Virus record (IMG/VR): IMGVR_UViG_3300021962_000046
Coordinates: 1 to 64,000 of that record
Source: a virus
Strand: one strand, 5' to 3'
DNA length: 64,000 nucleotides
Part shown: positions 1-64,000 of the stretch, one piece after another
Numbering within the stretch: position 1 is the first letter of the stretch
Layout of the letters: the number at the start of each line of letters is the position of its first letter
The notes under the pieces: model-generated
What the model was told of the DNA's origin: nothing
Seen by the model: the letters and a program-made list of their open reading frames with translations, nothing else
The model's database searches: none
Program-made: the position numbers and the translations under genes

Positions 1-99
1 AACTACAACTGAAACCCCGACAACAACCACAACCAGTACGAGTACAACTACAACTGAAACCCCGACAACAACCACAACCAGTACGAGTACAACTACAAC
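1..99 (+). repeat. 45-bp tandem repeat encoding Thr-rich linker
   Basis: A 45-base unit starting AACTACAACTGAAACCCC is repeated perfectly from 1 to 90, with a partial third copy to 99. It encodes a 15-residue Thr/Ser/Pro unit in frame. The window begins inside it, so the copy number is a minimum. Confidence 0.9.
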
Positions 100-1273
100 A
101 CCAGCATTTTTTACAGTAGGTACTACAACAAACTTGGCATCTACTCCATCTAGCGGATCTTCTGGTATTGTTTCTTGGAGTATTAATTCACTAACTGATC
201 CATCAACCGCCTCATTATCATTAACAGCAAATTCAACAGGCTTGGCTAATTTTACAATTGATTCCACAGCAGTAAGCAATAATGCCGATGTAATTATGTC
301 AATACTTATAAATGGAAACCCTACTGCTTATTACGAAACAACAGGTGGAAAAACCTATGTTATATTCAATCAAGCATCATTGAATACTAGCGACACAATA
401 GAAATAACAATAGCAACAAATGGATCAAGCTTGAATGCAGGAGACATAACTGGAACCTTCTCATATTCGACTATAAGATCCTCTTTTGGTATACAAAATG
501 AAACATCTGATTCTAATTTGTTTGATGTTGCAAGAGATCAAGTCAACAATGGATGGAGTTTTTCTAACCAGCAAATAGCAGGCGGGGCAGTCAATCCCTT
601 CATAACATGGACAACTCTTGAAGAAGGATGGATTTATTTTGGCCCTAATGTTACTGCATCATTGAATTATCCAACACAGAAATTAACATATAATGTATCA
701 AGCTTGGTTTCAAATGATTTTCAGACATCCCCAAGTGATTTATACTATTCTTACATGTTTGTTGGAGATACAGCAACACTAACAGTAACAAATCCAAGTG
801 GTCAGTCACTTATAAATGCTGGAGAAATTTCTGGTTATATTGCTAGACAATATTCTTTAGAAGTAATAGGACTGATAGCGCAGGGTGCAATCAATAGTGT
901 AGTAGATACTGGTATAGGTGGATTTGCATTCTACAACTCAAATTTACTTACGAACGATGTGATGTCAATACAAATGGAAGCTGTTAATACATTGTCAACA
1001 ATAAATTTAATTATTGATTACAATGGAACTGCTCCAGCAAATACTAATTTAAGTGTTGTTGTAACAAGAATTAGAGGAGGAAGTAGTTCTACAATGTACA
1101 CTTATTCAGGAGATGTTAGTGTTACTCCTTTGCATACTAGCAATATATTTAATTCAAATCTCCCGCAAACTGGGGATCTTTATGATGTAAGCATTCAGGT
1201 TACCAATGGTAGCGTACCATATGATGAAACAAAAACAAATACAATAAAAGTATCTTTCGTAAACATCGGTTAA
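2..1273 (+). CDS. Tail-fibre/adhesin-like protein, 5' end outside window
   Basis: The reading frame is open from the first bases, so this is the C-terminal part of a longer protein, and the true start lies upstream. The first 36 codons are a Thr-rich linker (TTTETPTTTTTSTST repeated). About 380 residues follow, rich in Ser, Thr, Asn and beta-branched residues, with no cysteines and no catalytic motif. At least three beta-sandwich-like stretches can be made out, each containing a phrase like NAGEISGY or NAGDITGTF. This is the same architecture as the next genes on the strand, so a virion fibre or adhesin role is inferred from composition and context only. The gene ends 24 bases before the next start. 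Confidence is high for coding and moderate for role. Confidence 0.85.
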   Translation, partial: TTTETPTTTTTSTSTTTTETPTTTTTSTSTTTTPAFFTVGTTTNLASTPSSGSSGIVSWSINSLTDPSTASLSLTANSTGLANFTIDSTAVSNNADVIMSILINGNPTAYYETTGGKTYVIFNQASLNTSDTIEITIATNGSSLNAGDITGTFSYSTIRSSFGIQNETSDSNLFDVARDQVNNGWSFSNQQIAGGAVNPFITWTTLEEGWIYFGPNVTASLNYPTQKLTYNVSSLVSNDFQTSPSDLYYSYMFVGDTATLTVTNPSGQSLINAGEISGYIARQYSLEVIGLIAQGAINSVVDTGIGGFAFYNSNLLTNDVMSIQMEAVNTLSTINLIIDYNGTAPANTNLSVVVTRIRGGSSSTMYTYSGDVSVTPLHTSNIFNSNLPQTGDLYDVSIQVTNGSVPYDETKTNTIKVSFVNIG

Positions 1274-1297
1274 AATTTAAAGTGGAGAAAAATGTAA

Positions 1298-3562
<2,265 letters not shown>

Positions 3563-3563
3563 C

Positions 3564-4190
3564 ATGAGCGAAGTATCAACAAATAAAAAGTTTAACTTAG
3601 TACAATGGTATGCAAGTGGAGGTCTGCTTTTATGGAGCGGAAGTCCAGGATATGGGATATTACAAGATGGCACAACATATGCGTCTGGAAGACTGGAAAG
3701 AATTCAATGGTTTACCTCTAACGGTCAATCAAGAATATGGGCCTCTGGAGCAACAATCGCATTTTTCCAGAATTTTTCAGGTTACTTAGGTTATACATTT
3801 ACGATCAACACAAACAATATAACTTCTTCTGGTTTTCCTTTATACAACACAAATCTACCTGTTTTAGATGCACAACAGGTAAATGCACGAATAGACATAT
3901 TGCAATTCCAAGGCCCAACAACAAATATTCCACAAAATTTTAACGGAAAGGTTATAAAAGCTTGGAAGGCATCAAACAATGGAAACTCATTGCAGACATA
4001 TACATCTGGTGCTGCTCTTAATTTTTTTAATACATTCCAATCTGGAACAACTTATTTAATAGAAAGTGCATCGGGTAGTTTTCCTTACGCTTTTTATAAT
4101 TTAACACCTAATCAAAATTTACCAATACAGCAACCTGATGCTGCTTATGTAAATCAATCGTACACATATCAACTTTCATCAGAGGGATAA
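3564..4190 (+). CDS. Fibre-associated protein ending in half of an Ig-like domain
   Basis: The product is 208 residues. Residues 1-185 repeat the N-terminal module of the previous gene (KFNLVQWYASGG, DGTTYASGR, then WASG). The last 20 residues, PDAAYVNQSYTYQLSSEG, read like the first strands of a putative Ig domain of the He_PIG type (P-x-A-x-V-x-x-x-Y-x-Y-x-L). The rest of that domain is the start of the next gene, in the same frame, after TAA-GAA. The stop therefore cuts a domain. Its role is likely as a linker or assembly partner of the giant fibre protein, which is inference. Start ATG at 3564 follows the previous stop by one base, suggesting translational coupling. Confidence 0.8.
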   Translation: MSEVSTNKKFNLVQWYASGGLLLWSGSPGYGILQDGTTYASGRLERIQWFTSNGQSRIWASGATIAFFQNFSGYLGYTFTINTNNITSSGFPLYNTNLPVLDAQQVNARIDILQFQGPTTNIPQNFNGKVIKAWKASNNGNSLQTYTSGAALNFFNTFQSGTTYLIESASGSFPYAFYNLTPNQNLPIQQPDAAYVNQSYTYQLSSEG

Positions 4191-4193
4191 GAA

Positions 4194-7100
4194 ATGGCAG
4201 TTACTGACTACACATGGAACATTCCAGTAGGCAAGCCAACATGGCTAAATATAGACCCAACAAATGGCTTGTTGACTGGCACACCATCTTCTTCAGATAC
4301 TGGATTTTATTATTTTACAGTAACGGCAACAAACAGGCAAACAGGACAAGTTCTTACTAGGGAATTATCTGTAGGTGTTTCTCAACCTGTATATCCATAC
4401 AATTTAGGTCTTTTATTAAACTGGTATGACAATACCTCCCTATCTAAGTTGGCATCTGGCGATCCTGTATCTTTGTGGGTTGACAAAGGATTAAGACCAA
4501 CAAATTTAGGTCAAACAAACATTTCACAAAGACCAGCAGCATTCATAATTCCAAATGGTGGAAAAGCAGTACAGTTTGAATCTGTAAATATGGAAAATTT
4601 GATTGGCTTAAACACAGTCAATCAAACAATATATCAAAAATGTACAGTTGCATTCTGGTATAATACTTCTTCAACAAGTTCATCCAATCTTTTTGGCCTA
4701 AACAATCAAGATTTAGTCTTACAGGACAGCTTTGGAACATTCCAAAAAGAAAACAATTCTGTGGTTTTTGACAGATACAAGACAAATGGAAACATTCAAA
4801 TAGCAAGTGTTTCAACAACACCCGCTTCTAACTCTTGGCAATTCTTGTCAGCTGTAATAAGTAAAAATTTGAATGGGAATTATGATGTAAGCATTTATGC
4901 TTATGACAAACTAACAAGCACAATGAATTTGATAGGACAAAATCCCAATTCATTTACTTTGGCAGCAAATTCAAATGTGACAGAACTTGTTTATAGACAA
5001 GCAGTCACTATGGGTGCTGCATATAATGGCAACCAAGATGTTGTTGGTTTTTTTGATGGTTATATTTCATCTTCATTTATATATGGAAGTGAATTATCCC
5101 AGTCACAACTTTTGACATTAGCTCAAAATTCAGATCCAACACAACCAGTTTCCACAACAACATCTACAACACCAGTTCCAGCATACTTTTATGTATTAAA
5201 TTCAGTAGAACCAGTTCCAACAACGACTCCAGCACCACCTCCATTCAATCCAAACTCATTAGGCAATCTAGTCAACTGGTATGATGCCAACGATCTTTCG
5301 GTGTATCAAGATGGTGCATCTGTATCTGTGTGGAACGACAAGGCGACTGCCTTGCCACCCGGAACACAAACACAAAACAGGCTAAACTTAACATTAAGCA
5401 CAAGTTCTTATGCTGGGAATGTTCCACCAGTAAAAAGAACTGATGGTAAACCATATTTGGATTTTACAGCCAATAACACAGGCTTCCTAGTATCAAATGC
5501 ATCTTACAATGTAACAAATTTCACATATAAAACATATGCTGCATGGATTTGGATTGATTCTCCTGAAGAAGGAACTTCTTCCAGTTTCAGAAATGCATTC
5601 GGATATGTAAACACAGATGGTTCTAAGACAAATTTCTGCTCATTAGGATTACAGCCTACAAATAACGCAAGACCGGGTTTTTTAAAATATAATGCCAATT
5701 CAACAAGTGTTGCGCCATTCTTCCAAGGTTCAACATCGGTAGGCCCACAAGGAACATGGTGTTTTGTAGCAATAACACTAGATGATTCAAATCTTTCAAA
5801 CAGACTGCCAACAATTTATTATGATATTAATGGAATAGTACAACAGAGAAGATTTGATACACTTTTTGTAGTCGATTCAACTCCAACAAATTGTTCGGTT
5901 GGTATCGGTGGTAGTTTAATTTCAAACGGTTCAGGTGGATTCAATTTCTTAAAGTGGGCTGGAAAAATATCTTCTTGCTTCTTCTATGCATCTCAAACAC
6001 AATCACAAGGAATGTTATCTCTTTCACAACTTCAAGAATTAAGAGACAGAACATATCCCGGCATAAATGATCCAAAAGTACCAACACCAGCACCGTTTAA
6101 TCCTGCAACATTAGGAACATTAACTACATGGCTTGACCAAAATTATTTGTTTGGATGCTACCCAGGCTATAAAGTTTTGCAGCTTCAAAACAAAGGAAGT
6201 CTTGGTGGTTACGCATATTCTTATGATTATTATAATCCAAGCAATCCATATGGAACATCTGCGCTAACTGTCGATCAACAAGATTATTATCCAGCTTTGT
6301 CATTCAATGGCACAAGTGATGGTTACACATTTAATCAAACACAAAGCATAAGTCAATCACAAGCATATACTGTTGCTGGTTGGGTATTTACCCCACCTGT
6401 TTCAACAACCACATCTACTACTTCAACTACATCTACAACTTCTTCCACTTCTTCCACTTCTTCCACTTCTTCCACTTCTTCCACTTCATCTACAACGCCA
6501 CAACCACTTAACAGAAGTTTCTTTGGTTCTTATTCAAGCATAAATGAAATACCATATGGAATTGGTCTAAACAAACAAACAGCAATATCAGAAACATACT
6601 ATCAAACTGGAAATCCACAAACAATATCCAGTAATACACCAATAAACACAGCTTATGGAACATGGTCATTTGTTGCAATAACAAGACAAAATGGAACTGG
6701 GTCTTCAACAGTATTATATGAAGACATAAGTGGAATTGTCAGCCAAGTAGGATCTGCTGTAATAAGCCAAACATCAGCCAATTACACAAATGTCAAAAAC
6801 TGGATCGGCAAATATTCTCCACAAAACTTAGGTGCCAAATATTTTAACGGTTATGTTGGTTCACAATTTGTCTATTCTCAAGCCTTGAATATTGGACAGC
6901 TTCAAATACTAAGAGATTCGACAAACCCAGGCGGTCCTCCAAATGAAGGTCAATTTAGTATTGATTGGGTAGCAACGGCAGGACAAACAAAAACAATACA
7001 AACATCAACAGGCTTGTTGACATCTATAAATTGGGGAGATGGAACAACAACATTTACTGATGGAATAACAACATCTTTTACACACACATACATTAATGCT

Positions 7101-10100
7101 GGAACATATACTGTTAATTTGAATTGTTCTTCAATTGTTGCGCCAAATACAAGCTTAACAATATCTAATCAAAATGTAATCAGAGTAAATACAACTAAAA
7201 TTCCTTCAGTAATAAAAGAACTTGATTTGTCACAAAACAATATCACATCTGTTTCTTTCTATGGAACTAGCATAAACAAAATAAAACTTGGAACTAATCC
7301 ACTAACATCACTAAACACAAGCATTCTTCCAAATATAACATTATTGGATTTGAGCAATTGTAATTTGATAACATCCTTAGATCTTACACAAAACACAGAA
7401 CTTTTAACTCTGAACTTAAATGGATGTACTCTTCTTGATAACATAACAAACTATCAAACTCTTACAAATCTTACATTCCTTGATATATCTGGGACACAAT
7501 TAAATTATAACAATTTAACATATTTCACAAACTTGCAAATATTTTATGGACAAAACGCAAAGATTTCAGGCGATTTTGTTGCAAACAACATGTCAAGTTT
7601 GACAACAATAAACATTGCAAACACAATTCCAACAACCACGACAACTCCACAACCAACAACAAGCACAACAACATCAACAAGCTCAACTTCAACAACAATA
7701 CCACCATTTTTCACAACGAACTGTAGGATTCTACTTGATGGAACAACATATTCTGGCTCTGGTACTACTTGGAATAGCTCGGTTGGTTCTCTAACGGGAA
7801 CACTAGTAAACAGCCCAACATATGATTCAACTCAAAAAGGATTCATACTCAATGGTGTTAATCAGTATATAAATTTAGGAAATGATTCAAGTATTGGGTT
7901 TTCAGGAAACAATCCATTCACAATACAAGCCTTCATAAAAGTAACACAAACAGGAATTGGAAATCAAGCAATAATAAGCAGATGGAACGAAAATGTTGGT
8001 GGAAGTTACCTGTTATACAAGAACACATTTGAAGATTTAAAAGCCAACAGAAATCCTGATTATACTGCACAAAGTCCATATAGCATTCCATTCAATGAAC
8101 AAATTCTTGTAACTATGGTTTACGATGGCAACCTAACAAGAATATACATCGATGATAATTCTGGCGTACCAATAACAGATATTTCAAGTACTGCATTTGC
8201 AGGAAACACATTGGTTGGTTCTTATTTGGTTAATTCAGTAATGTCTGGATTTTTCCAAGGCGAAATATATTCTGTTGCAGTTTATGGACAACCTTTAACA
8301 ATAGATCAAATTAGACAGAATTACAGGGCATGTATTGCAAGATATCAGATACCTCCAGAACCAACAACTACAACATCTACAACAAGCACATCAACAAGTT
8401 CTACAAGCTCTACCACAAGTTCAACGACAAGTTCTACAACCCCAATACCAGTTGGAATTACCAGCATAAATGTGTCTGGTAGTACAGCATTGACAACAAT
8501 AGACTTAACATCAAACAGCATATCATTGTTTGATGGAACAGGCCTTGTAAATCTTTCATCTTTAAATGTTTCTTACAACCCAAGCTTCTCACAGTCTGGT
8601 CTTGTTACATATAACTATCCATCATTGTTGACACTAAATGGAACAGGATGTAATTTCACAACCTTTGATGCTAGAACAACAACTGGTAATTTGTCTTATT
8701 TAAGAACACTTATATTAGATAGAAATTATTCTTTAACGACAATACTTGCAGACAACAATCCGAACTTATTGTCTATTTCTGCTAGTTATTGCGACCTTAG
8801 CAACCTTGATATTTCAAATTCAAGCAGTCTGGTTGTCAATAACCTCACAACAGTTGTAGCCAATTATAATCCGAATTTATCTTCGATAAATCTTACCAAT
8901 GTATTCAAACTTCAAAATCTAAGCCTTGTTGGTTGTAATTTGAATACATCTGAAATTTCAAATATAGTTGTGAAAATATACAATGGTGTTCAACTTTATG
9001 GCACAAGAAATGGCATATTAAGTGTTAACAATCAACTTGAATGGGCACCACCAGATCAAGGAACATTGACAACAATAAACATATTGAAATCAAATTATTC
9101 TTGGTCTGTCATAACAGATGAATATGCGCCATTTTTCATATGGAAATCTGTTGCTGCTGGCGAAACAAAAGGATTTACAATACAAGGCAAGATCAGCAAT
9201 ATTCGCTGGGGTGATGGCACAACATCTGCCGGTCCTTTCAAGGATCAAACAATAACACACACATATACTTCGGCAATAAACAATGCTGTCGTTCTATTTA
9301 ATATTGATTATCCTGTTGTTCCAGATGATCCAACAAACAGATTGACAGAATTCCTTGCAACAGTTGAAAACAACGGCGTGGGAATAAGCGATATAAACAA
9401 TCTTCAAAACTATGTTCAGACAATACAATTAGATAATTCTTACATAACAAAATGGGACAAGACAATTGAAAGCTTGCAGATTTTGATTTTAAGAAATTAC
9501 AAGGGATATTTGACCAATGTAGAAGCTTTGAATCATACATTCCTAACAACATTGGAGCTTTCTGCATCAGACACAGCTGTAGGTTCAGCATTAACAAATG
9601 TAAACATAACCAACTTGAATTCATTGATTGTGTTGAATGTTCAAAATGCATCGGGCTTGGCTGGAACTGGATCTGGAACCAGTCCTTTTTCAAAGATAAC
9701 AGGCTTTGCTGACAACACATCAATAATAAACTTGAACATAAACAATACTGGAATTCAGGTAAATGATTTAAGAACCATAAACAAAGCTAATTTAGTTAAT
9801 TATTATGCACAAGGAAACAATTGTTCTGGCGAATTCAATGCCACAAACACAATTGTTGAGGTTGTTGATATTTCAAACAATAACTTTACTTCTGCTATTT
9901 TCGATGGTTGTGTAAACATATTCGAAGTTTATTTAATAAACAACGCATTAAACAGAACAGAAATAGATAATGTTTTAACCACAATAAGAAATTTGGCGAC
10001 AACAAATTCTATTTATGAAGGATTTATAGATTTAAGAAGCCAAGCAAACAATCAAACGCACGGCTATACAAGCACATTCGGATATATTCAAGATTTAGGA

Positions 10101-13100
10101 TACAGATTAGAATGGGGAGTTCTTATTGATTATGATCCTGACTGGGTCATTACTATTACTCATTCAAAAAATTCCAACTCAGCAATATTTGCTGCTAATT
10201 CTATTAGTTGGTTTACACAGCAAGTTGGCATACCTCTTGTTTTTGAAGGTTCTTTTGAAGGACAACTCAACGATTTAGCTTTTATTGGTACTGGGCCTTA
10301 TGTAACAAAATTCTATCCCGGTTCTTCTCTTACAGATTTAGGATATGATTCAACATTAGAATCAATTATAATTAACAATTTTAATCTGTTTGAAATAGAA
10401 GGACTTCCTTCAACAGTAACAAGTTTAAACCTAAACAACAATTTAATTGAAAATATAAACTTGGAAGAATGTACTAATCTTCAAGATTTATCCATTAATG
10501 TCAATCAAATTCAAAATATAGATTTGTCAGCAAACACATCATTGACATCTCTTCAAATAGCTGAAAACAATTTGTTAAATCTTGACATCGCTGCGAATAC
10601 TCTTCTTACAAGTATAAATTGTTCTTACAATACAAACTTAATCACATTGAATGGATTTGTATTTAACAGAATGATTTACATAGATTTTAGTGGAACAAAA
10701 CTAACTTCTTATATTCCAATAGATTGTACTGGAGCAACCGATCTGACCTATTTGGGTGCAAGAGAAATCAACATTTCCAGCACTCTTAATTTTTCTGGTT
10801 TACAAAACCTTGTCGCTGTTGATGTAACATACAACATGCTTGGCGATATTTATTTTGAAGATTGTTCAAGTATAAAATACATACTGGCATCTTATAATAG
10901 CTTAAGCATAGTATCCATTAATTCAATATTGGCACAAGCTGTCATAAACGAGCAAACCAACAACATAACTTTTGGAATTATAAATTTACAAAACCAAAAT
11001 CCATTGTCTTATCCAACAGGACAAGGAATTGTAGATAAGCAAATTCTTGTGTCTTCACCATTCAACTGGACAGTAAATACAGATTCTGCTCCTGTGGCAC
11101 CCACAACATCAACCACAACAACATCTTCAACAACATCAACTACAATAGCTCCATCTATTGCTGTATTAACGAATTTTGGCAAAAATGCACCACTAACAAA
11201 TCAATATGCAATAACACCAGGAAGCACAACTGTTTTTTCAATTGATTATGATAATAGTGGTTGTACTGTTGGATATTTTAATTTTATCCAATTTATCATG
11301 TATGCAGGAACACTTCCTTCTGGATCTGATCCTTACGGGACATATCTTCAATTTTCATTTGATGGAGGCGTAACCTATCAAACAATTTATGGTCTTGCAA
11401 ATACCTCTCCCGGTCCTTGGATATCAACTACTGCCACAGTAACATTTAATCTTAGTGGAATAAAAGTTCCTGTTGGTCAGAGAAGCATTTACATGAAATG
11501 GGCCGATGGCCCAACAGGAAGCAGAACTGTCTATTTAAATTGTACATCGACATTATTCCAGTACTCAGCACAAGCTTCATGGGCAGAAACAGGATATTTA
11601 AATCTACCTTCTACACCAATTTACCAGCTTGTGGCACAAAGCACAACATTTACAAGACCAACAACAACTACTACAACTCCAGCCCCAACAACAACAACAA
11701 GCACAACATTTGCTCCTACAGGAACTGTAGTTACATATGATTCACTTGCAGCCCAGCCCGGAAACGGAAGTAACATTCCAACATTTAATACTGATGCATA
11801 TCCTTCTTACCCTTACCTACTTGATATTAAATTAAACCCTGGCATTTATTCTTCTGCGAACATGCGTGTAAGGATATCTTTTAAAGCATGGATTACAGCA
11901 TATATTGGACAATTTGCAGGACAAATTAAACTTAATTTTAGTACAGACAATGTTAATTTCACATATATAGAAAGTAGTGGATACCCAGCGTGGTGGGCTG
12001 ATGAAGATGTATATACTGGCTCATGGTATTTTACACCAAATTTCCAACCAACTGTATATCAAGATTTTGTTATTTATTTCAAACAATCACTTGAAAATAC
12101 CAATAGATACCTTCTAGTTAATGTTTACTCAGTAGGAAATATATGGTGGACACAGAAAAATAATAGTTGGGATCGTCAATGGGTTATGAAGCTGGAAAAT
12201 GATGCAGCCACGGTACAACCAAGAGCAACAACAACATCAACAACGACCACCACATCAACCACAACAACTTCTACTACAACAACACCTATTCCAAGCCTAA
12301 TCGTTTTGAATAGCTCAAATTATGCAAATGCAGGATCAACAACGATATCCAATGAAAATTATGTATTTGGAATATCTTATATAACAAATTATACTTGGTA
12401 CAACACACCATTAAACTACATTGAAATATTACTTACAAACGAATCTGGAACTGCTATTCAAGAATTGCAGCTTGATATTGGAAATTCTATTGAAGGTCCA
12501 TTCACAAGAGTTTCAGGAATTCCAACAACATTCTGGGATGATAACACAACTGCTTTTGTAAGATTTGATTTAAGTTTTATAAGAGCGTCAGGAAAAGAAC
12601 TGGTTGTTGATAACATTTACTTCAAACCAGTTTCTGGCCAACCTTTGTTTGCTTTGAACTATACTACAGTTGCAAATGCAGCAACAAATATTTGGCTAGA
12701 CTCTGGGACATTTAATTTACCAAATACATTATCAGCAATATACAAATTAGTATCTACATACCCTTACATACCACAAAATCCAATACAGGTATTAAGACCA
12801 AATCCTAATTTTACTCCAACAAGTATTGATGGGAAAGGCGTTATATTTAATGCCAATGGAACAGCAAATGGTCCGATTAGTAATATAATCCTTCTTTTAA
12901 GAAACATAACTCCAAATGAAACATTCTATTCAGTAACGATAGAAATGAGTACAGATGGCGTAAACTATCTGCCATTTTTAGGACTACCAACCACACTTTG
13001 GACATATTTATCTTATGCTTATGTTTCTTTCGACATAAGAAAGCTAGGAATAATTCCTAATGGTTACGAAAACACAACAATATATTTCAGATATTCCAAC

Positions 13101-16100
13101 ACAACTCAGCTAATAGCAATTTCACAAGCTGATCCAACACTTGGAAGTTCATACTTGTGGACAGATGTTGGCACAGTTAATAGTAGTGGAAAGCTTTCTT
13201 ACATAATAGAAACAAGCTATGCAAACATTTACACATATCCATACTATTCCGATAATTCATCAACTCCTACTGTTTGGTTATTAGATGCAAGCAATATTGT
13301 TAGTTACTCAGGTTCTGGAAACACATGGTACAATCTTGCGCCAAACGATGGAACAAACACTTCTGTAACATTGCAAAATTCACCACAATATTTTGTTTCA
13401 GAAAAGTGTTTCAATCTAAATGGAACAAATCAATCTTTTGTTTTCCCATCTCAGAACTTCATTATAGGTGCAAGACAACCATACACAGCACAAGTATTGT
13501 TCTCTTTAAATTCCTATCCTGCTTCTGGTCAATCATTTACGATATTTACAAATGAAAATATCAATTCAAGCCCAGCGGGTCAATTCCGCATATGGATAGA
13601 CAGTTCAAGACAAATTAAAGGAAATAGAGATACAGCATATCCTTGGTTACTAACAAATACACCAGCCATTTCTTTAAACACACCATATCTTGCAACATTT
13701 GTGTATGATGGAACATTCATGCAGCTTTATGTGAATGATTATCCAGTTGGATCTCAGGCAAGATCTGATACAAATAGTTATTCAGGATCATTTACTCCTG
13801 TTATAGGTGCAAGATATCAAGGAAGTTCTTTGGTAGAAAACCTAAATGGAAAGATTTACCAAGCTGCCTTCTATAGAAGAGCCTTGTCTCAGTCAGACAT
13901 AGTTCAATCATGGAAAGTTGTCACACAAAACTTCAATATTTTGCCAACCACAACTACAACCACATCCACAACTACAACACCAGTACCATATGCACAATAT
14001 GTTTTAGATAATAGTATTGTTATAGCAGATGGTGTTGCTACAAATAACACAAATGCGGAAATTTCTTCTGCACAAACAAGTGCTTATGGAATACAATACA
14101 GCAATTATGGATGTGTTGTAGGTTCTTTAAGAACATTGTCATTGTACATAAATCAACCAAATTCTAATCCATATAATTGGCCAGATGGATATTACACAAA
14201 TGTTACATTACAGTTTTCAACGAATGGAATAAATTATACTCCAATTACTGGCAGAACAGAAAATGGTCAGGAGCTATTTGGTGTTCAAAAAGTAACTTTT
14301 GATTTATCTTCATTGTCTTACAGTTCACCAAATGGGACTATTTATTTCAAATATTACAATGAGACAAGAACACTTTATTGGGTGACCACAAACATAGGAA
14401 TTGATGCAAGTTTGGTTTGGGGTGAAGCTGGTCAGGTATTAACTCCATCTGGATACAAGGGAATTTATCAATTAAGTGCAAACAGCACCGATTTTGATAG
14501 ACCAAAAGAACCAACTACAACCACAACAACAACTACTACAACAACTACACTTCCCCCCGGAAACTATATTGTTCTAGACAATCTATGGAAAACTCAAGGA
14601 AATGCCAACGCATATCCTTTGAATCCAGATGGAACTGCTGTTGAATTGAGAATTAATCCTAACGACTACTCATCTGGTGATGTGGACATGCAAATTACAC
14701 TTAATATGTTTGTTAATGGAACATGCAATCCATCTGGAAATATTGTTCTTGAGTTCAGTTTTGACAATGTAAACTGGATACCAGTTGAAGGAACCACATA
14801 TTCTGGTATTTGGAATGGACCAAGCGACATAAAAGCTGTAACTTTTGACATTTCAACTTCTTATGTAATACCAAGAAATGCAACAAATCCAATTTATGTC
14901 CGTGCGCCAATTAATACATATACAGGGTCTTGCATACCTTATGTTATGTTTAATAATGAAGCTTCTGGAACCACACAATATTGGGATCAAAGCAAATACA
15001 ATGAAGGCTACATGCTAACTAAAATAGTTGCTGATGCATCTATGATACAACCAGTAGCTCAAGCAACCAATGATGCACCTCCAGCACTATCTTTTTCAAA
15101 TGCAACAACAACACCATACCCATCTTTGGTTTTGAATAGCACACAAGCCACATCAAATGGAACATTGCCTCTAACAGCAACTTCCAACAAATACACAATA
15201 ACATATTCAGTTCCATTCTCATATTATGGAACCAATTTAAACAAGCTAAAAATACTTCTCAGAAACAATATGTCTTCTGTAAAGAATTCAACAAATATGT
15301 ATTTTAGCACAGATAATACAAATTACATACTTGTAACTGGAATTCCTCAGTCAACATGGCTCTCTGGAACTTCTGTTCTTGTTGAATTTGATTTGAGCAA
15401 CCTTGTAGTATTACAACAAGCAACAAATAACATTTATTTTTATCCAGCATCTACTGATTTGAATACTGCTGTTGATTATTCAAACGGATCAGGAAAAGCC
15501 ACATTAATATTCACAGATTTGCAACCAACAATCCCAGGAACAAACATAAGTTTTATTTATAACTTAACAGCTGGACAACCAATAAATACGACCAAAATTT
15601 TAACATTAAACAATACTAAATATAGTAATACAGGACAAATAGGATACATACAATTGGACACTCCAAAAACAATAACATTTACCTCAACAAGCTCCACAGG
15701 TGCAATATCCAATCTGGTATTAACACTCCAGAATAATTCCAATCGTAATTTGTATGGTGTTGGGTTGGACTTTAGCACAAATAATGGCGCATCATATTCA
15801 ACATTAATAGGCTATCCAGAAGCAACATGGAAGAATGGAGAAGTAAAAGACATAATATTTGATATTTCTTCTCTGAATATAGTGCCAACAGATGGAATAC
15901 AAAAATCAATTATTGTAAGAAACAATACAACATATCAATCAAACACAGACATTTCATGGAAACTATCAAGCACAGGAAATGCATCATATATTTGGACAGA
16001 TAATTCAGTATCATATACAGTTCCGGGTGGTACTGGATATGCCTTGTATTCGATTTCTACATCAAATATTTCGTCACCTCCTGTTGTAAACAATGGGAAA

Positions 16101-19100
16101 ATACTAGAACTTGATGCAAGTAATTCTGCAAGTTATCCAGGTTATGGAGCTTATTGGAAAGATGTTTCAGGAAGCAGACAACTTGCATTGCTTGTAAACA
16201 GTCCATCATTTGACACAACCTCAAAATCTTTCTTGCTTGATGGAAGCACACAATACATTAAGTTAACAAACTCATCCTTGTATAACTTTTCTGGAAATCA
16301 GTCATTTACATTGCTGGTTTATGGCAAAGTAAATGAAACAGGATTGGATAGCGGTATCATAACAATGCTAAACGAAGGCGTTGGTTATGAATATGCATTA
16401 AATTTGGACTACTCTGGTAAGTTGTTTGGAATTAGAAATGACGCATACCAAATACCAGCTACAACATCAAAAATAGATTTTACAGAAAAGCATCTTTTTG
16501 GTATTGTTTATGATGGAGTAAACAAAAGATTACAAATCTATATCGATGGAATACCAGCTAGTGAAAAAGTTTATTCTGACACAATATTGCCAGACTTACA
16601 AGACCTATTAATAGGTGCATACAAGCAGAACAGCATAATTTCAGGATTTTTATCATCAAGAATAAGTTATGTTTCAGCATATAATAGAAATTTATCTACA
16701 GATGAAATCAAACAATGTTATGTTTCAATTTATTCAAAATTCATAAATGCATATCCAACCACAACAACTCCAGCACCTTCTTTGGTTACAACAAATCTAC
16801 AAGCATTATTCAATGCAAAAGATTATTCAGGTGGAATATATTGGGTAGATAGTATTTCAAACATACAGGCCAGAATTGTAAATTCTGCGACTTATGATAG
16901 TATAAACAAATGTTTTATATTAAATGGAATAAATCAATATTTTGATTTGGGAACTGCTTCACAATTTAATGTTACGGGATCAGCCCCATACACTATACAA
17001 GTTTATTTGAACTTCAACGATATATCTGGGTATCAAACTTTATTTTCTAGCTGGAATACTGGAATAGCTGGCAAACTGCTTTTTATAAAAGATCAAGATA
17101 ATTTTGTAAGATCTAGTAGAAATAGCATTAGTGTAGGCGTATCGCCAACAACAGTAACCTCACAAACTATTTATCTCATAACGCTAACATATGATGGAAC
17201 AGCGATGAGAATATATTTGAACAACACATCTGGAAATGCAATAAATGATCAATTAACAGCTTTAGCAGCAACACCATTTTTAATTGGAGCAAATCTTTCC
17301 TCTAATATTACTACAAATTTCTTAAATGCAAACATATACTCAACAATAGTATACAACAGAGCATTATCTCCTTCCGAAATATCACAAAATTTAAACTACT
17401 TAACAACAATCTACAATCAAACAACAACAACAACATCAACAACACCACAGCCAGAAACAAATGTGTTCTATTTAAATTCTGACATATCTTGTGATGGTGG
17501 AAATGTTAATTTCTGCCCAATCAACATTTCAGGTTATTTGCAAACTTTGGGCGCAACAGAAACACAATTTTTACCTCCAGCATCTGGAAGTACTGGTATT
17601 AGTGCAAACATGGAAGCAGTTGACACTTCTTCTTCCTTTGATTCTTCTCTAAAACCATTGCCACCAAACAGTAGCATTGGAAATGCATACAGAACAGACC
17701 GAGCTTTAAACGGAACATTTTCAGCTGGTTCTTGGAACTTATCAATAAGCTTGCAAAGCACAAGAAGAAAAGGTTCTGGTCATATTGCCACAAGGATATT
17801 CAAATCATCCAATCCAGATGGAACTAATGCAACAGAATTAACAGCAACGACACTAAATGGAAATACATCAGATTTCACTTTGTCTACAATCTCAACATCT
17901 AAAGTTACATGGAACACATCTTCCATAACATTAAACAATGAATACTTGTTTTTCACAGTTGCTTGGGTAATAGATGGATATGCAACAACGACAACAACAA
18001 CACCAATTCCAAGCTTTGTATTATCTGGCTGCGAACTATTGCTTGATGCAAGCGATGCAGATTCTTATCCGGGCTTTGGAAGTGTCTGGTATGACATAAG
18101 CGGAAATCAAAGAGATGCAACAGTAATAAATAGTCCAACATTTAGTGCTGTAAACAAAAGCTTCACACTTAATGGAACAAATCAATATTTCAATCTTGGA
18201 AATAATTCTGCATTTTATAAGAATGGAACTGCGCCTTTTTCTTTATCGATATATTGCGACATAAATTCTACTGCTAATTATAAATCTATAATTTCAAGAC
18301 AAAACAACAATGTTCTTGGAGATTATGAACTATATGTTAATTCATCGAATACTGTTTTTGGAAAAAGAGATGTGTCACCATATGAGACATCTGGTGTTTC
18401 AAATCTAACACCAAATACAAAATATCTAATAACTATGGTTTATGATGGAACATTTTTAAAAGTATTCATAAATGATAAATCTGGAAATGAAATAAATTCT
18501 GGTTCTGTTGTAACTAATTCGCCAAATTTAAATCTACTGGTTGGTGCCAATTACACATCTGATGTTCTAGCTAATTTCTTTGGTGGCAACATCTACGCAG
18601 TAATGTTTTATAATAAAGCACTTGCATTTGAAGAAATCCAAAGAAACATTACTGCTGCAAGATTCAGATTTGGTTTTAGTCCAGAACCTTCCACAACTAC
18701 AACACCATACCCACAAAATTACAATTTGGTATTGTACCCAGATCCAGTTTGCAATATAAATTATAGATTTAAATATGGTTATGTCTCTACTGCTCCATAT
18801 GATTTTTATGGTCCAGAATCTGGATGGTCATTAGCAGCAGGGAATCAGTTAAACACATATGCTTTTTTATGTTTTGGTTTTCCAGTAACAAATGCATATA
18901 CCGCTACAAGCAATGCAATAACTCAAATTTTATATCCAAATAATTATCCTTCGTCTGCACCAAACCCATTAATTGGAATAGGATCTGTGCCAGCTAGTTG
19001 CACAAACTTAGAAATAAACAATCAACCATTAGGAAGAAATGGTTATCCTATAAATCTTAGAAATTTACAAAACCCCAATCAAATTATAAAACTACAAAAC

Positions 19101-21443
19101 TGTGATCCATCTACATTTACAAATGCAGTTCTAAAAGATTGTTTGTATCAAGTTTGGTACAATGCAATTACAAGAAATATAACAAACGGAACGCTTGTAT
19201 TAACTACTAGCAATTCAAGCACAAGATTGAAGGAAGAAGATTATTACCTTTACAATGATTTAGTTCAAAAAGGCTGGACTATAACTTTAGATGCTATTCC
19301 AACCACCACTACCACCACATCAACTACTACCACAGAGGAACCATCTCAGACATTAACAATAAGAAATACAGTTTATTCAAGCGTAGAATCACCAATATTC
19401 AATACCAATGTTGAAATACCACAACAAGGACCACCTTCTGCCTATAAGGGTGTTTTGTATACATATGCAATTCAAAGAAGTGGAGTACCACCTGTTACAA
19501 CCTCAACAACTCCAGCACCGCTTCAAGCAAATATAACAGCTGCTGTTTTAATTCAAAGCGTCACAACCACATCAAGCACAACATCATCGACAGCTGGACC
19601 GGGAACCAGATTTATTTCCATAAAAGTTTCTGATATAGCAACAATAAATTATATTAACTTTGGCGATGGTACAATTATTCGCAATCCATCATCTGAATTC
19701 GCAATAACATATGAATATAAGAACGATGGCCTCTATGATCTTTCAATTTCTGCAAACACTTCTGATATTGAAATAGATTGTAGAAACATAACATACTTGA
19801 CAGTTGAAGATTATATTTCTGGAACACCTGTATCAAGGATTGTTTTAACAAATTCAGCTATTCAATTTGCCGATTTGGATCACGCATTACAAACTTCTTA
19901 TGTTGATTTAAGAAACAATAATATGAATTCAAATTCTGTGACTAGTGCCTTGCAAGCAATAGCTGTAAGTCCAGAATTTAGCGGTTATGTTAATTTGACA
20001 GGGAATTCTATTCCAACAGCCGAAGGCCTAACAGCAGCACAAAATCTGGTCAACAATGGATGGACAGTTCTTATAGACGGTGGTGTTGTGACAACAACAC
20101 CAAGACCTCAATCTGATCATGCCATTTTGTGGGATACCGAAAGTAATCTAACTTGGGATTTCAATTCCTATATCTTATGGGATGAAATAACAACCACAAC
20201 GAATTTATCAAATATAGATTCAACATCTAATGGAACAAATCCACTTCCACAAATGTCTGGCTCTCCAGCTTTCGGAATCGAATTTAATGTTCCTCCTGCG
20301 TTTATACCAAATTATTATGGATATTATAAGTATTTGACATTGAAACTAACAGCAAATAGCAATATAAATGCTGGAACTACAATATCAATACAGGTAAGTA
20401 ATGTTCAAAATCCAGGAAATTCTACTGAGAACTTCATACTTGCTAATGCTTATATTGGTGAAAATATAAATTCTGGAGATGTTTTTGTTGCAAACTTTGA
20501 TATAAGCAGCTTGTATCCTTCATCTGGAACTAATTATATTTGGTTTAAAACAACAAGTGATACAATTAATGTTATCCCACAACTAAACTGGTGTTATAAT
20601 AGCTTCATACTTCCAACAGGAAGTTGGATTTTCAATCAATACTACAATGTTTCAACAGGAAATGGAATATTTTCAATAAGTGTAAACAACTATATTCCAA
20701 CAACTCTTCCTCCACCTACTACAACTCCACTACCAAACTCTTTGTTGTATACTTCAAATGGAATTCTTGAATATGTAAGTTCTGGACCTTTGTTGTGGTA
20801 TAATGTAAATATAACAACAACTAGTACCACTACAACAACAAGTACTACTACAACAACAAGTACTACTACAACAACAAGTACTACTACAACAACAAGTACT
20901 ACTACAACAGAAGCACCAACTAGTACTACTACAACAACTCCACCAATTAGAACAGTACTTGACAGTTCACTTTTGACAAATGATGCTGAAGCACCGATAA
21001 ACAATCCTTCTCAAGTTTATGGCGTAAGCTTTGACACTCTTGGCTTGCAGTTTAGCACAAATCCTCTGCAAGTATTGATATTAAGTTTACAAAACGATAC
21101 AGTTGCAGAAATTACTACATATTCTTTGGATGTAAGCACAAGTTCTACTGGCCCTTGGACAACAATTCAAGGTCAAATATTACAACCTTGGTTGCCAAGT
21201 ATTGACAGAGATATTTACTTTGATGTTAGTGGATTTACAATATCTCAAAATACAAATACCTTGTATTTTAAGTATGTTTCGGGGCAACCAGCAGCATCAT
21301 TTAACATATCGAATTCTGGTAGTTCTACGAGTATTTGGCAAGATACTGGTTATGTTGGAATAGTAGGGACTGGTATTTATAGACTTACAGCATATTCAAA
21401 TATTTCAACAACTACAAGTACAACAACTACTGCAACACCTTAG
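4194..21443 (+). CDS. Giant modular fibre/adhesin protein (5749 residues)
   Basis: One uninterrupted frame. SD GAGGGA (4182-4187) lies within the end of the previous gene. Residues 1-60 are the second half of a putative Ig domain (LNIDPTNGLLTGTP). LamG/concanavalin-like modules follow at about 64-320, 350-633, 635-918, 1170-1390, 3023-3250, 3965-4189, 4200-4410 and 4606-4833, recognisable by L-x-x-W-x-D near the start and VYDG or similar later. PKD-like WGDG modules lie at about 920-1000, 1645-1720 and 5133-5190, followed by leucine-rich-like stretches. Repeated beta-sandwich modules (FSTDN-type) fill 2320-3016, 3265-3963 and 5583-5738. At least fifteen Thr/Ser/Pro linkers separate them. There is no signal peptide or membrane segment. 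A long tail fibre or whisker binding glycans is the likely role. It ends in TAG. No enzyme motif was seen. Confidence 0.85.
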   Translation: MAVTDYTWNIPVGKPTWLNIDPTNGLLTGTPSSSDTGFYYFTVTATNRQTGQVLTRELSVGVSQPVYPYNLGLLLNWYDNTSLSKLASGDPVSLWVDKGLRPTNLGQTNISQRPAAFIIPNGGKAVQFESVNMENLIGLNTVNQTIYQKCTVAFWYNTSSTSSSNLFGLNNQDLVLQDSFGTFQKENNSVVFDRYKTNGNIQIASVSTTPASNSWQFLSAVISKNLNGNYDVSIYAYDKLTSTMNLIGQNPNSFTLAANSNVTELVYRQAVTMGAAYNGNQDVVGFFDGYISSSFIYGSELSQSQLLTLAQNSDPTQPVSTTTSTTPVPAYFYVLNSVEPVPTTTPAPPPFNPNSLGNLVNWYDANDLSVYQDGASVSVWNDKATALPPGTQTQNRLNLTLSTSSYAGNVPPVKRTDGKPYLDFTANNTGFLVSNASYNVTNFTYKTYAAWIWIDSPEEGTSSSFRNAFGYVNTDGSKTNFCSLGLQPTNNARPGFLKYNANSTSVAPFFQGSTSVGPQGTWCFVAITLDDSNLSNRLPTIYYDINGIVQQRRFDTLFVVDSTPTNCSVGIGGSLISNGSGGFNFLKWAGKISSCFFYASQTQSQGMLSLSQLQELRDRTYPGINDPKVPTPAPFNPATLGTLTTWLDQNYLFGCYPGYKVLQLQNKGSLGGYAYSYDYYNPSNPYGTSALTVDQQDYYPALSFNGTSDGYTFNQTQSISQSQAYTVAGWVFTPPVSTTTSTTSTTSTTSSTSSTSSTSSTSSTSSTTPQPLNRSFFGSYSSINEIPYGIGLNKQTAISETYYQTGNPQTISSNTPINTAYGTWSFVAITRQNGTGSSTVLYEDISGIVSQVGSAVISQTSANYTNVKNWIGKYSPQNLGAKYFNGYVGSQFVYSQALNIGQLQILRDSTNPGGPPNEGQFSIDWVATAGQTKTIQTSTGLLTSINWGDGTTTFTDGITTSFTHTYINAGTYTVNLNCSSIVAPNTSLTISNQNVIRVNTTKIPSVIKELDLSQNNITSVSFYGTSINKIKLGTNPLTSLNTSILPNITLLDLSNCNLITSLDLTQNTELLTLNLNGCTLLDNITNYQTLTNLTFLDISGTQLNYNNLTYFTNLQIFYGQNAKISGDFVANNMSSLTTINIANTIPTTTTTPQPTTSTTTSTSSTSTTIPPFFTTNCRILLDGTTYSGSGTTWNSSVGSLTGTLVNSPTYDSTQKGFILNGVNQYINLGNDSSIGFSGNNPFTIQAFIKVTQTGIGNQAIISRWNENVGGSYLLYKNTFEDLKANRNPDYTAQSPYSIPFNEQILVTMVYDGNLTRIYIDDNSGVPITDISSTAFAGNTLVGSYLVNSVMSGFFQGEIYSVAVYGQPLTIDQIRQNYRACIARYQIPPEPTTTTSTTSTSTSSTSSTTSSTTSSTTPIPVGITSINVSGSTALTTIDLTSNSISLFDGTGLVNLSSLNVSYNPSFSQSGLVTYNYPSLLTLNGTGCNFTTFDARTTTGNLSYLRTLILDRNYSLTTILADNNPNLLSISASYCDLSNLDISNSSSLVVNNLTTVVANYNPNLSSINLTNVFKLQNLSLVGCNLNTSEISNIVVKIYNGVQLYGTRNGILSVNNQLEWAPPDQGTLTTINILKSNYSWSVITDEYAPFFIWKSVAAGETKGFTIQGKISNIRWGDGTTSAGPFKDQTITHTYTSAINNAVVLFNIDYPVVPDDPTNRLTEFLATVENNGVGISDINNLQNYVQTIQLDNSYITKWDKTIESLQILILRNYKGYLTNVEALNHTFLTTLELSASDTAVGSALTNVNITNLNSLIVLNVQNASGLAGTGSGTSPFSKITGFADNTSIINLNINNTGIQVNDLRTINKANLVNYYAQGNNCSGEFNATNTIVEVVDISNNNFTSAIFDGCVNIFEVYLINNALNRTEIDNVLTTIRNLATTNSIYEGFIDLRSQANNQTHGYTSTFGYIQDLGYRLEWGVLIDYDPDWVITITHSKNSNSAIFAANSISWFTQQVGIPLVFEGSFEGQLNDLAFIGTGPYVTKFYPGSSLTDLGYDSTLESIIINNFNLFEIEGLPSTVTSLNLNNNLIENINLEECTNLQDLSINVNQIQNIDLSANTSLTSLQIAENNLLNLDIAANTLLTSINCSYNTNLITLNGFVFNRMIYIDFSGTKLTSYIPIDCTGATDLTYLGAREINISSTLNFSGLQNLVAVDVTYNMLGDIYFEDCSSIKYILASYNSLSIVSINSILAQAVINEQTNNITFGIINLQNQNPLSYPTGQGIVDKQILVSSPFNWTVNTDSAPVAPTTSTTTTSSTTSTTIAPSIAVLTNFGKNAPLTNQYAITPGSTTVFSIDYDNSGCTVGYFNFIQFIMYAGTLPSGSDPYGTYLQFSFDGGVTYQTIYGLANTSPGPWISTTATVTFNLSGIKVPVGQRSIYMKWADGPTGSRTVYLNCTSTLFQYSAQASWAETGYLNLPSTPIYQLVAQSTTFTRPTTTTTTPAPTTTTSTTFAPTGTVVTYDSLAAQPGNGSNIPTFNTDAYPSYPYLLDIKLNPGIYSSANMRVRISFKAWITAYIGQFAGQIKLNFSTDNVNFTYIESSGYPAWWADEDVYTGSWYFTPNFQPTVYQDFVIYFKQSLENTNRYLLVNVYSVGNIWWTQKNNSWDRQWVMKLENDAATVQPRATTTSTTTTTSTTTTSTTTTPIPSLIVLNSSNYANAGSTTISNENYVFGISYITNYTWYNTPLNYIEILLTNESGTAIQELQLDIGNSIEGPFTRVSGIPTTFWDDNTTAFVRFDLSFIRASGKELVVDNIYFKPVSGQPLFALNYTTVANAATNIWLDSGTFNLPNTLSAIYKLVSTYPYIPQNPIQVLRPNPNFTPTSIDGKGVIFNANGTANGPISNIILLLRNITPNETFYSVTIEMSTDGVNYLPFLGLPTTLWTYLSYAYVSFDIRKLGIIPNGYENTTIYFRYSNTTQLIAISQADPTLGSSYLWTDVGTVNSSGKLSYIIETSYANIYTYPYYSDNSSTPTVWLLDASNIVSYSGSGNTWYNLAPNDGTNTSVTLQNSPQYFVSEKCFNLNGTNQSFVFPSQNFIIGARQPYTAQVLFSLNSYPASGQSFTIFTNENINSSPAGQFRIWIDSSRQIKGNRDTAYPWLLTNTPAISLNTPYLATFVYDGTFMQLYVNDYPVGSQARSDTNSYSGSFTPVIGARYQGSSLVENLNGKIYQAAFYRRALSQSDIVQSWKVVTQNFNILPTTTTTTSTTTTPVPYAQYVLDNSIVIADGVATNNTNAEISSAQTSAYGIQYSNYGCVVGSLRTLSLYINQPNSNPYNWPDGYYTNVTLQFSTNGINYTPITGRTENGQELFGVQKVTFDLSSLSYSSPNGTIYFKYYNETRTLYWVTTNIGIDASLVWGEAGQVLTPSGYKGIYQLSANSTDFDRPKEPTTTTTTTTTTTTLPPGNYIVLDNLWKTQGNANAYPLNPDGTAVELRINPNDYSSGDVDMQITLNMFVNGTCNPSGNIVLEFSFDNVNWIPVEGTTYSGIWNGPSDIKAVTFDISTSYVIPRNATNPIYVRAPINTYTGSCIPYVMFNNEASGTTQYWDQSKYNEGYMLTKIVADASMIQPVAQATNDAPPALSFSNATTTPYPSLVLNSTQATSNGTLPLTATSNKYTITYSVPFSYYGTNLNKLKILLRNNMSSVKNSTNMYFSTDNTNYILVTGIPQSTWLSGTSVLVEFDLSNLVVLQQATNNIYFYPASTDLNTAVDYSNGSGKATLIFTDLQPTIPGTNISFIYNLTAGQPINTTKILTLNNTKYSNTGQIGYIQLDTPKTITFTSTSSTGAISNLVLTLQNNSNRNLYGVGLDFSTNNGASYSTLIGYPEATWKNGEVKDIIFDISSLNIVPTDGIQKSIIVRNNTTYQSNTDISWKLSSTGNASYIWTDNSVSYTVPGGTGYALYSISTSNISSPPVVNNGKILELDASNSASYPGYGAYWKDVSGSRQLALLVNSPSFDTTSKSFLLDGSTQYIKLTNSSLYNFSGNQSFTLLVYGKVNETGLDSGIITMLNEGVGYEYALNLDYSGKLFGIRNDAYQIPATTSKIDFTEKHLFGIVYDGVNKRLQIYIDGIPASEKVYSDTILPDLQDLLIGAYKQNSIISGFLSSRISYVSAYNRNLSTDEIKQCYVSIYSKFINAYPTTTTPAPSLVTTNLQALFNAKDYSGGIYWVDSISNIQARIVNSATYDSINKCFILNGINQYFDLGTASQFNVTGSAPYTIQVYLNFNDISGYQTLFSSWNTGIAGKLLFIKDQDNFVRSSRNSISVGVSPTTVTSQTIYLITLTYDGTAMRIYLNNTSGNAINDQLTALAATPFLIGANLSSNITTNFLNANIYSTIVYNRALSPSEISQNLNYLTTIYNQTTTTTSTTPQPETNVFYLNSDISCDGGNVNFCPINISGYLQTLGATETQFLPPASGSTGISANMEAVDTSSSFDSSLKPLPPNSSIGNAYRTDRALNGTFSAGSWNLSISLQSTRRKGSGHIATRIFKSSNPDGTNATELTATTLNGNTSDFTLSTISTSKVTWNTSSITLNNEYLFFTVAWVIDGYATTTTTTPIPSFVLSGCELLLDASDADSYPGFGSVWYDISGNQRDATVINSPTFSAVNKSFTLNGTNQYFNLGNNSAFYKNGTAPFSLSIYCDINSTANYKSIISRQNNNVLGDYELYVNSSNTVFGKRDVSPYETSGVSNLTPNTKYLITMVYDGTFLKVFINDKSGNEINSGSVVTNSPNLNLLVGANYTSDVLANFFGGNIYAVMFYNKALAFEEIQRNITAARFRFGFSPEPSTTTTPYPQNYNLVLYPDPVCNINYRFKYGYVSTAPYDFYGPESGWSLAAGNQLNTYAFLCFGFPVTNAYTATSNAITQILYPNNYPSSAPNPLIGIGSVPASCTNLEINNQPLGRNGYPINLRNLQNPNQIIKLQNCDPSTFTNAVLKDCLYQVWYNAITRNITNGTLVLTTSNSSTRLKEEDYYLYNDLVQKGWTITLDAIPTTTTTTSTTTTEEPSQTLTIRNTVYSSVESPIFNTNVEIPQQGPPSAYKGVLYTYAIQRSGVPPVTTSTTPAPLQANITAAVLIQSVTTTSSTTSSTAGPGTRFISIKVSDIATINYINFGDGTIIRNPSSEFAITYEYKNDGLYDLSISANTSDIEIDCRNITYLTVEDYISGTPVSRIVLTNSAIQFADLDHALQTSYVDLRNNNMNSNSVTSALQAIAVSPEFSGYVNLTGNSIPTAEGLTAAQNLVNNGWTVLIDGGVVTTTPRPQSDHAILWDTESNLTWDFNSYILWDEITTTTNLSNIDSTSNGTNPLPQMSGSPAFGIEFNVPPAFIPNYYGYYKYLTLKLTANSNINAGTTISIQVSNVQNPGNSTENFILANAYIGENINSGDVFVANFDISSLYPSSGTNYIWFKTTSDTINVIPQLNWCYNSFILPTGSWIFNQYYNVSTGNGIFSISVNNYIPTTLPPPTTTPLPNSLLYTSNGILEYVSSGPLLWYNVNITTTSTTTTTSTTTTTSTTTTTSTTTTTSTTTTEAPTSTTTTTPPIRTVLDSSLLTNDAEAPINNPSQVYGVSFDTLGLQFSTNPLQVLILSLQNDTVAEITTYSLDVSTSSTGPWTTIQGQILQPWLPSIDRDIYFDVSGFTISQNTNTLYFKYVSGQPAASFNISNSGSSTSIWQDTGYVGIVGTGIYRLTAYSNISTTTSTTTTATP
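6438..6486 (+). repeat. 9-bp tandem repeat encoding Ser/Thr linker
   Basis: About five copies of a TTCTTCCAC unit lie inside the giant fibre gene and encode an STS-type linker between its second and third LamG-like units. Codon choice (TCT TCC ACT) differs from the ACA/AGT-based linkers elsewhere. Confidence 0.85.
20829..20912 (+). repeat. 18-bp tandem repeat encoding (TTTTTS)n linker
   Basis: Four near-identical copies of TACTACTACAACAACAAG occur near the 3' end of the giant fibre gene. They encode a TTTTTS repeat just before the final beta-sandwich module. Identical codons in each copy suggest recent expansion by slippage or recombination. Confidence 0.85.
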
Positions 21444-21506
21444 AAATTAATTTGAAATAACTGGTTTTAATTAATAGATATTTAAAATAGCACAGGAGAT
21501 ATTAAA

Positions 21507-22553
21507 ATGGCAGATGCAAAAACAATAGACCAATTAACAACAGCCAGCACCATTAATCCAACAGATTTAATTGTTATATTGAATCCATCTAATCCAGATG
21601 CTCAAAAAGTAACTGTTTATAGCTTACTTTCATCTTTTACGCCAACAACGACTTCAACAACAAGCACAACATCGACATCGACATCGACAACAACAACAAC
21701 TACTACAACAACAACTATTCCACCTCTTAATTCTGTTGGTTATGTAGTTGCTGGTGTATCGAATAACTCCTATAATCAGTCAAACTTCCTTAAGCTAACA
21801 GATAGTTCTTCTCCAGGAGGAACTCTAAGCCTTGGATTTTTGGATCAAAGTGGTACTGCAAAAGGTTCAATAAATTTCAATCGTTCTAATCCTACAAACA
21901 TACCTTATACTGTTTTTCCCCAGTACTATGTTGATGGATTAAATGGAGGCGCATCTGCTGGTGTTTATTTTACGAATACTGGGAATACTTCTCAAATTCA
22001 GTTATCAGCAAACCCAACCAGTAGCTACCCCATGATTCTGCCTCCCGCACAGGCAACAAGCACAGGCAGAGGATTCCTTGCTTGCACAAATACTGGTACA
22101 GGACAATTAGGATTTGTTTATCCAGCACTACAGTATAACTATTACACTTTGGCAAGCAATTTCACGGTAAGTACCACTAGTGACCAGCCCCTCTCCAACT
22201 GGACGAATGTTGTAGAAGGCATAACCGGCGTTTCCCTTACAGGCGGTACTTTATTGAATAATAGTGGCGGGACCGTAACACTCAAAATTGAATACGGATT
22301 CTATTGGAGTGATTTAAATTCATCAGGTGCTAGAGTAGCTTACTTTGTTAATCCAGTAAGCTCAGAACGATTTGCATCCACTTGGGTGGCTGCTACAACA
22401 GATTATTCGTCGAACTGTTCATGCCAAATTGTAACCTTGGCGCAAGGTGCTTCTATTCAACCTAGAGTGTGGCAGAATAGTGGTTCAAACAAAACTGTTA
22501 CTACAGCAATAGTTGGTCAAAAAACATTCTTTCAGGTCACAAGAATCGCCTAA
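21507..22553 (+). CDS. Tail-fibre protein with C1q/TNF-like C-terminal domain
   Basis: The product is 348 residues with SD AGGAGAT. The N-terminus (KTIDQLTTASTINPTDLIVIL) is the short motif common at the start of phage fibre and baseplate-attached proteins. A Thr linker at about 50-72 follows. Residues 75-205 are Gly/Ser-rich shaft-like sequence. Residues 210-348 (FTVSTTSDQPLSN to TFFQVTRIA) match the C-terminal half of the next gene, with a shared NSSGARVA/NSSGSRVAW strand and WQNSG/WQNAG strand. The shape and alternating hydrophobic strands suggest a jelly-roll head of the C1q/TNF type that would trimerise and bind receptor. The fold is inferred; the paralogy is seen. Confidence 0.8.
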   Translation: MADAKTIDQLTTASTINPTDLIVILNPSNPDAQKVTVYSLLSSFTPTTTSTTSTTSTSTSTTTTTTTTTTIPPLNSVGYVVAGVSNNSYNQSNFLKLTDSSSPGGTLSLGFLDQSGTAKGSINFNRSNPTNIPYTVFPQYYVDGLNGGASAGVYFTNTGNTSQIQLSANPTSSYPMILPPAQATSTGRGFLACTNTGTGQLGFVYPALQYNYYTLASNFTVSTTSDQPLSNWTNVVEGITGVSLTGGTLLNNSGGTVTLKIEYGFYWSDLNSSGARVAYFVNPVSSERFASTWVAATTDYSSNCSCQIVTLAQGASIQPRVWQNSGSNKTVTTAIVGQKTFFQVTRIA

Positions 22554-22683
22554 TAATCAAGCAGATCAAAAATGAAAAGTATAATAGTAAAAAACCCACT
22601 AATAGCAAAAACAACTGTCAGCAAAACGGATTGCTATTCAAATTAAAAATAAATGAATATATAAATATTAAAGGGAGATTTAA
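22554..22683. other. 130-base gap between fibre genes with inverted repeat and late-promoter-like box
   Basis: No convincing gene: the only reading frame is 24 codons without a ribosome site. AATAGCAA (22601-22608) and TTGCTATT (22631-22638) form an inverted repeat with a 22-base loop. A TATAAATA box lies near the right end. Confidence 0.5.
22660..22667 (+). promoter_or_regulatory. T4-type late promoter-like box TATAAATA
   Basis: Exact match to the T4 late promoter core. It sits 16 bases before the start of the downstream fibre gene, with SD AAGGGAG in between, so the leader would be very short. Such AT-rich boxes can occur by chance in this genome. Confidence 0.4.
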
Positions 22684-23634
22684 ATGGCTAATGATAGAAA
22701 AATAGAAAATTTAAATACTACATCAGGCATTGCTTCTAGTGATTTTTTTGCTGTTGCAACCTCTGGTTATCCGACCCAAAAAGCAACAATTGCACAAGTT
22801 GCAGCAGCAATAACGCCTAGCAACAGCATAGCAAGTGGAAACCTTTCTGTTTTGATTGGATCAACAGCCGACACCAGAAAAGGTTTATCTCAAACAACAA
22901 ATTTACAATACAATCAAAATGTTAATCCAACTTTGATTATTGGCTCTGGCTCTTTGGTATCTAATGCAAGTGGATTAAATGTTGTTGGTCAGAGTTTGAA
23001 TGCATTGGATATAAACACCAATTCAGCAAACATTTATGCTTCTGGAACTGCAAATTCAATCAATTTAACAACTTCAAGTTCTTTGTCTAGTGATCAAACA
23101 TGGGTTTTACCTAATGTTGCATCTGGCAGTTCTGGTAAAAGTCTTTACATAAGTTCATTGAGTTCTGGAAATTCAGTTGTAAATTTGGACTTTCAATTTC
23201 CCAAAATTGGAATTTACTACAAACAAGGTTCTGACCTTAGCGTTCCAAATGCAACCAATACAGTTTTACAAAACTACTTCCTTCAAGGAACAGATACAAC
23301 TGGATTAACTGTAAATGCTACCAGCGGTACATTTACAAATAATACTGGTGGAGATGTTTTGATAAGAACTACAATGAATTTACTTTGGGATATAAATTCT
23401 TCAGGAAGCAGAGTAGCTTGGGTGTCCATAAATAGTGGCGGGACAATAAGAAGATGTCAATCTTTTGCAGCAGCAGGAACAAATTTTAGTGCAAACAATG
23501 TCTCTGAAGTTTTCACTCTTTCTAGTGGAAGCACAATGAACATTCAATGCTGGCAAAACGCTGGCGCAAATGTTCTTTTAAAGTCTACATTATTAAACGG
23601 AAATACAAGTGTTATAATCGAAAGATTAGTATAA
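22684..23634 (+). CDS. Tail-fibre protein with C1q/TNF-like C-terminal domain
   Basis: The product is 316 residues with SD AAGGGAG. The N-terminal motif RKIENLNTTSGIASSDFFAVATSG is of the same fibre type as its neighbours. Residues 50-165 are repetitive Ser/Asn/Gly-rich shaft. Residues 175-316 are paralogous to the C-terminal half of the previous gene, with shared NNTGGDVLIRTTMN and INSSGSRVAW strands. Unlike the previous gene it has no Thr linker. The terminal domain is probably a trimeric receptor-binding head, an inference from length, strand pattern and position. Confidence 0.8.
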   Translation: MANDRKIENLNTTSGIASSDFFAVATSGYPTQKATIAQVAAAITPSNSIASGNLSVLIGSTADTRKGLSQTTNLQYNQNVNPTLIIGSGSLVSNASGLNVVGQSLNALDINTNSANIYASGTANSINLTTSSSLSSDQTWVLPNVASGSSGKSLYISSLSSGNSVVNLDFQFPKIGIYYKQGSDLSVPNATNTVLQNYFLQGTDTTGLTVNATSGTFTNNTGGDVLIRTTMNLLWDINSSGSRVAWVSINSGGTIRRCQSFAAAGTNFSANNVSEVFTLSSGSTMNIQCWQNAGANVLLKSTLLNGNTSVIIERLV

Positions 23635-23656
23635 ACAATATATTCAGGAGAATTAG

Positions 23657-26600
23657 ATGCCTTTTACTTGGGAAATAACAAAAGGAAATTTACCAGCTGG
23701 ATTATCACTAGATCCAAATACTGGTGTAGTTTCTGGAATTCCTACAGAAGAACTTGTTTATACAAGTGTTACCGTAAAAGTAAGTGACGGATTTAGTTCT
23801 TCAGAAAGAGAACTTTATTTTGGTTCTTCTCCTAATGAAAAACCATATACGGCAGGGACATTGTTGGATTGGTACGATCCATATGGTTTATTGGAATTAA
23901 GTAATGGAACTGCTGTATCGTCTTGGTCTGACTTCGGATTGAGAAACAAAGATATAAAACAGTCAGTTTCTTCATTGATGCCAAGTGTTTCTTTGACATC
24001 GGGAAATCTTCCAACAATATTGTCATCTGGTGATGATTATCTTTTATCAGATGGAACAGTAAATCATCAACCATATAAGCAAACAACATTGATAATTTGG
24101 GCAAAACCAACCGTAACAAACAACAATAACAGATTTTTATCTTTGTCGTCTGCCAATTCGTTTGGTGATTCATTTGGCGAAATAGGTCAATCTGCTGCTG
24201 GGCAAGCTGGAACATTTACAAGATTTTTCAAGGGAAGTCCTGTAACCAGTCAATCAACAATATTTTCAAATGATAATTTCTCACTAAACAATTGGTATTT
24301 TTATGCAGTAGTTATCAACCCAGACGATTCACAAGGCTATAAAGTAAGATGTTATCGTGACAATGGTGTTGCTGGATCAAATGTAGTTACACTAGAGGCA
24401 TACTCAACAACATTAACTGATTTTACAGAAGTAGACTCACAATTTATAGGTATGCTTGCATCCTTTGATAGTTCTTCTATAGTAAAAAACTTCTTTACAG
24501 GATATGCTGCCGGATCTCACATTTATGGTAGTGCCTTAACAATAAATCAGTTGCAAGAATTAAGAAACAACACAAATCCACAAACAAGAAAAGCTGGATA
24601 CAATGTGTTTACACTAGAATCTAGTGGTGCTGGAGATACTAAGACAATAAATTTAAATGGCACAGCAAGAAAAATAGATTGGGGTGACGGAACATATACA
24701 GAAGGATTTTTAAATGATAGTATAAGTCACACATATAATACAAAAGACTTTTACAATGTAACAGTATATCCTTGGGATCATTATTTCACAGGCGTTGATG
24801 TAAATGGACAAAATGTTCAAAGATGGCTTTATATTCCTGAATATTCTACCAATATGGATTTAAGAAACAATAGTCTTGATGTCTTTCAAACAAGCAATAT
24901 ATTAACTCAAGTTTACAACTATGCGTCTGCATACAATATAAGAAATGGAACATTAAGGTTAGAAGGCCAAAATCCAACTGCAATACCAAACACGGATGGG
25001 CAAAAAGCATGGTATAAGCTTGTAAATCAATATGGCTGGAATGTTACTGCGGATGGTCCACAACCAACATTAGAATTACTTTCATTTACTATCAGTCCGT
25101 CTTTAAACCAAGTAGCTAGAATTGTTCTTAATGGATATGTAGGTCAAATAGATTGGGGAGATGGAGTAGTTACCAATTGTTTTGGTTATTTTAATTATTT
25201 TACTTTTATTCACACATATGAACAATCATACCAAAACATAGTTGTTTCAATAATTGGAGAAATGACATATTTTGAGTGTTCCAACAATTTAAATATTTTA
25301 AATGTTATTTCAGCAAATCCTTCTCTTCAAACCTTTTATATTACTTCTTCATCAATATCAAGCTTTAATTTCACGCTACCAAATCTACAAGAATTATTTT
25401 TAATAAATTGCAGTATTTCATCTTTAAATCTACAACAATTTCCAAATTTAATAACTTTAAGCTTGTACAACAGTCCAACAGTAACCAGTATGACATTCGG
25501 TCAATTCAACCTGTTTCAAACAATTGCTTTAGTAGGATGTTCTATAAATCAATCTACTATAGATTCTTTACTGATCGGTTTAGCGCAAACAAGTAGCAAC
25601 AATATATTAGAACTAAGATTAGACAGAGGAAGCGGTCTTTCTGGCACAAATTCAGCACCAAGCTCTACCGGATTGGCAGCAGCTAATACCATAGCTTGTC
25701 GTGGAATAATAGAAACTTTTACTATATGGAATGGAACACAAAATGTGAATGTCGAATGTGTTAATCCATCGACCACAACCACAACATCAACAACATCGAC
25801 AACAACCACAGAAGCTCCATGCATAAATGTTGTAAGTGCAGAAAGAATAAATTACTCATCATCTGTCTGTTCAAATTTATACTGGAGTAATACTCAACTT
25901 GGTCCACTAGGAGTCCCAGTATATGGAACAATGTCTTTTACTGTTGAAGAAAGTTCAACTTTATATTACACAATAAATTCAAATATACAAGTGTATAATG
26001 GAATTAATTTAAAACTTAACAATAATACTATAAGAAATTTTCCTGGTAGTACTTCCTTCGCATTTGGACAACTAAATGTATCTTATAATGACTTAATATC
26101 AGTAGAATGTTATGTACAAGCAAATAGTGCCATTAGTGCAGGCGAAATAAACGGAACTTTCAACACAGTATTTTTACCAACAACAACGACATTGCCTCCA
26201 CCAGAAACAACTGTTTTATCAAACATAAGTGCAAGTGTGACTGGAAGTGTTGCTCTTCCACCTAATGGTACTTCAACACCATTTCAAATTCAATTCACAG
26301 CACCAGATAATACAGTTAGTTTGGGATATGCATCGCTTACTTTGGCTTTAGTTGCAACATCAAATATTACTCCAACAACATACTTGTCAATAGGATTATC
26401 TTTTGTTCAAAATCCTAGTGAAAGTGATTGGAATGATTATGAGATAAACAGCGTTGGCAATGTTACAGCAGGAACTCCTTTTACAGCAACAATACCTTTA
26501 TCAGAAGAAGTAACATTTGTGCCAAGAAAACCAATGAGTGGAGTAAATTACATCAACATAAGATCAACAAGAATATTCTTCCCAGTAGTACCAACATTCT

Positions 26601-27577
26601 CTTGGTGCTATAACGCATCAGCAAATCCAAGTGGCATATGGACATTTGATCAATATAATAATTTCTCCATAGGAAAAGGGTTGTTTACAATAAATGTTTA
26701 CCTTCAAGGTAGCACAACTACAACTACAAGTACTACAAGCACAACAACTACAACAACTCCTAGGCCAGCCATATCAGTTTTAGCGAATTCAAATTGGAAT
26801 TATACACAACAAAATGCACAAACCATTCAAATATCAAACCAAGCACTTTCTGGTAATTCATGCAACTTAGAATTAGGCCTGTCGAATAGTGGAACGCTTT
26901 ATTTCAACATATTCAACAATGCTTCTGGAAACAACTATATTTCTCTATTTAAAAATGGAGAAAGCTACGGAAATTCAATAGCCCCAGGATCAAACTTAAC
27001 ATCATCAACACCAATGCAACTTGGAGATAGATTTGAAATAGTTGGAAATACTCTATTAGACCCTAGCACTCCAGCTGGATCTTTCTCAGGAACTCTTTCT
27101 ACATATCCAATACCTTCACTATCTTTCAATGGTATTAATTTTTACAATTCTATTTTTGCATCATTGCAAAATGAAAACAAAGAATATTCAAACTATGAAG
27201 TTTTAGATGTTTTCTATATGCAGTTTGAAACAACAGAAAACATAAAAATAAAATCTATAAAAATAAAATTAGATTTTATAAAAAATCAAAATAATCTTAT
27301 GCAAATGAGTTTTTCAACAAACGGAATAGAATGGATTGGTTCAACAGGCAAAAAAACAAATGATGGAATGTATGAATTTGACATATCAAATTTAAATCTT
27401 TCTGTAAATTCAATAAATACTTTGGGTATAAAAAATCCCTTAAAAGACAGGCAAGAAATACTTGTTTATACAAATCAAACAGGTAATTTCAATGGGATTT
27501 GGAGATACATTCAAGCTTTGAATTTGCAAGGAGATCCTATTTTTATACTAAATGTTGAGGGCGAAACAAATGGCTAA
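23657..27577 (+). CDS. Large modular fibre/adhesin protein, paralogue of the giant fibre N-terminus
   Basis: The product is 1306 residues with SD AGGAGAA. It starts, like the giant gene, in the middle of an Ig-like domain (FTWEITKGNLPAGLSLDPNT). A LamG-like unit follows at about 55-310 (LLDWYDPYGLLELSNGT). PKD-like WGDG units are at about 315-378 and 470-542, each followed by leucine-rich-like sequence. Thr linkers lie near 705-720, 838-850 and 1017-1036, with beta-sandwich domains between and after them. No upstream frame supplies the missing first half of the Ig domain, unlike the giant gene. It is a probable second adhesin fibre. The end overlaps the next gene by 8 bases. Confidence 0.85.
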   Translation: MPFTWEITKGNLPAGLSLDPNTGVVSGIPTEELVYTSVTVKVSDGFSSSERELYFGSSPNEKPYTAGTLLDWYDPYGLLELSNGTAVSSWSDFGLRNKDIKQSVSSLMPSVSLTSGNLPTILSSGDDYLLSDGTVNHQPYKQTTLIIWAKPTVTNNNNRFLSLSSANSFGDSFGEIGQSAAGQAGTFTRFFKGSPVTSQSTIFSNDNFSLNNWYFYAVVINPDDSQGYKVRCYRDNGVAGSNVVTLEAYSTTLTDFTEVDSQFIGMLASFDSSSIVKNFFTGYAAGSHIYGSALTINQLQELRNNTNPQTRKAGYNVFTLESSGAGDTKTINLNGTARKIDWGDGTYTEGFLNDSISHTYNTKDFYNVTVYPWDHYFTGVDVNGQNVQRWLYIPEYSTNMDLRNNSLDVFQTSNILTQVYNYASAYNIRNGTLRLEGQNPTAIPNTDGQKAWYKLVNQYGWNVTADGPQPTLELLSFTISPSLNQVARIVLNGYVGQIDWGDGVVTNCFGYFNYFTFIHTYEQSYQNIVVSIIGEMTYFECSNNLNILNVISANPSLQTFYITSSSISSFNFTLPNLQELFLINCSISSLNLQQFPNLITLSLYNSPTVTSMTFGQFNLFQTIALVGCSINQSTIDSLLIGLAQTSSNNILELRLDRGSGLSGTNSAPSSTGLAAANTIACRGIIETFTIWNGTQNVNVECVNPSTTTTTSTTSTTTTEAPCINVVSAERINYSSSVCSNLYWSNTQLGPLGVPVYGTMSFTVEESSTLYYTINSNIQVYNGINLKLNNNTIRNFPGSTSFAFGQLNVSYNDLISVECYVQANSAISAGEINGTFNTVFLPTTTTLPPPETTVLSNISASVTGSVALPPNGTSTPFQIQFTAPDNTVSLGYASLTLALVATSNITPTTYLSIGLSFVQNPSESDWNDYEINSVGNVTAGTPFTATIPLSEEVTFVPRKPMSGVNYINIRSTRIFFPVVPTFSWCYNASANPSGIWTFDQYNNFSIGKGLFTINVYLQGSTTTTTSTTSTTTTTTPRPAISVLANSNWNYTQQNAQTIQISNQALSGNSCNLELGLSNSGTLYFNIFNNASGNNYISLFKNGESYGNSIAPGSNLTSSTPMQLGDRFEIVGNTLLDPSTPAGSFSGTLSTYPIPSLSFNGINFYNSIFASLQNENKEYSNYEVLDVFYMQFETTENIKIKSIKIKLDFIKNQNNLMQMSFSTNGIEWIGSTGKKTNDGMYEFDISNLNLSVNSINTLGIKNPLKDRQEILVYTNQTGNFNGIWRYIQALNLQGDPIFILNVEGETNG

Positions 27578-28196
27578 TATTCTTCTACAATCTGAAGGTT
27601 ATGCCCCAACAACAGAGATTACACCTAGTGGATGGCAACCTGGATCAATACCACCTGAATGGTATTCCTTATTGTCAGCTGGTAGAATCCAGCAATATTA
27701 TAATTTTTCCCCTATCCAACCAAATGGCATACCAAATGGTTTTGATTCCCTCATTAGTGAAAAAGTAAGCGGAAATTACATAGCTCCAGGAAATGGAAGC
27801 ATTGATTTAACATTTATAAACACAGGAACAGAAACGGCAAATGGCAGTCCAATATGCAAAGTCTGGAAAACTGCTGATTTTTCAACTTTTACATCATTGT
27901 CAGACTACTTGACCATAAATAATGTAAATCTTCCTTCAAACACAAATGTTGTTTGTTCAATAGCATGGCCAATTCAAACGCCAATAGCTATGAATAACGA
28001 ATATTTGTTGTTTCAGATTATATGGAAAAACAATTTTGCAAGCGCAGAACAAATACCAAATGCATTGATAAAATTAGTAACAGGATCAACAAGCAAGATA
28101 ACAACATTAAATGATCCCACAATACCTGTCCAAGCACTTGACCTTGGAGAAAACAGAGTGTTGGTATTACAGTTTGGACAATTTTTATCAACATAA
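27570..28196 (+). CDS. Small fibre-region protein with beta-sandwich domain
   Basis: The product is 208 residues if started at 27570, behind GAGG, overlapping the previous gene by 8 bases. An in-frame ATG 18 bases upstream is possible. The segment NNEYLLFQIIWK resembles NNEYLFFTVAWV in the giant fibre gene (about residues 4585-4597), so the C-terminal half is a shared module. I recognise no specific function. The context of fibre genes on both sides suggests a virion protein or fibre chaperone, but there is no direct sign of which. Confidence 0.75.
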   Translation: MANILLQSEGYAPTTEITPSGWQPGSIPPEWYSLLSAGRIQQYYNFSPIQPNGIPNGFDSLISEKVSGNYIAPGNGSIDLTFINTGTETANGSPICKVWKTADFSTFTSLSDYLTINNVNLPSNTNVVCSIAWPIQTPIAMNNEYLLFQIIWKNNFASAEQIPNALIKLVTGSTSKITTLNDPTIPVQALDLGENRVLVLQFGQFLST

Positions 28197-28202
28197 TAAA
28201 TA
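28195..28202 (+). promoter_or_regulatory. Late promoter-like box AATAAATA
   Basis: Matches the NATAAATA form known from T4-like phages. It is 25 bases before the next ATG, with the SD TTAGGAGAG inside the predicted leader. AT-rich chance matches are possible. Confidence 0.3.
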
Positions 28203-28227
28203 ATTTAAAGGTTATTTTAGGAGAGAT

Positions 28228-30378
28228 ATGGCAGTACAACAAGTAACAATAGCACAATTAGCATCGGGAACACCAGCGAATACCGATGCCGTAATTTTTG
28301 CAGATAGCACAGGAACTGCTTATCAAACCCAAGCTTGGAACTTGGTTAGACAAGGACTTGTTCCACCAAATTCTTCAACACCTGTAGACATAACTATTGC
28401 TGCCCAACAAAGCACAACAAGTGGTGCAGCTGGTGGCAACATAAATCTTAAATTTTCAAATAATTCAGCAGTAAACATTCGAAATCAAGCAAATAGTACT
28501 GTGTTTAGCTTCACAGGATCTGGCTTTGTAGCACCGGGTCAGTTCTCCATGAACAGCACAGTTGCAGATTTCCAAAATCAAATAGCTCTAAATGCAACAG
28601 AAGTATCCCCCGTAGGTTCCTCCAGCGAGGTATATGTTGGAGATAACAATATAATTTATTTGCAACCAAGTCAGGATTTTAATTTACTTGGAATAAGCAC
28701 AGCACAAGAAGCATCTGTTTTAAACGGAACATTCCTGACCATCAAGAATAATAGCAATTTCAATGTTACACTTAAAGATAATTCATCAGCAAATCCAACA
28801 AATAAATTGGTCATAGGAAGTGACTATCAATTACAAGAAGGAAGCGCAATCCATCTTGTTTATACACAATCTTCTGGTGGTTGGGGTCTTTTTGCTCCAG
28901 AACAACAAATATTACCTTTGACATCTGGTAATGTTGCACCTATTATCGGCAACGATTTAAACAACAACCTTCGTTATTCAAACAATTTTTATCTAGAAAA
29001 CAATGGTGTATACGAAGGAATCCTTTGGAATAGCGGTCAAGGAGGATTAACAAAAAATTTATCCACGGAAGATGTTTCGATTTCAGCAAGTTATTTGACA
29101 TTAAATGCAAATGCTGGATATGTTCCAAGCTTAAATTTTGTTCAAAACACAAGTCAAGTAACAATACAAGCATCACAAACAGGATCTTCTGGGAATTACA
29201 CACTAACATTACCAGAATCTTTTGCATCACAAAGTGGATTTGCACTAGTTGGAAGCACAAGTGGAAAACTATCATGGGCTAATGCTGCTGGCATTTATCA
29301 GATAATAAACTCGCCAACAGCATCTGGTGTTGTAGCAAGTGGTTATTTGGCTTACGCTTCAAGTACAAATAATGAAAAAGCACTTGTTAGTGATGTTGTT
29401 AAAGTCGGCTTAATTCAATCAAATACGAATGTCAAAAACGATTTAACAATAAAGCCTTCTAATGTTACAAGTGGAAATGTAGGATCTGATTTGATACTAC
29501 AACTTGCAACAGGAACATCTGCTTATGGAAACTTGAATATTTCTACACAAATAAGTGGAAATTTAATTCAAAAAATAAATGATAAAACCATAACAAATTA
29601 TGTTCCTACTGTAGAAAACAATCAGACAATAACACAGGTTTCATCTGGTAACTTATGGTCAACATATCCATTAATTACCATCGCTTCTGGGTTGCCTAAT
29701 TTAAAGATTTCATCTTTTACAAGTTCGGGAAGTGCATCAGCATTTGAAGGTCAAATATTAACAGTAAGAAACTCTTCTGCCAATTATTTTGAATGTGTTG
29801 AAGATGCAAGTGTTCTTGTTGGTGGCATTTCAGTTCCAGACAGCGCACCAAGCATTATTTTAGCACCAAACTCTGTGAATAAATTTCAATATATTAGCAA
29901 TAAGTGGAATTTAATAGGTGATTATAATTATACACCTAATGCAAGAATAATATTGGCATCAGGATTTACAACATCATCAAATTCTGCTGATATAAACAAT
30001 TTGATTCTAGCCAGCGGAAGCACTTTACTTGGAACTGGTCTTGAATTACTTTCGGGTGGAAGAGGATTCCAAAATGTTGCTGGCAAGCCTTTGACATACA
30101 AGCTTGGTTATACAGTATCATTTGGTATTGGTGGAGATCTAAACTATAGAACAGCAGCATTAAACCTAAATGGCCTTGGTTCAACAATGGTTGCTGCTAG
30201 CATGGTTTCAATACCACAAACTGGCAACAATGGACTTTCATTATCAGCAGAAACAATTTACACTCTACAATCTGGAAATTCGTTTGTACTAAATGTATCG
30301 CAATTCACAGGAACATTCCCTGTGGAATCATCTTCCAATCGTGGCGTAACACAAATGTATGCGGAATTGCTAAAATAA
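28228..30378 (+). CDS. Tail-fibre protein, paralogue of the next gene
   Basis: The product is 716 residues with SD AGGAGAG. The N-terminus VTIAQLASGTPANTDAVIF is of the fibre type. Residues 45-80 (DITIAAQQST, then NINLKFSNNS) and several later segments match the next gene, including SGFIAID/SGYLAYAS and NDLTIKPSN versus NDLLIRPSN. The C-terminal 145 residues are probably a jelly-roll head, with GKPLTYKLGYTVSFG matching EKPLSFKTCWNMRFG of the paralogue. No Thr linker is present, so this pair differs from the adhesin-type genes upstream. It is likely a trimeric fibre or side fibre. Confidence 0.8.
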   Translation: MAVQQVTIAQLASGTPANTDAVIFADSTGTAYQTQAWNLVRQGLVPPNSSTPVDITIAAQQSTTSGAAGGNINLKFSNNSAVNIRNQANSTVFSFTGSGFVAPGQFSMNSTVADFQNQIALNATEVSPVGSSSEVYVGDNNIIYLQPSQDFNLLGISTAQEASVLNGTFLTIKNNSNFNVTLKDNSSANPTNKLVIGSDYQLQEGSAIHLVYTQSSGGWGLFAPEQQILPLTSGNVAPIIGNDLNNNLRYSNNFYLENNGVYEGILWNSGQGGLTKNLSTEDVSISASYLTLNANAGYVPSLNFVQNTSQVTIQASQTGSSGNYTLTLPESFASQSGFALVGSTSGKLSWANAAGIYQIINSPTASGVVASGYLAYASSTNNEKALVSDVVKVGLIQSNTNVKNDLTIKPSNVTSGNVGSDLILQLATGTSAYGNLNISTQISGNLIQKINDKTITNYVPTVENNQTITQVSSGNLWSTYPLITIASGLPNLKISSFTSSGSASAFEGQILTVRNSSANYFECVEDASVLVGGISVPDSAPSIILAPNSVNKFQYISNKWNLIGDYNYTPNARIILASGFTTSSNSADINNLILASGSTLLGTGLELLSGGRGFQNVAGKPLTYKLGYTVSFGIGGDLNYRTAALNLNGLGSTMVAASMVSIPQTGNNGLSLSAETIYTLQSGNSFVLNVSQFTGTFPVESSSNRGVTQMYAELLK

Positions 30379-30387
30379 AGGAAATCC

Positions 30388-32925
30388 ATGCCAAAGATAA
30401 CAGAACTACCGCAAAACATACCATCAAATCAAGATTTAGTTTTAATTCAAAAGCCAACTTCTGGATTTCCTAATAAATCTGATGTTTGGAATTTTGTTAA
30501 AAATAATTTAATACCAATAAATTCTGATTCTCCACAAGACACAACCATTGCAGCACAAGGTGGAGTATCTGGAACTATAGGCAAGAATTTAAATTTAAAA
30601 TTATCAACCAACAAAAAAATAAGTATTATTGATCAAAATAACAATGAAGTTGCTTATTTTGATGCCACCACATTTGATTTTACAAATGTATTTACAAGTA
30701 CTGAGAATTATGCAAGGTTTCAAAATCAAATGAAAGTAAACCTTGATTTTAGAAATTATACATCATCACCACAAACATTAGTTGCAAATAAAAATAATTT
30801 TATAATTATAAATACAAACCAAGATCTCACAATAACAAATATATTAACAGATCAAGGAAATAGCATTGCAGATGGAACATTTGTTTTCATTAAAAACGAA
30901 AGTTCTTTCAACATATCATTATCCACTACAAACTTTAATTCTTCCATACCACACACAATTCCATCGTCTGATATTGCGTTATGCGTATGGCGCACTTCTG
31001 TTACAAAATGGGAGGTGTGTGATTACAAAATAAATGTTCAACCAAATATTGGTGTCAATAAACAAAAATTATCAATTGTTGGAAACAATAGTGGATTTAT
31101 AAATGAATCTTTTTATACAAATATTTCTTATCCATTAAATTCTGGGAATACATGGACAGAATATCTTGGTTTTCCTTACGAAACATTATCAACTTTTATT
31201 TTAAGAAACGATACCAATTCTTCACCAAATAAAGGACAAAGAATAAACATATCTTTAACGAATACTATTGGCTCTTCAGATATAGCAGGAGGTATTTATA
31301 GAGCAACAACTGATGGTACACTTAACTTTCAATCAGATCTTACATCAAAGCCAACATACAATTATTTGCAAGTGTTTATAAATGGAAGTTTTTATACTTC
31401 AAAGCAAGGTGGTCAAATATTATCTGGCAGTATAGCTTTTTCCAGCGGAAGTCTTTTTGATATTAGATTTAGGACACTCTCTGGTACATTAACACCTCCA
31501 TTAACAGCATTTGTAGAAAATTTAACGCCTGTATCACCACCCGGAATACAAGCAGCAAATCAAAGCCAACCAACACAAACATCTGTTTTAAAATTAAACA
31601 GAATCAACCTAAATGATTCAATAACACTAGAATCTCAAAACAACAGCAATATAAAAACAGGTTTAAAAATTGACAATTTAAACTCATCATATAATTTATA
31701 TTTGCCAGCACAACTTCCTACAGTAAATAATCAAATTATAACAACAGATGGAACAGGCAATTTATCATATAAAACTGTTGACATCTACACAATTAACAAC
31801 AATACTCAAGCTTCACCAATAAGTAGTGGTTTTATTGCAATAGATGTGGGAAATGGCAATGAAAAAGCATCTATTGAAAATATTGTAAAAACATCAGTAA
31901 ACAGTCAAGATTCTTATTTGGCAAACGACCTGTTGATTAGACCATCAAATAATAGTTCTGGCTTGGCCTCTGATTTTGTTTTGATGCAATCTACTGGAAC
32001 AAGTGGCAATGGACAAATTAGCGTAAATGCATCTGGAACTCTGGTTAACTATAACGAAAGAACTATTACACAATATGTGCCAAAAGTAGAAAACATACAA
32101 TTTGCCAACATAACAACAGCATCTGGGACAGTTAGCTGGGGATCTTATGATTCTGTTGTTATAGCAAGCGGTTTAAACCAAGCAAATATTGCAAGTTTTG
32201 GATCTGGAATAGAAGGTCAAAATTTACTTGTAACAAACAAATCAACAAGTTCATTTTCTCTATCTGACGATGGCAGTACTGGTGGAATACTAATTCCTGC
32301 AAATCTTCCAAATATAGTCTTGCATCCAAATACTTCTATTGAATTTACTTATACAAATAACAAATGGAGAGCAAGCAATTTACCACCAAGAAAATCTTAC
32401 TTAAAGATGGATTTAACTAATTTCACTCAAGCTACGGGTATTCCAACAAAAATTCAAAATCTGAACATTTCCGATGGTGGAACATTTGGAACAGGATTGT
32501 CTTTTGATTCTGTAAATAACAGATTAATAAATGTTGCCGAAAAACCCTTGTCTTTTAAAACATGTTGGAATATGCGTTTTGGATATGGGTCACCAACTAC
32601 TGCAACTTTGCCTTCAGCTGTAGCTGCTGAAAGAACTTGTTATGTTGCAATAAACGATAATGTTAATTCAGGAATGATCGCTGGTAGTTCTAAGTCTATG
32701 TGCAAAAATAGATTCAACAATGACACAACACAAACTATGTGCAACACAGGTGCTGGTATATTTACTTTGAATAGTGGACAATATGTTTCATTGTATGCTA
32801 TTGCTCCATATGATGGAGTTGGTCCAGCCAGCGGATTTTTGACAAGTAGAATAACACCGGGAGAAAATCTTCCTAATTCCTCCCGGTTTGCATCTTCAGC
32901 TTGGTGTATTGAACTTTTAAGCTAA
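30388..32925 (+). CDS. Tail-fibre protein, paralogue of the previous gene
   Basis: The product is 845 residues with SD AAGGAAA, nine bases after the previous stop. The N-terminus PKITELPQNIPSNQDLVLIQ is the short fibre attachment motif. The central shaft is Ser/Asn/Thr-rich. The C-terminal head aligns with that of the previous gene but carries several cysteines (TCW, TCYVA, MCKN, MCNT, AWCIE), unusual among the fibres here. The last nine bases overlap the tail of the convergent methyltransferase-like gene. It probably represents a second fibre with altered specificity. Confidence 0.8.
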   Translation: MPKITELPQNIPSNQDLVLIQKPTSGFPNKSDVWNFVKNNLIPINSDSPQDTTIAAQGGVSGTIGKNLNLKLSTNKKISIIDQNNNEVAYFDATTFDFTNVFTSTENYARFQNQMKVNLDFRNYTSSPQTLVANKNNFIIINTNQDLTITNILTDQGNSIADGTFVFIKNESSFNISLSTTNFNSSIPHTIPSSDIALCVWRTSVTKWEVCDYKINVQPNIGVNKQKLSIVGNNSGFINESFYTNISYPLNSGNTWTEYLGFPYETLSTFILRNDTNSSPNKGQRINISLTNTIGSSDIAGGIYRATTDGTLNFQSDLTSKPTYNYLQVFINGSFYTSKQGGQILSGSIAFSSGSLFDIRFRTLSGTLTPPLTAFVENLTPVSPPGIQAANQSQPTQTSVLKLNRINLNDSITLESQNNSNIKTGLKIDNLNSSYNLYLPAQLPTVNNQIITTDGTGNLSYKTVDIYTINNNTQASPISSGFIAIDVGNGNEKASIENIVKTSVNSQDSYLANDLLIRPSNNSSGLASDFVLMQSTGTSGNGQISVNASGTLVNYNERTITQYVPKVENIQFANITTASGTVSWGSYDSVVIASGLNQANIASFGSGIEGQNLLVTNKSTSSFSLSDDGSTGGILIPANLPNIVLHPNTSIEFTYTNNKWRASNLPPRKSYLKMDLTNFTQATGIPTKIQNLNISDGGTFGTGLSFDSVNNRLINVAEKPLSFKTCWNMRFGYGSPTTATLPSAVAAERTCYVAINDNVNSGMIAGSSKSMCKNRFNNDTTQTMCNTGAGIFTLNSGQYVSLYAIAPYDGVGPASGFLTSRITPGENLPNSSRFASSAWCIELLS
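32856..32887 (+). terminator. Possible terminator hairpin in the end of the fibre gene
   Basis: ACCGGGAG (32856-32863) and CTCCCGGT (32880-32887) form an 8-bp stem with a 16-base loop, followed only by TTTG. It lies inside coding sequence just before the stop. The short T-tract makes this weak. Confidence 0.3.
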
Positions 32926-33579
32926 GTTTTCAGAATACACTTTCATTTTATTGAAAATATCTTCGAAATCATTTCTGATAAAGAATGTTGTTCCAACACC
33001 ACTCTTTATTTCAACAGTTTTATAATTTGCTGGAACTACGATCTTATCGTAACTGCACATGCTGACTTCATTTGAATCATGAATGATTACAAAAGGAATG
33101 TTGTTAGCCAATGCTGTATTGGCCAAATCTCCGTTTATAAAAATTGCCGAATCTACGAAAACAACATCAGGATTTTCTGAAGAATATAATGCTTGTGCAT
33201 AACTCTGTAATTCAGAAAGATAAGAAGCATCTACTTTTTCTGGATCTTTCTTTTCAACAATCTGATATTTTACCGCTTCTGATATTGTGTCAGAAACCAC
33301 CCAAAGAACAGAATTCCAATTAGGCAATACTTGCAAAATATTCTTGAAAAAATCGTAATAACTTGGCTGCATGAAATTAGACAAAGCCTCAACGCTTACG
33401 ACTTTGCTGCATTTATCAGCGAAAAACTTAGTCGAATAACCTAGTCCCCATTCCAACAAATTGTTTGGAACATAGAATTTAAAAAATTCTGCCATATGGG
33501 GCAAATGATCTGTATAACGAGTGAATTTTATAATATTTTCATAAACAAAATCTTCTATTTTTTCGAGTTTATCAGTCAT
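32917..33579 (-). CDS. SAM-dependent methyltransferase-like protein
   Basis: The product is 220 residues with an SD (TTTGGAGA) before the ATG. LLEWGLGYST at residues 41-50 fits the glycine-rich SAM loop of class I methyltransferases, followed by KVVSVEAL where the acidic ribose-binding residue sits. PDVVFVDS and VIIHDSN fit later strands. The substrate cannot be read. It lies tail to tail with the fibre block and is the last gene of a minus-strand pair with a glycosyltransferase, so modification of a sugar or a fibre protein is a sensible guess. Related folds lacking methyltransferase activity exist. Confidence 0.65.
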   Translation of the reverse strand: MTDKLEKIEDFVYENIIKFTRYTDHLPHMAEFFKFYVPNNLLEWGLGYSTKFFADKCSKVVSVEALSNFMQPSYYDFFKNILQVLPNWNSVLWVVSDTISEAVKYQIVEKKDPEKVDASYLSELQSYAQALYSSENPDVVFVDSAIFINGDLANTALANNIPFVIIHDSNEVSMCSYDKIVVPANYKTVEIKSGVGTTFFIRNDFEDIFNKMKVYSENLA

Positions 33580-33591
33580 GTTTTCTCCAAA

Positions 33592-33623
33592 TTAAAAAGG
33601 CGCACCCCCTATTGGATGCGCCT
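33592..33623 (-). terminator. Intrinsic terminator of the minus-strand glycosyltransferase gene
   Basis: AGGCGCA (33598-33604) pairs with TGCGCCT (33617-33623). Read on the minus strand, the stem is followed by TTTTTAATT. It lies just after the glycosyltransferase stop and before the methyltransferase-like start, so that gene probably needs its own promoter or read-through. Confidence 0.8.
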
Positions 33624-33631
33624 AAAAATGA

Positions 33632-34510
33632 TTAATTAGACCAAACAGGCTCATCAGTTAGATGCTTGTATTTTTCAAAGCCATCTGGATGAACTTCCAA
33701 AAATCTAACTTTGGCTCTTTCTACAAAGTTTTCTGGCTGATTTCTCTTGAACCAGTTACAAACTGTGTTTGGATTCTTGCCAGTTTCATAATAAGCAACT
33801 AGATAATTATAAATCTTGTCAATAATATCAAGCCTGTAGGTGATTGGCTTGCTTCTTAGGAAGCGATGAATCCATCCCAAAGCAGAATGAAGCATCACCT
33901 TTCCACCATTTCTCCTAACAAGCTCATGGACATATCCTTCCTCACCAGCAAAGCCTGAGAAATTAGGACTAAATCCAGGCCAATATTCTTTTTTCATCAA
34001 GAACATTGCGGTTCCATGCATGGGAATTTCTGAAACTGCTGGTAGTGGCCTGCGTGTATCCCAAATGCCGTAGAAATCTCCACGCCACTTTGGTTCCATA
34101 TGAGTAGCAATGACATCTTTGTTTTCATTGAGCAACGGGCCACACCACATATCCTTGCCAATAAAATTACCATTAATTCCATTCATAATATAATCAATTG
34201 CACCAGGTTGCAAAATAACATGGCTATCAAGCAAAAGAACATATTCACCATCTGCATTTTCAAAAACGCTATTTTTGGCGTGTGCTGGACCTTTTTCTTT
34301 TGGACAATGAACATACTTTGATCCAGAAAGACCACAAAGTTGTTCCAAAGATTCTGTTTTCTTTGGAAGGTCATCACACATTAACAATTGAATTTCTGGC
34401 TTTTCTCTTGAATTTCCTGTATGATACATTCTGAGACAAGATGCTGTCCAAAAGGCACCTTCGATATCATCATGACAAGCCCAACCAATAGTTAATTTAT
34501 ATTTAGACAT
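33632..34510 (-). CDS. GT-A glycosyltransferase resembling polypeptide O-glycosyltransferases
   Basis: The product is 292 residues. The N-terminus LTIGWACHDD begins a GT-A nucleotide-sugar fold. LLLDSHV (residues 92-98) has a D-x-H metal/nucleotide motif in place of D-x-D. GFAGEEGYVHELVRRNGG (187-204) and GWIHR (212-216) fit the GxE...R...GG...H pattern of eukaryotic-type polypeptide N-acetylhexosaminyltransferases (families GT27 and GT60). That comparison is from memory of the motifs, not from a search. It is divergent from the plus-strand glycosyltransferase across a shared 101-base promoter region. The neighbouring Thr-rich linkers are plausible acceptors (inference). Confidence 0.75.
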   Translation of the reverse strand: MSKYKLTIGWACHDDIEGAFWTASCLRMYHTGNSREKPEIQLLMCDDLPKKTESLEQLCGLSGSKYVHCPKEKGPAHAKNSVFENADGEYVLLLDSHVILQPGAIDYIMNGINGNFIGKDMWCGPLLNENKDVIATHMEPKWRGDFYGIWDTRRPLPAVSEIPMHGTAMFLMKKEYWPGFSPNFSGFAGEEGYVHELVRRNGGKVMLHSALGWIHRFLRSKPITYRLDIIDKIYNYLVAYYETGKNPNTVCNWFKRNQPENFVERAKVRFLEVHPDGFEKYKHLTDEPVWSN

Positions 34511-34552
34511 TTGTTTCTCCTATATGTTGGTGTGACTATGCACACATTTTCT

Positions 34553-34582
34553 TTGAAAATATTATAGCGTCAAAACTATAAT
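34553..34582 (+). promoter_or_regulatory. Sigma70-type promoter for plus-strand glycosyltransferase
   Basis: TTGAAA (34553-34558), an 18-base spacer, and perfect TATAAT (34577-34582), 30 bases before the ATG. It lies in the divergent gap between the two glycosyltransferase genes. Confidence 0.65.
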
Positions 34583-34611
34583 AAAAAAAAGACTTAATAG
34601 GAAATATTTAA

Positions 34612-35427
34612 ATGTCAAACTTGCCAACAACTGGATTTATACCCGCTCCTGTTTTTATAAAACCAGAAGAAAAATTTTCAGTATTAAAAAATACAGAAAA
34701 ACCAGCTGTTTCTTGTTATTGCAGCACTTATGGAAGACCTACAAGGCTTCTGGAAAGTTCTATTCAATGTTTTTTGAATCAAGATTATGATGGTCCCAAA
34801 GAGCTTGTTATACTAAATGATTTCAATCAACAAGAGTTGGTTTTTGATCATCCCGAAGTAAGGATTATAAATCATCCCGAAAGAATAAAGCCTCTAGGCA
34901 GAAAATTCAACGAAAATATCAAATTGTGCAAGTATGATATACTTGCCTGTTGGGAAGACGATGATATTTTTCTTCCAAATAGACTTTCTTACAGCATTGC
35001 AAACATGCGTAATGGAATATTCCATACTCATCATGCTTTCTTTGAACAAGCAGAAAAAAGTTTTATAAAATCACAAAATATTTTCCACAGCACACATGTT
35101 TTCACAAGGGAACTTTTTAACCAAGTTGGTGGGTATCCAGAAATAGACCAATGTAGTGTCGATATTTCAATAATGGATAGGTTTAGGCAAGCAGTTGGAA
35201 ATTACACACAAGATATAAATGATACAAAAGATTATGTTTATTGTTATGTTTGGGGTGGCGCACAATCATATCATGGTAGTGGATGGGGAGCCTCAAACAC
35301 AAATGTTTCTGATTCAGCTACAGACATAGTACAGATGCAAATTGGACAAGGCCATGTTCGTACAGGCGTAATAAATCTGGAACCGAAATTAAGATATAAT
35401 TTTTATGATTATCTACCAAGAGATTAA
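34612..35427 (+). CDS. Family 2-like glycosyltransferase
   Basis: The product is 271 residues with SD AGGAAA. PAVSCYCSTYGRP (31-43) is the first strand of a GT2 GT-A domain, ELVILND (64-70) the second, and CWEDDDIFLPNR (113-124) carries the D-x-D metal motif with the usual L-P/N-R continuation. The ends of the domain (GGYPEID, GGAQSYHGSG) are compatible with acceptor binding. There is no membrane segment, so it would act on a soluble acceptor such as a virion protein or modified DNA. It starts an apparent two-gene unit with the next gene, 10 bases apart. Confidence 0.8.
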   Translation: MSNLPTTGFIPAPVFIKPEEKFSVLKNTEKPAVSCYCSTYGRPTRLLESSIQCFLNQDYDGPKELVILNDFNQQELVFDHPEVRIINHPERIKPLGRKFNENIKLCKYDILACWEDDDIFLPNRLSYSIANMRNGIFHTHHAFFEQAEKSFIKSQNIFHSTHVFTRELFNQVGGYPEIDQCSVDISIMDRFRQAVGNYTQDINDTKDYVYCYVWGGAQSYHGSGWGASNTNVSDSATDIVQMQIGQGHVRTGVINLEPKLRYNFYDYLPRD

Positions 35428-35437
35428 AGGAGATTGA

Positions 35438-36313
35438 ATGTCTAAGTTAGATGAGATTTTTGAAAACAAAATAAACACACCGGGAGATATCTCGGAACAT
35501 CTTTTGACACTTAAAAAATATGCAGAAAGATGTGATGTTGTTGTCGAACTTGGTGTTCGCTGGTTGTGCAGCACCTATGCATTTCTTTCAGCAAGACCAA
35601 AGAAATTGTTGTCATTCGACACAGTACATTACAGGAGTCACGGAGCATCTGAAGAAGATTTAAATGAATCTGTTTCAGAATCGGGCACTAGCTTCGAATT
35701 CTTCCAAGAGAATGTCATCACAACAACAAACATTCCAGAATGTGATCTGTTGTTTATTGATACTCTTCATAGTTACAAACAATTAAAATTAGAACTATAT
35801 CTACATGCTACAAAAGCAAGAAAGTACATAATTTTACACGATGTTGTAACATATGGAAATCAAAACGAAGGAGAAGTTGTTTTGCCTGAAAGTTCTTCAG
35901 AAGAAACAAAAAATTATTTTAATTTATTGGTAGAAAGAAAAGGATTAATGCCAGCCGTAACTGAATTCCTCAATGAAAACAACGAATGGAAAATTTGTGA
36001 ATTTTTCGAAAACAACAATGGCTTATGCGTTTTAGAAAAAGTTCCTGTCAATACTGTAAATGGCTTGCCTGTTACTGTAAATGATGCAACCACAACATTT
36101 GTTGAAACACAAAACAAACCATTTGATACAAACACATGTGTCAAAGAAACGAATGTTGATAGTTCAGAAGTTGTTGCAGAACCAACTGTCACGAAAGAAA
36201 CATATCCAGAATTGCCAGATGTAAGACTTGAAATGCCAGAGAATAATCCAGAGCCACAACCAGAAAAGAAGAGTTTGCTGAAGCGAGTTCTTGGTTGGTT
36301 TGGCTGGAAGTAA
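35438..36313 (+). CDS. SAM-methyltransferase-like protein with amphipathic C-terminal tail
   Basis: The product is 291 residues with SD AAAGGAGA. VVVELGVRW (34-42) fits the SAM-binding loop, DLLFIDTLHSYKQLKLEL the acidic strand with D-x-x-H, and YIILHDVVTYG a later strand. This resembles the class I group that includes cephalosporin hydroxylase/rhamnosyl O-methyltransferase (CmcI-like). Residues 215-275 are a low-complexity Val/Pro/Glu/Thr tether, and the last 16 residues (KKSLLKRVLGWFGWK) form a basic, Trp-rich amphipathic end that may anchor the enzyme to a partner. The stop abuts the convergent helicase gene with no gap. Confidence 0.65.
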   Translation: MSKLDEIFENKINTPGDISEHLLTLKKYAERCDVVVELGVRWLCSTYAFLSARPKKLLSFDTVHYRSHGASEEDLNESVSESGTSFEFFQENVITTTNIPECDLLFIDTLHSYKQLKLELYLHATKARKYIILHDVVTYGNQNEGEVVLPESSSEETKNYFNLLVERKGLMPAVTEFLNENNEWKICEFFENNNGLCVLEKVPVNTVNGLPVTVNDATTTFVETQNKPFDTNTCVKETNVDSSEVVAEPTVTKETYPELPDVRLEMPENNPEPQPEKKSLLKRVLGWFGWK

Positions 36314-38308
36314 TCAAGACTTCAAATTATTCAACAATGTTTCGGCCCGTATTCCAGCAATACGGGCTGCTTCATTTATATTTTCCATAATTTTATTTTT
36401 ATCAGTAAAGCCATTTTCATAAAGCTTCTCTGCTTTTATTTTCCCAACACCTTTAATGTCAATAATTTCAACCAGTCTTGCCGGAACACCATGCTGCATC
36501 CTTTTTCCCAGAAGTCTAAAAAAATCTTTCTTGTTCCACTTCTTTGACATTGAATCTATGGCATGTAAAACAGCAACAATCCTTGGAAAATCTTGTTGCA
36601 TATTCTTCATTATTGACGCATATTTCGCATCATATTGACCATACAAAACCTTGTTGTAAAGATAAGCTGTCTTCAATATGTTTTCTGGATAATCTTTTTT
36701 CGCAACACTCTTAACTTTTTTCAAAAAGGAAGACATGGCATATTTGTCATCTTTGTTCAAAGAACCAATAAGATTTTTTGATGTGTTGGATAATGCCAAA
36801 CATACTTCTACATCATCTATGGTTGGTTTTTTAAAAAGAACAGAAAAGTTTCTTGCCCAGCTGGCTATTTGAAGTGGCTCTGCATAGAAAAAAACAGAAA
36901 CTTTACCCAAGCCGGTCAAAACAAAATCCCCGGTAACATCATCTTTCAAAAGTATTCCTGTATTGCACAGTTTCTCAAATGTTATTTCTAGAATGTCTTT
37001 TTTCAATTTCTTGTTTTGGAAAAAAGCCAAAGTTCTTGAGAACCAAACTTCAGCATCTTGTATTGTCTTTATTGTTCCAGAATAAACTTCATAAAGAATA
37101 TGGAACGCAAGTTTTTCATAATCGCCAGCATTAGACAAATCCAACATTCTTGAATGTATTTCTTGCGGTGTCAAAACGATCTTTTGCAACTCCCTTCTTT
37201 TGCTGTTTGGAAAGAAAACATAAGCATCACCTTCGGGATCAAAAGCTGGCCTTCCTGCACGGCCAACCATCTGTAGGATGTCATAAGAAGCAACTATCTC
37301 ATTGCCTCTTGAAATACCCATAATTACAACTCTTCTTGCCGGGAGATTAACACCCCACGCCAAAGTACTTGTTGCAACAATAACACGCATATTTTTATCA
37401 TTCTTAAATGCGTTCTCCAAATTAGCTCTTTGTGTTTTATCCAGATTGGCATTATGAAATTCTGATTTTATTCCACGCCTCATCAATTCTTGTATGACCA
37501 ATTCGCCCATTTTTTTAGTATGAACAAAAACTAAAAATTTATCATTTATAAATCTTTGTATAACTTTGCAACCCTCATCAATTAATTCCAGATAAGGTGC
37601 CCTAATTGCTGATTCATCGTCATAAACACAAGAATGAATGTTTAATTTACATGGCCTGTAAGTACTTCTAAGTATGAAAGTTTCTTTTCCGTTTAAAATG
37701 TAACCCATCCATTTCGCTATATCATCAACATTTGGCATGGTTGCTGACAACAATATTATTCTTGTGGCTGGATTGATTTTGGTTATATTCATCAACGCAG
37801 ATTCAAGGTGATCTCCTCTGCCTTCGACAGTAAGCAAGTGAGATTCATCAACAACAATAACACCACACTCATCGATCCATTTTTTATTTTTCGAAGAAAC
37901 CCTCAATTTATGATTCAACATTTCTGATGTCATAATAATAACATCAGAATCATCAAAGTTAAGTTGTTCGAGATCGCCCTTGTAATCACCTGTAAGGATG
38001 CTTATTTTCAGATCAGAAAAATGATGTTTTTCTGCTGTCCAATCTTGGTACTTTTCGTTTGCCAAGGCTCTCAGAGGGCACAAGAAAATAAATTTCTTCT
38101 TCAATTGTCTTATTGCAAAGCTACCAAACATTTCTGATACAACAGTTTTGCCAGCACTTGTTGATGCTGCCACAAGACCATTGCAATTCTTGTCAACAAA
38201 AGAATAAAGAGAAGATTGAACTGGATTGAATTTTTCAAAAGGAAATTTGGCCCATTTAAATTCTGAAGTTGGGATTAATTCTTGTGCGTCAGTTATGTGA
38301 TTGATCAT
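36314..38308 (-). CDS. Ski2/Hel308-like superfamily 2 helicase
   Basis: The product is 664 residues. Walker A ASTSAGKT (48-55), DESH box (154-157), SAT motif (188-190), and a second RecA-like domain ending in QMVGRAGRP (motif VI). A winged-helix region follows, then a C-terminal helix-hairpin-helix (IIDIKGVGKIKAEKLYENGF, near 616-635). This order matches Hel308/Ski2-type DNA helicases, which remodel stalled forks, rather than UvsW, which is encoded separately here. Length is close to the 650-720 usual for Hel308. It is uncommon in phages as far as I know. The substrate is inferred to be branched DNA. Confidence 0.85.
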   Translation of the reverse strand: MINHITDAQELIPTSEFKWAKFPFEKFNPVQSSLYSFVDKNCNGLVAASTSAGKTVVSEMFGSFAIRQLKKKFIFLCPLRALANEKYQDWTAEKHHFSDLKISILTGDYKGDLEQLNFDDSDVIIMTSEMLNHKLRVSSKNKKWIDECGVIVVDESHLLTVEGRGDHLESALMNITKINPATRIILLSATMPNVDDIAKWMGYILNGKETFILRSTYRPCKLNIHSCVYDDESAIRAPYLELIDEGCKVIQRFINDKFLVFVHTKKMGELVIQELMRRGIKSEFHNANLDKTQRANLENAFKNDKNMRVIVATSTLAWGVNLPARRVVIMGISRGNEIVASYDILQMVGRAGRPAFDPEGDAYVFFPNSKRRELQKIVLTPQEIHSRMLDLSNAGDYEKLAFHILYEVYSGTIKTIQDAEVWFSRTLAFFQNKKLKKDILEITFEKLCNTGILLKDDVTGDFVLTGLGKVSVFFYAEPLQIASWARNFSVLFKKPTIDDVEVCLALSNTSKNLIGSLNKDDKYAMSSFLKKVKSVAKKDYPENILKTAYLYNKVLYGQYDAKYASIMKNMQQDFPRIVAVLHAIDSMSKKWNKKDFFRLLGKRMQHGVPARLVEIIDIKGVGKIKAEKLYENGFTDKNKIMENINEAARIAGIRAETLLNNLKS

Positions 38309-38339
38309 AATTGTATTGTATCAAAAAAACAAAAAAAAC

Positions 38340-38361
38340 AAGCCGGATAAAAATCCGGCTT
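38340..38361 (-). terminator. Intrinsic terminator upstream of the helicase gene
   Basis: AAGCCGGAT (38340-38348) and ATCCGGCTT (38353-38361) form a 9-bp stem with a four-base loop. On the minus strand it is followed by GTTTTTTTTG. It ends the transcript of the small gene at 38413-38712 and separates it from the helicase. Confidence 0.85.
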
Positions 38362-38412
38362 GCGATGATTGGATGAAATTGGAATCACCCCCTTAAAATA
38401 AAAAATATCCAA

Positions 38413-38712
38413 TCATGCTAATTGCTCCAGCTTACCACCTCTCTTCTCGTATTCCTTTACACAACACTTGGAAAGTAAATCAAGGCTCCTGTGGAAATCT
38501 TCACTCGTCCTAGATGTTGACAAAATCTTGTTCACATTAAAATCTTCAGAATCTTCATCGAATGTCATCTGCTCAAGGTTCAAAAAAACATCATATAAAT
38601 CATCCTGATATCTCCAATACAACCTACTAGTGATATCTTGCAATTCACTATCAGTCAAAGAATTACAAAAATTTTTAAAAATAACATCAACTTTCTTCTT
38701 GGCACCCTTCAT
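38413..38712 (-). CDS. Hypothetical protein, 99 residues
   Basis: I place the start at 38712 because TTGGAG lies seven bases upstream. An in-frame GTG at 38784 and ATG at 38775 have no ribosome site and would overlap the divergent promoter. The product is mostly helical and charged (DSELQDITSRLYWRYQDDLYDVF), without a recognisable domain. It is followed by its own terminator. Function unknown. Confidence 0.65.
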   Translation of the reverse strand: MKGAKKKVDVIFKNFCNSLTDSELQDITSRLYWRYQDDLYDVFLNLEQMTFDEDSEDFNVNKILSTSRTSEDFHRSLDLLSKCCVKEYEKRGGKLEQLA

Positions 38713-38768
38713 CACATACTCCAAGTAAAAATTAGTGTCATAAAGAGACACAAAGCTGAAACATAATA

Positions 38769-38784
38769 GTGTCATTTTTGACAC
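38769..38784. promoter_or_regulatory. Inverted repeat overlapping a -35 box (candidate operator)
   Basis: GTGTCA-TTTT-TGACAC is a perfect palindrome with 6-base arms. Its right arm contains most of the -35 TTGACA (38778-38783) of the plus-strand promoter. A bound repressor would block that promoter. A shorter TGTCA/TGACA palindrome occurs at 63481-63493. Confidence 0.45.
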
Positions 38785-38805
38785 AATTTATTATATTCAT
38801 AATAT
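38778..38805 (+). promoter_or_regulatory. Sigma70-type promoter
   Basis: TTGACA (38778-38783), a 16-base spacer, and TAATAT (38800-38805), in the divergent gap. Predicted transcription starts near 38812, which argues for the downstream start (38877) of the plus-strand gene. Confidence 0.7.
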
Positions 38806-38836
38806 AAAAGATGTTCAAATTATCTGACTCAACTGT

Positions 38837-38844
38837 TATAAATA
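38837..38844 (+). promoter_or_regulatory. T4-type late promoter-like box TATAAATA
   Basis: Exact TATAAATA, 32 bases before the ATG at 38877, with SD AAAAGGAT inside the expected leader. Together with the sigma70-type promoter upstream, the gene may be expressed both early and late. Confidence 0.45.
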
Positions 38845-38876
38845 CTATGCAACCTTTTATTAAAAAGGATACTCCT

Positions 38877-39176
38877 ATGAAAACAAATAAAATACAATCA
38901 ATGCTAATCAGTCACCTTATGAAATATGGGACTATTCAGCTAAAATTACCAGATAATGTTACATTAGAAATAGGAATTACAGCGGAGGACAAAGAAGGAA
39001 ATATTAAAAAAACTGAGGACTATTGTTGGGTTATAGCTGCCCAAGAAAACAGGGCTACCTGTTTAGACAGCTACAATATTGGAATTCGGTTTGATGATGA
39101 AAAGAAAGCAATTGTTTTAGATGACAGCTTTATAGACTGCGAGGGGAATCAAATAAGACAGCTAAATGTAGTTTGA
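38877..39176 (+). CDS. Hypothetical protein, 99 residues
   Basis: Start chosen at 38877 because AAAAGGAT precedes it at good distance. An ATG at 38811 would lie on the transcription start of the promoter. The product begins with a basic helix (MKTNKIQSMLISHLMKYG) and continues as beta strands with many acidic residues (DNVTLEIGITAEDKEG, IRFDDEKKAIVLDDSFIDCEG). No known domain was seen. It lies tail to tail with the next gene without a gap. Function unknown. Confidence 0.65.
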   Translation: MKTNKIQSMLISHLMKYGTIQLKLPDNVTLEIGITAEDKEGNIKKTEDYCWVIAAQENRATCLDSYNIGIRFDDEKKAIVLDDSFIDCEGNQIRQLNVV

Positions 39177-39611
39177 TCATTCAAACAAACAGGCAAATTC
39201 GTAGTTTAGATATTTTTCTGTTCTTATTTCTTTATTGTATGAAAGTTTGTTCCCGTTCATGTCCATAAGACATGTCCAACAACAAACTTGACGACCATCT
39301 TTAAAGAAATTGAAGTATACTATTTTTTCTAAACCTAAAAATGCCGACCCTATCTTAAAGACAACATGAAAAGGCAATGATATCAAATGTTTTGAAAATA
39401 TTTGAACATTGCTGGCTATGTTTTCGTCTATCTCAAACTCTGTATAACTAATACAAACATCATAACCATCAATTTGAAACTCCCATGTCTTATAGGGAGT
39501 TATTTTTACTTCTACTTCAGGCGAAACTCTAGGATATGTAAAAGGACGCAATACCCTTCCAAATATCTTCAACAATCTCACACCGTCTTTAAAAGATTTT
39601 ACTTTAATCAT
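39177..39611 (-). CDS. Hypothetical protein, 144 residues
   Basis: The start ATG overlaps the stop of the upstream amidoligase-like gene (ATGA overlap at 39608-39611), so the two are probably translated together. The protein is a mixed alpha/beta sequence with many aromatic residues (PYKTWEFQIDGYDVCISYTEFEIDEN). I see no catalytic motif and do not recognise it. Coupling suggests it serves the amidoligase-like protein. Confidence 0.7.
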   Translation of the reverse strand: MIKVKSFKDGVRLLKIFGRVLRPFTYPRVSPEVEVKITPYKTWEFQIDGYDVCISYTEFEIDENIASNVQIFSKHLISLPFHVVFKIGSAFLGLEKIVYFNFFKDGRQVCCWTCLMDMNGNKLSYNKEIRTEKYLNYEFACLFE

Positions 39612-40543
39612 TTTTGAACTTCCAAAATATTGATTGAATGATCTATATCATCTTTTGAAAACTCTATTATTTTTTCCCAAACAGGATTTTTCACCCCAAG
39701 TCCATCTGCTTTCTGTGCTAATTTCAATTTTTCAGCAATCCATCCACAAATGTTTTTATCATTGAAAAAACCATCAAAATCCATGAAGCTAATTGTTTCA
39801 GGAAAATTAGCATATGACATTGATTTAATCCATTTTTCCATACTAATGTCCTTTGCTCTTTCAACAAAGCAAATTAAAATTTTACACCAGTTTACAGCAT
39901 CAATAGAATTTATACAAGCATTGTTACCCATAATCCTAAATTCCATAGTTTTTTTTCTTTTTTTCTTATAATGATACAAATTAATTGCATAATACTTATA
40001 TTCACTCAGCCTTCTCAACATATTCGAATAAGTTAAAGCCTCATGTTTATCAAAAATTGCCGAAAAACCTATTGGCTGACAATAATGATTCAACCACCTG
40101 TCATTGTTAGTTAACAAATAAAAAAACAATTCATTTCTAACCCAATTTAAAAAAAGATTCCAAACTTGATTTTCAGACAAATCCTCAATTTCAACATGAA
40201 CATGAAAGCTGCAACGACCATCAGATCTGGCAAATTTACTATCATTTAAACCATCAACAACATCTTTTAATTGATGAATAGCCTCGCTGGCAACCATCGG
40301 TGGACTACATACTTCCAACCCACAACTAGAATCTGGTTTTACAACCCATGCATTGTTATTGTTTGTATATTGCCAACCATTAACATCAACGCTTTTGCCA
40401 ATTTTTTTAGCAATCGAATTTGAATATGAAAAAATACCAACGGGAAGATTGTTTTTATCTTTAGATCTTGAATTATTATCAAGAGCATTGTACTCAAGCT
40501 CCACACCAAATCTTCTATTACACCTATCAAATAAACTATGCAT
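39608..40543 (-). CDS. Amidoligase-family (COOH-NH2 ligase) protein
   Basis: The product is 311 residues. FGVELEYN (13-20) fits the N-terminal metal/ATP motif of the amidoligase family related to glutamine synthetase. VVKPDSSCGLEVCSPPM (67-83) fits its K-x-D-x-S...E-x-x-S-P-P motif, and CSFHVHVEI fits its G/C-x-H-x-H-V motif. Known members of the family are predicted to form amide or isopeptide bonds. The substrate in this phage is unknown: protein tagging or cell-wall peptide modification are both possible. Start ATG at 40543 has no clear SD. It leads a two-gene unit with the previous entry. Confidence 0.75.
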   Translation of the reverse strand: MHSLFDRCNRRFGVELEYNALDNNSRSKDKNNLPVGIFSYSNSIAKKIGKSVDVNGWQYTNNNNAWVVKPDSSCGLEVCSPPMVASEAIHQLKDVVDGLNDSKFARSDGRCSFHVHVEIEDLSENQVWNLFLNWVRNELFFYLLTNNDRWLNHYCQPIGFSAIFDKHEALTYSNMLRRLSEYKYYAINLYHYKKKRKKTMEFRIMGNNACINSIDAVNWCKILICFVERAKDISMEKWIKSMSYANFPETISFMDFDGFFNDKNICGWIAEKLKLAQKADGLGVKNPVWEKIIEFSKDDIDHSINILEVQK

Positions 40544-40601
40544 AATTAGAACTCAATTTGCCTTGTTAATATCATTATAGTAGAATATTTAAGGGGCTTT
40601 T

Positions 40602-41078
40602 ATGGCAGATAAATTATGTTTAATGCTTCAATGCAATAATGATAAAAATATTTTTTTATCGAAAAAGTACCTGAAACAATTAATCGAATTCATAAAAGAA
40701 TTTGATATTAAAGCACATTACGCCAAAACAGACCAAAACAACATAATATCAATAGAAAAACTTCCCGAAGTTTTTTGTGACCAATCATATGCTGGTGCAA
40801 GGGAATATAAAATAATAAACAGAAACATTCTAAAAAAGAACAATAATCGTGGAAATATATTGATGAAAGCAAGCGAAATTAGAACAATAATAAAAGAAAC
40901 ACTTATAAAAAATAAAAAGATCTCATTCAAGGAAATCCAAAAACAATTTATTCAAGAAAATATTTCAACCAGCGCACTAAGCAATCATTTCAGCCAAGTA
41001 AGACAAGAATTAGTAAATCGTGGAATAAACATAATAAAAGTAAAAAATGGATTATATGAAATGGAGGAGGGATTTTAA
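40602..41078 (+). CDS. Hypothetical protein with winged-helix-like C-terminus
   Basis: The product is 158 residues with SD AAGGGG. Residues 1-85 are unrecognised. Residues 87-158 (MKASEIRTIIKETLIKNKKISFKEIQ to INIIKVKNGLYEME) look like a winged-helix or helix-turn-helix domain: basic helices, a TSALSNHFSQVRQEL recognition-helix-like stretch, then a strand pair. A DNA-binding regulator is possible. An internal ATG at 40863 could give the domain alone, but it lacks a clear SD. It is closed by a strong terminator hairpin. Confidence 0.65.
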   Translation: MADKLCLMLQCNNDKNIFLSKKYLKQLIEFIKEFDIKAHYAKTDQNNIISIEKLPEVFCDQSYAGAREYKIINRNILKKNNNRGNILMKASEIRTIIKETLIKNKKISFKEIQKQFIQENISTSALSNHFSQVRQELVNRGINIIKVKNGLYEMEEGF

Positions 41079-41099
41079 TATCTCCCCTCCTCCATTTTT
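41061..41099. terminator. Bidirectional terminator between convergent genes
   Basis: GGAGGAGGGA (41063-41072) pairs with the TCTCCCCTCCTCC side (41081-41093). It is followed by TTTTT on the plus strand. It lies between the stops of the winged-helix-like gene and the acyl carrier gene. Confidence 0.7.
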
Positions 41100-41104
41100 A
41101 AAAA

Positions 41105-41356
41105 TCAATAAGCCAATTTCTGAGCATTCACATCTGCCAAAACCAAATCAACAAACTCAGAATATGTGATTTCTGGATTTTCTTTTATTTCTATTCTTCT
41201 GCTCGTATCTAATCTATTTTCTATTTCATAAACAACATCAATAAAATCTAAACTATCCATACCAATATCTTTTAAAGGTATGGACTTTTGATCTTGCTCG
41301 ATCTTCTTGCCCAAAACAGTCTCAAAGCAATCATCAATCACTTGTTCGTATTGCAT
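41105..41356 (-). CDS. acpP-like: Acyl carrier protein
   Basis: The product is 83 residues from the ATG at 41356, which has a strong SD (GGAGG, five bases upstream). A longer frame to 41431 lacks this support. IGMDSLDFIDVVYEIENRL is the classic 4'-phosphopantetheine attachment site (D-S-L/D-F), with the Ser as acceptor. Length and acidity match free-standing acyl carrier proteins (75-90 residues). No acyltransferase or ketosynthase is nearby in the window. It sits directly after recA on the minus strand. It may carry acyl groups for lipid or protein modification, or act on host enzymes; none of this can be read from the sequence. Confidence 0.9.
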   Translation of the reverse strand: MQYEQVIDDCFETVLGKKIEQDQKSIPLKDIGMDSLDFIDVVYEIENRLDTSRRIEIKENPEITYSEFVDLVLADVNAQKLAY

Positions 41357-41384
41357 ACATCCTCCATGATTTGAGTATACATTC

Positions 41385-41420
41385 AGCAAGCAGGCATAGT
41401 TTAAACCATGCCTGCTTGCT
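41385..41420. other. Long inverted repeat between recA and the acyl carrier gene
   Basis: AGCAAGCAGGCAT (41385-41397) and ATGCCTGCTTGCT (41408-41420) form a perfect 13-bp stem with a 10-base loop. No T-run follows on either strand, so it is not a standard intrinsic terminator. It may act as an RNA processing or stability hairpin. Confidence 0.6.
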
Positions 41421-41430
41421 TTGTCAAACA

Positions 41431-43737
41431 TTAACCAAGCATTTCATCAATTTCATCATCAGAATCACCAGCATCAAAAGCTTCTACATCTGGTGATTCC
41501 GTTGCATCTATGGCACTCATAAATGGTTCCAAATATGCAAGAACTTCTTCTTTTGTATTGGCATCAATCAATTTAGGACAATCAATCAATACCTGAATTG
41601 GAACATCATTTCTTTCAATAGAAGACTTAAATTTATATTCTTCTTCTGTTGATGCGTATTCTGGCTTGACTTTAAAGTTGCCAGCACCAGAGGCAATTAT
41701 TCTTTCAGCATCAAGCAAAGCACCCAGCAATCCTCCCAGAGGATTCATGCCTTTTTCAAAAAACAAAGGAATGTTTTCTATCTCAATAAATGGTCTCACA
41801 TTCCTGTTTTTCTTGTTGCTAATCTTTATGTTGATGCCGATGCTTTTCTTCTTAGCCAAACCCGGAACCTTCTGTTCAATCTTCTTTTGGGTTTGTGTTC
41901 GGAAGCGAAGAGACGCATAGAATGGAAGTGCATTTCCACCGCCTGCGGTTGTTTCTGGAGAATTATGAACAATTGCACCATCAACTACATAAGTGTGATT
42001 ATCCTCGATTGCAAGATCAAATTTAACCTTAGATTTAGTTGCTGGCTTCTCATGAATAGCAAGAACCATTGATTTTGCTACATCATAAAGCACAGAATCT
42101 TCATCCACTTCTTGAATTTCATAATTGAATTTACCATGAAAATCTGGATGAATCTTATATTGCATAGAATCTGGCACAAATTGAGCAATCATGCTATGCA
42201 ATTTATAAGTATTCTCAGCATCAAATATAAAACCTTTCTTGTCAATTTTAGCTTTCAAACCAAATTTCTTTTCAAAAATAGGAAGCATGTTTTTCATGTT
42301 TTTGAATTTTACACAACACAAACGAGCCTTGCCCTTGCCCCATTTTGCATAATTTCCACCATAAGTGCCATCATCCAAATACCAAATTGCAAGAGCAAGC
42401 AATCCAATCTTTTCAAATGCAATTTGTGGGATCACACAATCTCTGTTTTCCTGACCCCATTTATATTTTGATTTTCTAAAACCGAATTTGTTCAATTCAG
42501 GCATTGGGATTGTATCAAATCCAACTCTGCGCTCTTCAGAGTAAGAATAACCAACCCAAGGCGACAAAATAGATTCCTTCCATAGACAATATTCTGCTTG
42601 TTTTAACCCATGATTGATTCTTAATTGGGTTGCAGAATAGTTCTTTTTGCCAGTCCTTAGACTGCCATCTCCCAAAATTGAACCAATAACAACTTGTTCT
42701 TGTTCTTGAGTCAAATACTTAGGCTGAACTTGTGCCAGAGTATCACCGATTTTAATTTCACCGGCTGGTTTTTCAATAATTTTATCATCCTCCCACACAA
42801 ACATCATGTGGTTAGGTGTTGCTCCAAATTGTGATACACCATTTCCCCAAGGCTTTGTAGCAGTAAATTGCAAAAATTTCTGTCCTTCTTGCAAATTACC
42901 GTTATTGTGCCAAGCAATAACTTTCTTGGGTTCTACAACACCAGTTTTGGTATTATAAGATAATACTTCAACTGGAATCTTTTGATTGACAATTTTGCCA
43001 ATTTTCATGGTACTACCATCTGCCAACATTACCCTGCTTGAATAATGAAAGCACCCATACATAATTCCAATTTTTTCCCTAATTTGGTTCATAATAACAA
43101 CAGAAACATTATTTTCTTCCATTACTGTATTTAATTTACGAAGCTCTTTAGAACAGATCTTGGCTCTTTCTCCAGGTTGCTCATTGGCACCCACGATTTT
43201 TTTAAACTGTTCTTTGGTATATCCTTCAGGAAGATCAACTTCCCTGAACTCTCTGGAGCAAGGACTGACAGAGATAGAATCATAAACAATAACAATAGGC
43301 TTATCAGCATACTTTTTATTTGAACGAATATGCTCGATTGCCCTATACATCACATGAAAACATTTCTCCAAAGTTTCAGGTGTGTATCTGACGATCTTGT
43401 TCAAATCGGCATGGCTTGCTTTTTTAATAAAATCTTTATTAATAGCATTTTCACTATCAATAAGAATTGGAACACCACCAAGCTTTTGGCATCCAAACAG
43501 CAAGTTTGTTCCCAGTAAAGATTTAGAAGAAGCACTAGGCCCATAAATCTCAGTCAGCCTTCCACCCGGAACGCCACCATTTATGAATCTTCCTGAACAA
43601 CAATAATTAATAGCTAAATTTCCTGTATCAATAAAATACTTGCTTTCTTTTTCACCCTCTCCAACAACCTCACCGCCTGTTTCATTGGCTAAGGTTGAAA
43701 AAATATCATCATCAGTTTCTTTCTTTTGACGAGCCAT
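41431..43737 (-). CDS. uvsX/recA-like: RecA/UvsX-type recombinase interrupted by an intein
   Basis: The product is 768 residues, or 404 after intein removal. Start 43737 is preceded by AGAGGTG; nine more in-frame codons upstream lack a ribosome site. The Walker A motif GPSASSKS (66-73) departs from GPESSGKT but resembles phage UvsX. VIVYDSISVSP is the Walker B strand and NQIREKIGIMYG leads to loop 2. The extein resumes as SPETTAGGGNALPFYASLRF, the conserved L2/ssDNA-binding region. The C-terminus is acidic (DSDDEIDEMLG), as in RecA. Its role is strand exchange in recombination-dependent replication, with the gp32-like and UvsY-like proteins encoded nearby. Confidence 0.93.
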   Translation of the reverse strand: MARQKKETDDDIFSTLANETGGEVVGEGEKESKYFIDTGNLAINYCCSGRFINGGVPGGRLTEIYGPSASSKSLLGTNLLFGCQKLGGVPILIDSENAINKDFIKKASHADLNKIVRYTPETLEKCFHVMYRAIEHIRSNKKYADKPIVIVYDSISVSPCSREFREVDLPEGYTKEQFKKIVGANEQPGERAKICSKELRKLNTVMEENNVSVVIMNQIREKIGIMYGCFHYSSRVMLADGSTMKIGKIVNQKIPVEVLSYNTKTGVVEPKKVIAWHNNGNLQEGQKFLQFTATKPWGNGVSQFGATPNHMMFVWEDDKIIEKPAGEIKIGDTLAQVQPKYLTQEQEQVVIGSILGDGSLRTGKKNYSATQLRINHGLKQAEYCLWKESILSPWVGYSYSEERRVGFDTIPMPELNKFGFRKSKYKWGQENRDCVIPQIAFEKIGLLALAIWYLDDGTYGGNYAKWGKGKARLCCVKFKNMKNMLPIFEKKFGLKAKIDKKGFIFDAENTYKLHSMIAQFVPDSMQYKIHPDFHGKFNYEIQEVDEDSVLYDVAKSMVLAIHEKPATKSKVKFDLAIEDNHTYVVDGAIVHNSPETTAGGGNALPFYASLRFRTQTQKKIEQKVPGLAKKKSIGINIKISNKKNRNVRPFIEIENIPLFFEKGMNPLGGLLGALLDAERIIASGAGNFKVKPEYASTEEEYKFKSSIERNDVPIQVLIDCPKLIDANTKEEVLAYLEPFMSAIDATESPDVEAFDAGDSDDEIDEMLG
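41962..43053 (-). other. Intein with LAGLIDADG homing endonuclease in RecA
   Basis: This segment encodes 364 residues from Cys (CFHYSSRVMLADG, block A) to the terminal His-Asn (VVDGAIVHN, block G), with Ser as the +1 extein residue. Block B shows T-P-N-H (GATPNHMM). IGSILGDGSL and LALAIWYLDDGTYGG are the two LAGLIDADG motifs, so the endonuclease looks intact. Removing it restores a RecA sequence without gaps at the start of the PETT-GG loop. Confidence 0.93.
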
Positions 43738-43795
43738 AAAACACCTCTTTTGATTTGCTTGCAACCCAAATTTATAACTTAAAAATGAACACGAA

Positions 43796-43829
43796 GAGAC
43801 ACCCCATACATTAATGCATAGGGTGTCTC
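43796..43829 (-). terminator. Hairpin between the gp32-like gene and recA
   Basis: GAGACACCC (43796-43804) and GGGTGTCTC (43821-43829) form a 9-bp stem. On the minus strand a weak T-rich stretch follows after several other bases. It could attenuate transcription into recA, giving more single-strand binding protein than recombinase. Confidence 0.45.
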
Positions 43830-43840
43830 AATTGATTGGA

Positions 43841-44815
43841 TTAACCGTCTGCTATTCCTTCCAAAGCTTTTTGGAAGTCATCGTCGATAACATCATCTTC
43901 TTCGGTCAAAACCTTTTTGGGCTGTACTTTCACAACCTCTTCTTTGACAGCTGCTGCCTTTTGAGTTGGTGCGGAAGTTTTCTTTTCTTCCCAATCAGAA
44001 GTTGATTCTGACTGACCACCACTAAAGAAAACCTTAACGGCTTTCTTCACTTCAGTAACTGGCAGCAATGCTCTCAACGAATCAAGATCATGCATATTTT
44101 CAAGCCAAATCTTGATTTGCTCATCTGTTCCCAAAGGACTTGGATCTTCAAAAGATGATTGGTCATACTTGGGGTATTCCATGCCGGAAGTACCCTTCGT
44201 AATCTTCTTGACCAATCTGAAATCTCTTCCAGTTACTGGATGAGTGACATTGCCCAGCTTTTTACGACCAGTAAGCTCACTACCATTAATCGATTCAAGA
44301 ATAATGGCCTGAAGAGTCTTACCGCAGCTGAGAATCTTAGGGCCGACATTCTTTTCGACAGTACCAGTCTTGGTATTGACCTGTTGTCGGACAATCACAT
44401 TCCAGTAATACCTTTCTACAGGCTTAATGCTTCTAGCCTGAGACTCCATGCGAATTTTCTCTTCGCCATGAAGGTTATTACTGATCTTCCAAAGTCTGCT
44501 GTACTCTTGGCAAACAGGACAATCCAAATCATGATTATTGCTTGGATTAATCCATTGCAAACCTCTTGAAGGAATGTTTACTCTGCTGCGAAGGCAATGA
44601 TAGGTTTTGGAATTAGGATAAGTTCCTAATGTGTGGATTCTTGTTGAGCAGAAAAGAGACTTGCCTTTTTGAGGGGGCAAAAACCTTAATAAAACATACC
44701 CGTCTTTTTCGGGCATTTTGACATAGTTGTCCATCACATTATTTTCTTTTGCGATGGCAGAGGCTTCTAAGCCAATCTGTCCCATGTCAATATCTTCAAA
44801 CTCGTAACTTGCCAT
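43841..44815 (-). CDS. gp32-like: gp32-like single-stranded DNA-binding protein
   Basis: The product is 324 residues with SD GAGG. The core (residues 30-240) contains a zinc site like that of T4 gp32: HC at 73-74 and CPVC at 99-102, the T4 ligands being one His and three Cys. Basic and aromatic residues around VERYYWNVIV fit an OB-fold DNA surface. The C-terminal 60 residues are Lys/Glu linker ending in an acidic tail (EEDDVIDDDFQKALEGIADG), the usual partner-binding end. Placement directly upstream of recA suits joint expression. T4 gp32 is 301 residues. Confidence 0.9.
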   Translation of the reverse strand: MASYEFEDIDMGQIGLEASAIAKENNVMDNYVKMPEKDGYVLLRFLPPQKGKSLFCSTRIHTLGTYPNSKTYHCLRSRVNIPSRGLQWINPSNNHDLDCPVCQEYSRLWKISNNLHGEEKIRMESQARSIKPVERYYWNVIVRQQVNTKTGTVEKNVGPKILSCGKTLQAIILESINGSELTGRKKLGNVTHPVTGRDFRLVKKITKGTSGMEYPKYDQSSFEDPSPLGTDEQIKIWLENMHDLDSLRALLPVTEVKKAVKVFFSGGQSESTSDWEEKKTSAPTQKAAAVKEEVVKVQPKKVLTEEDDVIDDDFQKALEGIADG

Positions 44816-44891
44816 GATGTAACCTCGTTAAAAAAGTAAAAAAGTAAAAAATTGTAAACATTGTAAATGTGTTTTCACACAAAACAAAATT

Positions 44892-44920
44892 TTATTAGTC
44901 ATCACACACTTGTGCGACAA
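44892..44920 (-). promoter_or_regulatory. Promoter for the gp32-like/recA unit
   Basis: On the minus strand, TTGTCG (44920-44915), a 17-base spacer and TAATAA (44897-44892), about 75 bases before the ATG. The gap of 136 bases between the genes contains no reading frame. Confidence 0.5.
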
Positions 44921-44921
44921 C

Positions 44922-44935
44922 ATAATTAATATACA
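44922..44935 (-). promoter_or_regulatory. 14-base motif shared with the UvsW-like gene upstream region
   Basis: ATAATTAATATACA on the plus strand (TGTATATTAATTAT on the minus) is identical to 54494-54507. Both copies sit between two minus-strand genes, upstream of a recombination gene. It is a possible phage-specific promoter element. Confidence 0.35.
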
Positions 44936-44951
44936 CACTCAAGAAAATTTT

Positions 44952-45356
44952 TCAAGCAGAATTTTCAGAATTATTTTCTTCTTCTTTTGCTAACTCTTCT
45001 GCTTTAACTACTTCTTCCATCTGTTTTGTCAGTTCACTAATATGTGTTACTGTTCCCGTCTTTCCTTCTTCAATTTGCTTGTGCGCTTCCTTTCTAACTT
45101 CATCCTCTTTTACATATTCCTCTTCTAGTGCTTCCAATATTTTCATATTGTTTTCTAATCTTTCTTTTATTTCCTCCTTGCTAAGTCCAAGATTTTGTTT
45201 TTGTGCAAACTCCTTTTCAAAAGCTTGCTCTCTTGTTTTTTCATCTTTTCTTTCTTGTCTCAATGCAGTCCTGCGCTCCAAAACCTTTTTGCGAACCAAC
45301 TTTTCTCTGGCTTTTCTTTTTTGAAATTTACTTTTGCTTTCACGCCTACCTGACAT
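44952..45356 (-). CDS. Lys/Glu-rich coiled-coil protein
   Basis: The product is 134 residues from the ATG at 45356 (SD GAGAGG), which avoids overlap with the upstream gene; a longer frame starts at 45413. The first 45 residues are strongly basic (GRRESKSKFQKRKAREKLVRKK). The rest is a charged helix with heptad-like spacing, likely a coiled coil. No family was recognised. Its place between replication genes suggests a DNA-associated or scaffold role, but nothing in it shows which. Confidence 0.65.
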   Translation of the reverse strand: MSGRRESKSKFQKRKAREKLVRKKVLERRTALRQERKDEKTREQAFEKEFAQKQNLGLSKEEIKERLENNMKILEALEEEYVKEDEVRKEAHKQIEEGKTGTVTHISELTKQMEEVVKAEELAKEEENNSENSA

Positions 45357-45370
45357 GATCAACCTCTCAT

Positions 45371-46189
45371 TCATCTTAGTTTTGGTACAGAATCTTTTAT
45401 AACACCCGACCAATTCAACCTGTCATCAACAAGACCGTTTCCACTTCTTGAATCCATTAGATCGCCACCAACCAAATTCTGATCAGCTGGGATAAAAAGC
45501 TCGTCAACAACTTTAACACGATTGTTTGTGTCATCAATCGTATCAATCATCATCCCAATGCCATTTGAAGAAAAGGTCTCATGAAAAACAGGATATTTTT
45601 TATTATATGTAAATTTATATGGAAATTTAACTCTGTCTTCTACTTTGCTTGGAGAAAACAAAACATACCTGAGTATTCTCTCTTGTTTTGCTTGTGGTCT
45701 ATTTCTTGGATCAACTAAATTAATATTCTGATTATGCTTCACAGGAACAAGATTTACAGCTGTAGGAGATGGCATAGGTGTATATTGACAAGTTGGTTCG
45801 CCAACAGGAATCATTGGCACACCATTGGATTCATCAATTTCCTCATCTGATTGAGGTAAATTTAAAATCCCAGTATTTGTAAATTTTTTATTCTTTATTA
45901 TAAAATCACTTTTATTTTGTTTAAAAGTAATTTTTTTCTTCTGGAACTCATAAATTTCAACATCAAATACAAATATATCTCTTCTTGCCATCTGTTGCAT
46001 GACGGCCTGTGCTAGATTTTCCAATGAAAAATCTTCATTTTGTTTACCGAAAGTTTTCTTAAGAATCTTCGGATTATCACGATCATAATCAAAAGAATCT
46101 TTCAATTTGTCGTAATAATGATATTGAACTTCAAATCCGATGGGACACCTCTTAAAACAATCAATAAAATAATTATAGTAAATTTTCAA
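45371..46189 (-). CDS. Hypothetical protein in the replication block
   Basis: The product is 272 residues. The start overlaps the stop of the dCMP deaminase gene by four bases (ATGA), so translation is probably coupled. The first 115 residues are mixed alpha/beta with many aromatic and basic residues (FEVQYHYYDKLKDSFDYDRD). Residues 115-165 are a Pro-rich linker (VPMIPVGEPTCQYTPMPSP). The C-terminal 100 residues have strands such as RYVLFSP and GIGMMIDTIDD. No catalytic motif was found and the family was not recognised. Confidence 0.7.
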   Translation of the reverse strand: MKIYYNYFIDCFKRCPIGFEVQYHYYDKLKDSFDYDRDNPKILKKTFGKQNEDFSLENLAQAVMQQMARRDIFVFDVEIYEFQKKKITFKQNKSDFIIKNKKFTNTGILNLPQSDEEIDESNGVPMIPVGEPTCQYTPMPSPTAVNLVPVKHNQNINLVDPRNRPQAKQERILRYVLFSPSKVEDRVKFPYKFTYNKKYPVFHETFSSNGIGMMIDTIDDTNNRVKVVDELFIPADQNLVGGDLMDSRSGNGLVDDRLNWSGVIKDSVPKLR

Positions 46190-46764
46190 TCAAAATCAGA
46201 TTTATCAAGCTCAATTATTTCCACATTTGCCTTTTCAAACAAAAATCTACTACCTACCGAATAATCTTTTTCTTCTTTAAAACAATAAACTTTTTTGATA
46301 CCTGCATTAATCACAAGTTTTGTGCATTCAATACAAGGCACAGGACACCATGCAAACATAACACATCCATATAAATCAGTAGAAGCATTTATAATTGCAT
46401 TCGCTTCAGCATGAGCGCAACTACATAATTCCAATCTCTTTCCAGACCCTGCCTTAATCAATTTTCTGGGACAAACCTTACAATCTGTATATTTGTCCAA
46501 AAACTCACTTTGAGTCATAGGCTTCAATTCAATTAAAGAAACCTCGTTTTCAGTAAGTTGTGGCCACACTATCTTCTGAAGATGCTCCCTGCTATCACAA
46601 TGAGGAACATCTCTTGGTGGGCCATTGTAGCCCGTGCCAACTATCTTGTTGATTTTTTCATCAACAATCAATACACCTATTTTTCTTGAATAACATGGAT
46701 TGGATTCTTCTCCGAGAAGTTTTGCCAAACGCATGTATTTTTTAATAAATTTATCTTTAATCAT
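46186..46764 (-). CDS. Deoxycytidylate (dCMP) deaminase
   Basis: The product is 192 residues from the ATG at 46764, one base after the upstream stop; a GTG at 46776 is less likely. It contains the zinc site of the cytidine deaminase superfamily: HAEANAI (His ligand and catalytic Glu) and PCIEC (two Cys ligands). The N-terminal RKIGVLIVDE and GTGYNGPP segments are typical of dCMP deaminases. An insert carries extra Cys/His (HCDSREH, DCKVCPRK), as in the T4 enzyme, which binds a second zinc. It converts dCMP to dUMP for dTTP synthesis; no thymidylate synthase is visible in the window. Confidence 0.92.
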   Translation of the reverse strand: MIKDKFIKKYMRLAKLLGEESNPCYSRKIGVLIVDEKINKIVGTGYNGPPRDVPHCDSREHLQKIVWPQLTENEVSLIELKPMTQSEFLDKYTDCKVCPRKLIKAGSGKRLELCSCAHAEANAIINASTDLYGCVMFAWCPVPCIECTKLVINAGIKKVYCFKEEKDYSVGSRFLFEKANVEIIELDKSDFD

Positions 46765-46765
46765 A

Positions 46766-47203
46766 TTAAAACTCACTAGGGAAATTTATATCAGAATTAA
46801 GCTTGCTCATTTCCTTGCGGATCATATGACCACGATTATGAGCATCCTCTCTAGCTGAATTAAGAGCATTTAAATGAGCATAAATCAAATCCTTGATGTA
46901 CTTTGCATCAAGATACTTTTGTTTCAAATCACATACCTCTGGATCTCCTTCGGCATACAAATCAGCTGTTTTGTCACTCTTACCATCCTCTTTATAAATT
47001 TTATATTTTTCAATATATTTTTGCTTGTGTTTCTGCTCCAATGAAGCAACCCATCTGATACACCTTGCATGACCTGCACCAACATAATCGATGATACCAG
47101 AAACCTTTTCAAAAAAAGGATTCAAGGTTGCATCCGAAAACTTGAGGTCATCGGTGTTCAATTCCCAATTCTCGTCATCAATAACAATCTTTTTAACTGG
47201 CAT
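46766..47203 (-). CDS. Possible UvsY-like recombination mediator
   Basis: The product is 145 residues. The start at 47203 has GAGGAG upstream and overlaps the helicase gene by 11 bases. The sequence is helical, with a basic middle (EQKHKQKYIEKYKIYKEDGKSDK). The stretch from PEVCDLKQKYLDAKYI on through NALNSAREDAHNRGHMI recalls the end of T4 UvsY (D-x-x-V...A-L-D-A-I-x-x-R-G-F-A-I), and length and location (next to the helicase, same unit as recA) fit. This is a motif-level resemblance only. UvsY loads UvsX onto gp32-coated DNA. Confidence 0.5.
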   Translation of the reverse strand: MPVKKIVIDDENWELNTDDLKFSDATLNPFFEKVSGIIDYVGAGHARCIRWVASLEQKHKQKYIEKYKIYKEDGKSDKTADLYAEGDPEVCDLKQKYLDAKYIKDLIYAHLNALNSAREDAHNRGHMIRKEMSKLNSDINFPSEF

Positions 47204-48704
47204 AATCTGACTCCTCATCAAACTCTGTGAAATCCGAATCCTTTTTAACTTTCCCGTCAACTGATACTTTGTCTGCCTTTGAGGCAGCTAAGTTATGCAT
47301 AGCCTTCCTGTATTCCTCTGCTGAACACTCTGTAATGTCAAGCGTTTGTTTGTTGTACTTGACGAAGAAACTAAATTTGCTACTGCCCGTTCTGTTTTTT
47401 GCCACATAAAATATACCATAACCCGCTTCAGTTTCATTGTCTTTCTGATTTATCGACCACATACCATCCAAAGTTTTGAATTGATCATAACTAGTACCGA
47501 TGACACCTTCATCTATCAGCTGATTTTCAGCAAGTTTTTTGGCTTCCTTGTTTGGCTGCATAGCTGTGAAGACACACATATTCTTCTCCCTAGCCATGCC
47601 ACGCAAATCACGCATGATTAAATATTTACTTTCATGAAGCGGTATTCCCGGCTTGTCTTTCATTTCACCCGGATAATCAACTATTAACAAGTCGGGAACG
47701 AAACCCGACAATTCTAACTGGGTCAAATAAGCTTTTATATCATCAATATCTGCCTGACCTGAAGGAAATTGCTTGATGATAAAACGACTTTTATCATCGT
47801 ATTCCTTGAGTATAGCATCTGTAGTTGATTGAATTATAGTCTTGTTATCCATGAGCGCATTGTGTTCAACCAGAGCAAACTGGCTGATAAAACGCTTGGC
47901 AACAGAAACCCAATCCATTTCAAGCGATATATAAACAGCCTTTTTGCCCATTTTTACATTTTCAACAGCACCTTTTGTAAGACATAAACTCTTGCCTTTA
48001 CCCGGCAATCCTATCCAAGCATAAATCTCACCACGCTTAGGCCCACCAGCAGCAATACTATTGTCAATTTTTGGAAAACCACTTGTGAATCTTTCCTCTG
48101 GGGAGACATCTTTTTGAAGCTCTTCAAACATTTGACTAATGTTGGGAAATAAATCAAAACCTAATTCAAAGTTTTTGTTTACATTCATTGCACCTTTGAA
48201 TTTTTCATAAACACGAGTCCACATTTCCTCATTTTCAGGATCTTTCTTCATCTCCTTTTGAAAATAATCAGCTGCAATACGCAAAGATTGCATTCTTGCG
48301 AAAACTAAAACCTTGTCCAAAAGAATCTTCCTTGATTCTGAATTCGGAACAAATGATTCATAAATGTTTTCAAGCTCAACTTTATAAAATGTTATTATTG
48401 ATTCTTGCCTGTCCTTAATCTTGTCCAGCATCAGTTTTTCAACAATAAACTTTTCTGGAATGCCGTTGTATTCTGCAAAATAATCATAAAGTATTTTTGC
48501 GATTACAACATGGCTTTCCATAGTGAAGTAATCTGGTTCAATCAAAGCTTTTGCTTGAACCAGAAAATGCTTGTCTGTCATCAATAAAGCAAGAATACGC
48601 CGTTGGAAATTTTCATCCCAACGGTATTTGAGTTTTTGTGTTTCGGCTGATGCTGGGGATAAGCTGTCGATGATCTTCTTTTGTTCTTCAGAAAGACCAG
48701 ACAT
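47193..48704 (-). CDS. dnaB-like: DnaB/gp41-type replicative helicase
   Basis: The product is 503 residues, with an SD (GGGGGA) within the end of the upstream gene. The N-terminal helical domain covers about 1-170. The RecA-like motor has Walker A GLPGKGKS (232-239), ISLEMDW (259-265) as the H1a-type motif, and Walker B LLIVDYPGE (339-347). TAMQPNKEAKK (380-390) matches the motif 3 Gln sensor of DnaB-type enzymes. The hexameric helicase would unwind at the fork ahead of the family A polymerase. No separate primase gene was seen in the window. The C-terminus is acidic. Confidence 0.92.
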   Translation of the reverse strand: MSGLSEEQKKIIDSLSPASAETQKLKYRWDENFQRRILALLMTDKHFLVQAKALIEPDYFTMESHVVIAKILYDYFAEYNGIPEKFIVEKLMLDKIKDRQESIITFYKVELENIYESFVPNSESRKILLDKVLVFARMQSLRIAADYFQKEMKKDPENEEMWTRVYEKFKGAMNVNKNFELGFDLFPNISQMFEELQKDVSPEERFTSGFPKIDNSIAAGGPKRGEIYAWIGLPGKGKSLCLTKGAVENVKMGKKAVYISLEMDWVSVAKRFISQFALVEHNALMDNKTIIQSTTDAILKEYDDKSRFIIKQFPSGQADIDDIKAYLTQLELSGFVPDLLIVDYPGEMKDKPGIPLHESKYLIMRDLRGMAREKNMCVFTAMQPNKEAKKLAENQLIDEGVIGTSYDQFKTLDGMWSINQKDNETEAGYGIFYVAKNRTGSSKFSFFVKYNKQTLDITECSAEEYRKAMHNLAASKADKVSVDGKVKKDSDFTEFDEESDYAS

Positions 48705-48707
48705 TTT

Positions 48708-49268
48708 TTATCCCCCATAAACCAAGTAATCGTGATCGGACAAACTAACTTGTCCACTTCTGACAGGTTTTTCTCTTGTTATCTTTTTACCAAGATTCCT
48801 CTGAGCATTCCAGATGATTTGTTTACAATATGTAAAAAATTTAGTGTCAAATATCAAACTCTTCGTTTTTTGGGGCAATTCATCTGGATTTAAATATATT
48901 AAACAAATCTTGCCCAACAAGTCTTCTTGATAATCACCAAACTTCTGCCTGTTTGCTCCATGTCGGGTTCTGTTGTGCCATAAATTTTGCAGTTCATCTA
49001 TTATCATTCTCACAACATGATTGATTTTTTTGTTTCTTAACTTCTCAAAACAAGAGTCTATGTAAACCTGCCTCTTGTAATAAGAGCCTGCACGAATAAC
49101 AGATACCATCAATTCCTGATTGAAATCATCCAGATCGAATTGATGATTGTTTGCCGAGTTCTTTCGGTTCAACTGCCAAGATGCGTAATAACACAATTGA
49201 CCAAACTTCTTATCCAACAAATTGTACTCATCTGCGTTTATTGGAAAATTCTTGTATATAGAACTCAA
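48708..49268 (-). CDS. Sigma factor-like protein (possible gp55-type late sigma)
   Basis: The product is 186 residues, overlapping the polymerase stop by four bases (ATGA). FDLDDFNQELMVSVIRAGSYY followed by the KLRNKKINHVVRMIIDEL and HNRTRHG stretches fits the helical pattern of sigma region 2 (acidic D-D-x-x-Q-E, then a basic -10-contacting helix). T4 gp55 is of the same size (185 residues) and also lacks most other sigma regions. The C-terminal end (SLSDHDYLVYGG) is short, acidic and hydrophobic, as the clamp-binding tail of gp55 is. Resemblance is by pattern, not alignment. NATAAATA boxes in the window are consistent with it. Confidence 0.5.
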   Translation of the reverse strand: MSSIYKNFPINADEYNLLDKKFGQLCYYASWQLNRKNSANNHQFDLDDFNQELMVSVIRAGSYYKRQVYIDSCFEKLRNKKINHVVRMIIDELQNLWHNRTRHGANRQKFGDYQEDLLGKICLIYLNPDELPQKTKSLIFDTKFFTYCKQIIWNAQRNLGKKITREKPVRSGQVSLSDHDYLVYGG

Positions 49269-50581
49269 TTTTTCGCCTTTCTCTTTAGTTTCTGCATTTT
49301 GTCCAAACTTTTACCAGCCATAACCGATACGGAAAGTTTTAACTCAGGTATCAATTCTGTTTGTTTTTCCAAAATACTTCTGGCAGCCATATATGCGTCT
49401 TGCATATCTTTTTGCCTGACTGCCAGACAATAACCATCATGAACGCTGTAAACAATCTGATACAAATTGCTACTCTGCTTGTATAATTTTACCAAAGATT
49501 CCAAACAAATCAAAGCAGCAGGTGATTGAATTGCAAAATTCCTTGCCTTATAAGATTCTTTTGAATCAAAAAATCTTTTTCTACCAAATTTGTCTTTTAC
49601 AAATTCATTCTTGGATGCCAAATCTTGATGCCCCTCAACATAGTCAAAACTTTTACTAAAAGTTTTTCTTACTATATCAAAATAGATTTGTGCTTGATCG
49701 AATGATATTTCTAGATTTCTGGCAAGACCGGCTGCTGTTTGTCCATATATAATCGGCAAAAATGTTTTTTTTGCTATATCTTTTGCATTTTCGCTGGCTA
49801 CATTAAACACCTTTTGAAAAATAATCTCATAAACAGAATCAGAATTATTATTGATTATATCTTGCAACACCTCATCCTCTGCAAGACAGGCAAGAACACC
49901 TACTTCCATGCTTCGATAATCAAATTGAAAAAAGATATGATCTTGATTTAACAATCTAAAATTCGACTTGTAATCACCCAAAGAATGCGGGTTGTAACAA
50001 CGCTTCATCTCACAACTACATGACAACCTGCCGTTTTCTTGACCCTCAATGTGATAGTTCGGATAAACCAATTGACCTATATTATCATCTATCAAACAAT
50101 AACTCTCTATAGCTGGAATAACTTCGCAAATAATCGGCTGAAAAACCTTCTTGTAAATGCTTATCAACACCTTGTTGGTAACCCATTCCTTAAAATGCCT
50201 TTCTTGCCTTGAAATTTCGCTTATAGACGATTCTTTTGCCAAATATGACTCGTACCACAATAAATCAAAAACATTCTTTAAAACGATGTTTTTGCCAGTC
50301 AGGCGGGTAAAGAGGGTGAATATCTGTTTCCAGTCATGTCCAATCAGAGGAATGTTCTTCTTGGATACAAAAGCTTCAAATAATTTAAGGAATAAAAACA
50401 CATTTTCGGAATGAAGATTCATTTGAACCATTTTGCCAGAAATGGTTTCTATCTTGAATTTGACGAATATCTTGGATTTGCTGGTAGAATCTATTTTCTC
50501 TGGATTCCAAGAACAAAAAATGTAACTCTCTGATTTCAATAATTCATCCAAGGATCTGCTCAAATCTTCAAGGTTGGCCAT
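49265..50581 (-). CDS. polA-like: Family A DNA polymerase, short form
   Basis: The product is 438 residues, with SD GAGGTGA. Motif A DYRSMEV (D221), motif B K267...K271...Y279-G (KDIAKKTFLPIIYG) and motif C HDG (381-383) mark the palm and fingers; NGRLSCS and QSPAA match other conserved polA segments. The residue at the E. coli Phe762 position reads as Leu275, and motif C has Gly where Glu is usual. Residues 20-120 look like a degenerate 3'-5' exonuclease domain (IGHDWKQIF, FDLLWYESYLA) without the catalytic acidic set. Shorter than Klenow-type phage enzymes (about 560-600). It leads the minus-strand replication block. Confidence 0.93.
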   Translation of the reverse strand: MANLEDLSRSLDELLKSESYIFCSWNPEKIDSTSKSKIFVKFKIETISGKMVQMNLHSENVFLFLKLFEAFVSKKNIPLIGHDWKQIFTLFTRLTGKNIVLKNVFDLLWYESYLAKESSISEISRQERHFKEWVTNKVLISIYKKVFQPIICEVIPAIESYCLIDDNIGQLVYPNYHIEGQENGRLSCSCEMKRCYNPHSLGDYKSNFRLLNQDHIFFQFDYRSMEVGVLACLAEDEVLQDIINNNSDSVYEIIFQKVFNVASENAKDIAKKTFLPIIYGQTAAGLARNLEISFDQAQIYFDIVRKTFSKSFDYVEGHQDLASKNEFVKDKFGRKRFFDSKESYKARNFAIQSPAALICLESLVKLYKQSSNLYQIVYSVHDGYCLAVRQKDMQDAYMAARSILEKQTELIPELKLSVSVMAGKSLDKMQKLKRKAKN

Positions 50582-50727
50582 CAGAAGTTCACCTCAGTTC
50601 TGTTTCCACTTAACCTAACATAGAAGCCCCAAAAAACACAAATAAGTACTGGAAATAATAATCTACAAAATTTATCTTTTATATGTCCATACCGGGGGGC
50701 GGGTCTAAGGTGGTGAAGAAAAAAAAT

Positions 50728-50754
50728 ATAATAATGACTTTTTATCATTATTAT
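50728..50754. terminator. Bidirectional intrinsic terminator
   Basis: ATAATAATGA (50728-50737) and TCATTATTAT (50745-50754) form a 10-bp stem with a 7-base loop. T-runs flank both ends (TTTTTTTT to the right; eight T's on the minus strand to the left). No gene stops here, so it would end a leftward transcript of the structured region before the polymerase gene. Confidence 0.75.
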
Positions 50755-50777
50755 GGGTTTTTTTTCGATACCACTCT

Positions 50778-51097
50778 AGATTTGAGATCAGTATTGCTAG
50801 TGATGTGCATCATTTGATGATATCCTTAGCTTTACTGAATTGTGTGTTTGGGTAACACACAGTTAACTTGTCGGTTTGAGAATCCTAACCGTACATCATG
50901 TCTCAACTTGAAAAGTTTAATTTTCAATTTGAGAACAGCCCGCCTTAATTTGGCTGATGTAGGCTCACCTAGTCTCATGCCGGTTCATTAGGTTCCCGTA
51001 TTACCTAATGGGTCTAGCAGGGTGTACCGCCCCAGCAAGGTTTATATTGCTCAAATCTCACGAATTGAACTCAGTAACTTTTCAGGCCGACAATTCG
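50778..51097 (-). ncRNA. Candidate structured RNA, multi-branched
   Basis: A closing helix AGATTTGAG (50778-50786) with CTCAAATCT (51050-51058) encloses a second helix TGCTAG/CTAGCA (50795-50800, 51014-51019) and at least five hairpins: 50841-50861, 50872-50891, 50901-50934 (13 bp, one mismatch), 50936-50956 and 50986-51010. A further 7-bp hairpin CGAATTG/CAATTCG (51061-51097) follows. The stretch 50936-51040 is about half G+C by hand count, far above the surrounding DNA. The minus strand is preferred because a terminator lies on its 3' side and a TATAAT on its 5' side. No known family was recognised. Confidence 0.6.
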
Positions 51098-51107
51098 CCT
51101 TACTAGG

Positions 51108-51135
51108 TTACAAACAAAATAATAACAATTATAAA
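51108..51135 (+). promoter_or_regulatory. Promoter for the gene at 51221, overlapping a minus-strand -10
   Basis: TTACAA (51108-51113), a 16-base spacer and TATAAA (51130-51135) on the plus strand. A perfect TATAAT is read on the minus strand at 51133-51128, suitable for the structured RNA, but its -35 is weak. Confidence 0.45.
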
Positions 51136-51220
51136 AATAAAAATCAAACTAATTGGCGAAAAGTCATAACTACCTGTATGATTTCTTTTGAGAAACATAA
51201 ACTCAAAGGAAGTAAACTAA

Positions 51221-51931
51221 ATGGAAATATTCATGAAATATGAACCAGAAATAGCGATCAATTTGAATATGACCGAAGAAGAAAGCATGGCTTACTACCT
51301 GCTCTGTTTCTACATCAATAAAACCAGAGAACTTATTCCAAATTATCGCCATCCAAGAATCACAACAAAAATAGAAAAACTTAAAACTAGCCTCGCATTT
51401 AAACACATGATGAAATTTGTTCGTGAAAAAAGAAAAAAATTCAAAGATCCAAAGTATTTGGAAATTTACATACTTGCACAAATAGTCATTATGAAAAAAC
51501 AACACGAAATGGGAAACAACGCATTAGTTGATTTTCAAATGCTACATGGTGAAGGGGCAAACAGAAGGTGGGAAATCTGGAAGAAGATGTACAGAGATAA
51601 AAATATGGTTAGTGATATTAACTATACATTCACAAAAACAAATATAGAGAATGAATTTAACAAAACCATAAATACACTCAATAAAATACTAGGTGATGAT
51701 AAAAGTTTAGAAAATTATGTTACTCATGCAAACGAAATACTAACAAACATAATTATAAAAAGAATAAGTCATATGTATGTCTACTTTTCAAAGTGGATTA
51801 AGAAACTTCCAGAAGAAATACGAGGCGAGATAAAAGACATAATCAACACAGATGCCTTGAAAACTTTTGACTTATCAGCTGTAAAAAAATGCTATGAGAA
51901 AAATTTTGAATATGAAATTAATATGTCATGA
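51221..51931 (+). CDS. Hypothetical helical protein, 236 residues
   Basis: SD AAAGGAAG lies near the base of a small hairpin (TTTGAG...CTCAAA, 51188-51208) in the leader. The protein is almost wholly helical and rich in Lys, Glu and Ile (FVREKRKKFKDPKYLEIYILAQIVIMKK). It has no recognisable domain, signal peptide or membrane segment. The end overlaps the convergent gene by 14 bases. Being the only gene driven rightward from the structured region, it may be an early gene; function unknown. Confidence 0.65.
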   Translation: MEIFMKYEPEIAINLNMTEEESMAYYLLCFYINKTRELIPNYRHPRITTKIEKLKTSLAFKHMMKFVREKRKKFKDPKYLEIYILAQIVIMKKQHEMGNNALVDFQMLHGEGANRRWEIWKKMYRDKNMVSDINYTFTKTNIENEFNKTINTLNKILGDDKSLENYVTHANEILTNIIIKRISHMYVYFSKWIKKLPEEIRGEIKDIINTDALKTFDLSAVKKCYEKNFEYEINMS

Positions 51932-52733
51932 ATATTTTCATCAAACAGTCAATTATCTCTTCAGGCTTTTGTCTAGGACTAAAAAGCTCATCCCATTCAC
52001 TTGGGGTAGACATATAAAGCCTTGTTCTAGAAGGACTTGTGACTTCACACCCCCACGAATGTATTAATCCTTTATTCGGTTTGTATTGCATGTATATGTT
52101 AAACGATTCTGCTTTTTGGTTATTTGGTACTCCATTTCCAAAACCTCTATAGTTCATGTATATTAAATAAACATTTTCTTGAAGCTTAATTATTCCACCA
52201 TATGTCATGATTGATGGGTGTTCCAACCTAATTCTCTGTGCTAATCTTAATGTCAAATCTTCAAGACCTTTGTAATTATTGTCTACTGGATCTATCGGTT
52301 CTTTTTCTATTTCAACAAGTTTTTTATACAAGTCATCAGCAAGTATTTCTTCAGATGGATCGTTGTCACCCTTGTGATCATAGTCATTAAGCAAAGGAAT
52401 AACAGATTTACATACTGGAATTAAGTTGCCACCTTCATTTTTGATGAATTTTCTAATTATTATCTTATAAGATCCTAAAGGACTTACACTTACATGCAAA
52501 CCACCAGCTTCATTGCCATATTCGACAATATTAGGCCAATTTTTTACTGGAACTTTGTTGCCTATCATGCCCAAATGGAATAAATCGTCTAGAACTAAAG
52601 TACTTCTAAGGTTTTCTATTGGTTGTTCTTCATAGAATGGAGTCTTTTTCTCAATTTTATGTTGAGGAGCAAAACCAAAAATATCTTCTGGTCTTTTTGC
52701 AAGCCATTCTTTAAACAAACTTATTTTTTTCAT
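51918..52733 (-). CDS. Hypothetical protein, possible virion component
   Basis: The product is 271 residues from the ATG at 52733 (SD GTGGGGA); an upstream in-frame ATG at 52778 has no SD and would run into the divergent gene. The N-terminus KISLFKEWLAKRPEDIFGF follows the F-x-x-W-L pattern shared with four other proteins here. The rest is mixed alpha/beta with a segment GGLHVSVSPLGSYKIIIRKF and a C-terminal Pro/Arg patch. No family was recognised. A virion role is inferred from the N-terminal pattern alone. Confidence 0.65.
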   Translation of the reverse strand: MKKISLFKEWLAKRPEDIFGFAPQHKIEKKTPFYEEQPIENLRSTLVLDDLFHLGMIGNKVPVKNWPNIVEYGNEAGGLHVSVSPLGSYKIIIRKFIKNEGGNLIPVCKSVIPLLNDYDHKGDNDPSEEILADDLYKKLVEIEKEPIDPVDNNYKGLEDLTLRLAQRIRLEHPSIMTYGGIIKLQENVYLIYMNYRGFGNGVPNNQKAESFNIYMQYKPNKGLIHSWGCEVTSPSRTRLYMSTPSEWDELFSPRQKPEEIIDCLMKIFMTY

Positions 52734-52776
52734 TTTCCCCACTAAATATATGATAATTCTATATATTGGAACATAC

Positions 52777-53061
52777 ATGAATAAATTTTCAATTTGGCTG
52801 GAAGAGCGTGATAATACAATTCAAGATGTTCACACAACTACCTTGAAGAATTTTTTGGGTCTAAGTCCCCTTAAAGATTCTAGTTTCATGCAAATCCAAT
52901 TAAGTGATTTTGAAAAAATGCAGGAAATCCATACAAAAATAACACATTGGAATTTCTTCACGGACAAGCTTTCTGAAGTTTCAAAAAACAAAATATACGA
53001 ACTTTTAAAGAACGAAAACACAAGGATGATAGATCTTATTGAAAATATGGAAGTCAATTAG
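52777..53061 (+). CDS. Small hypothetical protein, possible virion component
   Basis: The product is 94 residues from the ATG at 52777, chosen over an in-frame ATG at 52750 because the product then begins with NKFSIWLEERD, matching the F-x-x-W-L start of the divergent gene. It is charged and helical (SDFEKMQEIHTKITHW, KNKIYELLKNEN). The stop overlaps the UvsW-like stop by four bases. Function unknown. Confidence 0.6.
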   Translation: MNKFSIWLEERDNTIQDVHTTTLKNFLGLSPLKDSSFMQIQLSDFEKMQEIHTKITHWNFFTDKLSEVSKNKIYELLKNENTRMIDLIENMEVN

Positions 53062-54473
53062 TCCTCAACTATTTTTATTTCATGACCTTGCTGCTTGAGG
53101 ATTTTTATTCTCTTCATGCTGTGCTTGTATAAATACGGATTCATTTCAAACACAAAATCAATATAATTAAGACCATCTTTATCTTTTGCTGTTCTTAAGC
53201 CACGACCCATTCTTTGGATGATGAGATGATCTGCCTGACCACCAGCAGCATTTATGAGGTTGTGGACAAAAACATTGATTCCGGTGTTGAAAATACCTTG
53301 TGTTGCTATGGCAATACATTCCTTGTCCTTTTGCAACTTCTCAATGACATACTTTCTTGTTTCATCATTATCCTTGCCTTGCACCCACAAAGCATGAGGT
53401 ATCAACGCTTGCAATGCGTCACCATGAGCCAATCTGTCAACCAATATAAGTGTTCTACCCTTAAGTTCAGTTGTTAAGCTTATAACTTTTTGATGAAAAG
53501 CATCATTCTCGACTAATCCCTTGGTGACAGCGTCAATATAAATCTCAAAATCAAGTTCGGGTTCTTTTATTTTATAAAAAGTACAATGACTCTTAGAAAG
53601 CCTACCTCTCTTTTGTAGTTCTTTTGTCGTAACAACTCCAGTTTCAGTTGATTTAATCTTGAACGGAGGGCCAAAAAAACCTTTGACATAGTATTTCTGT
53701 ATTTTATCTGTTTCACCGAATTTGAACGGAGTAGCACTTACAGCAATTCTTACGCTGCAATTTTTAAGTCTTCTATAAACACTTTTTGGTGCTGCACTCA
53801 TCATGTCATGAATTTCATCAACTAAAAGTACTTTGACTTCTGGCAAAAGATCTTCTGCTTTAGATATAGATTGAACAGTAGACACAGTAATGTCATTGGG
53901 TTCATTACTGCCACCCCATATGCGTCCCACATTGTGTAATCCCCATTTAACATACTCTTCATAGTTTTGAATAGCTAATGTTTTTCTATTCTGAAGGACT
54001 AATGTTTTTGTGCCAGATGGCAAACATTTAAGTATGGAAAGCATGGTTAAAGATTTTCCAGCCGAAGTTGGCGCAAATATAACACCTCTTTTATTTTTAA
54101 TAGCTGCATTTACAAGATCTACTTGGTAATCTTCCAAAGTAATTGGTTGTGATTCTTTTGGCGTACAAGAATGAAGAAATGTAGAATTTATTTCTTTTAT
54201 TGAAAATTCAAAAGGCAATCGTTTATCAATAATTTCAACTTCTTCATTGAAAGCCTTGCATGAAGCAAGTATCTCAGGAAGAAGTCCTGTCAAAAATTTT
54301 CCATTTTTGTCATTAAAAAAATTAGTGTAACCATCCCATAAACGCTGTCTATATCTTGGGTTATGAAAATATCCACGATCACGGAATCTCAAATTATCAA
54401 ATATAAATTTGATTAATTTGGTATTCGCAGTCTGCATTATTGAAATGTCATTTTGTAGAAGTATTCTTGTCAT
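53058..54473 (-). CDS. uvsW-like: UvsW-like superfamily 2 helicase
   Basis: The product is 471 residues. An N-terminal domain of about 100 residues (FDNLRFRDRGYFHNPRYRQR) resembles the UvsW DNA-binding domain. Walker A APTSAGKS (134-141), DEIH box (219-222), SAT (246-248), and MGRGLRT as motif VI follow. T4 UvsW is about 500 residues and drives branch migration and fork regression, unwinding R-loops as well. The start overlaps nothing upstream; AAGGA lies just before the ATG. This is a different helicase class from the Ski2-like gene at 36.3 kb. Confidence 0.88.
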   Translation of the reverse strand: MTRILLQNDISIMQTANTKLIKFIFDNLRFRDRGYFHNPRYRQRLWDGYTNFFNDKNGKFLTGLLPEILASCKAFNEEVEIIDKRLPFEFSIKEINSTFLHSCTPKESQPITLEDYQVDLVNAAIKNKRGVIFAPTSAGKSLTMLSILKCLPSGTKTLVLQNRKTLAIQNYEEYVKWGLHNVGRIWGGSNEPNDITVSTVQSISKAEDLLPEVKVLLVDEIHDMMSAAPKSVYRRLKNCSVRIAVSATPFKFGETDKIQKYYVKGFFGPPFKIKSTETGVVTTKELQKRGRLSKSHCTFYKIKEPELDFEIYIDAVTKGLVENDAFHQKVISLTTELKGRTLILVDRLAHGDALQALIPHALWVQGKDNDETRKYVIEKLQKDKECIAIATQGIFNTGINVFVHNLINAAGGQADHLIIQRMGRGLRTAKDKDGLNYIDFVFEMNPYLYKHSMKRIKILKQQGHEIKIVED

Positions 54474-54493
54474 GATTAATCCTTGGGCAACAA

Positions 54494-54507
54494 ATAATTA
54501 ATATACA
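54494..54507 (-). promoter_or_regulatory. Second copy of the 14-base motif, upstream of the UvsW-like gene
   Basis: ATAATTAATATACA, identical to 44922-44935, lying 20 bases before the UvsW-like ATG and just after the Dda-like stop. The flanks also agree (TTGTTGCC here, TTGTCGC there, read on the minus strand). Confidence 0.35.
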
Positions 54508-54510
54508 TTA

Positions 54511-55563
54511 TTAGACTGCCCAATACAACATTTCTTTTGCTCTGCTTGCTGCTGTGTATGCCCATCTTTCATGACTCCACAAATCACACTTTTCTTCATA
54601 AACAAGAACTTTATCCCATTCATCACCTTGGGCTTTATGGGTTGTGATCGCATAAGAATAATCAAAAAAACCAGTTTCTCTGTCTGAGTTAGCAGCTTCA
54701 AGCAGTTTTTCTTGATTGAATTGTTTTTGATCAATTGGTATTTCGCAAAAACCATTGTCGGTTTGTATTTTCACCTTGTTCTTCTTGATGGTTTTAACCG
54801 TGCCTTGCATGCCGTTAAAAATATTAAGGGTCTTGTTGTTTTTAAGACATATAATTCTCTCGCCTTTTACCAACACATCTTCATATCCAAGATGCTCTCT
54901 AATTCGTTTATTGAAGCTGATTCTGGTTCTGTTAAAACCACAAATAATCTGGTCAACATCAGCAAGTAGTTCATTTTTCAATGTTTTCTTTGCAACAAGT
55001 TTGACTCTGTCATCTGAAGAATATTCAATCGCAGAATTTCCTTTTCTCAAAAAGTCAGCAAACTTTGCAATGCTATTGGCATTTCGGTGAATGGTTTCCA
55101 GTTTGTAATGAGGCTTCTTCATCAGATTGAAGGACGAGCCTACTGGTTCTAATTGACCATGATCACCGAAGAAGACAACTGGCAAATCAAAAGACATAAT
55201 GTCAGAAAATAATTCCTCGCTTATCATACTTGCTTCATCTATAAAAAATCCTCTGAAATCTATCTTGTTTTTAGGTTTCAAATAAAATTTAGGATTTCCT
55301 TTATAATCTTCTTCAACATGATATATTGTTGAATGGATTGTAGCTGCGTCACCTATGCCTTTTTTACGCAAAACATTTGCAGCTTTGCCTGTGAATGCAC
55401 AAACGGCAAAGTTTGGGTATGCGTTAGTAAGTTCGGAAAGACAAGTACTTTTACCAGAACCAGCGTATCCACCGATACAAATAAACTGCTTGTTTTGTAT
55501 TTCTTTTTTGATTGATGACAATAAGTGATTTTGTTCTTCGGTAAGAATTGGTTTCTTTTCCAT
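54511..55563 (-). CDS. dda-like: Dda-like superfamily 1 helicase
   Basis: The product is 350 residues. I start it at the ATG at 55563 because GGAGATA lies upstream; the frame stays open another 79 codons with unlikely hydrophobic sequence. Walker A GGYAGSGKS (31-39), FTGKAANVLRKKG motif Ia (57-69), IDEAS (108-112), GDHGQLEPV (133-141), THKAQGDEW (308-316) and TAASRAKE (337-344) match the RecD2/Dda group. T4 Dda is 439 residues, so this is a shorter version. It would help start replication and displace proteins from DNA. Confidence 0.9.
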   Translation of the reverse strand: MEKKPILTEEQNHLLSSIKKEIQNKQFICIGGYAGSGKSTCLSELTNAYPNFAVCAFTGKAANVLRKKGIGDAATIHSTIYHVEEDYKGNPKFYLKPKNKIDFRGFFIDEASMISEELFSDIMSFDLPVVFFGDHGQLEPVGSSFNLMKKPHYKLETIHRNANSIAKFADFLRKGNSAIEYSSDDRVKLVAKKTLKNELLADVDQIICGFNRTRISFNKRIREHLGYEDVLVKGERIICLKNNKTLNIFNGMQGTVKTIKKNKVKIQTDNGFCEIPIDQKQFNQEKLLEAANSDRETGFFDYSYAITTHKAQGDEWDKVLVYEEKCDLWSHERWAYTAASRAKEMLYWAV

Positions 55564-55646
55564 ACAAATGTATCTCCAAAAAGTGTTCAGCCTATGTAAA
55601 TAATGTTGTTCGGATGTGATTAAACCACATTTGGGGGTACAAGCAA

Positions 55647-55826
55647 ATGTTAAATGAAGAATTGGCAGAAGTAGTTCGAATGGTAACGGTACTAGACGAT
55701 AAAGTAGATAATCTAACCAACAGGCAAAAAGATCTTTTCGAAAAATTAAATAGATCAATTTATAGAACGGAAAGATTTTTAGAAAAAACGGAAACTCCAA
55801 AAGATATAGCAGCTACAAAAAACTAA
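55647..55826 (+). CDS. Small coiled-coil protein, 59 residues
   Basis: A short frame with ATG behind GGGGGT (55632-55637) at fitting distance. The product (MLNEELAEVVRMVTVLDDKV, then NLTNRQKDLFEKLN) has regular hydrophobic heptads, typical of a short coiled coil. It fills the divergent gap after the Dda-like gene, and its stop overlaps the convergent gene by four bases. Composition matches coding sequence here, but a role cannot be read. Confidence 0.6.
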   Translation: MLNEELAEVVRMVTVLDDKVDNLTNRQKDLFEKLNRSIYRTERFLEKTETPKDIAATKN

Positions 55827-56269
55827 TTCTTTCCTCGTTTTTTAGCCTGTAGATAGAATATAAAGCTATTCCTGTTTCCGGGGACAAAGCTTTTTGGTGA
55901 TTGCCTATAAGCAACCATCAATTTTGTTTCTGGGTTTTCATAAGAAATAAAATCTTTTAATCTACTTAAAACAGTTGTGATAAATTCCTTACTACCAGTA
56001 ATTCTGATGCCATCTTCTTGAATTGTTGAGCCTTTGTGATCATATTCTATTGGTTTGAAATTCAAAGGTATACTCGGTTGTACACCCTTCCAAAAAGACA
56101 TAATATCTTCTTTGCCAGCTTTCCAAGGTTTTATTTTTAACTTTGGAGATTTTGGTTTTTCCGGTTGTGCTGTTTGTGGTGATGCTGGGCTGGAAACAAC
56201 CGGATTGGTTGTTGGAACAACAGGAGCATCAACTTCATTTAATTTTTTCCATTCAGCAAAGTTTTTCAT
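55823..56269 (-). CDS. Possible virion protein with LNEVDAP N-terminus
   Basis: The product is 148 residues. KNFAEWKKLNEVDAP at the N-terminus matches FQKFLETYILNEVDAP of the divergent gene. Residues 16-45 are a Pro/Thr/Ser linker (VVPTTNPVVSSPASPQTAQP). The C-terminal 100 residues are basic with mixed strands and helices (EDGIRITGSKEFITTVLSRLKDF). T4 internal head proteins carry a similar short N-terminal targeting peptide that is cut after L/I-x-E, so a packaged protein is possible. No family was recognised. Confidence 0.65.
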   Translation of the reverse strand: MKNFAEWKKLNEVDAPVVPTTNPVVSSPASPQTAQPEKPKSPKLKIKPWKAGKEDIMSFWKGVQPSIPLNFKPIEYDHKGSTIQEDGIRITGSKEFITTVLSRLKDFISYENPETKLMVAYRQSPKSFVPGNRNSFIFYLQAKKRGKN

Positions 56270-56291
56270 GTAAATATTTATTCGTTTGATT

Positions 56292-56299
56292 GATAAATA
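56292..56299 (+). promoter_or_regulatory. Late promoter-like box GATAAATA
   Basis: NATAAATA form, 18 bases before the TTG start of the next gene and followed by GGGAG. The leader would be short. Chance occurrence is possible in such AT-rich DNA. Confidence 0.3.
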
Positions 56300-56317
56300 T
56301 TATGGGAGAATAAAAAA

Positions 56318-56632
56318 TTGATTACATTTCAAAAGTTTTTAGAAACCTACATTTTGAACGAGGTAGATGCACCACCAGCTGGTGCTGCGCCTCCACCTGA
56401 CGCAGCAGCTGGTGCTGGTGCTGCGCCTCCACCTGATCTGGGAGGAGGCTTAGGTGGAGCATTGGGAGGCGCACCACCCGGAGGGGCACCTGACTTAGGA
56501 GGTGGCTTGGGTGGAGCAGTAGGTGCTGGTGATGCTGGTGGTCAACCAAATACAAATGTCAAGATTTATAATTTCTGGGATGCCACAAAAGCACATTTTG
56601 ACAAATTCAAACCAGAGAATCAAAAAAAATAA
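56318..56632 (+). CDS. Gly/Ala/Pro-rich small protein with LNEVDAP N-terminus
   Basis: The product is 104 residues, starting with TTG at 56318 behind GGGAG. The N-terminus ITFQKFLETYILNEVDAP is shared with the divergent gene. Residues 20-76 are repeats of APPPD, LGGGLGG and GAPP type, encoded by unusually GC-rich DNA. The last 27 residues (VKIYNFWDATKAHFDKFKP) are a helical end loosely like FWKGVQPSIPLNFKP of the partner. It is probably a flexible virion or head-interior protein, which is inference. Confidence 0.65.
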   Translation: MITFQKFLETYILNEVDAPPAGAAPPPDAAAGAGAAPPPDLGGGLGGALGGAPPGGAPDLGGGLGGAVGAGDAGGQPNTNVKIYNFWDATKAHFDKFKPENQKK

Positions 56633-56667
56633 TTGAAAAAAATTTAAAGTTTTATATGATTTAATCT

Positions 56668-57183
56668 ATGGAAGAAATCATATTTAACAGAAAATTTTGT
56701 ATGCCATCTCCTTACACATTTGAGATGCGTCCAGTCGCAGATTTAATTCAAAAGTACATAAAAAAAGATTGGATTGTAGTTGATCCATTTGCAGGCAAAA
56801 GCGAAATAGCAACATATAGAAACGATTTGGCACATAGTGGCAAACATGCGGTAGAGTGGTTGTCAGATTTGGTTAACAATAATGTACATGCTGATGCCGT
56901 TTTGCTAGACCCACCTTATAGTCCAAGACAAATAGCGGAAGTTTATAAATCGGTTGGATTGAAGGTTTCAGGAACTGATACACAAAATGCAAAGTTGTAT
57001 AGCGATTGCAGACTTTTACTTGATAAAATTTTGAAACCAAATGGCATAGCCATGTCTTTTGGTTGGAGTTCAAATGGATTTGGAAAGAAGTACAATTACA
57101 GGATGTTGGAAATACTTTTGGTTCCGCATGGTGGCGCACACAACGATACAATTTGCATCGTTGAGAAAAAAGTGAGGGATTAA
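56668..57183 (+). CDS. Small DNA methyltransferase-like protein
   Basis: The product is 171 residues. VVDPFAGKSEIA (37-48) is in the place of the SAM-binding motif, and LLDPPYSPRQI (99-109) is the D-P-P-Y catalytic motif of N6-adenine or N4-cytosine methyltransferases. FGWSSNGFGKK and HNDTICIVEKK complete the fold. At about half the length of most such enzymes, it lacks a clear target-recognition domain. It may protect phage DNA from host cleavage. The stop overlaps the next start by one base (TAATG), so it is coupled to the gp47-like nuclease. Confidence 0.8.
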   Translation: MEEIIFNRKFCMPSPYTFEMRPVADLIQKYIKKDWIVVDPFAGKSEIATYRNDLAHSGKHAVEWLSDLVNNNVHADAVLLDPPYSPRQIAEVYKSVGLKVSGTDTQNAKLYSDCRLLLDKILKPNGIAMSFGWSSNGFGKKYNYRMLEILLVPHGGAHNDTICIVEKKVRD

Positions 57184-58268
57184 TGTCAAAGTTCCTTTTG
57201 TTTTCTGATATTCATGTGCATCCCCACAAGAGAAGTCAAAACAGACTTTTTGATTGTTTGAAAGCACTTGATTGGTGTTTGGAAAAAGCAGTTGAAAATT
57301 CAGTTGATGCTGTGATGTTTGGTGGCGATCTTCTGCATGATAGGCAGAAGATTGATAGTCAAACTTATGTTGAGGTGTTCAAGGTCTTAGAAAAGTATCA
57401 AAAAGAAAAATTTAAAGTTTACTTATTGGTTGGCAACCATGACATGTGGTTTGCCAGCGCATGGTCTGTAGCAAGCGTTTATCCATTCAAATCTTTGAGC
57501 AATTTTGAAGTAATAGACAAAACAACTTCATTTGATGTTTGTGGTGTTGAATGGCATTTCATGCCTTACACACATCATCCAATAGAAGAGCTTGAAAAAT
57601 TACCTCAGTCAAACATCAAAAACAGCTACTTATTGGGACATCTTTCCATCGATGGAGCGAAGTTGAATTCTGCTGGATCAATTGCTGATGTTGTAATAGA
57701 ACATGATGGAGAAATGGTTAAGGTAAACAGAAATTTGTTTACCAAATACAAACATGTTTTTCTCGGGCATTATCACAGCTCTCAAAAACTTACTCCGACA
57801 ATTGAGTACATCGGAAGTCCTCTTCAATTGTCGTATGGTGAAGCTGGAGAGAAAAAACACATCATCATCCTTGATTCAGACACAAACGAAAGAACTTATA
57901 TAGAGAATGATTTTAGCCCAAGGCACTATTACATCGAACAAAGCCGTGTCGATGACATCAATGAGATTGTTGGCGAAAAGCATTTGAAAGATGCTTTCAT
58001 AACTGTTTTGGCTGACGATTTAACAGACAAAAATATCAAAAAGGAAATAGAAACTTTAGTTGAATCACATGGATTGCAAGGTGTTCAAATCAAGCAAAAA
58101 AAATCAAAAGATGATGAGCATGTCATTTTAGATGCCAAGGAAATATTGATAGATGAAGACAAGATGCTTGAAAAATATGTTGATCAAGTGAATATGGACA
58201 AGCTAGAAAAAAAATTATTACTTGATATTGGACATCAAATTATAAATTTCAGTAAATCAGAAGAATAA
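57183..58268 (+). CDS. gp47-like: gp47/SbcD-like recombination nuclease
   Basis: The product is 361 residues. The calcineurin-like phosphoesterase motifs are all present: SDIHVH (8-13), GGDLLHD (47-53), GNHDMW (84-89), LLGHLS, and LGHYHSS. This is the Mre11/SbcD nuclease half of the T4 gp46/47 complex, which resects double-strand ends to feed UvsX. Its partner is encoded three genes on, after an intervening small secreted-protein gene. Length matches gp47 (339 residues). Confidence 0.92.
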   Translation: MSKFLLFSDIHVHPHKRSQNRLFDCLKALDWCLEKAVENSVDAVMFGGDLLHDRQKIDSQTYVEVFKVLEKYQKEKFKVYLLVGNHDMWFASAWSVASVYPFKSLSNFEVIDKTTSFDVCGVEWHFMPYTHHPIEELEKLPQSNIKNSYLLGHLSIDGAKLNSAGSIADVVIEHDGEMVKVNRNLFTKYKHVFLGHYHSSQKLTPTIEYIGSPLQLSYGEAGEKKHIIILDSDTNERTYIENDFSPRHYYIEQSRVDDINEIVGEKHLKDAFITVLADDLTDKNIKKEIETLVESHGLQGVQIKQKKSKDDEHVILDAKEILIDEDKMLEKYVDQVNMDKLEKKLLLDIGHQIINFSKSEE

Positions 58269-58270
58269 TA

Positions 58271-58298
58271 TTTGATTTTTTGTGTGTTGTGTGTAGAA
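58271..58298 (+). promoter_or_regulatory. Promoter for the secreted-protein gene
   Basis: TTGATT (58271-58276), a 16-base spacer and TAGAAT (58293-58298). The predicted start near 58305 puts two hairpins at the very 5' end of the message. Confidence 0.5.
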
Positions 58299-58304
58299 TC
58301 ATCC

Positions 58305-58344
58305 TGTCTGCAAGTCAGACCTTGGCGCATCGGAAGTACCGATG
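58305..58344 (+). promoter_or_regulatory. Paired leader hairpins upstream of the secreted-protein gene
   Basis: GTCTG-CAAGT-CAGAC (58305-58319) and GCATCGG-AAGTA-CCGATGC (58326-58344) are two stable hairpins 6 bases apart. They end 27 bases before the chosen ATG, leaving the SD exposed. They are likely 5' mRNA stabilisers or a regulatory element; the loops share AAGT. Confidence 0.55.
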
Positions 58345-58371
58345 CATATCACGGAAGATTGGGGTTGTGAA

Positions 58372-58743
58372 ATGAATATGAAGAATCTTGTTGCTGTTGC
58401 TGTTGTTGCTGTTTTAGCTGCACAATCTTTTGCTGGGCCTTTCGGGCTATTCAGCAGAAAAAGCTATAACAACAATAGTGGCAACACAACGAATAATCAG
58501 ACATACTATTATGACAACTCTGAGTTGTATTCTGCCCAAGGAGTTGCGAACAGAATGGCCCGTTTGCTTCGGATGCAGCATCTGGGAAACCCAACAGGAG
58601 GCTATGAGGGTGTGGGCATGAGCGCACATTCCCCCCAAGCTGCAATCCAAAATTGCTGCTATTATGGCCGAAGGCCTCTCCGTGACAGCGGTGTAGCGCA
58701 GGGCGCAAACGGCATGTGGTATGCATGTTGCCGATACAACTAA
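58372..58743 (+). CDS. Small secreted Cys-rich protein with signal peptide
   Basis: The product is 123 residues from the ATG at 58372 (a second ATG lies two codons on); GGGG lies upstream. NMKNLVAVAVVAVLAAQSFA is a Sec signal peptide: basic start, hydrophobic core, A-x-A-like end with cleavage probably after SFA. Residues 30-60 are Asn/Tyr-rich. The end (EGVGMSAHSPQAAIQNCCYYGRR, then MWYACCRYN) has four Cys in two CC pairs and resembles a small domain I associate, without verification, with secreted bacterial proteins. The 3' half is clearly more GC-rich than its neighbours, suggesting acquisition. It interrupts the gp47/gp46 pair. Confidence 0.8.
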   Translation: MNMKNLVAVAVVAVLAAQSFAGPFGLFSRKSYNNNSGNTTNNQTYYYDNSELYSAQGVANRMARLLRMQHLGNPTGGYEGVGMSAHSPQAAIQNCCYYGRRPLRDSGVAQGANGMWYACCRYN

Positions 58744-58767
58744 GATAAAGTAAAAATTAAATTTGAA

Positions 58768-58804
58768 CAAAACCCCGTTGTAAAAGACGGGGTTTTGTTT
58801 TTTA
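58768..58804 (+). terminator. Strong intrinsic terminator
   Basis: CAAAACCCCGT (58768-58778) and ACGGGGTTTTG (58787-58797) form an 11-bp stem followed by TTTTTTT. It isolates the secreted-protein gene from the gp46-like gene. Confidence 0.92.
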
Positions 58805-58853
58805 AACATTTTATGTTATTCTTCTTAAATCAGTTTTGTATAGGAGTTCAAAC

Positions 58854-60887
58854 ATGAAAAAGATTGATTTCAAAAAGATCAAAGCAGAAAATTTTGTTTG
58901 TTTTGGCGACAAGGGAATTGAAATAAATTTTCAAAAGTATGGCAATATAGTTTTGATAAAAGGGAAAAATCTGGATACCGCACTTAGTGAATCAACTAGT
59001 GAAGCGAAAATATCAAGTAATGGTTGTGGCAAATCAAGTATTCCAGAAATACTTGTTTATGGCTTGTTTGGCAAAACCATCAAAAAACCCAAGAAGATAT
59101 CTCATAAAGACTTGCTGAATCACACTACTGGCAAAAAGATGCGTGTTGAAATTGAATGGGATCAATACAAAGTTTTGAGAACACGAAAACCAGATGGATT
59201 GCGTTTATGGAAAAGTGCCGAAGGAATTTGGGACGATACAACAGAAATCACCTTGGGCACTATGGCTTCAACTCAAAAGAGCATTGAAGATATCCTAGGT
59301 CTTTCTTATGAGACATTTGTCAACATAGTCATTTTTACCGATGATAATAGTTCTTCCTTTTTAGAATGCGATGCAGCTGAGAAAAGACAGATAGTAGAAA
59401 ATTTATTATCGCTTGAAAAATACAGAACTTACAATGAATCAGCCAAGAAACTTCTTAAAGAACACAAGGATAAAATAAAATCCTTGGACAAGGATATTGA
59501 ACATGAAACAAGATTGCTACAAGAAATAAACAATCAATCCGTCAGATATGCATCCTCAAAAACAGAATGGGAAAAAAATAAGAAACAAGAAATAAAAAAC
59601 ACAGAACTTTTGATCGAACAACTAAAAAGCAAAATTGAAAATTATAAAGTTGATAATAAACCACTTATAGAATATGAAAATTCTCAAAAATTAATTCCCG
59701 AAATAGAACAAAAACTTCTCAAATTGGAAGAAGTTTTAAAGACAACCAATGATGTGATAGCAGAACAAGAATCCAAAATTTCCGAGATTGTTGATGAACA
59801 ATCAAAAATAAAAGCTGATGTTTTATCTTTTGAAAATGAAAAGAAAAATCTGTTGGAACAAGGAAAGAAACTGGCTGCTGTTGTTGAAAAAATAAAAAAG
59901 TTGGAACCCGGAGTAACTTGTGATCATTGTTTTTCAATTGTTGATTCATCCAACTATGCAAAAATAGAGGAACAACATCAGCACGAACTTAAAAATTGTC
60001 GTGAAGCATATAAAGCGGTCGAATCACAATTAAAAGATAAAAAAGATAGTCTTAATACTTTGACAGAACAAGCAACAAAACTGCAAACGGAAAAATTGGA
60101 TAAGAAGACAAAGGTGTCCGAATTAATTAAAACAGATGGTATTTTGAGGAAAAAATTGAATCAAATATTGGCTATGGAGAAGCCAATATTAAATGATGAG
60201 CATACTGCCCTTTTGATATCATTGGAAACCCTTCAAAAACAGCTTTTAACGAAGGAAGAGGAGGCTAGAGGCTCTTCGCCCTACGATGATCTAATTGTTG
60301 AAAATATGACCAAAAAAGAGGCCCAAAATGAGGTCTTGAAAACGAAGACAGAAGAGGTCAAGAAACTGAATGATTTGACAAAATATTATGATTATTGGAC
60401 GGTGGCGTTTGGTGATGCTGGTATTCGTCGTTACATAATTGACGAAATTATTCCAGCATTGAATAAGAATATTGAATATTGGCTGCAATTTTTGATTGAC
60501 AACAAGTTATCGATTACTTTCAACAATGAATTGGAGGAGCATATTGAAAAATATCCTTCTGATGGAAATCCCTACATTTACGAGGTTTTAAGCAATGGTC
60601 AAAGAAGAAGGATTAATTTGGCATTAAGTCAGGCTTTTGCTCATGTGATGAGTTTGAATACTGGTAAATTTCCAAGCCTTGTATTTTTGGACGAGGTTAC
60701 TACTAATATCGATCAAATAGGTGTTCAAGGAATTTATAAAATGATTTGTGAAATTTCTAAAGAAAAACAAGTTTTTGTTACAACCCATGATCAAGATTTA
60801 CTAGAATTACTTAACGGCTGTGAAAACATAGGACTTACGATGAAAAATGGAATATCTACACTTGATTTTTTTGAGTATAAATTATAA
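58854..60887 (+). CDS. gp46-like: gp46/SbcC/Rad50-like recombination ATPase
   Basis: The product is 677 residues; the start at 58854 has GGAG upstream. Walker A lies at 57-62 (GCGKSS), separated from GKN by a 13-residue insert. A long coiled coil spans about 180-510, broken by the zinc hook CDHC near 359. The ABC signature is LSNGQRRRINLALSQAF, Walker B VFLDEVT, and the H-loop TTHD. With the gp47-like nuclease it would form the end-resecting complex. T4 gp46 is 560 residues; this coil is longer. It has its own leader after the upstream terminator. Confidence 0.92.
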   Translation: MKKIDFKKIKAENFVCFGDKGIEINFQKYGNIVLIKGKNLDTALSESTSEAKISSNGCGKSSIPEILVYGLFGKTIKKPKKISHKDLLNHTTGKKMRVEIEWDQYKVLRTRKPDGLRLWKSAEGIWDDTTEITLGTMASTQKSIEDILGLSYETFVNIVIFTDDNSSSFLECDAAEKRQIVENLLSLEKYRTYNESAKKLLKEHKDKIKSLDKDIEHETRLLQEINNQSVRYASSKTEWEKNKKQEIKNTELLIEQLKSKIENYKVDNKPLIEYENSQKLIPEIEQKLLKLEEVLKTTNDVIAEQESKISEIVDEQSKIKADVLSFENEKKNLLEQGKKLAAVVEKIKKLEPGVTCDHCFSIVDSSNYAKIEEQHQHELKNCREAYKAVESQLKDKKDSLNTLTEQATKLQTEKLDKKTKVSELIKTDGILRKKLNQILAMEKPILNDEHTALLISLETLQKQLLTKEEEARGSSPYDDLIVENMTKKEAQNEVLKTKTEEVKKLNDLTKYYDYWTVAFGDAGIRRYIIDEIIPALNKNIEYWLQFLIDNKLSITFNNELEEHIEKYPSDGNPYIYEVLSNGQRRRINLALSQAFAHVMSLNTGKFPSLVFLDEVTTNIDQIGVQGIYKMICEISKEKQVFVTTHDQDLLELLNGCENIGLTMKNGISTLDFFEYKL

Positions 60888-60950
60888 AATTTCCTCACAT
60901 CCAAGTAGATAAGTTTTTTAAAGAAACCAAAATCAGAAAGAGGCTAACAG

Positions 60951-63407
60951 ATGTTCAGTTATGAGTCTGCGTTCAATGCTTGTGTTGAATATTTTGAAGG
61001 TGATGAATTAGCTGCCAAAGTTTTTTTGGACAAGTATGCTTTGAAAGATGTTAATGGAAACTTATTAGAGAAAACACCTGTTGATATGCATCACAGGATT
61101 GCCAAGGAATTCGCAAGAATTGAAAGCAAGAAATTCAAGAATCCTCTGACAGAAGAAGAGGTTTTTGGGCTTCTGGATCATTTCAAATATGTTGTGCCTC
61201 AAGGTTCACCGATGTTTGGAATCGGTAACAACCATCAGATTATCAGCTTGTCAAATTGTTATGTTGTGGAATCTCCTGTTGACAGCTATGCGGGAATCAT
61301 GCGAGTTGATGAGACACTCGCACAGATCAGCAAGAGAAGAGGTGGTGTGGGTGTAGACATTTCAAATCTAAGACCAGCTAATGCACCAGTAAAAAATGCT
61401 GCCAGAAGCAGTACTGGCATTACTTCTTGGATGGAAAGGTACTCCAATACCATTCGTGAAGTAGGTCAAAGTGGTCGCCGTGGCGCATTGATGTTGTCCA
61501 TCAATGTTGCACACAAAGATGTTGAGAATTTTATTACTGTTAAAAATGATGACACCAAAGTCACAGGAGCAAATGTTTCTGTGCTATTGAGTGACGAGTT
61601 TTTAAAAGCCGTCGAGAATGACGAAGATTTTCGTCTTCGTTTTCCCGTTGATGCTCCACCTAGTGACAATGATAAAGTTGTCAAGGCAAGAGATTTGTGG
61701 AAGAAGATTATCCATAATGCATGGTTGAGAGCAGAGCCCGGATTGTTGTTCTGGGATAAAGTAACCAAGTACAATGCAGTAGACTGCTATGCAGAAGAGG
61801 GTTATAAAACTATATCAACCAACCCTTGTTCGGAATTGCCATTGTGCAGCTACGATAGCTGCCGTTTGATGGTATTGAATTTGTTTAGTTATGTTGTCAA
61901 TCCATTTACCAAGGATGCATATTTTGATTATGATCTTTTCTCAAAACATGGAGAAATTCTACAGAGATTGATGGATGATATGATTGACATGGAACTTGAA
62001 AAAGTTCATCAAATCATAGAGAAAATCAAAAAAGACCCAGAAGATAAAATTATCAAACAGCGTGAGCTTGAACTGTGGAAAACTGTTTATGATAAATGCG
62101 AAAATGGCAGAAGAACAGGAACTGGTATTACAGCATTGGGTGATACTTTAGCTGCCTTGAATGTTGGATATGGAACCAAGGAAAGTATTGAAATTACTGG
62201 CAAAATAATGAGTACATTATGCTTGTCAAGCTTCAGGGCAAGTTGTGATATGGCCAAGGAAATTGGAGCATTCCCAATATGGAAATGGGAAAAAGAAAAG
62301 GATTCCGAATTTCTTTTGATGATTAAAGAAAAAGATCCACAACTTTATTCAGATATTTCAAAATATGGTCGTAGAAATATCGCTAACTTAACGATTGCTC
62401 CTACGGGTAGTGTGTCGATCATGACACAAACTACTTCTGGTATTGAACCATTGTTTATGCTTAATCCATACACAAGAAGGAAGAAGGTTAATCCTACTGA
62501 CAAGAATGTGCGAGTTGACTTCAAAGACCAGAATGGTGATTGTTGGCAAGAGTTTGAGGTTATTCACCCTAAAGTTGCCATGTGGAGAACAGTTAGTGGC
62601 AACACTAATCTCCAAGAATCACCTTGGCATGGGTATTGTGCAGAGGACATAGATTGGGTTGCAGCAGTTGAACTTCAAGCTGAAGCTCAGAAATATATTG
62701 ACCATGCTATATCAAAGACAGTAAATCTGCCAGAAGATGTAACTGAAGAACAAGTTGCCAAAATATATGAGGCTGCTTGGAAATTTGGTTGCAAAGGTAT
62801 GACAGTATATCGAAAGAATTGTCGCACAGGTGTGCTAGTAGAAAAACCTAAAAAAGAAGAAAAGAAAGATAATCATAAGATCCAGAAAAATGACGCACCA
62901 AAGCGTCCTTCTAGCATTGAAGCTGAGGTTTACTTCCCGATCATCAAGGGAGAACCTTATTATGTTATTGTGGGACTTTTTGGCAACGATCCTTATGAAG
63001 TTTTTGCAGGCTTGAATTCTCAAGATGGAAACGCCATCATCAAGAAAACACACACAAGAGGAAAACTTCAAAAGAAAGCTAGAGGCAAGTATGTTTTTGT
63101 TGCTGATGGAGAAGTATCTTGTGATTTAACCAACATCAATAACCATGAAAATGGTGATGCCTTATGCAGAATGTTAAGTACTGCTTTGAGGCATGGTGCT
63201 GATATTAGTTTTGTTGTTCATCAACTTGAAAAAACTGAAGGTGATTTGGCATCGCTAGGAAAAGTTCTTGCCAGAACACTCAAGAAATATATTAAAGATG
63301 GCACCAAGGTTCATGGCGAGGAATGTCCAGAATGCAAAGGAACAAACATACAAAGAGATGATGGATGTGTTGTATGTAGAGATTGCGGTTGGACAAAGTG
63401 TGGTTAA
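60951..63407 (+). CDS. nrdJ-like: Class II (adenosylcobalamin-dependent) ribonucleotide reductase
   Basis: The product is 818 residues, with an SD (AGAGGC). Active-site pieces: SNC (C103), the thiyl-radical motif NPCSE (N291, C293, E295), the partner Cys at 304, and APTGSVS. The C-terminal part carries a TSCPD-like domain (about 670-790) and a Cys-rich end (CPEC...CVVC...CGWTKCG, 792-818), as in vitamin B12-dependent reductases, where it regenerates the active disulfide. No small-subunit gene is present or needed. It would convert ribonucleotides to deoxyribonucleotides during phage DNA synthesis and ties that to cobalamin supply. Confidence 0.92.
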   Translation: MFSYESAFNACVEYFEGDELAAKVFLDKYALKDVNGNLLEKTPVDMHHRIAKEFARIESKKFKNPLTEEEVFGLLDHFKYVVPQGSPMFGIGNNHQIISLSNCYVVESPVDSYAGIMRVDETLAQISKRRGGVGVDISNLRPANAPVKNAARSSTGITSWMERYSNTIREVGQSGRRGALMLSINVAHKDVENFITVKNDDTKVTGANVSVLLSDEFLKAVENDEDFRLRFPVDAPPSDNDKVVKARDLWKKIIHNAWLRAEPGLLFWDKVTKYNAVDCYAEEGYKTISTNPCSELPLCSYDSCRLMVLNLFSYVVNPFTKDAYFDYDLFSKHGEILQRLMDDMIDMELEKVHQIIEKIKKDPEDKIIKQRELELWKTVYDKCENGRRTGTGITALGDTLAALNVGYGTKESIEITGKIMSTLCLSSFRASCDMAKEIGAFPIWKWEKEKDSEFLLMIKEKDPQLYSDISKYGRRNIANLTIAPTGSVSIMTQTTSGIEPLFMLNPYTRRKKVNPTDKNVRVDFKDQNGDCWQEFEVIHPKVAMWRTVSGNTNLQESPWHGYCAEDIDWVAAVELQAEAQKYIDHAISKTVNLPEDVTEEQVAKIYEAAWKFGCKGMTVYRKNCRTGVLVEKPKKEEKKDNHKIQKNDAPKRPSSIEAEVYFPIIKGEPYYVIVGLFGNDPYEVFAGLNSQDGNAIIKKTHTRGKLQKKARGKYVFVADGEVSCDLTNINNHENGDALCRMLSTALRHGADISFVVHQLEKTEGDLASLGKVLARTLKKYIKDGTKVHGEECPECKGTNIQRDDGCVVCRDCGWTKCG

Positions 63408-63411
63408 AAAC

Positions 63412-63449
63412 AAAAAGAAAACCCCGCCACTTGGCGGGGTTTTCTTTTT
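63412..63449 (+). terminator. Strong intrinsic terminator after the reductase
   Basis: A 17-bp stem, with the core ACCCCGCC/GGCGGGGT, a 4-base loop ACTT and a T-run included in the stem end. It is symmetric enough to work on both strands. Confidence 0.93.
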
Positions 63450-63456
63450 ACAAAAC

Positions 63457-63493
63457 CATAAATACACTATAATTAAATGCTGTCATAATGACA
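63457..63493 (+). promoter_or_regulatory. Promoter region of the last gene: late-like box, -10 and palindrome
   Basis: CATAAATA (63457-63464) fits the NATAAATA late form. TATAAT (63468-63473) with TTTACA 15 bases upstream is a weaker sigma70 match. TGTCA-TAA-TGACA (63481-63493) is a short palindrome just downstream, near where transcription would begin. Confidence 0.4.
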
Positions 63494-63502
63494 CGGGGTT
63501 TT

Positions 63503-64000
63503 ATGGGTTACATTAAAAACTTTAGTTTCAAAAATTTTTTTCTCAGAGAAGATGCCAACTTCTTCAAAGAACAAATTGCAGAAATAATGCAAACACTTCA
63601 AAATATGTTAGATGGCATGAAAAGCATGGGTGCTGAGGAATTTGTTGAAGATGCAAAAACCGTAACCAGCAAGATCAGAGGGATTATTCAAGGTAGCTGG
63701 GTGGGACAAAAAGAAAACATAGAAAAACTTCAAAGGATAGGAGTTTATCTATGCAAAGCTTTGGATGAGAATGATGATTTGGAAATGGCTGTTAGAAGTT
63801 CTTTGGAATCAATAAAAAATGAAATAATCAAAACTCTAGCTGGTCCTGTGAATCAACTTGGTGTTGATTCTGAAGAGCAGCAAGCTGAAGAACCCGTGGA
63901 GGAACCAGTATCAGAACCTGAAGTACAAGGCAAACCATCTGCTGTTTCAGGTTTTTCAAATGCTGGCGCACCACCTTTGGGTATGCCTCCGAATCAATCG
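63503..64000 (+). CDS. Possible virion protein, 3' end outside window
   Basis: The frame is open from ATG (63503, GGGG upstream) to the end of the window, 166 codons. The N-terminus KNFSFKNFFLREDANFF recalls the F-x-x-F-L-x-E pattern of the small genes at 52-56 kb. Residues 25-115 are helical and charged (EIMQTLQNMLDGMKSMG, DAKTVTSKIRGIIQG). From 120 on it is Glu/Pro-rich, then Gly/Ala/Pro-rich (SNAGAPPLGMPP), like the gene at 56318. The full length and function are unknown. Confidence 0.75.
   Translation, partial: MGYIKNFSFKNFFLREDANFFKEQIAEIMQTLQNMLDGMKSMGAEEFVEDAKTVTSKIRGIIQGSWVGQKENIEKLQRIGVYLCKALDENDDLEMAVRSSLESIKNEIIKTLAGPVNQLGVDSEEQQAEEPVEEPVSEPEVQGKPSAVSGFSNAGAPPLGMPPNQS

What the first reader, a model, noticed from the sequence alone, without database searches (positions are those of the whole stretch)
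4129..4340. Ig-like domain split by a stop codon between two fibre genes
PDAAYVNQSYTYQLSSEG at the end of the first gene and YTWNIPVGKPTWLNIDPTNG at the start of the giant gene together read as one He_PIG-type Ig domain. They are in the same frame across TAA-GAA-ATG, and an SD is embedded at the junction. Either the stop is read through, or two polypeptides complete one domain by strand complementation, which would join a small protein to a 5749-residue fibre.
Basis: partly seen in the sequence, partly recalled or inferred. Interest (0 to 1): 0.77.

Follow-up and report, generated by a model that had tools for sequence, protein, structure and literature searches.

The report
Ig domain split between phage genes
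In a tailed phage, a small adaptor protein ends with the first strands of an immunoglobulin-like domain and the giant fibre gene beside it starts with the rest, so the two separately made proteins probably lock together by completing one domain; a second fibre of the same phage starts at the same point, and an unrelated giant phage fibre is split at the same loop.

Summary
Pfam He_PIG (PF05345) runs in frame through TAA 4188-4190. The last 30 residues of the 208-aa gene (3564-4190) add 7-12 bits to the giant's truncated domain, a gain reached by 0-4 of 10,000 shuffles and by 0 of the other 176 C-termini on the contig. The break lies in the B-C loop.

A second fibre gene (23657-27577, paralogue of the giant, 31% identical) starts at the same point of the same truncated domain, has its own Shine-Dalgarno, and has no donor upstream. 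In an unrelated giant-Ig phage, the same kind of domain is split at the same loop between two adjacent genes, while the orthologue in another phage is unsplit.

A recent nonsense mutation or sequencing error is therefore unlikely. Readthrough is not needed: UAA is the main stop, and the giant has its own SD and ATG. It also cannot explain the second fibre.

Best reading: a split Ig joint. The adaptor supplies strands A-B, the fibres strands C-G, and they join non-covalently. The main rival is a vestigial split.

The parts
3564..4190 (+). 208-aa adaptor gene: N-terminal domain shared with the 754-aa neighbour (34% identity over 183 aa), then a short linker, then Ig strands A-B at the C-terminus
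4098..4187 (+). donor half: last 30 residues of the adaptor (NLTPNQNLPIQQPDAAYVNQSYTYQLSSEG), He_PIG strands A-B (model match from about 4140)
4188..4190 (+). TAA stop, in frame between the halves, falling in the B-C loop of the domain
4182..4185 (+). GAGG, Shine-Dalgarno-like, inside the adaptor's last codons, 8 nt before the giant's ATG
   Evidence: sequence reading
4194..4343 (+). acceptor half: He_PIG strands C-G at the N-terminus of the giant
4194..21443 (+). giant fibre gene, 5749 aa: acceptor half, then concanavalin/LamG-like, PKD-like and leucine-rich-repeat-like stretches with Thr-rich linkers (the last three by reading, PKD weakly by Pfam)
23657..27577 (+). second fibre gene, 1306 aa, paralogue of the giant's first 319 aa (31%)
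23657..23812 (+). second acceptor half: truncated He_PIG starting at the same point (MPFTWEI...); the in-frame stop before it is TAG and the neighbour upstream supplies no donor strand
23646..23650 (+). AGGAG Shine-Dalgarno of the second fibre, 6 nt before its ATG
1298..1828 (+). N-terminal adaptor-like domain of the 754-aa neighbour, there fused in one chain to a Thr-rich stalk (paralogue of the adaptor's first 183 aa)

Best explanation
A split immunoglobulin-like joint. Shown by sequence: one He_PIG domain is divided at its B-C loop between two separately started proteins; a second fibre carries the same truncated half. Inferred: ribosomes finish the 208-aa adaptor at UAA and restart 3 nt later at the giant's ATG (termination-reinitiation, helped by the embedded SD). 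The adaptor's N-terminal domain sits on the tail or baseplate, its C-terminal strands A-B insert into the open sandwich (strands C-G) at the fibre's N-terminus, and this non-covalent completion fixes the fibre. Both fibres may use the same adaptor. The split is old, not a recent mutation.
For: The domain runs through the stop with far more than chance support. The donor half scores like the A-B half of intact domains and so has not decayed (36th percentile with the giant, 52nd with the second fibre). The only other He_PIG on the 106.6-kb contig is at the very start of the second fibre and lacks exactly the same half; the two methionines fall at model positions 25 and 28, in a stretch whose length varies in the family. 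The adaptor tail completes it without a gap (55.2 -> 69.2 bits; 1 of 10,000 shuffles). In 339 He_PIG domains from 108 viral loci only two other broken cases appeared. One is an independent split between adjacent genes at the same loop; its orthologue in another phage is one chain. So fission at this loop recurs. A 3-nt gap is within the range taken as predictive of coupled translation, and such pairs are enriched in subunits of complexes (PMC10666635).
Against: The second fibre has no donor of its own, so either the adaptor serves in trans or a truncated domain is tolerated without a donor. The He_PIG half tests show family membership, not specific pairing. No relative of the locus was found, so selection on the split could not be measured. 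The giant's acceptor half scores low among intact domains (8th percentile).
Confidence: 0.52

Rival explanations
1. Vestigial split: an ancestral adaptor-Ig-fibre gene was cut by a stop or by recombination; the two proteins work separately, the truncated Ig is tolerated as a loose N-terminus, and the adaptor's A-B tail is a leftover.
For: The second fibre manages with no donor next to it. The giant's acceptor half scores at only the 8th percentile of intact domains.
Against: The donor half has not decayed although the two acceptor halves have diverged to 31%. Fission at the same loop recurs in an unrelated phage. Lone C-G halves at protein starts are otherwise absent from the census.
Confidence: 0.26
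2. Stop-codon readthrough: a fraction of ribosomes decode UAA and make a 5959-residue fused protein with an intact Ig domain, anchoring a few giant fibres.
For: Same frame across the stop. The RNA after the stop folds unusually well (z -3.45; -3.26 on repeat).
Against: UAA is the main stop (27 of 39) and is the stop with least readthrough (PMC5289835). 3 of 218 windows of the fibre region fold at z -3.45 or below. The giant has its own SD and ATG. The second fibre has nothing upstream to read through. No tRNA gene was found in the window.
Confidence: 0.1
3. Sequencing error or a recent nonsense mutation in this one phage; in life the gene is one adaptor-Ig-fibre gene.
For: Single metagenomic contig, no second copy found. 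A plain in-frame nonsense TAA does occur in another giant Ig gene (G006) and is absent from its sibling G004.
Against: An SD and an ATG stand at the right distance straight after the stop. The second fibre starts at the same point. The nonsense case in G006 lies within the GL-D-TG segment, not the B-C loop, with no start codon straight after it, quite unlike this site.
Confidence: 0.07

Closest known systems
He_PIG / cadherin-like Ig domain (Pfam PF05345); solved examples SraP (4m03) and a putative alpha-galactosidase (4nzj)
   Same: Sequence signature LPxGLxxDxxTGxIxGTP and strand order; the read-through domain exceeds Pfam's cut-off
   Different: Here the domain is made by two genes, with the chain break between strands B and C
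Donor-strand complementation (chaperone-usher pili; TasA/TapA; Mfa4)
   Same: An incomplete Ig-like sandwich that would be completed by a strand of a neighbouring protein
   Different: Pilins lack one strand, filled by a neighbour's extension in a polymer; here two consecutive strands would come from a separate adaptor, and binding is inferred only
Split Ig-like domains of RTX adhesins (PMC10865825)
   Same: Ig-like fold that is discontinuous in sequence, in long adhesins
   Different: There both halves are in one chain, discontinuous in its sequence; here they are on two polypeptides
Phage Ig-like domains added by programmed frameshift (T3, A2 and others; reviewed in PMC5009743)
   Same: Optional Ig-like domains on phage structural proteins with unusual decoding at the gene junction
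   Different: There a whole Ig domain is appended by frameshift; here one domain is cut inside, in frame, with a new start site
Split Ig in giant-Ig phage contigs G004/G006 (IMGVR_UViG_3300010162_000393 and 3300010167_001103), found here
   Same: He_PIG divided at the B-C loop between two adjacent genes
   Different: Other frame, AT-rich gap of about 47 nt, halves within a tandem-Ig giant rather than between adaptor and fibre

Membership tests
He_PIG domain (PF05345) | Profile score over the curated cut-off (24 bits) | tested here: met
   40 bits giant alone, 46.9 bits across the stop; second fibre 40 bits
He_PIG domain (PF05345) | Strands A-B present in the same chain | tested here: not met
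   Giant starts at profile position 38 and second fibre at 39 of 96; strands A-B end the previous gene
Donor-strand or fragment complementation | Acceptor domain incomplete on its own | tested here: met
   Both fibres lack strands A-B
Donor-strand or fragment complementation | A separate protein carries the missing strands | tested here: met
   Adaptor C-terminus, top of 177 C-termini for both acceptors
Donor-strand or fragment complementation | The two proteins bind and complete the fold | not testable with these tools
Programmed stop-codon readthrough | In-frame extension after the stop | tested here: met
   Same frame across TAA-GAA-ATG
Programmed stop-codon readthrough | Leaky stop or conserved stimulatory signal | tested here: inconclusive
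   UAA, the main stop; hairpin z about -3.3, a level reached in about 2% of windows of the fibre region; no relatives to test conservation
Termination-reinitiation (coupled gene pair) | Gap of -8 to +10 nt with a start codon | tested here: met
   3 nt between TAA and ATG, GAGG 8 nt before ATG; range from PMC10666635

The most novel reading that the evidence does not exclude
One small adaptor is a common socket for alternative fibres: its A-B strands complete the truncated Ig at the start of both the 5749-residue and the 1306-residue fibre, so fibres can be exchanged without altering the tail, and splitting an Ig at the B-C loop is a repeated way for phages to join very long fibres from separate chains.
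Probability: 0.3. Interest if true: 0.78.

Novelty: new variant of a known kind. Interest (0 to 1): 0.6.

Why it matters
How very long phage fibres are attached and exchanged is poorly known. A domain shared by two genes would be a simple, modular joint, testable by co-expression, and it gives a sequence rule (a lone C-G half at a protein start, an A-B half at a neighbour's end) for finding partners of unknown fibres. It also suggests that some 'broken' fibre genes in phage genomes are not broken.

Tried and rejected
Relatives of the adaptor, of the giant's start and of the second fibre's start were sought in viral contigs, phage records and genome contigs by protein, by two-row alignment and by exact junction DNA: none. 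The tools may leave out very near records.

Phage relatives found by the tail sheath (L010, L011, 56-58%) are fragments; no He_PIG, adaptor or fibre-start match was found in their records.

A first, narrow He_PIG model gave no significance for the giant (681 of 5,000 shuffles); it was dominated by one phage family's repeats. Broader models and Pfam gave it. The four 'shuffled' decoys turned out not to be exact permutations.

Joining the halves of the parallel split gave no model gain, because of the long loop; that case rests on the unsplit orthologue.

Recoding was rejected: TAA is the main stop. Rfam found nothing in 1-30000. A bacterial scan for lone C-G halves at gene starts gave none: the He_PIG matches above 25 bits were intact in three loci, and in a fourth a weak match also has sequence upstream of it in the same ORF.

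Full report
WHAT WAS CHECKED. The 208-residue ORF 3564-4190 ends PDAAYVNQSYTYQLSSEG-TAA, and the 5749-residue ORF 4194-21443 starts MAVTDYTWNIPVGKPTWLNIDPTNG, in the same frame across TAA-GAA-ATG. The window is bases 1-64000 of a 106,620-base virus record. Tail-sheath, sheath-stabiliser and head-tail-adaptor profiles mark it as a tailed phage with a contractile tail.

IS IT ONE DOMAIN? Pfam He_PIG scores 40 bits on the giant's start alone (profile 38-85) and 46.9 bits across the stop (profile 12-85). A genome-wide scan with stops read through finds the same stretch, 4140-4343 with one TAA inside. Seven decoy prefixes give 38.6-42.7 bits (the four 'shuffles' among them were not exact permutations). 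A model built here from 191 He_PIG domains of other viruses gives 37.5 -> 47.1 bits; 4 of 10,000 exact shuffles and 1 of 9,911 30-residue windows of the phage's own ORFs do as well. A second model gave 1 of 10,000. Among the C-termini of 177 ORFs the adaptor's ranks first. Its gain lies at the 36th percentile of what A-B halves give in intact viral domains: an ordinary, undecayed half. A first, narrower model failed to show this for the giant.

WHERE IS THE BREAK? In the model the giant's methionine falls at position 25 and the second fibre's at 28, between the strand B consensus (YSQQLTATG) and strand C (TWS); positions 24-25 are often deleted in the family and an insertion point follows. This is the B-C loop. 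The strand names follow the usual Ig/cadherin scheme (general knowledge; the nearest solved domains are SraP 4m03 and 4nzj).

A SECOND FIBRE STARTS THE SAME WAY. The only other He_PIG on the contig is at 23657, the start of a 1306-residue ORF whose first 314 residues are 31% identical to the giant's first 319. It begins MPFTWEITKGNLPAGLSLDPNTG, so it lacks the same half. It has its own SD (AGGAG), the in-frame codon before its ATG is TAG, and the gene upstream ends ...IIERLV in another frame, adding nothing to the domain (39.6 against 40 bits). The adaptor's tail completes it without a gap: 55.2 -> 69.2 bits, 1 of 10,000 shuffles. That two acceptor halves at 31% identity start at one point argues that the split is older than their divergence and is not a sequencing error; this is inference. 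The cross-match shows that the pieces are He_PIG halves, not that they bind specifically.

IS THIS COMMON? DNA-pattern scans of viral contigs gave 108 loci with 339 He_PIG domain hits. Only two other broken domains were seen. One is an in-frame TAA within the GL-D-TG segment (PNGL*LNTTTG) of a giant Ig gene in G006, without a start codon straight after it; the sibling G004 has the frame open for 5799 residues. That is what a plain nonsense change looks like. The other is a true parallel: in G004 and G006 (99.9% identical over 3.4 kb, one event) a giant Ig gene ends ...CDEFDITNDNQYDIIKGDPILIQLTTTFGKKDEPIAH*, and about 47 bases later, in another frame, a 931-residue ORF begins MDSKLINEWTIIYGRLPNGLLLDKETGEISGIPTE. 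In G003/G005 the orthologous region is one chain (...YEIIEGEEINIQLKNDGTPGVFEVFVGVLPTGLMLNQETGLISGIPE..., 46% identical; 43.5% over 600 residues). Fission of a He_PIG domain at the B-C loop has therefore probably happened at least twice. A scan of bacterial genomes for gene starts of this kind found none.

HOW IT MOST LIKELY WORKS. Shown: the division of the domain, the shared start point, initiation signals at both fibres, and the adaptor's N-terminal domain occurring also fused to a stalk in the neighbouring 754-residue protein. Inferred: termination at UAA and restart 3 nt on (gaps of -8 to +10 nt were taken as predictive of coupled translation, and such pairs are 4.5-fold enriched in E. coli for subunits of complexes; PMC10666635); docking of the adaptor's strands A-B into the open sandwich at the fibre's N-terminus; use of one adaptor by both fibres. 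Confidence in the joint is 0.52.

RIVALS. A vestigial split (0.26) is the serious one, because the second fibre has no donor beside it and the giant's acceptor half scores low among intact domains (8th percentile). Readthrough (0.10) is neither needed nor sufficient: UAA is the main stop (27 of 39 genes) and has the least readthrough (PMC5289835), and the fold after the stop (z -3.45; -3.26) is of a strength reached in about 2% of windows of the fibre region. Error or recent mutation (0.07) cannot be excluded without reads.

WHAT IS KNOWN. Donor-strand complementation in pili, split Ig-like domains within one chain in RTX adhesins (PMC10865825) and frameshift-appended Ig domains in phages (PMC5009743) are the nearest ideas. 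No paper noticed in eight searches describes an Ig domain shared by two phage fibre genes; the library holds open-access papers only, and titles and abstracts were read for most hits.

LIMITS.

Noticed in passing
L022 around codon 3102 of its third frame (IMGVR_UViG_3300010167_001103, about base 31091): In-frame TAA in a giant tandem-Ig gene (PNGL*LNTTTG) that the nearly identical sibling contig lacks: a natural nonsense change or assembly error in a 5.8-thousand-residue protein.
   Followed up: partly
window 41431-43764 (-): UvsX-like recombinase of 777 aa with an internal match to a LAGLIDADG homing endonuclease family, which looks like an intein.
   Followed up: no
window 49265-50581 (-): 438-aa protein matching only positions 973-1229 of a 1445-position DNA polymerase profile; the polymerase may be in pieces.
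   Followed up: no
L005:11291-13666 (-), contig about 75.3-77.7 kb: Tail sheath of 791 aa matches a 496-position sheath profile from end to end, so it carries large extra segments; relatives at 56-58% exist in two fragmentary contigs.
   Followed up: no
window 4191-4310: RNA just after the stop folds better than 200 of 200 shuffles (z -3.45); 3 of 218 windows of the fibre region reach that level. Possibly only coding constraint.
   Followed up: partly
window 21507-22553 and 22684-23634: Two neighbouring structural proteins with similar C-terminal segments by eye (WQNSGSN / WQNAGAN); the second matches a virion structural family, phrog_13989.
   Followed up: no

What the first reader, a model, noticed from the sequence alone, without database searches (positions are those of the whole stretch)
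50778..51097. Undescribed multi-branched structured RNA (or origin) beside the DNA polymerase gene
A 9-bp long-range helix, an inner 6-bp helix, five local hairpins and a trailing 7-bp hairpin are all nested without conflict, apart from two bases shared with a competing small hairpin. The core is about half G+C by hand count in an AT-rich genome, and there is no reading frame. A bidirectional terminator lies on one side and a perfect TATAAT on the other, so the minus strand gives a complete transcription unit. It matches no RNA family I know. An origin of replication is the main alternative.
Basis: partly seen in the sequence, partly recalled or inferred. Interest (0 to 1): 0.87.

Follow-up and report, generated by a model that had tools for sequence, protein, structure and literature searches.

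The report
New pseudoknotted huge-phage RNA family
A stretch of non-coding DNA just before the DNA polymerase gene of a huge bacteriophage encodes a previously undescribed, roughly 420-letter RNA whose intricate knotted shape has been kept by evolution in at least eight related phages, while its job is still unknown.

Summary
The conserved unit runs from about 51111 to 50691.

Eight distinct homologues, the window included, lie between orf236 and pol in related huge-phage contigs. On a block alignment, 17 of 28 base pairs show changes on both sides (shuffled mean 8.1) and the covariation score is 0.487 against 0.200 (0/500 shuffles). G·U pairs outnumber A·C mismatches 19 to 4, which points to the minus strand.

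Three long-range pairings exist. P_A and P_B cross each other, and P_C joins a hairpin loop to the 3′ tail. A promoter is present in all eight.

No Rfam family matches, and no paper was found in the held library.

Relatives without the RNA carry a primase-like gene, another protein gene or a long inverted repeat in the slot, hinting at replication. A separate trans-acting RNA is the best reading; a pol leader or origin/primer RNA cannot be excluded.

The parts
51119..51147 (-). Promoter of the RNA: -35 TTGATT (51142-51147), 17 nt, -10 TATTAT (51119-51124)
Evidence: a sigma70-like site in all 8 homologues, -10 ending 10-18 nt before H1; shuffle P 0.007-0.06 each.
51074..51111 (-). P1, 5'-terminal helix GUAAC (51107-51111) / GUUAC (51074-51078), enclosing H1
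   Evidence: Predicted in the MFE. Varies in step: GUGAUU/GAUCAU, GCUAGU/ACUGGC, GUCAAG/CUUGAC, AUGGAUU/AGUCCAU (strands chosen by inspection).
51084..51100 (-). H1 hairpin AGGC(GAAUUGUCG)GCCU
   Evidence: 8/8 paired; AGGC/GCCU, GGGU/ACCC, UGGU/ACCA, AGGU/ACCU
51049..51070 (-).
   Evidence: Complementary strands of different sequence in 8/8 homologues (by inspection); MFE folds of window, L042 and L045
50978..51037 (-). H3 domain: closing helix UGCUGG (51032-51037) / CCGGCA (50978-50983)
   Evidence: All 6 pairs show changes on both sides; swap test p = 0.0004
51016..51031 (-). H3a hairpin GGCGG/CC-u-GCU
   Evidence: 100% paired in 6 sequences, 2 pairs with changes on both sides (AGC/GCU, GGC/GCC, GAC/GUC)
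50986..51010 (-). H3b hairpin CAUUAGG/CCUAAUG, loop UAAUACGGGAA
   Evidence: 100% paired in 6 sequences, 3 pairs with changes on both sides; top helix in an unguided column scan
50877..50977 (-). P_A helix UGAGA(C) (50972-50977) / (U)UCUCA (50877-50882), 3' strand directly after the conserved GGUUARG motif (50883-50890)
   Evidence: 5 of 6 pairs with changes on both sides; swap p = 0.0001; recovered by the unguided scan
50960..50971 (-). H4 hairpin UAGG-UGAG-CCUA
   Evidence: Core GG/CC invariant; outer pairs vary and are broken in some sequences; swap test not significant
50698..50944 (-). P_B pseudoknot helix, strands 50937-50944 (GGCGGGCU) and 50698-50705 (GACCCGCC), crossing P_A
   Evidence: GGCAGGC/GCCUGCC, GGCGGGU/ACCCGCC, GGCUGGUU/AACCAGCC, UGCGGGUU/AACCCGUG; 3 pairs with changes on both sides; swap p = 0.002; also in the L045 MFE
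50693..50998 (-). P_C loop-tail pairing: H3b loop CGGG (50995-50998) with 3' tail CCCG (50693-50696)
   Evidence: CGGG/CCCG, UGGG/CCCA (L044), CGAG/CUCG (L038, L091): 97.5% paired, slid controls at most 65%
50704..50780 (-).
   Evidence: U-tract is paired in the extended stem; P_B and P_C partners lie 3' of it; GC-richer relatives L091 and L093 have the hairpin without a U-tract
50691..50705 (-). Conserved 3' element GACCCGCCCCCCGGU (end of the conserved RNA)
   Evidence: Conserved in the alignment; similar element in L049, L091, L093 and L113
49265..50581 (-). Family-A DNA polymerase gene (438 aa) directly downstream
   Evidence: Pfam DNA_pol_A E = 1e-28
51221..51931 (+). orf236, divergent neighbour, conserved in the relatives, predicted all-helical, no known fold match

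Best explanation
The minus strand of 50691-51111 encodes a discrete structured non-coding RNA of about 420 nt, the window's member of a family found so far only in a lineage of huge phages. It is transcribed from its own sigma70-like promoter. It folds into local hairpins (P1, H1-H4) tied together by three long-range pairings: P_A and P_B cross each other, and P_C joins a hairpin loop to the 3' tail. Shown: conservation, covariation, strand, a predicted promoter, and position inside the replication gene block. Inferred: it acts in trans as a compact RNA, probably bound by a phage or host protein, during early replication or takeover. The site upstream of pol is one where relatives carry a primase-like or other gene instead.
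For: Homologues upstream of pol in 8 distinct genomes (window included) whose polymerases are 44-51% identical to the window's. Covariation on block alignments: 90.6% of cells paired, 17 pairs with changes on both sides against 8.1 by shuffling, slid controls 47% or less; H3a/H3b; P_C. Swap tests and unguided scan. G-U 19 against A-C 4. Promoter in 8/8. L038/L040 found at E = 1.5e-5 by a model built without them. L091, L113 and L115, not used to define P_A and P_B, show equivalent pairings (for L113 and L115; the rest by inspection). L091, L038, L041, L053 and L103 have a plausible separate promoter just before pol. z = -9.4.
Against: No RNA-seq. No clear terminator follows the 3' element, so the 3' end is not fixed. 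Pol's own promoter is not convincing in the window or in five of the other seven close homologues, so read-through into pol is possible. Most homologues were found through pol or a neighbouring gene, which biases the synteny. A trans function and a protein partner are inference.
Confidence: 0.55

Rival explanations
1. It is the 5' leader of the pol operon mRNA, a cis-acting regulatory element such as autogenous control by the polymerase, an operator or an attenuator. The A/U hairpin with its U-tract would act as a partial terminator.
For: Always directly upstream of and co-directional with pol, about 75-110 nt from its start in clade A. Hairpin plus U-rich run in all clade A members (by inspection). 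No clear separate pol promoter in the window.
Against: P_B and P_C need sequence 3' of the hairpin, so the full fold cannot control termination there. L091 and L093 lack the U-tract. Several genomes have a good promoter between RNA and pol. Pol in relatives without the RNA manages without it.
Confidence: 0.25
2. It is an origin-associated RNA: the transcript stays on, or is processed at, the origin and primes or positions replication, as RNA II does in ColE1 plasmids.
For: Lies between UvsW, pol and DnaB genes. In L064, L065 and L114 the same slot holds a gene resembling archaeo-eukaryotic primases.
Against: Several relatives encode a DnaG-like primase elsewhere. The local GC-skew minimum in three genomes is 4-5 kb away, at the gene-strand switch. 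No iterons or unwinding element were identified.
Confidence: 0.15
3. It is a DNA element only (origin, packaging or recombination site) whose inverted repeats merely look like RNA helices.
For: In another branch (L050, L055, L057, L067) the slot holds a long inverted repeat with internal palindromes.
Against: G-U pairs exceed A-C mismatches 19 to 4; pseudoknots with covariation; conserved promoter at a fairly fixed distance.
Confidence: 0.03

Closest known systems
GOLLD, ROOL and OLE (large ornate RNAs; PMC12286853)
   Same: Large, highly structured non-coding RNAs of unknown function; GOLLD and ROOL are known from phages/prophages
   Different: No match to any Rfam model at gathering threshold, nor convincingly at relaxed thresholds; about 420 nt; beside pol, not tRNA genes (no tRNA in the window)
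RNase P RNA
   Same: Two crossing helices with a hairpin between (order P_A5', hairpin, P_B5', P_A3', P_B3') resemble P2/P3/P4 topology (known from memory)
   Different: No Rfam match; the conserved P4 sequence (from memory) is not seen; extra 5' domain
ColE1 RNA II and other primer RNAs
   Same: Structured transcript at a replication locus
   Different: No Rfam match; DnaG-like primase is present in several relatives; origin not shown
T4 gp43 translational operator (pol autoregulation)
   Same: RNA structure next to a phage DNA polymerase gene
   Different: Much larger and pseudoknotted; ends 75-110 nt before the start codon instead of overlapping the ribosome-binding site
IscB/IsrB omega RNA (HEARO)
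   Same: Pseudoknotted RNA of a few hundred nt near one gene
   Different: No recognised nuclease gene beside it, little room for a guide, no Rfam match

Membership tests
Any Rfam 15 family (incl. GOLLD, ROOL, OLE, HEARO, RNase P, tmRNA, 6S) | Score at or above the family's gathering threshold | tested here: not met
   0 matches in the window and in the rest of its record plus part of G001; relaxed scans of the window, L042, L045, L103 and L091 give only hits far below threshold, mostly miRNA models on the A/U hairpin
tRNA/tmRNA | ARAGORN tRNA or tmRNA fold | tested here: not met
   None in the window, the rest of its record or two related contigs
RNase P RNA | Match to the RNase P covariance models, which include the conserved P4 sequences | tested here: not met
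   No Rfam hit
RNase P RNA | P2/P4-like crossing helices | tested here: met
   P_A and P_B cross; topology alone is not membership
New RNA family proposed here | P_A/P_B pseudoknot, GGUUARG before the P_A 3' strand, 3' tail pairing with the H3b loop | tested here: met
   window and 7 close homologues
Cis-regulatory pol leader | Shared transcript with pol and effect on pol expression | not testable with these tools
   Needs RNA-seq and reporter assays; promoter evidence is mixed
Replication origin | GC-skew inflection at the element | tested here: inconclusive
   Local minimum 4-5 kb away in G000, G001 and G003, but confounded by gene strand and by fragmentary records
Replication origin | Mapped replication start | not testable with these tools
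   Needs marker-frequency or nascent-strand data

The most novel reading that the evidence does not exclude
The RNA is a replication-initiation factor that takes the place of an accessory primase-polymerase. Where relatives have an AEP-type primase-like gene directly before pol, this lineage has a pseudoknotted RNA that primes or loads the polymerase.
Probability: 0.1. Interest if true: 0.92.

Novelty: categorically new. Interest (0 to 1): 0.74.

Why it matters
A new RNA family of this size with three covarying long-range pairings is uncommon, and large phage RNAs of this complexity have few functional explanations. It sits in the replication block of a lineage that includes phages of 500 kb and more, and appears to alternate with a primase-like gene, which makes a link between a non-coding RNA and phage DNA replication testable. 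'Categorically new' refers to the RNA family (no relative in Rfam 15); its function may prove to be of a familiar kind.

Tried and rejected
Known RNA families (Rfam gathering and relaxed scans) and tRNA/tmRNA were rejected. blastn against phage records gave nothing. A single-protein search with pol found no relative; two-sequence alignments were needed. The DNA motif search gave only known contigs plus chance hits L035 and L036. A second, gapped motif search gave known contigs plus L076 and L078-L080; L076 had only a chance-level, off-site model hit and L078-L080 had none at E <= 10. Pairing of GGRGCGG with the 3' element (a first idea) was dropped because L044 and L045 break it. A CCC/GGG pseudoknot inside H3b is invariant and was entered one column off, so it is no evidence. 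'RNA replaces primase altogether' was weakened by DnaG-like genes elsewhere. orf236 as RNA-binding partner: its predicted fold matches nothing solved, and it also occurs where the RNA is absent. Genome contigs: no cellular relative of orf186.

Full report
1. What is in the window. The finding lies in the 640-nt non-coding gap between a family-A DNA polymerase gene (minus strand, 49265-50581; Pfam E = 1e-28) and a divergent gene of unknown function, orf236 (plus strand, 51221-51931). The block also holds a DnaB-like helicase, a UvsW-like helicase, an SSB and UvsX. The record is a 106.6-kb virus contig, probably a fragment. Its nearest annotated relative is the 595-kb huge phage LR756511.1, with which UvsW (52%), DnaB (32.5%) and pol (29%) are shared in the same order.

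2. Chance. With the boundaries found below the z-score is -9.4 on the minus strand and -7.3 on the plus strand. G+C is 41% against 34.5% for the window, not one half.

3. Homologues. UvsW, pol and orf186 alignments brought in several dozen related loci. Eight distinct sequences including the window (L037, L038, L039, L041, L042, L044, L045) have an alignable element between orf236 and pol, although their polymerases are only 44-51% identical to the window's. A covariance model of the core, built from six of them, found L038/L040 independently at E = 1.5e-5 and L049 weakly (E = 0.16) at the syntenic place. In 16 whole records, four of them over 500 kb, it had no significant hit outside the slot. 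The element occurs once in the window's record.

4. Structure. The helices were first seen by eye and then counted. Because the variable loops differ in length, conserved blocks were concatenated (A8: H1, H3, P_A, H4, P_B, tail). 90.6% of cells are paired (77.2% after shuffling), 17 of 28 pairs have changes on both sides (8.1), and the covariation score is 0.487 against 0.200, reached by none of 500 shuffles. Slides by 1-3 columns give at most 47%. P_A: GUAGAU/AUCUAC, UGAGA/UCUCA, AAGAC/GUCUU, ACAAC/GUUGU. P_B: GGCAGGC/GCCUGCC, GGCGGGU/ACCCGCC, GGCUGGUU/AACCAGCC. H3a and H3b. P_C: CGGG/CCCG, UGGG/CCCA and CGAG/CUCG. Exchanging 5' and 3' strands between genomes lowers the pairing (P 0.0001-0.002 for H1, H3, P_A and P_B; H4 not significant). 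An unguided scan of a sequence-only alignment lists H3b and P_A at the top and also recovers H1 and P_B, but returns other helices as well, some probably spurious; in 60 column shuffles only one reached 3 double-change pairs in a helix. The blocks were cut by hand with knowledge of the pairing, so percentages paired are somewhat flattered; the double changes are less affected. Shuffles ignore relatedness.

5. Strand and ends. G-U pairs outnumber A-C mismatches 10:3 in the counted helices and 9:1 in H2 and P1, so the RNA is read from the minus strand. A sigma70-like promoter lies upstream of H1 in all eight, which puts the start near 51111-51113 in the window. P_B and P_C use bases 50691-50705, beyond the A/U-rich hairpin (50704-50780). 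That hairpin is therefore internal; its U-tract pairs with an A-tract in the stem, and the GC-richer relatives L091 and L093 have a hairpin without a U-tract. No clear terminator follows, so the 3' end is open.

6. The 9-bp closing helix (50778-50786 with 51050-51058) competes with a local hairpin H2 that exists in all eight with different sequences. The 7-bp trailing hairpin competes with H1. Neither was seen in the homologues.

7. Wider family. By inspection, L091, L113 and L115 show the same order of motifs with wholly different helix sequences: L091 P_A GGGACU/AGUCCU and P_B GCAGACU/AGUCUGC; L113 P_A GUACC/GGUAC and P_B GCGGUG/CACCGC; L115 P_A AGAACC/GGUUCU and P_B GGUGCCAUGG/CCAUGGCACC (sequences; anchored P_A of L113 and L115). 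L093, L107 and L049 carry parts of it. A second type (L096, L101, L103, L106, L111) has a different RNA in the slot with a covarying hairpin; whether it is homologous is not settled. L050, L055, L057 and L067 have a long inverted repeat there. L064, L065 and L114 have a gene resembling archaeo-eukaryotic primases (35.1 bits, over the cut-off, in L064's record; below the cut-off for the others). L002 and L016 have another 385-387 aa gene. So RNA, protein or repeat alternate at this place; the primase link is positional only, and several relatives have a DnaG-like primase elsewhere.

8. Function. A separate trans-acting RNA fits best: own promoter, a fold that includes the 3' tail, and a plausible separate pol promoter in L038, L041, L091, L103 and L053. 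Against it, pol promoters are not convincing in the window and five other close homologues. A pol leader is the main rival, then an origin or primer RNA. GC skew turns 4-5 kb away, where gene direction switches, in three genomes, which does not favour the origin reading but is confounded.

9. Known or new. No Rfam 15 family matches in the window or the rest of its record, or in relaxed scans of five slots. Three searches of the held open-access papers found no description; most subscription papers are not covered. Large ornate RNAs GOLLD, ROOL and OLE (PMC12286853) are the nearest kind in character, and long non-coding RNAs of unknown role are reported in phage K (PMC9241854), but no relationship was found.

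Noticed in passing
window 41431-43764 (-): UvsX-like recombinase ORF (777 aa) carries a LAGLIDADG endonuclease-like stretch (residues 351-539) inside the recombinase domain, probably an intein.
   Followed up: no
L101, L103, L106, L111 and L096, slot upstream of pol: A second, diverged RNA type with covarying hairpin (GGACG/CGUCC, GGAUG/CAUCC, GAGUG/CACUC, GGGUG/CACCC) and GUACUCCCU-like motif; possibly homologous to the window's RNA.
   Followed up: partly
L050, L055, L057 and L067, slot between orf236 and pol: Long imperfect inverted repeat TTGGCAC..GCTTCGTGCG / CGCACGAAGC..GTGCCAA around smaller palindromes with ACGAAGT centres.
   Followed up: no
L064 659-1948, L065 2657-3937, L114 1890-3152: Archaeo-eukaryotic primase-like gene directly upstream of pol in relatives that lack the RNA.
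   Followed up: partly
window 55801-56667: Gap without long ORFs at the switch from minus- to plus-strand genes, at the local GC-skew minimum; a better candidate for an origin than the finding.
   Followed up: no
L042 3875-3890: The 3' strand of the long hairpin contains ACCTCCTTA, identical to the 16S anti-Shine-Dalgarno core; not conserved in the other members, so probably chance.
   Followed up: partly
window 4194-21443 (+): Single open reading frame of 5749 codons.
   Followed up: no
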